Below, piece after piece: positions 1-22,979 of a stretch of 22,979 nucleotides of DNA (its first letter is position 1; the number at the start of each line of letters is the position of its first letter). Both the position numbers and the translations under genes were made by a program. The stretch covers positions 1-22,979 of IMG/VR virus record IMGVR_UViG_3300010160_000236, one strand, 5' to 3'. The stretch is from a virus. The notes under the pieces were generated by a model. The model was not told the DNA's origin and searched no databases. It saw only the letters and a list, made by a program, of their open reading frames with translations.

Positions 1-1
1 C

Positions 2-865
2 AAAGGCACAATTACTGACAAGAGCGGTGCTAAACATACTGGACACAGTCAAGCACGTCACTTAGCACGTCAGGGATTAATCAAAGCAATTCACACTGCT
101 AAAGATCACGGCGCAAAGTTAGACACTACTTTAGACTTTGGTCATAAAACAATGACACTGCATGATTGCATTGAAGAGTGTGGAATGAGTCCAACAGATT
201 TTGGTTTTGACACCGATGATAATGCCAGTGGTACGCACGAAATGCTAAAAAGTGTTGCAGGTTTTTGGAACTCAGAAGAAAAGAATTTCACCATTGGTGG
301 CACACGTGCCAAGACCAAAGTTGTCAAAGACTTTAAAAATGGCGAGTTCAAAAACGCCAGCGAAGATGATTTGGCCAAAGTTTTAAAACTGATTGATAAA
401 ATGGATCCCAGCGGCAATGAGCACAATCAGATCATGCGTTTGTCAGGAGTCAGTCAAACTATTGACGAAGATCCAACAGGTGATCATTTTGCCAGTATCA
501 TGCAACAGTTCCAAAAAGGAAATCCTAACGTGAACATTGACCAGTTGTTCAGTCAGTGGAAACAACAAAACCCAGGCGCAAAAGTTTCGCAATCTAACAC
601 TAGCTCAGGCAATATTGATGGTAAATCCGCTAGTTATGACGATGCTGTGAACAAGATCAAAGGCATGAAATTTAACATAGGTGGTCAGGACTTTGATCCT
701 AGCGACCCAGATGCAATGCAAGGACAACTCAAAAATACCATGGGCGGTATAATGAAAGGTATGCACGATAAAATGCCTAATCAAAATATACAAGCACCTG
801 GTGTACAAATGAATCCACGTGACATGATGAAAGACATCATGGGCAAACTTAACTTTGGAAATTAA
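2..865 (+). CDS. Conserved hypothetical protein, 5'-truncated by window edge
   Basis: The reading frame is open from base 2 to the TAA at 863-865, giving 287 visible residues with no stop. The ATG at 152 is therefore probably internal and the true start lies upstream of the window. The first 50 residues are rich in Lys, His and Ala. The middle is acidic and polar. The last 60 residues are rich in Met, Gln, Asn and Gly (for example GGIMKGMHDKMPNQ) and look weakly structured. I see no signal peptide, membrane segment or catalytic motif. The next gene starts one base after the stop, so the two are probably co-translated. I do not recognise the family. A virion or scaffold-associated role is possible only by analogy with other low-complexity phage proteins; there is no direct support. 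Confidence 0.75.
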   Translation, partial: KGTITDKSGAKHTGHSQARHLARQGLIKAIHTAKDHGAKLDTTLDFGHKTMTLHDCIEECGMSPTDFGFDTDDNASGTHEMLKSVAGFWNSEEKNFTIGGTRAKTKVVKDFKNGEFKNASEDDLAKVLKLIDKMDPSGNEHNQIMRLSGVSQTIDEDPTGDHFASIMQQFQKGNPNVNIDQLFSQWKQQNPGAKVSQSNTSSGNIDGKSASYDDAVNKIKGMKFNIGGQDFDPSDPDAMQGQLKNTMGGIMKGMHDKMPNQNIQAPGVQMNPRDMMKDIMGKLNFGN

Positions 866-866
866 T

Positions 867-1787
867 ATGAAAAAACAAATCAACGAACAACAATTGCGAG
901 ACTTAACAGCTCGCTTGAATGAAAAAACTAGCCAAGTCGACGAAGGCGTATGGGACGATATGAAAGCTGGTTACCAAAAATATGCACCAACATGGGCGGG
1001 CGGTACACCAGCAAAACCTGCTGGAACACAGGCTACTAAGCCTCCTGCTAAGCCAGCGGCACCTGCGGCAGCACCGAAAGTTGCATACGACAAGACCATG
1101 CCGGCCGCTACTGTTCAAGAATTACAAACAAAATTAAATGCCAAAGATCCTACATTAAAATTAACAGTTGACGGCAAGTTAGGGCCAGCAACCAAAGCGG
1201 CAATGGCCAAACATCCAGACGTAACTACTGATCCTAATGCTCCACAGAATCAACCTGCGGCACCAGCGGCACCTGCGGCACCTGCGGCACCTGCTCAAAG
1301 CCCAGAACAATTGGCAGCGGCACAAACTGCCAACGGAGTTGATCCAGCAACTGGACAAAATGTATCAATAACAAACCCAGATGGTAGCACTACTAATCCA
1401 GAAACTGGCGTAGTTACTCCAGCGGCAACAGCGGCCGCAGACCCAACACAACCTGCTAATCCAATGGCTGGTGCCCAAGCTACAAAGCCAGCACCAGCAC
1501 CAGCGGCCGCACCGCAAACATCAATGAGTACCGATGATGAAGCTGGCGCTCAAGCGTTTGATCCAACATGGGGAGGTACAAAAGCCGCTCCAGACACTAG
1601 AACAACTGCTCAAAAAATTCTACCAAACTTCTTAGGTGGTCAATCTGCACCAGTTGCGGCTAACAAAAATGCCACATGGAACAACGCACAGCAAGCGGCA
1701 GTGAGCAACAAACCAGCAACAGCTGAATCGGTTGGTTTCCAAAATGATGAATTGAACAGAATTATCAGTTTGGTACATCACAGATAA
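867..1787 (+). CDS. Ala/Pro-rich protein with a peptidoglycan-binding-like domain
   Basis: The ATG at 867 is chosen over an in-frame TTG at 855 because a GGAA Shine-Dalgarno-like stretch (857-860) sits just upstream of it. The product has 306 residues. The N-terminus (MKKQINEQQLRDLTARL) is charged and probably helical. Around residues 72-115 there is a segment with the pattern VQELQTKLN...VDGKLGPATKAAM, which matches the PG_binding_1 fold found in many cell-wall hydrolases. The rest is a low-complexity Ala/Pro/Thr linker with PAA repeats. A short conserved-looking tail follows (VGFQNDELNRIISLV). Two related patches, PTWAGGTPAKP near the N-terminus and PTWGGTKAAP near residue 235, look like an internal duplication. 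No hydrolase catalytic domain is visible, so it may anchor or scaffold rather than cut the wall. Role unproven. Confidence 0.75.
   Translation: MKKQINEQQLRDLTARLNEKTSQVDEGVWDDMKAGYQKYAPTWAGGTPAKPAGTQATKPPAKPAAPAAAPKVAYDKTMPAATVQELQTKLNAKDPTLKLTVDGKLGPATKAAMAKHPDVTTDPNAPQNQPAAPAAPAAPAAPAQSPEQLAAAQTANGVDPATGQNVSITNPDGSTTNPETGVVTPAATAAADPTQPANPMAGAQATKPAPAPAAAPQTSMSTDDEAGAQAFDPTWGGTKAAPDTRTTAQKILPNFLGGQSAPVAANKNATWNNAQQAAVSNKPATAESVGFQNDELNRIISLVHHR
1254..1289 (+). repeat. 9-bp tandem repeat coding Pro-Ala-Ala
   Basis: Four consecutive copies of CCWGCGGCA (units at 1254, 1263, 1272, 1281) encode PAAPAAPAAPAA in the linker of the PG-binding-like protein. Such a short in-frame array can gain or lose units by slippage without changing the frame. 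Confidence 0.85.
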
Positions 1788-1809
1788 TCGAGTAAACTAG
1801 TCACATTTC

Positions 1810-1830
1810 AGGCAAGATTTCTCTTGCTTT
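1810..1830 (+). terminator. Rho-independent terminator 1 after the PG-binding-like gene
   Basis: A short stem GCAAGA (1812-1817) pairs with TCTTGC (1822-1827) across a 4-base loop. It is extended by G.T and A.T pairs and runs directly into TTT. It lies 22 bases after the stop of the upstream gene. The U-tract is short, so it may act together with the second hairpin. Confidence 0.5.
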
Positions 1831-1898
1831 ACTAAATAAAAGTGCGTACAATAACATGTATGCACTTTTTGTTTTGCAGGGTGTAAAACAAATATAGG
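1824..1898 (+). promoter_or_regulatory. Candidate promoters for gene 32
   Basis: Two weak sigma70-like candidates lie in the gene 32 leader. The first is TTGCTT (1824-1829), 17 bases, TACAAT (1847-1852). It overlaps both terminator hairpins, and TTGCTTTA also resembles a T4 MotA middle-promoter box, though its distance to the -10 (15 bases from the end of the 8-mer) is longer than is usual in T4. The second is TTGTTT (1869-1874), 18 bases, TATAGG (1893-1898). Neither is close to consensus. A promoter is expected here because terminators separate gene 32 from upstream genes. Confidence 0.25.
1838..1874 (+). terminator. Rho-independent terminator 2 upstream of gene 32
   Basis: The stem AGTGCGTACA (1841-1850) pairs with TGTATGCACT (1857-1866) with one G.T wobble and a 6-base loop. 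It is extended by A.T pairs from the flanking A-run and followed by TTTTTGTTTT. This is a textbook intrinsic terminator, second in a tandem pair. Confidence 0.85.
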
Positions 1899-1937
1899 CA
1901 CATAAAGCAAACTAAGGCTATTAATAGGAGAACAATT

Positions 1938-2930
1938 ATGGCATCTTTAGCAGAAATCAGAGCAAAGCTCAAGGCAGCAGAATCGAAAGGTTCAGACAAC
2001 AATCGTTCAGGTGGAGACAAGTCAATTTATCCATTCTGGAATCTCAAAGAAGGCGGCGAGTCCACACTTCGTTTTTTACCAGACGGTAATCAAGACAACA
2101 CTTTTTTCTGGGTAGAACGTGCAATGATCAAATTGCCATTCGCTGGAATCAAAGGTGAATCAGAAAGCAAACCAGTAACAGTACAAGTTCCATGCGTAGA
2201 AATGTATGGTGACGCTTGCCCAATTTTGGCAGAAGTGCGTGGTTGGTTTAAAGATCCAAGTCTAGAAGACATGGGTCGTAAGTACTGGAAAAAACGCAGT
2301 TACATTTTCCAAGGTTTTGTTGCAGAAGACGGACTTGGTGAAAAGACAGACGAGCAACCAGAAAATCCAATTCGTCGTTTCATTATTGGACCACAAATCT
2401 TTACATCAATTCGTGCGGCACTTGTTGATCCAGAATTGGAAGATTTGCCAACTGACTACGTGCATGGTTTAGACTATCGCATGAAGAAAGGTTCAAAAGG
2501 CGGCTATGCTGACTACTCAACTTCAAGTTGGGCACGTCGTGAGCGTCCGTTAAACGATGCAGAACAAGCGGCAATCAAACAACATGGTTTGTTTAATTTG
2601 TCAGATTTCTTGCCAAAGAAACCCGGCGAAGTTGAATTGAAAGTTATGAAAGAAATGTTTGAAGCATCAGTCGACGGCGAACCATATGACATGGAACGCT
2701 GGGGACAATATTTCAAACCAGCAGGAATGAGTCAGAACACTGGCGATCCAAATAAGTCTGCTCCTAAGGCGGCTCCTGTTCCACAAGCATCTCATCATGA
2801 TGATGAAGACGACACACCTGCTCCAGCAGTTAAGTCGACACCTGCTCCAGCACCAAAAGCTGAAGCAAGTGCAGGTGGTGATTCACGTGCCCAAGACATC
2901 TTGGCAATGATTCGCAATCGTCAAAAGTAA
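1938..2930 (+). CDS. gp32: Single-stranded DNA-binding protein, T4 gp32 family
   Basis: T4 gp32 coats single-stranded DNA during phage replication, recombination and repair. It recruits UvsX, UvsY, primase and helicase partners, several of which are encoded here. The 330-residue product has the gp32 layout: a basic helical N-terminus, then the core entry SIYPFWNLKEGGESTLRFLPDG (residues 29-50), the aromatic-rich OB core (YWKKRSYIFQGFV) and a flexible Pro/Ala C-terminal tail. The T4 zinc site needs one His and three Cys. Here only C86 and C94 remain, and the position of the last Cys reads CPIL instead of CPVC, so zinc binding is probably lost. The tail has an acidic DDEDD patch but ends in a basic helix (ILAMIRNRQK). 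A strong AGGAGA Shine-Dalgarno lies at 1926-1931. uvsX follows after a UUCG hairpin. Confidence 0.93.
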   Translation: MASLAEIRAKLKAAESKGSDNNRSGGDKSIYPFWNLKEGGESTLRFLPDGNQDNTFFWVERAMIKLPFAGIKGESESKPVTVQVPCVEMYGDACPILAEVRGWFKDPSLEDMGRKYWKKRSYIFQGFVAEDGLGEKTDEQPENPIRRFIIGPQIFTSIRAALVDPELEDLPTDYVHGLDYRMKKGSKGGYADYSTSSWARRERPLNDAEQAAIKQHGLFNLSDFLPKKPGEVELKVMKEMFEASVDGEPYDMERWGQYFKPAGMSQNTGDPNKSAPKAAPVPQASHHDDEDDTPAPAVKSTPAPAPKAEASAGGDSRAQDILAMIRNRQK

Positions 2931-2934
2931 AAAT

Positions 2935-2954
2935 AAGGGGACTTCGGTCCCCTT
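2935..2954 (+). terminator. UUCG-tetraloop hairpin between gene 32 and uvsX
   Basis: AAGGGGAC (2935-2942) pairs perfectly with GTCCCCTT (2947-2954) around a TTCG loop, giving the very stable C(UUCG)G form common in T4 transcripts. It is followed by AAATCATC rather than a T-run. It is therefore more likely an mRNA 3' stabiliser, processing site or attenuator than a full terminator. It would let gene 32 mRNA accumulate above uvsX. Confidence 0.6.
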
Positions 2955-2978
2955 AAATCATCATAGGAGAATTAACTT

Positions 2979-4034
2979 ATGGCTACAAAAGCCTTCGATT
3001 TATCAAAATTTAGAAAAACCTTGACCAAAAGTATTGATGGTCTAGGAGTAGGATTTAACGATCCTACAGATTGGGTTAGTACAGGTAACTACACACTCAA
3101 CTACCTAATCAGCGGTGATTTTAACAAAGGCATTCCTTTGGGCAAGGTTACTGTGTTTGCTGGCGAATCTGGTGCAGGTAAAAGTTTTATTTGTTCAGGT
3201 AATCTGGTACGAAATGCACAACAACAAGGTATCTATGTTATCTTGATTGATACAGAAAATGCACTTGACGAAACATGGCTACATGCACTGGGTGTAGATA
3301 CCAGCGAAGAAAAACTTCTTAAACTCAACATGGCAATGATTGATGATGTGGCAAAAACCATTCATGAATTCATGAAAGAGTACAAAGAAATGGCAGAGCG
3401 TCCTAAAGTCCTATTTGTCATAGACTCATTGGGTATGTTGCTTACCCCTACCGACATTAATCAGTTCCAAGCTGGTGACATGAAGGGGGATATGGGCCGT
3501 AAGCCAAAAGCATTAACCTCATTAGTTCGTAATTGTGTAAACATGTTTGGTAGTTACAACGTGGGCATGGTTTGTACTAACCACACTTATGCATCACAGG
3601 ACATGTTTGATCCAGATGACAAGATCAGTGGTGGTCAAGGGTTTGTGTATGCGTCTAGTATTGTTGTTGCTATGAAAAAACTCAAACTCAAAGAGGATGA
3701 GGATGGCAATAAAGTAAGTGACGTAATGGGCATTCGTGCTAGTTGTAAAATTATGAAGACTCGTTACAGCAAGCCTTTTGAAACTGTGCAAATTAAAATT
3801 CCGTATGAAACAGGTATGAATCCTTATTCAGGAATGGTTGATATGTGTGAAAAAGCCGGCTTGTTAAAACAAGAAGGCAATAGACTCAAATGGGTTGATC
3901 CCGAGACAGGTGAGGAATTCAAATTCTACCGAAAAGAATGGAAAGATGATAAATTAGATATGTTAATGGCAAAATTTCATATCAAACCTTTAACAACAAC
4001 CATTCCTACGGAGATAGATGAAAATGTTGAATGA
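2979..4034 (+). CDS. uvsX: RecA-like recombinase UvsX
   Basis: UvsX forms filaments on single-stranded DNA and carries out ATP-driven strand exchange for recombination-dependent replication. The product has 351 residues (T4 UvsX 391). Walker A is GESGAGKS at residues 62-69. Walker B is LFVIDS at 145-150. A RecA-type loop region follows (NQFQAGDMKGDMGRKPKAL, about 161-179), then CTNHTY (199-204), as in RecA/UvsX proteins. The ISGGQGFVYASSIVV segment matches the RecA core after loop 2. An AGGAG Shine-Dalgarno lies at 2965-2969. It sits between gp32, whose filament it displaces, and the uvsY-like loader gene, as expected for a T4 recombination module. Confidence 0.96.
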   Translation: MATKAFDLSKFRKTLTKSIDGLGVGFNDPTDWVSTGNYTLNYLISGDFNKGIPLGKVTVFAGESGAGKSFICSGNLVRNAQQQGIYVILIDTENALDETWLHALGVDTSEEKLLKLNMAMIDDVAKTIHEFMKEYKEMAERPKVLFVIDSLGMLLTPTDINQFQAGDMKGDMGRKPKALTSLVRNCVNMFGSYNVGMVCTNHTYASQDMFDPDDKISGGQGFVYASSIVVAMKKLKLKEDEDGNKVSDVMGIRASCKIMKTRYSKPFETVQIKIPYETGMNPYSGMVDMCEKAGLLKQEGNRLKWVDPETGEEFKFYRKEWKDDKLDMLMAKFHIKPLTTTIPTEIDENVE

Positions 4035-4263
4035 AACACAAATCGGTGATATCTGGTTAAACTTTGTTGAATACTTAGATAAAAAGCAGTTAGAAACAGT
4101 AGCAGAAAGATATATTGACATGCTGGCAGACTTTGGTGTGTCGGATCGTGTGATGCAAGCCGCTACTGGAGTTGACGAAATTTTAGACCAGGCTATTTCT
4201 TATTATCTCAATGAAGATGAAGAAGCCGAAGAAGAAGACGACGATTATCAAGAACTGGAATAA
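4018..4263 (+). CDS. Small acidic hypothetical protein between uvsX and uvsY
   Basis: This 81-residue ORF overlaps the end of uvsX by 17 bases and ends two bases before the uvsY start, so it is translationally coupled to both. A GGAG motif just before the start supports the ATG at 4018; a second in-frame ATG at 4024 is also possible. The body is predicted helical (FVEYLDKKQLETVAERYIDMLADFGV). The last 20 residues are almost entirely Glu and Asp. The acidic tail resembles DNA-mimic or gp32-type regulatory tails, so a modulator of the recombination complex is conceivable, but no family is recognised. Confidence 0.8.
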   Translation: MKMLNETQIGDIWLNFVEYLDKKQLETVAERYIDMLADFGVSDRVMQAATGVDEILDQAISYYLNEDEEAEEEDDDYQELE

Positions 4264-4265
4264 CA

Positions 4266-4721
4266 ATGGGCTGGTACGCTAAAATTAGCAAAGACATTTC
4301 GCACATTCCTGATGCGGCAGACCACTTTAATTCAGAGTTGATCGCCGCAAGGGACGAATGCCGTATTTCTGGTAATGTGGAAAAAGCAGCCGCTAGTATG
4401 CCTGGCATAGTAGAGCAACGATTTAGTCAATTACAAGAAATTGAAGCTATTTTAGAATACCTAAACATTGAACTTAGACGTTTAAAAAGTCAACATTTTC
4501 GGAAATATCTTGAAAATTATCAAAGAGCATTATCTTCTAGAGACTGTGAAAAGTTTGTAGAAGGCGAAGCTGACGTTGTAGACTTTGAAAAAATTATCAA
4601 TGAATTTGCACTGATTAGAAACAGATGGCTTGGTATAACCAAGGCACTTGATCAAAAACAGTGGCAAATTACCAACATTGTTAAACTAAGAGTTGCTGGC
4701 ATGGAAGATGCTTCGTTGTAA
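4266..4721 (+). CDS. uvsY: Recombination mediator, UvsY-like
   Basis: UvsY loads UvsX onto gp32-covered single-stranded DNA. The 151-residue product is close to T4 UvsY (137). It has the expected all-helical pattern: a central long helix with basic residues (ILEYLNIELRRLKSQHFRKYLENYQRALSSRD), an acidic turn, and a C-terminal helix with aromatic and basic positions (NRWLGITKALDQKQWQ). Its place directly after uvsX in one operon supports the call. A strong terminator follows. The family has low sequence conservation, so the call rests on length, the residue pattern of the central helix and context. Confidence 0.8.
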   Translation: MGWYAKISKDISHIPDAADHFNSELIAARDECRISGNVEKAAASMPGIVEQRFSQLQEIEAILEYLNIELRRLKSQHFRKYLENYQRALSSRDCEKFVEGEADVVDFEKIINEFALIRNRWLGITKALDQKQWQITNIVKLRVAGMEDASL

Positions 4722-4743
4722 TCAGTTTGCTCAAACTACCACT

Positions 4744-4777
4744 AATAGGCCTTAAATAAAACAAGGCCTATTTTTTT
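4744..4777 (+). terminator. Rho-independent terminator after uvsY
   Basis: AATAGGCCTT (4744-4753) is a perfect inverted repeat of AAGGCCTATT (4763-4772), with a 9-base loop and a T-tract at 4771-4777. It ends the recombination operon just before the next promoter. Confidence 0.93.
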
Positions 4778-4785
4778 CTATTGTC

Positions 4786-4814
4786 TTGACTTATGGCTAT
4801 CAATACACTACAAT
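4786..4814 (+). promoter_or_regulatory. Sigma70-like promoter placed for a leaderless mRNA
   Basis: TTGACT (4786-4791), a 17-base spacer and TACAAT (4809-4814) make a near-consensus host-type promoter directly after the uvsY terminator. The -10 box ends six bases before the ATG at 4821, so transcription should begin on or next to the start codon. No Shine-Dalgarno sequence is present upstream of that ATG. Confidence 0.75.
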
Positions 4815-4820
4815 TACTAT

Positions 4821-6023
4821 ATGACCACCGTTGATAAATTATTACTAAAAATTGTAAACCACAATAGTCCAACTATTGAAGAAATATTGGCAAAAAGAGA
4901 CAGCAGAGTCTTACGAAGTCTTGCAACTGCAATTTCTAGTAATGTGTTTATTACCGAAAACCAATCAAAGCTGTTGTTGAAAATTCTTGTCGAAAATTGT
5001 GAAAAATTTGAGATTTTTAAAGATGAAATTTTAGAGACAATTAAGGCTCCGGCGTGGTCACAACGATTTAGATTCATCGAGCAAGTGAGAAAATTTTATA
5101 TTGGCAAAGATTTAGAGCACGAGCCTTGCTTGGTTTTAGAATTTACGTTTAGTTCGCAAATTCGTAAAATTTTGCAAAATTTGTCAAAAAATCTCGAAAA
5201 TTTCACTCAACGAAATCCTGGTAAAAATTACGAAGCCGACCTCACAGAGCATAATCTTGTGATGCTTTACGAGGCTTTAGACAAATTAAACTTTGATATC
5301 GATGAAACCATAAAAACTCACTATGCCACCATAAAATCATGGTCAAAAGCTGATTTTGAAAACCAGTTTTTAATCACAGCCATGTCCAGTCAGAATTTTG
5401 TCAAACACATTACCGCTGATTTAGGCATTGAAACACCTGCTGACAGCATATTGATTAATGACCGAAGCAAACGATATCAGTATTTTCTAAAAAATGACGA
5501 AAAAAGTGAAAAATACGAAAATTCACTAATTTCCACAATTTCAAACAGATCAGGCTCCCGGGTGTGGATTGACAAAACTCAGTATTCTTTGATTAAAATC
5601 TTAGATACGTTGGTTGAACTAAAGCGATTGCCATTGATGGTTATTTTCGATAGTAGGGATGAAGCAAAAAACCTAAAAAACCTAAATTTACTGAATAATG
5701 CACTGGAAATTTGTGGTATCGATAACGACATAGGAATTTATTTTAGATTGCCCAACAGCGAAACTGGTATAAAATTTAATCAATTGATTGGTGAGAAAAA
5801 ATACAATTCACCACTAGACAGTGACACAAAAATAGTAGGAGTTCAGAGTGGAAAAATCCCTAAATTTTTCCTTTCCAACACATGGAAGCCAATGAGTGTT
5901 ATTGTGTTAGATAATGTCATGGGAATGCGACACGGCAAAACAGCAGTGTATACAAATTGTTGTGATTTGATTTTAGAATATTCCGACACTGCTCCAATAG
6001 TGGAAAAACACATTTTATCATGA
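4821..6023 (+). CDS. Conserved hypothetical protein upstream of uvsW
   Basis: This 400-residue product is the first gene of a transcription unit and overlaps uvsW by an ATGA junction, so the two are probably made together. The N-terminal half is helical and rich in Lys, Asn, Leu and Phe. The C-terminal half alternates predicted strands and helices (LPLMVIFDSRD, NDIGIYFRLP, KIVGVQSGKIPKFFLS, PMSVIVLDN), suggesting an alpha/beta Rossmann-like fold. No Walker A, helicase or nuclease motif is visible. The 5' half of the gene is strikingly rich in AAAATT/AATTTT runs. I do not recognise a characterised family. Linkage to UvsW suggests a partner in branch migration or origin-to-recombination switching, but this is inference. 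Confidence 0.85.
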   Translation: MTTVDKLLLKIVNHNSPTIEEILAKRDSRVLRSLATAISSNVFITENQSKLLLKILVENCEKFEIFKDEILETIKAPAWSQRFRFIEQVRKFYIGKDLEHEPCLVLEFTFSSQIRKILQNLSKNLENFTQRNPGKNYEADLTEHNLVMLYEALDKLNFDIDETIKTHYATIKSWSKADFENQFLITAMSSQNFVKHITADLGIETPADSILINDRSKRYQYFLKNDEKSEKYENSLISTISNRSGSRVWIDKTQYSLIKILDTLVELKRLPLMVIFDSRDEAKNLKNLNLLNNALEICGIDNDIGIYFRLPNSETGIKFNQLIGEKKYNSPLDSDTKIVGVQSGKIPKFFLSNTWKPMSVIVLDNVMGMRHGKTAVYTNCCDLILEYSDTAPIVEKHILS

Positions 6024-7486
6024 CTGTAAAAATAGTAATCAGAGACGAAGTTAATATCAAACTAGAAGGTTTGCAGTTAGATGCTAGGAAAAAATTAACT
6101 AATACATTCAAGTATGAAATTCCGTATGCAAGATATCATCCAGCATACAAGTTGGGTCGTTGGGACGGAATGGTCAGTATGTTTGGCCTGGGCGGCAACG
6201 GATATCTTAGTCAGTTAGAAACAATACTTGACGTGTTGGCTAAAATGGGTGTGGGGATAGACGAAGTAGAAGATTTACGCACTACTCAACAGATTAATTT
6301 TATACCAGTAACAGAAACCTACTGGGCAGACTTGGGTAAAGTATGGCCCACAGGACATCAGCAAGCTGGACAACCTATTATGTTGCGTGACTATCAAGTT
6401 GAGGCAATTAATACATTTTTAATCAACACACAAAGTCTACAAGAAATTGCCACAGGTGCTGGCAAAACAATCACAACAGCAACATTAAGTCATCTTGCAG
6501 AAAAATATGGTCGTACAATAACTATTGTTCCTAATAAAAGTCTAGTAGAACAAACAGAAGAAGACTTTATTAACGTAGGGCTTGATGTGGGTGTTTATTA
6601 TGGAGATCGCAAGGATCTTAACAAGACACATACTATCTGTACTTGGCAAAGTCTTAATATTTTAGACAAAAAGAGTAAAAATCACGAGCATGATATTGTT
6701 ACTCTTGCAGAATTCCTAGATGGAGTTAAGACAGTTATTGTTGACGAAGTACACATGGCAAAGGCTGAAGTATTAAAGAATTTACTCACTCAAAACTTGT
6801 GTAATGCTCCAATTCGTTGGGGTTTAACTGGAACTGTACCAAAAGAAAAATTCGAATACGAACAAATTTTTGCAAGTATTGGACACGTGGTGGGCGGAAT
6901 TAAAGCACATGAATTACAAGACATGGGTGTACTTAGTGCATGCCATGTTAATGTTGTGCAAATGGTTGACTTACCAGAATTTAAAGCGTATACTGATGAA
7001 TTAAAGTATCTTGTCACTGATGAAGACAGGATGATTTATATTAGCAAATTAATTAAGAAAATATCTCAATCAGGCAACACACTGGTCCTAGTAAACAGGA
7101 TAGACTCAGGCAAATTTTTAATAAATGAAATTGAGGACAGTGTTTTTATTTCAGGTGAAGTAAAAACCAAAGATCGGAAAGAAGAGTATGACGAAATTAA
7201 AACATCTACTAACAAGATTATTGTGGCGACTTACGGTGTGGCCGCTGTGGGTATTAATATCCCTAGGATTTTTAATTTGGTTCTTCTGGAGTCCGGAAAG
7301 AGCTTTACAAGGGTTATACAATCAATTGGCCGCGGTATTCGAAAAGCCGAGGACAAAGATTTTGTACAAATCTGGGACATTACCAGTACCTGCAAGTATG
7401 CTAAACGGCACCTCACCGAAAGAAAGAAATTTTACAAGGAAGCCAAATATCCATTTACATTAGAAAAAGTGGATTGGTCAAAATAA
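6020..7486 (+). CDS. uvsW: ATP-dependent DNA/RNA helicase UvsW
   Basis: UvsW is an SF2 helicase that unwinds R-loops and moves branched recombination intermediates, shutting down origin replication in favour of recombination-dependent replication. The product has 488 residues (T4 about 500). A small N-terminal domain (residues 1-115) with YARYHPAYKLGRWDG is typical of UvsW. Then come the Q-like motif (MLRDYQVEAI, 121-130), Walker A TGAGKT (145-150), motif II DEVH (242-245), motif III LTGT (269-272) and motif VI QSIGRGIRKAED near residue 440. All SF2 motifs are intact. It starts inside the stop of the upstream orphan gene. Confidence 0.95.
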   Translation: MTVKIVIRDEVNIKLEGLQLDARKKLTNTFKYEIPYARYHPAYKLGRWDGMVSMFGLGGNGYLSQLETILDVLAKMGVGIDEVEDLRTTQQINFIPVTETYWADLGKVWPTGHQQAGQPIMLRDYQVEAINTFLINTQSLQEIATGAGKTITTATLSHLAEKYGRTITIVPNKSLVEQTEEDFINVGLDVGVYYGDRKDLNKTHTICTWQSLNILDKKSKNHEHDIVTLAEFLDGVKTVIVDEVHMAKAEVLKNLLTQNLCNAPIRWGLTGTVPKEKFEYEQIFASIGHVVGGIKAHELQDMGVLSACHVNVVQMVDLPEFKAYTDELKYLVTDEDRMIYISKLIKKISQSGNTLVLVNRIDSGKFLINEIEDSVFISGEVKTKDRKEEYDEIKTSTNKIIVATYGVAAVGINIPRIFNLVLLESGKSFTRVIQSIGRGIRKAEDKDFVQIWDITSTCKYAKRHLTERKKFYKEAKYPFTLEKVDWSK

Positions 7487-7492
7487 GGAATT

Positions 7493-7999
7493 ATGCAGAT
7501 ATTAACATTAGATAACACAACGTTTTCATTGAACAATTTACCAGAGGAGGTTGACGAAAATACCAGATTTGCAGTGCTAGACAACAGTGATGCAAACGAA
7601 CCAGATTTTTTCTTCATGCCATTGATATTCTTAGAAAGTTTTAATGCACCTGCAATGGTTCTTAAAATTGGAGACGATGAAGTTGCAATGCCATTAGATT
7701 GGAGTATTGCAGTTGGCGATAGTAGTTGTGCTAGTGACATTGAAATTTTACCATTAACCAGTTTGAATGACAGAGGTTTTGAAGCATTGATTTTTAACCC
7801 GTTAAGCAGTTTTAGAGTAGAATTTAAAAAGATTGAGATTGTGAATTTTTACAATGATGTTAAATGGTATTTTCCTAAAATGAAAAATGGACAACTGTTA
7901 GCAACTCCTACTAGATTTGGACACAAGCCAGATTGTGCATATTTTGTCAAAGAAATCAGCAGACAAAGTGAAATTATACAATTGGATAAAATATTATGA
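7493..7999 (+). CDS. Hypothetical protein, 168 residues
   Basis: The start is supported by AAGGA five bases before the ATG. The protein appears globular and beta-rich, with a low-charge acidic N-terminus (PEEVDENTRFAVLD) and a conserved-looking core (PLDWSIAVGD, FEALIFNPLSSFRVEFKKIEIV, VKWYFPKMKNGQLLATP). The C-terminal PTRFGHKPDCAYFV segment contains a His and a Cys but no complete metal site. Its stop overlaps the start of the oxygenase gene (ATGA), so the two are coupled. I do not recognise a family; partner of the oxygenase or of UvsW are both open possibilities. Confidence 0.8.
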   Translation: MQILTLDNTTFSLNNLPEEVDENTRFAVLDNSDANEPDFFFMPLIFLESFNAPAMVLKIGDDEVAMPLDWSIAVGDSSCASDIEILPLTSLNDRGFEALIFNPLSSFRVEFKKIEIVNFYNDVKWYFPKMKNGQLLATPTRFGHKPDCAYFVKEISRQSEIIQLDKIL

Positions 8000-8622
8000 C
8001 ATTAAAAGTAGCATACTTTCAACCAGTAGTGCTTGCCATTGATCAAGTACCTCCGGTTGAATTTAGTAAAATATATGGTCTAGCAGAAAATTTACACAGC
8101 CACCCAGAATTAAATGACAGCGGAAATCCGTTCCTCAGCATTAGGGGAGGACAACAGATTCAAGTATATCCTAATAAGATGAATTTAGATATTGGCTGGC
8201 TAATACACTGGCTTGAAAATATATGTAATGGGTATCTTGAATTAATTACTGCACAAAGTGGAACTGAGGAATTGAAATACTGTAAAGCCACCGTAACAAG
8301 CATATGGACCATTCGCCAGTACCAAGGAGATTATCAAGAAATGCATAGTCATCCAGGCGGAGATCTAAGCGGAAACATTTATATAAGTTCGCCTGAAATG
8401 CAAGAAAATTCGTCACCCAGTGATGGTCAAATATTTTTTAGGTTGCCGTTCACCAAAGACATTAGTAAATTTATTATGAATGATAATTGGAAATACGATC
8501 CTGTAGCCGGAACTGTAATTCTATTTCCAAGTCATTTGCCGCACACGGTGTATCCCTGGAAAGGCACAGGTCACCGGACGGTGATGGCCTTTGACGCAAA
8601 ACTAGTACCTCGAGAAAAATAA
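7996..8622 (+). CDS. Putative 2OG-Fe(II) oxygenase
   Basis: The 208-residue product matches the phage-enriched 2OG-Fe(II) oxygenase family (2OG-FeII_Oxy_5 type). The core reads EMHSHPGGDLSGNIYIS (residues 115-131), with an H-x-H..D cluster. This is followed by the distal pattern GTVILFPSHLPHTVYPW (172-188), with H180/H183, and then HRTVMAFD (193-200) holding the 2-oxoglutarate-binding Arg194. The three iron ligands and the Arg are therefore all present, which suggests an active enzyme. Such enzymes hydroxylate proteins, nucleic acids or small molecules using oxygen and 2-oxoglutarate; the substrate is not known. The gene lies in the replication/recombination unit, coupled to the preceding unknown gene. 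Confidence 0.82.
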   Translation: MTLKVAYFQPVVLAIDQVPPVEFSKIYGLAENLHSHPELNDSGNPFLSIRGGQQIQVYPNKMNLDIGWLIHWLENICNGYLELITAQSGTEELKYCKATVTSIWTIRQYQGDYQEMHSHPGGDLSGNIYISSPEMQENSSPSDGQIFFRLPFTKDISKFIMNDNWKYDPVAGTVILFPSHLPHTVYPWKGTGHRTVMAFDAKLVPREK

Positions 8623-8623
8623 T

Positions 8624-8911
8624 ATGGGGTCGCTTAAACCTGGGGCAACTTATATATATGAACGTAACGGCGAGGAAATTTATGCTCGAGAATTTGGCGA
8701 GACTGAACGTAAACTAATTGGTTACAAGTACGAAATGGAAGATAAACCTGATCCCCGAACTGAAGACGGAAGACCGTTGATCGAACACATACGAGAAAGT
8801 AAATTGTGGGGTGATATTCATAGAGAGGCGAAAACCAATCCCACTTTACAAAAGGCCTTGGATCGTGCTATAATGATATACAAACTAAGTAAGGATAAAA
8901 TTCGTGAGTGA
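8624..8911 (+). CDS. Conserved small hypothetical protein, 95 residues
   Basis: The ATG follows the oxygenase stop by one base and has no clear Shine-Dalgarno, so translation probably depends on coupling. The N-terminus KPGATYIYERNGEEIYAREFGE and the tail IHREAKTNPTLQKALDRAIMIYKL resemble a small protein I recall as widespread in marine T4-like phages and still uncharacterised. It ends with a predicted helix and overlaps the next gene by eight bases. An internal promoter for the next gene lies within its 3' part. Confidence 0.8.
   Translation: MGSLKPGATYIYERNGEEIYAREFGETERKLIGYKYEMEDKPDPRTEDGRPLIEHIRESKLWGDIHREAKTNPTLQKALDRAIMIYKLSKDKIRE
8845..8874 (+). promoter_or_regulatory. Internal sigma70-like promoter with extended -10
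   Basis: TTTACA (8845-8850), an 18-base spacer and TATAAT (8869-8874), preceded by TGC, form a strong extended -10 promoter inside the 3' end of the 95-residue gene. The predicted transcript would start near 8881 and carry AAGGA (8891-8895) before the GTG at 8904. Being inside a coding region, it could be chance. Confidence 0.45.
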
Positions 8912-9383
8912 TAAAATTGAACTAAAGGAAAAACTGTCAGCAGTGGATCAGAATGTTCGAGAATTCTGGGACGCAATGGATGCTGACCAGCAAAAATCAT
9001 TAAAGAGCGAATACTTTATTCTTAACAGATATGTCAGTAGTGTGCAAGGTCAAAAACAAGATATACAAGAACATTTTGTATTAACTGTTAACGAATACTT
9101 TAATAAGAATTGGAATCTACTGCAAAAACATCCTAAATTAATGTGGTTGTTATTGTGTATGTGTAGCTATAACGGCGATAAAGTATTCTGGCACGAATGG
9201 ATTGGGCACAAGAAAAAGGCTGACGGTAACAGCAAACGAACTAAGTTTTTAGAAGAACTTTATCCAAATAAAAAAAGAGATGAGATTGAATTACTAAGCA
9301 AGATAAGTACAGATAAAGAAGTAAAAGACCTAGCACGTAAATATGGTATGGACGAAGCAACGATAGCTAAAAAATTAAAATGA
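8904..9383 (+). CDS. Possible clamp-loader small subunit (gp62-like)
   Basis: The product has 159 residues from a GTG start, with AAGGA nine bases upstream. It is all-helical in appearance: an N-terminal EFWDAMDADQQKSL, a central LTVNEYFNKNW followed by KHPKLMWLLLCMCS, then a Lys-rich stretch and LEELYPNKKRDEIELLSKIS. The KHPKL-WLL...LYP-K-DEI-LL pattern resembles proteins I remember being annotated as clamp loader A (T4 gp62) in marine T4-like phages. gp62 joins gp44 to load the gp45 sliding clamp, but genes 44 and 45 are not in this window. The family call is from memory of the pattern, so moderate confidence only; the gene itself is secure. Confidence 0.55.
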   Translation: MSDKIELKEKLSAVDQNVREFWDAMDADQQKSLKSEYFILNRYVSSVQGQKQDIQEHFVLTVNEYFNKNWNLLQKHPKLMWLLLCMCSYNGDKVFWHEWIGHKKKADGNSKRTKFLEELYPNKKRDEIELLSKISTDKEVKDLARKYGMDEATIAKKLK

Positions 9384-10072
9384 TGTCGTTAATAGATAAA
9401 AATTATGTTTGTCAATATTGTGGTAACAAGTATTCTAAGGAAAAAACCTTAGCAGTACATGTTTGCGAACAGAAACGTAGAGCGTTGGCTAAAACAGAAA
9501 AACACGTTATATTAGGCTATGATACATACAACAGATTTTACAGAAAAACGCAAAACAGTCGGCAGGATAAAACATATGAGGAGTTTGCTAAAAGTCCTTA
9601 TTATAATGCTTTTGTTAAGTTTGGCAGTTTTGTTAGTAATGTTAATCCTTTATATCCGGAACGATTCATTGACTGGATTGTGGTTAGCGGCGCAAAATTG
9701 GATCACTGGTGTAGAGACGAACTTTATACCGAATATGTTTTAAACCTTATTAAAACTGAAACTGTAGAGACTGCATTGCAACGTAGTATTGGTCACATGA
9801 TGACGTGGGCAGAGAATAATAATAGTGCATGGAATCATTATTTTTTGTATGTGAGTTTAAGTAGAGCATGTTATGATATTAAAGATGGTAAAATTAGTCC
9901 GTGGCTAGTATTAAATTGTAACAGTGGAAAAGACATGCTTAAAAAATTTAATGATGAACAATTGGATTCTGTCAGCACAATAATTGATTTACCATTTTGG
10001 CTTCATAAATTTAAAAGACTACCTGCTGATGTAGAACTTGTTAAACAAGTAACTAAGGAATCGAATTTATAA
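9380..10072 (+). CDS. Conserved protein with N-terminal C2HC zinc finger
   Basis: The start overlaps the upstream stop (ATGATG..TGA). Residues 11-29 read C-x2-C-x12-H-x-C (CQYCGNKYSKEKTLAVHVC), a compact zinc finger of the kind that binds nucleic acid or protein. It is followed by a basic EQKRR. The rest (230 residues total) is a long conserved-looking domain with many aromatic residues (YEEFAKSPYYNAFVKFGSFV, ERFIDWIV, KLDHWCRDELY). I recall homologues in marine T4-like phages without known function. Its gene overlaps the start of the PolIII-alpha-like gene by one base, suggesting a functional pair, which is inference. Confidence 0.85.
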   Translation: MMSLIDKNYVCQYCGNKYSKEKTLAVHVCEQKRRALAKTEKHVILGYDTYNRFYRKTQNSRQDKTYEEFAKSPYYNAFVKFGSFVSNVNPLYPERFIDWIVVSGAKLDHWCRDELYTEYVLNLIKTETVETALQRSIGHMMTWAENNNSAWNHYFLYVSLSRACYDIKDGKISPWLVLNCNSGKDMLKKFNDEQLDSVSTIIDLPFWLHKFKRLPADVELVKQVTKESNL

Positions 10073-10641
10073 TGCCTGATATTGACATTGACTTTGCTGA
10101 CAGAACCGAAGCTTTGGAAAAGTTTAAACATGTCACGGCTGTGCTTGAAACAGATAAAAAACACAATACAGGCATATATTGTACAGCTATCCCATACAAT
10201 CCCATAACTGGTTTAAGTACCATCGATTACAAAACAGCAGAGGATAGAGGATATTTTAAAATAGATTTTTTGAATGTAAGTGCCTACAACGGTGTGAGAA
10301 ATAAAGAACATTTAACTCAACTACTGGAGACTGAGCCATTATGGGATCTACTAGAACAAGACGACTTTACCCAGAACCTATTCCATGTGAATGGGCATGG
10401 GTCTATTCTGAGACAAAGCAAGCCAAAGTCTATAGAGCAGTTGGCCGCAGTACTGGCGATGATCAGACCCGCGAAACGTTATCTGATTGGGAAAGATTGG
10501 ACTACGATTATGAACGAGGTTTGGATTAAACCCGAGAATGAAGATTACTATTTTAAGAAAGCACATGCTGTTGCTTATGCGGCAGTGGTGGTAGTACAGA
10601 TGAATTTAATATGTGAGCAAGTTAGTTACGGGTTTAGTTAA
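10072..10641 (+). CDS. Miniature PolIII alpha (DnaE)-like protein
   Basis: This 189-residue protein carries scattered hallmark blocks of bacterial DNA polymerase III alpha in the right order. MPDIDIDFADR (1-11) matches the palm motif PDFDxDF with the two catalytic Asp (here D3 and D5). KHNTGIYC (30-37) resembles the KHAGGV block. TIDYKTAEDRGYFKIDFLNV (50-69) matches the QFDK...GLVKFDFLGL block holding the third catalytic Asp (here D65). KPKSIEQLAAVLAMIRPAK (117-135) matches the fingers block with its RPG motif. KKAHAVAYA (162-170) matches KSHAAAYA. PHP, thumb, tau-binding and most finger segments of the roughly 1160-residue enzyme are absent. Function unknown: it could be a decoy, inhibitor, or nucleotide/DNA-binding relic. 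It is coupled to the zinc-finger gene by TAATG with AAGGAA upstream. Confidence 0.8.
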   Translation: MPDIDIDFADRTEALEKFKHVTAVLETDKKHNTGIYCTAIPYNPITGLSTIDYKTAEDRGYFKIDFLNVSAYNGVRNKEHLTQLLETEPLWDLLEQDDFTQNLFHVNGHGSILRQSKPKSIEQLAAVLAMIRPAKRYLIGKDWTTIMNEVWIKPENEDYYFKKAHAVAYAAVVVVQMNLICEQVSYGFS

Positions 10642-11012
10642 CGAACTTTACGTACTAATTGAACACTTTTACGTTTTACACGTTTTAATGTTAAATTCAT
10701 CAAATTAACAACCGGACCTAGTACTATACGTGTATCTTTGCTGTTGAATGTTTTAACAGCATAAGAAAACACATATATTTGATCTTTGCAAAATATGTTG
10801 ATAGGGAATTGTCGGTTACTTTCCCACCACCAAGTTTCGCCTATTTCTAAAAATAAGGTTCTTTCTTCGGGTGTTTTGATAGCATTTAAATCGTAAAAAC
10901 TTGTGACAAATTGATCTTGATTTATAATGATACCCACGTATTCTTCTTCGCCGTAATTTATTACACTAATGAAGGGTAAGGTTTGTTCTATATTGTCGCG
11001 TAGTTTTGCCAT
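10638..11012 (-). CDS. Conserved hypothetical protein, only minus-strand gene
   Basis: A 124-residue product starting MAKLRDN at the ATG complementary to 11010-11012. A longer frame starts at 11069, but the late box TATAAATA on the minus strand (11064 to 11057) would place the transcript start near 11051, so the shorter start fits better. An AGGAG sits 16 bases upstream, farther than usual. The body has FISVINYGEEEYVGIIINQD, ETWWWESNRQFPINIF and a very basic end (LKRVKRKSVQLVRKVR) suited to nucleic acid or acidic-partner binding. I recall similar uncharacterised proteins in marine T4-like phages. It converges on the PolIII-alpha-like gene, and the two stop codons overlap. Confidence 0.8.
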   Translation of the reverse strand: MAKLRDNIEQTLPFISVINYGEEEYVGIIINQDQFVTSFYDLNAIKTPEERTLFLEIGETWWWESNRQFPINIFCKDQIYVFSYAVKTFNSKDTRIVLGPVVNLMNLTLKRVKRKSVQLVRKVR

Positions 11013-11018
11013 AAATAC
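11010..11018 (+). promoter_or_regulatory. T4-type late promoter, plus strand
   Basis: CATAAATACTATT starting at 11010 differs from the T4 late consensus TATAAATACTATT at the first base only. The predicted start site is near 11023, giving a 16-base leader that begins with AAAGGA (11023-11028), 10 bases before the ATG at 11039. The box overlaps the start codon of the minus-strand gene. Confidence 0.85.
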
Positions 11019-11038
11019 TATTAAAGGACTCCTGTGAG

Positions 11039-11875
11039 ATGCAAAAAATTTCAAGTTATTTATATCCAAATAGAATTGAACTATTAGCCAATCTGGCAGG
11101 ATTTACAACGGAGTATACAAACGTGTATCAACGACAAATAAAAATTTACAATGGTATAGATAATACCCTAGAGTTTGATATCAAGAATGCTGATCAAAAG
11201 CGAATTGACTTGACAACACTTACTAACATCAGTTTAAATGTCATGGACATGGCTGGTAATGCACTGCCTAACAGTCCTTATAGCATTACTCCAATGACAC
11301 CACAAACTACCTACAAAGGGCTGGCTAGCACGGTTATTCCAGAAGATGATCTAGCAGATTTAAATCATCAATTTTTAACATATAGCGTAACTGCTGTGAA
11401 AAATGGTGCGGATGTAATGCTGTATGCAGACAGTAGATTTGGTGCAAAAGGCAAAATAGAAGTGGTTGGTGATGCATTACCAACATTCAGAGATGATGTG
11501 GTTTATGACAGATTCAGCGGAGAAATTGACTTGCAAGGCAATGTCAAAAATCATACCAGTGCAATACCATGTAAATTTTACGAAGCAGTTGCCACAACTG
11601 AAATGGGTTTTGAAGTAGCTATGACTAATTATATTGGAACCATTTACATACAAGGCACTAAGGACAGCACTATCAGTGTAGAGTCTTTCAAAAATGCAGT
11701 TTCATTACAATCTTGGACAACTAGTGTGGCAACTACAACTACACGTATTTTTAGCAATATTCCTGTGGGTGATTACAACTATTTTCGTGTGGTTTGGACA
11801 TATATTGATCCAGTATTGATTGGTGTTAATAACACATATCCAACCGGAACTGTTGACAAAGTAACTGTATATTAA
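11039..11875 (+). CDS. Putative late virion-associated protein, 278 residues
   Basis: It is expressed from a near-perfect T4 late promoter with a short leader, which implies a structural or assembly role. The protein is beta-rich, low in Cys and Lys, with many Thr, Asn and Val. Recognisable stretches include YQRQIKIYNGIDNTLEFDIKNADQKRIDL near the N-terminus, which looks like an immunoglobulin-like or baseplate/tail strand pattern, and DDVVYDRFSGEIDLQGNV in the centre. No catalytic motif is seen. It is isolated from the other late genes, lying between two replication units. The consensus promoter of the primase gene overlaps its last codons. Family not recognised. Confidence 0.8.
   Translation: MQKISSYLYPNRIELLANLAGFTTEYTNVYQRQIKIYNGIDNTLEFDIKNADQKRIDLTTLTNISLNVMDMAGNALPNSPYSITPMTPQTTYKGLASTVIPEDDLADLNHQFLTYSVTAVKNGADVMLYADSRFGAKGKIEVVGDALPTFRDDVVYDRFSGEIDLQGNVKNHTSAIPCKFYEAVATTEMGFEVAMTNYIGTIYIQGTKDSTISVESFKNAVSLQSWTTSVATTTTRIFSNIPVGDYNYFRVVWTYIDPVLIGVNNTYPTGTVDKVTVY
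11057..11064 (-). promoter_or_regulatory. T4-type late promoter, minus strand
   Basis: The minus strand reads TATAAATA from 11064 to 11057, an exact match to the T4 late box, about 45 bases before the ATG of the minus-strand gene. The expected start is near 11051. The plus strand here codes YLY in the opposing gene, so chance occurrence is possible. Confidence 0.5.
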
Positions 11876-11882
11876 GTATAAT
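11853..11882 (+). promoter_or_regulatory. Consensus sigma70 promoter for primase, leaderless layout
   Basis: TTGACA (11853-11858), an 18-base spacer and TATAAT (11877-11882) match the host housekeeping consensus at all twelve positions. The -10 box is five bases before the ATG at 11888, so the mRNA should start at or one base from the A of ATG. No Shine-Dalgarno sequence can exist in such a transcript. The -35 lies inside the end of the preceding late gene. Confidence 0.85.
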
Positions 11883-11887
11883 GTGCT

Positions 11888-12880
11888 ATGAGCCTCATAG
11901 CCGATACACTAAGACAATATCTTCCAGGAAAGCGTAAAACTACTCCAAGTGGTTGGATTAGCTTTAATGCTGTCTGTTGCGACGACAAACGACAACGTGG
12001 TGGCTTTATCGTTAATGCCGGCGATGCTATCAGCTATCACTGTTTCAATTGCGGGTTTAAATGCAGTTGGCAACCAGGCAGACATATCAGTCAAAAAATG
12101 AATAAGTTCATGCGGGATTTAAATATTCCAGATGATGTTATTGCACAACTTAGACTGGAAGCACTTAGACTAGACGACTCTAGTACAACAGAAATTCGAA
12201 CTATTATTCCAAAGTTTGACACTAGAGCATTGCCTTTGGATGCTATTAGCTTTGAAGAGTTGACTACATTTTTGAAACTTCCAGATGGCGACTATGCAGT
12301 TCCAACAAAGTTTGCTGAGTCAGTTGCATACTTGATTGAAAGGAAAATTGATCCGTTTGCGTATCCGTTTTACTGGACTAACAAGGTGGGATTCAACAGC
12401 AGAATCATTATTCCGTTCTTGTATAAAGGTGAAATAGTTGGATGGACTGCTCGTGCTATTAATGATGCTAAACCTAAATATTTGAGCGAACAACAACCTG
12501 GGTATGTGTTTAACTTAGATGCACAATCTGACGAAAGAGAATTCGTAATTATCAGCGAAGGCCCCTTTGACGCACTAAGTATTAATGGCTGTGCTTTGTT
12601 AGGCGCAGAAATAAAAGACAGTCAAAACTGGTTATTAAAACAGTTAGGTAAAGAACTTGTACTAGTACCTGACAGAGATGAAGCAGGCAAACTAACGTTA
12701 GAGCAGGCAGTTGAATATGGTTGGAGTGTTAGTATGCCCGACTGGCCGGAGGGTGTTAAAGATATTAATGATGCTGTAGTCAAGCTGGGCAAACTTGCTA
12801 CACTATGGCTTGTTGTATCAGCAAAAGAATCAAACGGTTTAAAAATACAATTGCGAGCAAAAAAATGGTTCAAAGAATAA
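11888..12880 (+). CDS. gp61: DNA primase, T4 gp61 family
   Basis: gp61 makes RNA primers for the lagging strand in complex with the gp41 helicase, also encoded here. The 330-residue product (T4 342) has an N-terminal zinc-binding region: CC at residues 28-29, then YHCFNCGFKCSW around 50-61. The first T4 CxxC pair reads NAVCC, so one ligand may be shifted. The C-terminal TOPRIM domain has IISEGPFDAL with the catalytic Glu near 224 and LVPDRDEAG with the DxD at about 262-264. Between them, NSRIIIPFLYKGEIVGWTAR is typical of phage primases. It is the first gene of a unit that continues through a 38-residue ORF and the carbamoyltransferase. The start is fixed by the promoter directly upstream. 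Confidence 0.93.
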   Translation: MSLIADTLRQYLPGKRKTTPSGWISFNAVCCDDKRQRGGFIVNAGDAISYHCFNCGFKCSWQPGRHISQKMNKFMRDLNIPDDVIAQLRLEALRLDDSSTTEIRTIIPKFDTRALPLDAISFEELTTFLKLPDGDYAVPTKFAESVAYLIERKIDPFAYPFYWTNKVGFNSRIIIPFLYKGEIVGWTARAINDAKPKYLSEQQPGYVFNLDAQSDEREFVIISEGPFDALSINGCALLGAEIKDSQNWLLKQLGKELVLVPDRDEAGKLTLEQAVEYGWSVSMPDWPEGVKDINDAVVKLGKLATLWLVVSAKESNGLKIQLRAKKWFKE

Positions 12881-12981
12881 TTAATATACTGTTGTCCCCG
12901 TGGCACAAGTGGCAAGAACATCGTGCCTTTAAAAAACGTTTAGAAGAGTTACGGAAAAGAGATCCGTTCATCTACAAATGA
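12865..12981 (+). CDS. Small ORF bridging primase and carbamoyltransferase, 38 residues
   Basis: The ATG at 12865 lies 16 bases inside the end of the primase gene. The stop TGA (12979-12981) overlaps the next ATG (12978), so the ORF exactly fills the gap between two real genes. The product starts MVQRIINILLSPWHKWQEH and ends LEELRKRDPFIYK. It has a short hydrophobic N-terminal helix followed by a highly basic helix, suggesting a small amphipathic or membrane-associated peptide. I recall near-identical peptides in marine T4-like phages, which supports a real gene. Function unknown. Confidence 0.7.
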   Translation: MVQRIINILLSPWHKWQEHRAFKKRLEELRKRDPFIYK

Positions 12982-14462
12982 TTTCCTGGGGAATATCAGC
13001 TAATAGTCACGACGCGGCCTTGGCTGTGTTTTGTGACGAAAAACTAGTGTTTGCCAGTCACAGTGAACGATTTAGCGGCGTAAAAAATGATAGAAATTTA
13101 TCCACAGGGCTGTTATCTCATGCTATGAGTTTTGGTGAACCTTCTTGTGTGTATTGGTACGAGAACCCGTATCTTAAAACTGCAAGACAATTATTTGCAG
13201 GCCAGGGGTGGAAATGGCAAGACAACAATATTAAGAAGTATTTAAAGAACTATAGAATTAATTGTCCCATAACTTATGTAAATCATCATAAGAGTCATGC
13301 GGCAGCAGGATACTACACAAGTGGATTAGATAATGCCGCAGTTGTTGTGTTAGATGCTATTGGAGAATTTGCCACATACACCTTATGGGAAGGTAATGGT
13401 AATGTGTTAAGAAAAATATCTAGTTTAGACTATCCTAACAGTTTGGGATTATTTTATAGTGCGATGACGCAACGTTGTCATTTAAAACCCAACGAAGAAG
13501 AATATATCTTGATGGGTATGAGTGCTTACGGTAATCCTAATAAACTTATTAGAGATATACTTGACGACTTTGTTAGTTTGCCAAACGATGACTATCAACA
13601 CGCATTTAGAATCAAAGAAAATTTACATCGAGGGTGCCAATCGTGGCGTCCTGATTTAGTTATTAACGACACATTTGACATTGCGGCCGCAACACAAGTT
13701 GTGTATGAAATGGCGTTTGAAAGAGTATTACAACAAGCCGCTAGTATGACTGGGTCACGTAATCTAGTACTAATGGGTGGATGTGCATTGAATTGTTTAG
13801 CCAATAGACTTACTGGAAAATACTTTGATAAAACATGGATATACCCCAATCCTGGTGATGCAGGCAGTGCAATAGGAGCAGTGCTGGCAAAACACCCTAA
13901 CTGGAAACAGCATACTGATTGGACTAATCCATTCTTAGGATACAATATTAAAGGTAGTTCATCTAATGAAGAAATTGTAGAATATATTGTACAAAATAAA
14001 ATATGTGGACTAGCCCGTGGTCCAGCAGAGTTTGGCCCTCGTGCATTGGGCAATCGAAGCTTATTAGCAGACCCTAGAGGCAACGATATTAAGGATTTAG
14101 TAAATGCAATCAAACAGCGACAAGAATTTAGACCTTTTGGTCCAGCAATACTTGAAGAACATGTGGACATGTACTTTGATATGCCTTGTGGTTGGAGTAC
14201 TAGTAGGTATATGCAAGTGGTCGCTCGTTGCAGGCATCCTAGCTACTATCCTGCCATTGTGCATCGTGATGGAACTAGCCGTGTACAAACTGTACCAAAC
14301 GATGGAAGCCCGTTTAGAAAACTCTTAGAACTTTGGTATGCACAAACAGGATGTCCTATGTTACTCAATACAAGTTTGAATATCAAAGGCAAGCCTATGG
14401 TAAATGACCACGCAGATGCAAGAAACTTCGAGAGCCAATACGGTGTTAAAGTGTTTAATTAA
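12978..14462 (+). CDS. Carbamoyltransferase, NodU/CmcH/TobZ family
   Basis: These enzymes move a carbamoyl group from carbamoyl phosphate, through carbamoyl-AMP, to a hydroxyl of a sugar or similar acceptor. The 494-residue product has both domains. The N-terminal ASKHA-like part has WGISANSHDAALAVF (4-18), the metal-binding HHKSHA (103-108), VVLDAIGE (123-130), LMGMSAYG (178-185) and MGGCALN (266-272). The C-terminal part has ARGPAEFGPRALGNRSLLADPR (346-367) and IKQRQEFRPFGPAIL. All look intact. It is shorter than typical bacterial members (about 550-600). Placement between primase and helicase suggests modification of phage DNA or a nucleotide precursor; capsule or LPS modification is an alternative. 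Acceptor unknown. Confidence 0.92.
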   Translation: MISWGISANSHDAALAVFCDEKLVFASHSERFSGVKNDRNLSTGLLSHAMSFGEPSCVYWYENPYLKTARQLFAGQGWKWQDNNIKKYLKNYRINCPITYVNHHKSHAAAGYYTSGLDNAAVVVLDAIGEFATYTLWEGNGNVLRKISSLDYPNSLGLFYSAMTQRCHLKPNEEEYILMGMSAYGNPNKLIRDILDDFVSLPNDDYQHAFRIKENLHRGCQSWRPDLVINDTFDIAAATQVVYEMAFERVLQQAASMTGSRNLVLMGGCALNCLANRLTGKYFDKTWIYPNPGDAGSAIGAVLAKHPNWKQHTDWTNPFLGYNIKGSSSNEEIVEYIVQNKICGLARGPAEFGPRALGNRSLLADPRGNDIKDLVNAIKQRQEFRPFGPAILEEHVDMYFDMPCGWSTSRYMQVVARCRHPSYYPAIVHRDGTSRVQTVPNDGSPFRKLLELWYAQTGCPMLLNTSLNIKGKPMVNDHADARNFESQYGVKVFN

Positions 14463-14466
14463 AGTG

Positions 14467-14472
14467 TATAAT
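14467..14472 (+). promoter_or_regulatory. -10 box directly before the helicase gene
   Basis: A perfect TATAAT (14467-14472) lies five bases before the ATG at 14478, the same layout as the primase promoter. A -35 match is poor (TGTTAA at 14444-14449 with a 17-base spacer). No Shine-Dalgarno precedes the ATG. It is probably an extra leaderless start for helicase inside the replisome unit. Confidence 0.5.
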
Positions 14473-14477
14473 ATAGT

Positions 14478-15956
14478 ATGAGTGAAAATAAAGATAAAGC
14501 AAGACAAAACGTTGATTACGGATACGATATTCAGCGTGTGTATTTAGAAATGATGTTGGCAGATGCTGGTACGTTTGTGCGTTGCCAAAGCATCTTTGAC
14601 AGTAAACTGTTCGATAGAAAACTACAAGATCCAGCAGAATTTCTAACCAAATATGTGACTGAAAATAATGTGTTGCCTACACCAGATATTTTAAATGCGG
14701 CCACTGGCAGTAATTTAAAAGCGGCTACGGATTTGCGTGAAGAACATTTTGAATGGCTAATGAATGACTTTGAAACATTTACCAGACACAAAGGACTTGA
14801 ACGTGCTATTCTAGAAAGTGCAGACTTGTTAGAAAAAGGTGAGTATGGTCCGGTAGAAGAAAAGATTAAACAGGCAGTACAAGTTGGTTTACAACGAGAC
14901 ATGGGTACAGATTATTTTAAAGATCCTCGTGCTCGTCTAATGGCTATTAAGGATAAAAATGGACAAATTTCTACAGGTTGGAAGGCAGTTGATGACAAGT
15001 TGTTTGGAGGCTTTAACCGCGGCGAGCTCAACATTTGGGCAGGTGGTAGCGGTGCTGGTAAATCCTTATTCTTGGCTAATCTTGGTGTCAACTATGCTCT
15101 TGCTGGATATAATGTAATCTATCTAACACTTGAATTGAGTGAAGAATTGGTTAGTATGCGAGTGGATGCAATGGTAACTGGCATACCCACTAGGGAGATT
15201 TTTAAGAATCTTGATGATGTGGAAATGAAAGTTAAGATGATTGGAAAGAAGTCGGGACAGTTCCAAGTCAAGTACATGCCCAGTGGCAAAACAGCCAACG
15301 ACATTCGTGCATATTTAAAAGAGTATGAGATCAAAATGGACCGTAAAGTTGATGTATTACTAGTTGACTACATGGACTTGTTAATGCCATTGAGCAAGCG
15401 CATCAGTGCTGAAAACTTGTTTGTTAAAGACAAGTATGTAAGTGAAGAATTACGTAATCTTGCAGTAGAAAAGAACTGTGTGTTTGTTACTGCGGCACAA
15501 TTGAATCGCGGTGCTGTTGAAGAAGTAGAGTTTGATCATAGCCATATCTCTGGTGGGTTAAGTAAGATTCAGACAGCAGATAATGTGTTTGGTATCTTTA
15601 CAAGTCGTGCTATGCGTGAGCGTGGACGGTATCAAATCCAACTGATGAAAACTCGTAGCAGTAGCGGTGTTGGTATGAAAATTGATTTGGAGTTCAACAT
15701 TGATACGTTACGTATTACGGATCTTGAACAAGAAGATACTTATGGTAGTGGTCAAGCCAGTGCTGGCTCAAGTTTACTCAACAGTATCAAACAACGACAA
15801 ACTGTTGCGGCTGATGACGCTGGAGGAACCAGTGCTCCGTGGGAACGTGCAAGTCCTGTAGAAGGATTTGACCTGGCCAAGCCAAAGATCAAAGCTGAAG
15901 TTGCTGGCAGTAAATTGAGAGAACTGTTGAACAACTTGCCTGGAGATGATGTGTAA
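14478..15956 (+). CDS. gp41: Replicative DNA helicase, T4 gp41/DnaB-like
   Basis: gp41 is the ring helicase that drives the fork on the lagging strand and binds the gp61 primase. The product has 492 residues (T4 475). A helical N-terminal domain (about 1-145) is followed by the RecA-like domain: STGWKAVDDKLFGGFNRGELN (165-185), Walker A AGGSGAGKS (188-196), the Walker B strand VDVLLVDYMDLL (291-302), then AAQLNRG and SHISGGLSKIQTADNVFGI with the Arg-rich C-terminal motif (MKTRSS). The C-terminal tail is Ala/Gly-rich and ends in LRELLNNLPGDDV. It lies 15 bases after the carbamoyltransferase stop. Confidence 0.95.
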   Translation: MSENKDKARQNVDYGYDIQRVYLEMMLADAGTFVRCQSIFDSKLFDRKLQDPAEFLTKYVTENNVLPTPDILNAATGSNLKAATDLREEHFEWLMNDFETFTRHKGLERAILESADLLEKGEYGPVEEKIKQAVQVGLQRDMGTDYFKDPRARLMAIKDKNGQISTGWKAVDDKLFGGFNRGELNIWAGGSGAGKSLFLANLGVNYALAGYNVIYLTLELSEELVSMRVDAMVTGIPTREIFKNLDDVEMKVKMIGKKSGQFQVKYMPSGKTANDIRAYLKEYEIKMDRKVDVLLVDYMDLLMPLSKRISAENLFVKDKYVSEELRNLAVEKNCVFVTAAQLNRGAVEEVEFDHSHISGGLSKIQTADNVFGIFTSRAMRERGRYQIQLMKTRSSSGVGMKIDLEFNIDTLRITDLEQEDTYGSGQASAGSSLLNSIKQRQTVAADDAGGTSAPWERASPVEGFDLAKPKIKAEVAGSKLRELLNNLPGDDV

Positions 15957-15987
15957 TCTGAATGTAATTGTATTTTTACATAAGTAT

Positions 15988-15996
15988 AATAAATAC
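15988..15996 (+). promoter_or_regulatory. T4-type late promoter before the GNAT-like gene
   Basis: AATAAATAC at 15988-15996 fits the late box set seen elsewhere here (NTAAATAC). The predicted start is near 16001, giving a 20-base leader with AAAGG (16008-16012) before the ATG at 16021. TATAAT hexamers at 15985 and 16000 overlap it. Confidence 0.7.
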
Positions 15997-16020
15997 GCAT
16001 ATAATACAAAGGTAGCGAGC

Positions 16021-16464
16021 ATGGAATTACATCATATCACTGACATTACTGATCCGTTAGTTAGACTAATCAAGGACGATCCAGTACGTCCACATATTCC
16101 ACTTGAGCAACGTATTAACGAAGCCGCAGAAATATTGATCCTCAAAGCAGGAGAAGAAATACTTGCCGCTACCTGTATGCAATGGCTTAAAGATGTTCCT
16201 GAAAATGAACAAGATCTTATTGACATGGGCAAGGATAAAAACATTGCAGTATTTTATACCATATGGAGTTACAGCCCAGGTGCAGGCGCAACACTACTTC
16301 AGCAAGCCGCAAGTTGGTTAAAAAGTGAATTTAAAGACTTAAAAGGTATTGTAACACTAAGTCCGCAAACAGAAATGGCAAAAAGATTTCATCTTAAAAA
16401 CGGTGCTAAAATCCGTAAAGAAAATCCAACCAGCGTTAATTACGAATATTATTTCAAAGAGTAA
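16021..16464 (+). CDS. Putative GNAT-fold acetyltransferase, 147 residues
   Basis: The ATG at 16021 is chosen because AAAGG lies nine bases upstream and a late promoter precedes it; an upstream in-frame ATG at 15946 overlaps the helicase gene and lies before the predicted transcript start. The protein has the strand-helix order of small GNAT enzymes: EAAEILILKAGEEILAATCMQWL, then FYTIWSYSPGAGATLLQQAASWL in the place of the acetyl-CoA pyrophosphate loop (the usual Q/R-x-x-G-x-G/A becomes SPGAG), and LSPQTEMAKRFHLKNGAKI near the C-terminus. I recall similar proteins in marine T4-like phages. The fold call is tentative and the substrate is unknown. Late expression suggests a role in virions or late host takeover. 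Confidence 0.6.
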   Translation: MELHHITDITDPLVRLIKDDPVRPHIPLEQRINEAAEILILKAGEEILAATCMQWLKDVPENEQDLIDMGKDKNIAVFYTIWSYSPGAGATLLQQAASWLKSEFKDLKGIVTLSPQTEMAKRFHLKNGAKIRKENPTSVNYEYYFKE

Positions 16465-16468
16465 AACG

Positions 16469-16477
16469 GGTAAATAC
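16469..16477 (+). promoter_or_regulatory. T4-type late promoter before the fibre-like gene
   Basis: GGTAAATAC (16469-16477) keeps the TAAATAC core. The predicted start near 16482 gives a 17-base leader with AAAGGA (16485-16490), eight bases before the ATG at 16499. The box lies in the left arm of a 9-bp inverted repeat. Confidence 0.65.
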
Positions 16478-16498
16478 TAGTTATAAAGGACTAGTATT
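16473..16498. repeat. 9-bp perfect inverted repeat across a late start site
   Basis: AATACTAGT (16473-16481) and ACTAGTATT (16490-16498) are perfect complements separated by eight bases (TATAAAGG). The left arm is part of the late promoter and the right arm abuts the ATG at 16499. Because the predicted start is about 16482, only the right arm would be in the mRNA, which favours a DNA-level site over an RNA hairpin. Confidence 0.75.
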
Positions 16499-17218
16499 AT
16501 GAAAACCGAGCATAGCATTAAATTAGAAGCAAAAAATGCTGTTGATTTAGACAGACTGTCCTACAGTTCTGGAATGGTTGTCTATGACGTAGACTTAGGA
16601 AGTTTACGAATAATGGACGGAGTTAACCAGGGCGGAAGTACCCTTGCTACACGAGCCTGGACTTTAGGTACTATAAGTTCATTAGGAATCGGCAACGGCA
16701 CCCAGACTGTTACCGCCGGTTCTTACTTAACAGGTGGTGGTTCTTTTACTGCTAATCAAACAAATAATAGCTCTATAACACTAGCTGTTGATGCTACCGA
16801 TGCAAACACAGCTTCTAAAATTGTTGCTCGTGATGCAAGTGGCAATTTTAGTGCTGGCACTATTACAGCCGCACTAACTGGTAATGTTACTGGTAATCTA
16901 ACTGGTGCAGTAACTGGCAACGCTAGTACTGCAACAACCCTACAAACAGCTCGTACTATCAACGGTGTCAGTTTCAACGGTTCTGCAAATATTACCGTAT
17001 CTGCCAGCGCAACTACGTTAACTGGTACTGCATTGAATAGTATTGTAGTTGGTTCAAATCTAACATCAGTTGGAACATTAACTTCGTTAAATGTATCTGG
17101 GGATATTCAAGCTGATTCAAATATAGTATTAAATACTACACCAACAGTAAACAACCATACAACAAATAAAAAATATGTAGACGCAAGATCGGTTGCAATG
17201 TCTATAGCACTAAGCTAA
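16499..17218 (+). CDS. Repeat-rich fibre-like virion protein, 239 residues
   Basis: The N-terminal 50 residues (LEAKNAVDLDRLSYSSGMVVYDVDLGSLRIMDG) resemble the attachment domain of phage fibre-like proteins. They are followed by Gly/Thr/Asn/Ser-rich sequence with repeats such as GNVTGNLTGAVTGNASTATT (residues about 125-145) and NGVSFNGSANITVSA. That pattern, with the tail TPTVNNHTTNKKYVD, is frequent in long tail-fibre and adhesin proteins of marine phages. Cys is absent. It is driven by a late promoter and is followed 16 bases later by the giant structural gene. Probable role: tail fibre or decoration component; direct evidence is only composition and repeats. Confidence 0.75.
   Translation: MKTEHSIKLEAKNAVDLDRLSYSSGMVVYDVDLGSLRIMDGVNQGGSTLATRAWTLGTISSLGIGNGTQTVTAGSYLTGGGSFTANQTNNSSITLAVDATDANTASKIVARDASGNFSAGTITAALTGNVTGNLTGAVTGNASTATTLQTARTINGVSFNGSANITVSASATTLTGTALNSIVVGSNLTSVGTLTSLNVSGDIQADSNIVLNTTPTVNNHTTNKKYVDARSVAMSIALS
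17128..17136 (+). promoter_or_regulatory. Possible internal late promoter for the giant structural gene
   Basis: ATTAAATAC (17128-17136), extended to TTAAATACTACA, fits the local late box inside the 3' end of the fibre-like gene. The predicted start near 17141 would give a leader of about 94 bases, longer than the others, so confidence is low. Confidence 0.35.
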
Positions 17219-17234
17219 ACGAGGATTAATTTAA

Positions 17235-20200
17235 ATGGCAAAGAAACAAATATCAAATTATAAATTTACACCTGGAAACGTTGTTCCGGATCTTAATTTA
17301 TATCCAAATGCAGCCTATCTACTGGAAGTAAATAAAAAATTTATACAAGAAGAAACTATTGCCTATATTGCTTACAATGCAACAAATAATATTTCACCAT
17401 ATGCGTACTATACCTATAATGCAGAAAAATGCAGAAGAGACGTTAGTTATGTGTTAGAAGGATATCTATCAGATCTCAAACACGGTGGCAATAGACAAAC
17501 AGTTTTTAATGCTCAATACTACTGGATAGGCGGAGTACCGCAAGTAGACGGTGATCGCCAACCCGAGGTTTTTGCACACACATTTATTAAAAATTTAATT
17601 CAAAATTACATTTTAACCAATGCGGCGTTTACTTTTAGACAAACTACATTCACACAAGTTAGAGATAACGCATACGTTGCAGAAGCCGCTGGAAAAACTA
17701 AATTAGCAACTCTTGCTGATATTGTTATCAATGTAATTAATACCGGATTGTCAGTACTACCTGCTGTTGTTTCCAATAGAGGATCGGTTAAATTTCCTGG
17801 ATTTTATAAACTTAAAGATATATTATTAATTACAAATACCAGTCGAAATATTATATATTATAATTTTGCAGACCCTTCTTATAAGGCAGAGATAACCTAC
17901 ACTGAAACATATGACAGTGATTTTCCCGGAGCTTTATATGGCAACGATCGAGTAACCACCATTACATTTGATGTCGACACTAGCACCCACATGGTGACTG
18001 ACAGTATACAAATTTTTGTAGAAGCTAAAGAACAAACAGTTCGTCTTAACAGCATTGCAACAGATGCTATGGAACGTCAAAAAGTTGGTATTCCACAGTC
18101 CATGCTTGACGCTGACTTTGAATACGGACTACAGCCTACCAAGTGGCAAACAATCTCAACAATGCGTAATTATCCTAGCGTGTACGAAATACCAGGTAGC
18201 GATAAAGCAGTAGCATCTGTAGTGTCGGATGCCAGCGTAACAAATACGCCAACAGGTACTGGATCTAGTACTATCACAGTAACAACTACGGCAGCTCACG
18301 GATTCCTAGTAGGCGACGTGTTTACAATCAAAGCATTGGCCAGCAGTGTGTTGGGTTTTGGCCGAGCAGAAGGAACATTTATTGTTGCAAGTGTTCCTAC
18401 AGCAACTACTTTTACTTATTATGCAAAAAATAAAGTAGGAACAAGTAATCCTACACTGTTAAGTTCTAGTTATACTCAACTACGAGCAGGCGGATTTTAC
18501 ACCGGCTCAAGTGTTGGTCAACCTACATTTACTGTTTACTCCAACGGACAAAGCGGAACTATAACAACTTCATTGGCAGTACCTGCTGGCAGTTCATTTG
18601 TTGGTTATACTGGCCCAGCTCCATTAATAGGAAGTCCAGTAACAGGAACCGGCATACCAGCTGGCGCCCAAATATCCGGAGTAACCGGAACTGGCGGAAC
18701 TGTGGCTAGTACCAAACTAAACACAACTGCCAACATTGGAGATACTAGTATAATTGTAACAAGTACTGCAGGTATAGTTACCGGTCTGTTATTAAATAGA
18801 GGTGACGGAGTAGCAGTACAAGTCACAAATATTGTTCAAAATACCTTAACACTATCAGATGCATTAACATCTGCTATTGAGGGCATTACAGCAACATATA
18901 CTAATATCGTACCTAACAGCACAAACGGCTCTGGCTCTGGCGCAACATTTAATATTGCTAGGATAGACACAATTTATTCGGTATCAACAGGTAGCTCAGT
19001 AGGTGGTGGATATGTTGTAGGTGAAGTTATCACAATATCGGGCACAAGTCTTGGCGGCAATCAACCTGGTAATAATATAGATATCACAGTAACTGGAGCA
19101 ACTGGTATAAACTCTGTTGCAACATTTGATGATGCAACACTAGAATATGGATCTGGATATTCATCTGGTTCGGGTGTAGCTACAACTGTTTCTCCCGCAG
19201 GCGGCACAGGATTAACTGTTAATACAGTTGCGCTAGGTGGGGGTGTTCAAGAAATCACGGTACAATCAGCAGGCAGCGGATATGCAATTGGTGATGTGAT
19301 CACTGTGCAAGGTGGCAACTTAGGTGCTAAAATCACAGTATTGACTGTAACTGCTGGCGGAGCAATCACTGCAATATCACACGCTGGCACTCCTGTAGCA
19401 ACTGGCACTGTAAGTTTTATTGGTTCTATAACATTTAGTGATGTTACTACTGGTACTGTGGCAAATGCCGCCACATTGACCTATACATCAATTGCAACTA
19501 TTGAAATACAATTTACATCCCCGCACGGATTTATTCCAGGTGATAGCATAACGACTACTGTAAGTAGTACTGGTGCAAATGCACAACTGGCCGCAGGTGC
19601 ATTTTATGTTGAACAGGTTCCTACTAACACAAGTTTACGATATACTGCCAGAGCACCTGGCATACTAGCAAACACCCTAGTCGGTGTTGTTTACAGTAGA
19701 CCGGACAGTTACTACGTACACAGACCGTTAGATGGTGGCGTTCAACTTGGTACAGGCGGTCCTGCCCACGGTGCGCAAGCAATTCGTATGAGTAAGAAGT
19801 ATATTCGTTACCAATCAGGTAAAGGTATTATGTATAATACCGGAGCCTTATTTGCACCTAGTTATGATATTTTAAGTATTACAGCTTCAGGAACAACTGC
19901 TGGATCAACGATTACTGTTACTATTGACGACGTAGATCACGGTTGTCAAATTGGTGCTCAAATACAAATCAATAATGTTACTACCTCTGGTTATAACGGA
20001 ATTTATACAGTAAGCAATATCGTTGACGAAAGAAGATTACGAGTGATTGCAATAAATGCATTGGGATCAACAACTGGCGAATTAGGTAGTCCATGTCAAA
20101 TGAGTATTCGTGGATGGCACGGTGCAACTGTTCGTTCTGGAACATTTGATGATCAAAACGGTATGTTCTGGCAGTACGACGGTATTCAAATGAGTTTGGT

Positions 20201-22187
20201 AAAACGATCAAGTACCTTTCAAGTTGCAGGAACTATTAGCTTGGGTGTAAATTCCAATGCAGTAACTGGAACAAATACTAGATTTACACAACAACTGGCA
20301 GCAGGAGATCGTATAGTTATAAGAGGTATGAGCCATGTAGTATCGAATGTTATTAGTGATACTAGTTTGTCAGTTACCCCTGATTATAGAGGTGTAACTA
20401 ACCTAGTAGGTGCTAAAATATGTAAAACAATAGATTTAATTGTACCTCAATCTGATTGGAATTTAGATCCATTAAACGGTTCTGGCCAAAGCGGCTATAC
20501 ATTAGATGTAACTAAAATGCAGATGATTGGTATGCAGTGGACTTGGTACGGTGCTGGATTTATCGACTTTATGCTACGTGGCCCAGATGGTAACTATTGC
20601 TTTGCACACAGATTCCGTAATAGCAACGTAAACAGCGAAGCCTACATGCGAACTGGTAATATGCCAGTACGCTACGAAGTTATTAACGAAGGTGCTAAGG
20701 ATAAATTGTCTAGTGCAATTAACAGTACCACAACTACTATACCGGTAGTAAATGCTTCGTACTTCCCTACAGCGGGCACTGTAATGATTGAAAACGAATT
20801 GATTCGATACACTAACAAGAGTAGCACTAGTTTATTAAATTGTGAAAGAGGAAGTTCGTTAACTCAATTCGTAGCAGGATCAAATAAAACATTTAGCGCA
20901 GGTGCAGGCGCTAGCCATGCTATAAACAAAGGTGTAATATTAGTATCAAATACTATTACTCCAATTATTAGTCACTGGGGTAGTGCGTTTATGATCGACG
21001 GTCAGTTTGATAGCGATCGAGGTTACTTGTTTAACTATGCATCTACTGGTGTTGCAGCCAGTGTGGACCCAGTTACATCTTTCTTGATACGTCTAGCACC
21101 CAGTGTATCAAATGCACAAACAGGAGATCTCGGCGAACGAGAATTGTTGAATCGAGCGCAAATTCTTCTAGATGCTATTGCAATTTCATCAAACACAGTT
21201 AATTCTTCAGATCCATTTACCGGAAATGAATGGTCAGCTAGCGGCACTGCAACTAGCGGATTATACTATCAATATACAAGTGCCGGAGTCAAGAACTGGT
21301 ACCAAGCCACCAGTACTGGAACATTCAGCTCAACTGCGCCAACATTTACTAGCGGAACTGGAGCTTCAGGAACCTACGGCGTAAACTTAACCTGGGCTGG
21401 AGCAACACCTAACAATGCGGGTGGTATTGTTGTTCAAGGCATATTGAATCCTATTAACTACCCGACTGATCCAACTAAGATTACTTGGAACGGATTAAGT
21501 TCAAGTGCGGCAGGTGGACAGCCAAGTTTTGCACAAATTGCGGCAGGTGGTTCTGTAACATGGGGTGGTGGTGCTAGTACTAGTAGTGCCGTAGTCTTTG
21601 GAAAAATTTCAACGTCGATCACTGCTAGAGCTTTTGCTCCAAGCGCAGTTTCATTGACTGCGGTCAGCTTTAACATTATTACTGCTACTGTAAATGCCGC
21701 AAGTTTTGGTAATGCTTCAAATAGTCTAACTGCATTGGCATTTGCCAGTAACCTTGCCAGTGCGTCGGTTAACACTACTCCAACTATAACTGCTGTTGGT
21801 TTCAGTGGAACTCAACCATACGGCAATACAAACTACAACAACGCTGTGCTGTCTGGTCGAATTGATATTTTGATCACCAATGCTCAGTATACTACATTAC
21901 AATCTGCAGCCTCAACATCAATCGCTCCAGGTGATAACGTACAAATTCAAGTGGGACAGTTACGTGTTATCAGCAGTATCACTCCTAGTTATCTTGGAGG
22001 TACATATACAAGAATCGTGTTTACTGTGGCACCTGCCAGTACACTGGGTAATCAGACCACAGTTAATCTTACAGCAATTACTGGCTACAGATATATAAAT
22101 GCTACTACATTAGGCAGTACTGATATAATTGTATCACAGCAACGCTTGCAGGATTATCACCGCAACCTACTGTGGGAGATGCTGTAA
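17235..22187 (+). CDS. Giant virion structural/fibre protein, main reading frame
   Basis: The 1650-residue frame begins MAKKQISNYKF after a GAGGA-like site (17220-17224). Residues 1-320 form a non-repetitive N-terminal domain (for example EKCRRDVSYVLEGYLSDLKHGGN and GIPQSMLDADFEYGLQPTKWQTIS), likely the virion-anchoring part. Then come beta-rich Ser/Thr/Gly modules, three with an HGF-x-x-GD type core (near residues 352, 760 and 900), two GSGY-x-x-GD-v-IT modules, and a conserved block with VMIENELIRYTN (about 1185) and SHWGSAFMIDGQFDSDRGYLFNY (about 1245-1267). The C-terminal part enters a 90-residue repeat array that is cut by a frame change near 22130, ending in an abnormal tail (QQRLQDYHRNLLWEML). 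The protein is probably longer in the functional phage. Confidence 0.85.
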   Translation: MAKKQISNYKFTPGNVVPDLNLYPNAAYLLEVNKKFIQEETIAYIAYNATNNISPYAYYTYNAEKCRRDVSYVLEGYLSDLKHGGNRQTVFNAQYYWIGGVPQVDGDRQPEVFAHTFIKNLIQNYILTNAAFTFRQTTFTQVRDNAYVAEAAGKTKLATLADIVINVINTGLSVLPAVVSNRGSVKFPGFYKLKDILLITNTSRNIIYYNFADPSYKAEITYTETYDSDFPGALYGNDRVTTITFDVDTSTHMVTDSIQIFVEAKEQTVRLNSIATDAMERQKVGIPQSMLDADFEYGLQPTKWQTISTMRNYPSVYEIPGSDKAVASVVSDASVTNTPTGTGSSTITVTTTAAHGFLVGDVFTIKALASSVLGFGRAEGTFIVASVPTATTFTYYAKNKVGTSNPTLLSSSYTQLRAGGFYTGSSVGQPTFTVYSNGQSGTITTSLAVPAGSSFVGYTGPAPLIGSPVTGTGIPAGAQISGVTGTGGTVASTKLNTTANIGDTSIIVTSTAGIVTGLLLNRGDGVAVQVTNIVQNTLTLSDALTSAIEGITATYTNIVPNSTNGSGSGATFNIARIDTIYSVSTGSSVGGGYVVGEVITISGTSLGGNQPGNNIDITVTGATGINSVATFDDATLEYGSGYSSGSGVATTVSPAGGTGLTVNTVALGGGVQEITVQSAGSGYAIGDVITVQGGNLGAKITVLTVTAGGAITAISHAGTPVATGTVSFIGSITFSDVTTGTVANAATLTYTSIATIEIQFTSPHGFIPGDSITTTVSSTGANAQLAAGAFYVEQVPTNTSLRYTARAPGILANTLVGVVYSRPDSYYVHRPLDGGVQLGTGGPAHGAQAIRMSKKYIRYQSGKGIMYNTGALFAPSYDILSITASGTTAGSTITVTIDDVDHGCQIGAQIQINNVTTSGYNGIYTVSNIVDERRLRVIAINALGSTTGELGSPCQMSIRGWHGATVRSGTFDDQNGMFWQYDGIQMSLVKRSSTFQVAGTISLGVNSNAVTGTNTRFTQQLAAGDRIVIRGMSHVVSNVISDTSLSVTPDYRGVTNLVGAKICKTIDLIVPQSDWNLDPLNGSGQSGYTLDVTKMQMIGMQWTWYGAGFIDFMLRGPDGNYCFAHRFRNSNVNSEAYMRTGNMPVRYEVINEGAKDKLSSAINSTTTTIPVVNASYFPTAGTVMIENELIRYTNKSSTSLLNCERGSSLTQFVAGSNKTFSAGAGASHAINKGVILVSNTITPIISHWGSAFMIDGQFDSDRGYLFNYASTGVAASVDPVTSFLIRLAPSVSNAQTGDLGERELLNRAQILLDAIAISSNTVNSSDPFTGNEWSASGTATSGLYYQYTSAGVKNWYQATSTGTFSSTAPTFTSGTGASGTYGVNLTWAGATPNNAGGIVVQGILNPINYPTDPTKITWNGLSSSAAGGQPSFAQIAAGGSVTWGGGASTSSAVVFGKISTSITARAFAPSAVSLTAVSFNIITATVNAASFGNASNSLTALAFASNLASASVNTTPTITAVGFSGTQPYGNTNYNNAVLSGRIDILITNAQYTTLQSAASTSIAPGDNVQIQVGQLRVISSITPSYLGGTYTRIVFTVAPASTLGNQTTVNLTAITGYRYINATTLGSTDIIVSQQRLQDYHRNLLWEML
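18292..20060 (+). repeat. Three dispersed HGF-type protein modules
   Basis: Three modules of about 45 residues share the pattern HG-x(3)-G-x-x-(I/F)-x-I...(F/Y)-x-V-x-x-(V/I)-x(4)-(T/R)-x-x-(Y/V). They are AAHGFLVGDVF...VPTATTFTYYAK (about 18292-18432), SPHGFIPGDSI...VPTNTSLRYTAR (about 19517-19655) and VDHGCQIGAQI...IVDERRLRVIAI (about 19931-20057). They resemble the small beta module often labelled FCCH-like in phage fibre proteins. The DNA copies have diverged, so duplication is old. Confidence 0.65.
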
Positions 22188-22979
22188 CTGGAACTGGAGT
22201 TCCTAACGGCACTACAATTACAGCTATCACAACTAACTTTGCACTAAACGAACCAAAATCAACTTCTAATGGTGCGTACACACGTATAGTTCTAAGTCAG
22301 GCTCTAACAGTTACCTCAGCTAGCGGTACTAATATTACATTAGGAGTTACAACTCCATGGTTACCTGCTTATACTCAGGCATTCAGTACCAGCCGTAACG
22401 ATTTCTTGATCACCACTTCCAGCTATGATTCCGCAGTGGCTTCAACGCCGTGGATAACCGGTGATGTGTTGAGTACTGCCACGTATCTAAATGGTCAGAC
22501 AATATCCACTATCACAAGAAATTACATCACAGTTAACTCAGTGGCATACACCAGAGTCGTTATGAATGCTGTGGCCACTGTGAGCAGTCCCGTAGCGGCA
22601 ACCAATGGTGCGCAAAACATCAGCACTGTGGTTACCAGCAGTGTGGCCACTCTGTACAATCGTGCGTTGAATTCCACTAGATTTGACTTTTTGACCACCA
22701 GCACCACAGGCGCCAGTGTGTCTGACTTGCTGACTGTGGCCACATATCTCACCAGCGGTCAGACGATTTCCAGTATAACTCCCAACTACACCACCATTGC
22801 TGGAGTGTCATACATCAGAGTGTTGATGAGCAGTGCGGCCAATGCCAGTAGCGCAGCCAACAGTGGTAATAACATAGCCAGCATACAGGCCGCTAGCCAA
22901 GCATCATTAACATATGGTTCAGCTGTTAGTACAAATCGCAGTGACATATTGATATATGATACAGATTGGAACGCCAGCG
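21852..22979 (+). repeat. Five-unit protein repeat array, 258-285 bp period
   Basis: Units begin near 21852, 22110, 22388, 22673 and 22931 (last one cut by the window). Each has the pattern (S/N)-x-x-DIL(I/V)-(T/S) ... GD/TATY ... (I/T)-x-x-IT-x-x-Y ... (Y)-(T/I)-R-(I/V)-(V/L). Examples of the last block are TYTRIVF, AYTRIVL, AYTRVVM and SYIRVLM. The array runs through the frame change inside unit 2, which shows both frames belong to one protein. Confidence 0.85.
22124..22979 (+). pseudogene. Frame-shifted continuation of the giant structural protein, open to window end
   Basis: The frame with codons starting at 22124 is open for 285 codons to the end of the window, with no plausible start codon or Shine-Dalgarno at its head; the first in-frame ATG is at 22562, in the middle of repeat unit 3. 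Its translation (TATLAGLSPQPTVGDAVTGTGVPNG...) carries on repeat unit 2 exactly where the main frame goes wrong. A single missing base around 22135 would restore V-S-T-A-T-L-A-G. It is therefore the 3' part of the gene that begins at 17235, split by a one-base deletion that may be real or a sequencing/assembly error. Codons after about 22380 are richer in G and C (CTG, GTG, GCC, ACC) than upstream. Confidence 0.8.

Follow-up and report, generated by a model that had tools for sequence, protein, structure and literature searches.

Results

The replication locus and its relatives

The window analysed here is a 22,979-bp IMG/VR fragment whose gene content marks a T4-related jumbo phage, with genes for gp32, UvsX, UvsY, UvsW, a primase, a DnaB-like helicase, a DNA polymerase fragment, and virion and tail proteins (Table 1). 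Its relatives are contigs and genomes of up to about 345–383 kb, which from the nature of such collections we take to be mostly phages of fresh water. Among cultured phages, the PA5oct-like Pseudomonas phages, Atu_ph07 and Phosso come closest (helicase identity 50–53%), and gene order in the primase neighbourhood is syntenic between these and the window. The interval between primase and helicase is occupied in the window by a Nol-like carbamoyltransferase gene, and in relatives by other inserts or none. Searches of Pfam, PHROGs and 50,697 phage records gave no match for the gene that opens the uvsW unit; most relatives carry a gene of similar length before uvsW. DNA polymerase III alpha looks split into a DNA_pol3_alpha fragment and a second polymerase fragment (L275:4644–5153; window 10072–10641).

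Table 1. Features of the window discussed in the text
Feature	Position	Strand	Details and evidence
Terminator	4744..4777	+	ATAGGCCTT-loop-AAGGCCTAT, then T run; directly 5' of uvsW-unit promoter; most relatives alike
uvsW-unit promoter	4786..4814	+	TTGACT (4786–4791)-17-TACAAT (4809–4814), then TACTAT and ATG 4821 (6 nt)
uvsW unit, first gene	4821..6023	+	400 aa; no family match
UvsW-like DNA helicase, second gene of uvsW unit	6020..7486	+	phrog_16, E 9e-74
T4-type late promoter of virion structural gene 5' of primase	11010..11022	+	CATAAATACTATT; sequence, orthologues
Virion structural protein gene	11039..11875	+	phrog_14467, E 2e-5; SD AAAGG; ends 12 nt before primase
Primase -35 box	11853..11858	+	TTGACA; sequence, TTG-type -35 in 39/40 orthologues
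Primase -10 box	11877..11882	+	TATAAT, 5 nt (GTGCT) before ATG 11888; sequence, orthologues
17-bp inverted repeat over primase start	11885..11901	+	GCTATGAG-C-CTCATAGC; sequence, relatives' folding and re-pairing tests
DNA primase (T4 gp61-like)	11888..12880	+	phrog_47, E 9e-44; Toprim_2
Nol-like carbamoyltransferase, between primase and helicase	12978..14462	+	phrog_1601
Helicase -10 box	14467..14472	+	TATAAT, 5 nt (ATAGT) before ATG 14478; sequence, orthologues
Replicative DNA helicase (T4 gp41/DnaB-like)	14478..15956	+	phrog_19, E 1e-68

A first-pass annotation of this window had described promoters set directly against the start codons of the primase, the helicase and the uvsW unit, and direct reading confirmed all of its coordinates for the three layouts. 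The primase promoter (TTGACA-18 nt-TATAAT) is the top sigma70 match in window positions 1–17,300 (12/12), and for the window helicase promoter a good -35 box was not found on reading the sequence. The same annotation had held that these three starts have no Shine-Dalgarno (SD) sequence and that late genes do. This is right for the three starts, but the gp32 (1938) and uvsX (2979) starts carry the SD AGGAG and many late genes of relatives have none. Promoter-like sites in the window number 52, against 51.2 in shuffles; in-window counting therefore proves nothing, and the evidence has to be comparative.

Short promoter-to-start gaps are conserved among orthologues

When the distance between -10 box and ATG was compared at orthologous genes, as the first-pass annotation had proposed, the short gap proved to be kept in primases, helicases and most uvsW-unit genes. 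A -10 box (at least 5/6) stands 5–8 nt before the ATG in 39 of 40 non-redundant primase starts (26 at 5 nt, 10 at 6, 2 at 7 and 1 at 8); 39/40 primase orthologues also have a TTG-type -35 box at 17/18 nt, and 0/40 have an SD. For the helicase the box lies 5–7 nt before the ATG in 34/37 cases (17/13/4), with an SD-like sequence in 3/37. Helicases separated from the primase by other genes have the box 4–8 nt before the ATG in 46/47 loci, and those directly after the primase have an SD and no promoter of their own (2/2 loci). In 31 of 46 non-redundant relatives a -10 box precedes the first gene of the uvsW unit at a gap of 6–7 nt, mostly right behind a terminator. The DNA polymerase III alpha fragment (polIII_N, 170 aa), located elsewhere in the genomes, follows a TTGACA-17-TAAAAT-like promoter at 6–7 nt. 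We dropped gp46 as a leaderless case, its TATAAT (TATAATAGCCTATGA) encoding the end of the upstream gene.

Promoter-to-start distances are bimodal at genome scale

We then scanned 1201 gene starts in three long relative genomes, using internal ATGs as controls. The distances from sigma70-type promoters to the ATG are bimodal, with 14 at 5–7 nt, 3 at 8–15 nt and 88 at 16–35 nt. Expressed per nucleotide, this is 4.67 promoters at gaps of 5–7, 0.2–0.7 at 8–15 and 2.2–6.0 at 16–35, against about 0.3 in the control. An SD-like sequence precedes none of the 14 sigma70 genes at gap 5–7, as compared with 79/100 at gap 16–45. Counted over whole genomes, TATAAT-N4-8-ATG was no commoner than its reversed pattern, since the majority of ATGs do not begin a gene; once the count is confined to gene starts with a -35 box, the excess is clear. 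The fixed distance between -10 box and ATG, the bimodality with its void at 8–15 nt and the loss of the SD together strongly support leaderless transcription. Judged by these sequence features, the replication genes very likely have leaderless mRNAs with the predicted starts, so that the leaderless part of the first-pass prediction is well supported; the separation of early from late genes that it attached to this is taken up below.

A conserved hairpin encloses the primase start codon

The gene upstream of the primase has the late-promoter element TAAATA (CATAAATA) 24–29 nt before its ATG in 46/50 loci, and in the window no terminator was found between this virion structural gene and the primase. 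In RNA, the inverted repeat over the window primase start forms a GCUAUGA/UCAUAGC stem with the loop GCC. The AUG lies within the stem and the upstream part of the 5' arm precedes the predicted transcript start, although AUGA/UCAU (4 bp) could still form in a transcript without a leader. Relatives have different repeats across the same ATG, such as AATTAGACT-ATG-AGTCTAATT, ATTAGGCT-ATG-AGCCTAAT and ATAAGGC-ATGA-GCCTTAT. On folding, the AUG was enclosed or paired in 54/54 distinct primase starts, with a mean energy of −8.0 kcal/mol (mean z −2.4) when the upstream arm is present and of −0.9 kcal/mol when the RNA starts at the AUG. The primase -10 box overlaps or abuts the 5' arm of the hairpin, and an RNA initiated at the AUG lacks the upstream part, assuming the predicted start. 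An outer extension of the hairpin into the -10 box was seen in single folds and is absent from the consensus fold. The starts of the helicase, of gp46 and of the uvsW-unit gene, the last of these behind its terminator, showed no hairpin when folded, and polIII_N shows one only in part.

Several lines of evidence indicate that pairing at the primase start is maintained. First, when the arms were re-paired among 41 unique combinations, 0/500 reached the observed energy. Second, in 29 gap-free primase sequences 93.7% of cells pair, with slid controls at 45% or less, and the covariation score is 0.219 versus 0.130, with 0/500 shuffles as high. Third, RNAalifold, unprompted, returned the same stem with the same six pairs. 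Lastly, much of the variation in the hairpin falls at synonymous codon positions and is matched by non-coding bases upstream. Mapped onto the primase tree, the A-U type requires 7 changes, of which supported branches force 6, and an independent-pairs test gave covariation in the expected direction (median p 0.125, with only 5 pairs). Recombination could move both hairpin arms together.

The hairpins take at least three shapes, scattered over the primase tree, which suggests that the start region has recombined. In addition, TAAATA-type genes lie upstream of polIII_N (in two genomes) and of two further leaderless-type starts of one related genome (G001) that show some hairpin potential, though the cases are few. 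A Rv2179c-like exonuclease (L291 13400; G007 153399) has the layout TTGACA-17-TATAAT-5-ATG and a −12.8 kcal/mol fold over its start.

We postulate that in these phages the -10 box is fused to the start codon, and that transcription would begin on, or 1–2 bases from, the A of the AUG. Host-type (sigma70) promoters would in this way yield leaderless mRNAs for the primase, the helicase, the uvsW unit and the DNA polymerase III fragment. At the primase, read-through from the late promoter of the upstream structural gene would fold the AUG into the hairpin and leave it untranslated, while the leaderless transcript, without the upstream part of the 5' arm, would present an open AUG. The primase would thus be supplied by its own leaderless promoter, with the hairpin blocking synthesis from late read-through. 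We put the probability that such a fusion of promoter and start codon is combined with a hairpin lock silencing late read-through at roughly two in three. To the layout, hairpin, covariation and late promoter seen in these genomes, this reading adds a predicted transcript start, temporal class and translational silencing. The temporal gate to which the data point is the hairpin at the primase start, a feature absent from the first-pass annotation.

The repeat could also be read at the level of DNA: the leaderless starts would be real, and the repeat would serve as an operator for a regulator that closes the promoter. It does overlap the -10 box and start site, a classic operator position, and primase and polIII_N share the half-site TAGGC..GCCTA. 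However, the arm sequences vary widely among phages while their pairing is kept, and the repeat lies downstream of late genes rather than behind the uvsW-unit terminator. Moreover, mismatches in the primase hairpin are G-U in 10 cases and A-C in 1, a lean that favours pairing in RNA over DNA, where a palindrome should be strand-symmetric. We therefore consider an operator unlikely, if the most serious competitor to the RNA lock.

Late promoters also lie against start codons

T4 gp55-type late promoters are present in the clade, in the form of a TATAAATA-like element together with a gp55 sigma homologue; this late sigma (phrog_12791) was found in 4/5 related genomes with E 2e-72 or better, and the 266-kb record G007 has no phrog_12791 match. 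In three related genomes (G001, G002 and G007; loci L248–L297) the late element NATAAATA is enriched 15–33 and 4–8 nt before the ATG. The distribution is again bimodal, with 42 genes at 4–8 nt, none at 9–14 nt and the main group at 15–33 nt, and about a third of late-promoter genes are of leaderless type (42, versus 98 leadered). These 42 include tail tube, PAAR and virion structural proteins, and 7% of them have an SD-like sequence. Six ortholog sets show some conservation; four of them keep the spacing in all three genomes, and a gap of 4–5 nt is kept across genomes at virion structural, tail tube and phosphoesterase genes. Across six clade genomes ATAAATA-N4-8-ATG is enriched (109, versus 24 at N9-13). 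This enrichment was not found in T4 (4 versus 8) or in most cultured jumbo phages, and XacN1 (11 versus 3) and Atu_ph07 (18 versus 8) may share the late leaderless spacing. A literature search found no report of leaderless transcripts from T4-type late promoters.

These counts bear on the claim of the first-pass annotation that the mode of initiation separates early from late translation, with leaderless mRNA as an early-class device acting, for example, via 70S initiation. The window by itself would agree with it: all three units comprise genes of replication or recombination under sigma70-type promoters, and the late gene at 11039 has an SD. The 42 late-promoter genes with leaderless spacing in the three relatives, and the SDs of gp32 and uvsX, contradict it, and we regard such an early-class role as improbable. 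Leaderless starts, as predicted from promoter spacing for about a third of the clade's late promoters, are not an early-only device.

Transcription might alternatively start a few nucleotides upstream of the AUG or inside it, giving very short leaders or non-translatable ends, with protein made mainly by coupled translation of longer transcripts. A 5-nt discriminator is one or two nucleotides below the usual sigma70 optimum, and the preferred sigma70 start, just 5 nt separating TATAAT from the ATG, might come to lie 1–2 nt inside the AUG; in most loci, too, the upstream stop codon lies 6–40 nt before the ATG. However, the gaps cluster at 5–7 nt, the SD is lost, and at the primase the hairpin would oppose coupled initiation, and we give coupled translation little credence. 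That the -10 boxes reflect chance AT-rich matches within short gaps between genes, or are part of upstream coding sequence, is hardly credible: gp46 is exactly such a case and the window has no excess of promoter-like sites over shuffles, but for primase, helicase, uvsW unit and polIII_N this is contradicted by spacing and -35 boxes that persist in dozens of divergent sequences whose upstream genes differ, and by the bimodal excess over internal-ATG controls.

The layout in cultured phages

The primases of PA5oct, MIJ3, XacN1, RAS14 and SCTP-2 have a sigma70-like promoter 6–7 nt before a GTG or ATG, the SCTP-2 and PA5oct cases being tentative; we found no report of this layout at these primases in the literature. 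RAS14 has TTGACG-18-TACAAT-7-ATG, behind a terminator, and XacN1 has TTGATT-18-TATAAT-6-ATG, with TAAATA before the upstream gene. A hairpin of −16.7 kcal/mol covers the XacN1 primase start, an energy reached by 5/500 mononucleotide shuffles, and by its sequence XacN1 supports the predicted hairpin-lock arrangement independently. The PA5oct primase, with its GTG start, has no occluding hairpin. Alignment with RAS14 sets the XacN1 start (L548, 1486) 153 nt upstream of the annotated 1639, and the SCTP-2 start (L302) lies near 1950 as against the annotated 2047; both appear to have been placed too far downstream in the annotation, probably for want of an SD at the true starts. Ordinary leaders precede the primase in Atu_ph07, Phosso, XaC1, CBB, Vibrio 2.275.O, Munch and 121Q. 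In the five cultured relatives checked in which primase and helicase are adjacent (Atu_ph07, Phosso, XaC1, CBB and Vibrio 2.275.O), an SD-like sequence mostly precedes the helicase. Few gamma-proteobacteria are predicted to have leaderless genes, and the Xanthomonadales are among them (PMC3160421).

Discussion

In our estimate the chances are even that one clade of T4-related jumbo phages has promoter–start-codon fusion as a standard option in both the host-sigma and the gp55 promoter classes, joined to start hairpins that restrict a gene downstream of late genes to its own leaderless transcript; this would be a reversal of the T4 lysozyme switch, by which late read-through yields no primase. 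The layout provides a simple sequence-based rule for recognising phage genes overlooked by standard annotation, as with the apparently misplaced primase starts of two cultured phages. It also suggests that replication and virion genes of lytic phages have leaderless translation as a regular and conserved option, and a promoter inside a start-codon hairpin would make a compact two-state translational lock.

Among known systems, the clade's sigma70 promoter-to-ATG distances resemble the measured leaders of Lactococcus cremoris, which are bimodal, being either absent or about 40 nt long, with none of 4–14 nt (PMC10986495). As in Deinococcus-Thermus (PMC12340547) and at other bacterial leaderless genes (PMC3160421), the -10 box stands at a fixed distance of a few nucleotides, the spacing is constrained, the SD is missing and annotated starts are often wrong. 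Unlike those genes, the present ones belong to phages, have a -35 box and occur with sigma70 as well as with T4-late promoters. The lambda cI mRNA is likewise leaderless, with a 5'-terminal AUG (predicted here) and no SD (PMC9031893), but cI encodes a repressor, whereas the clade uses the layout at lytic replication and structural genes, as a conserved set.

The closest parallel to the primase hairpin is found in T4, where the ribosome site is masked on long early transcripts of e, soc and homing endonuclease genes and is freed by a late promoter that lies within the hairpin (PMC3014915, PMC2988022). As at gene e, soc, segB, I-TevI/II/III and Aeh1 mobE (PMC3014915, PMC2988022), a hairpin in the read-through transcript hides the initiation region, and a promoter within the 5' arm gives, here by prediction, a shorter, translatable transcript without that arm. 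An upstream promoter of another temporal class, with no terminator between in the window, is a further shared feature. The T4 switches hide an SD, whereas here the AUG itself is hidden, and the open transcript would be leaderless and come from a host-type promoter. In T4 the locked long transcript is early and the open short one late; judged by promoter type, the order at the primase is apparently reversed.
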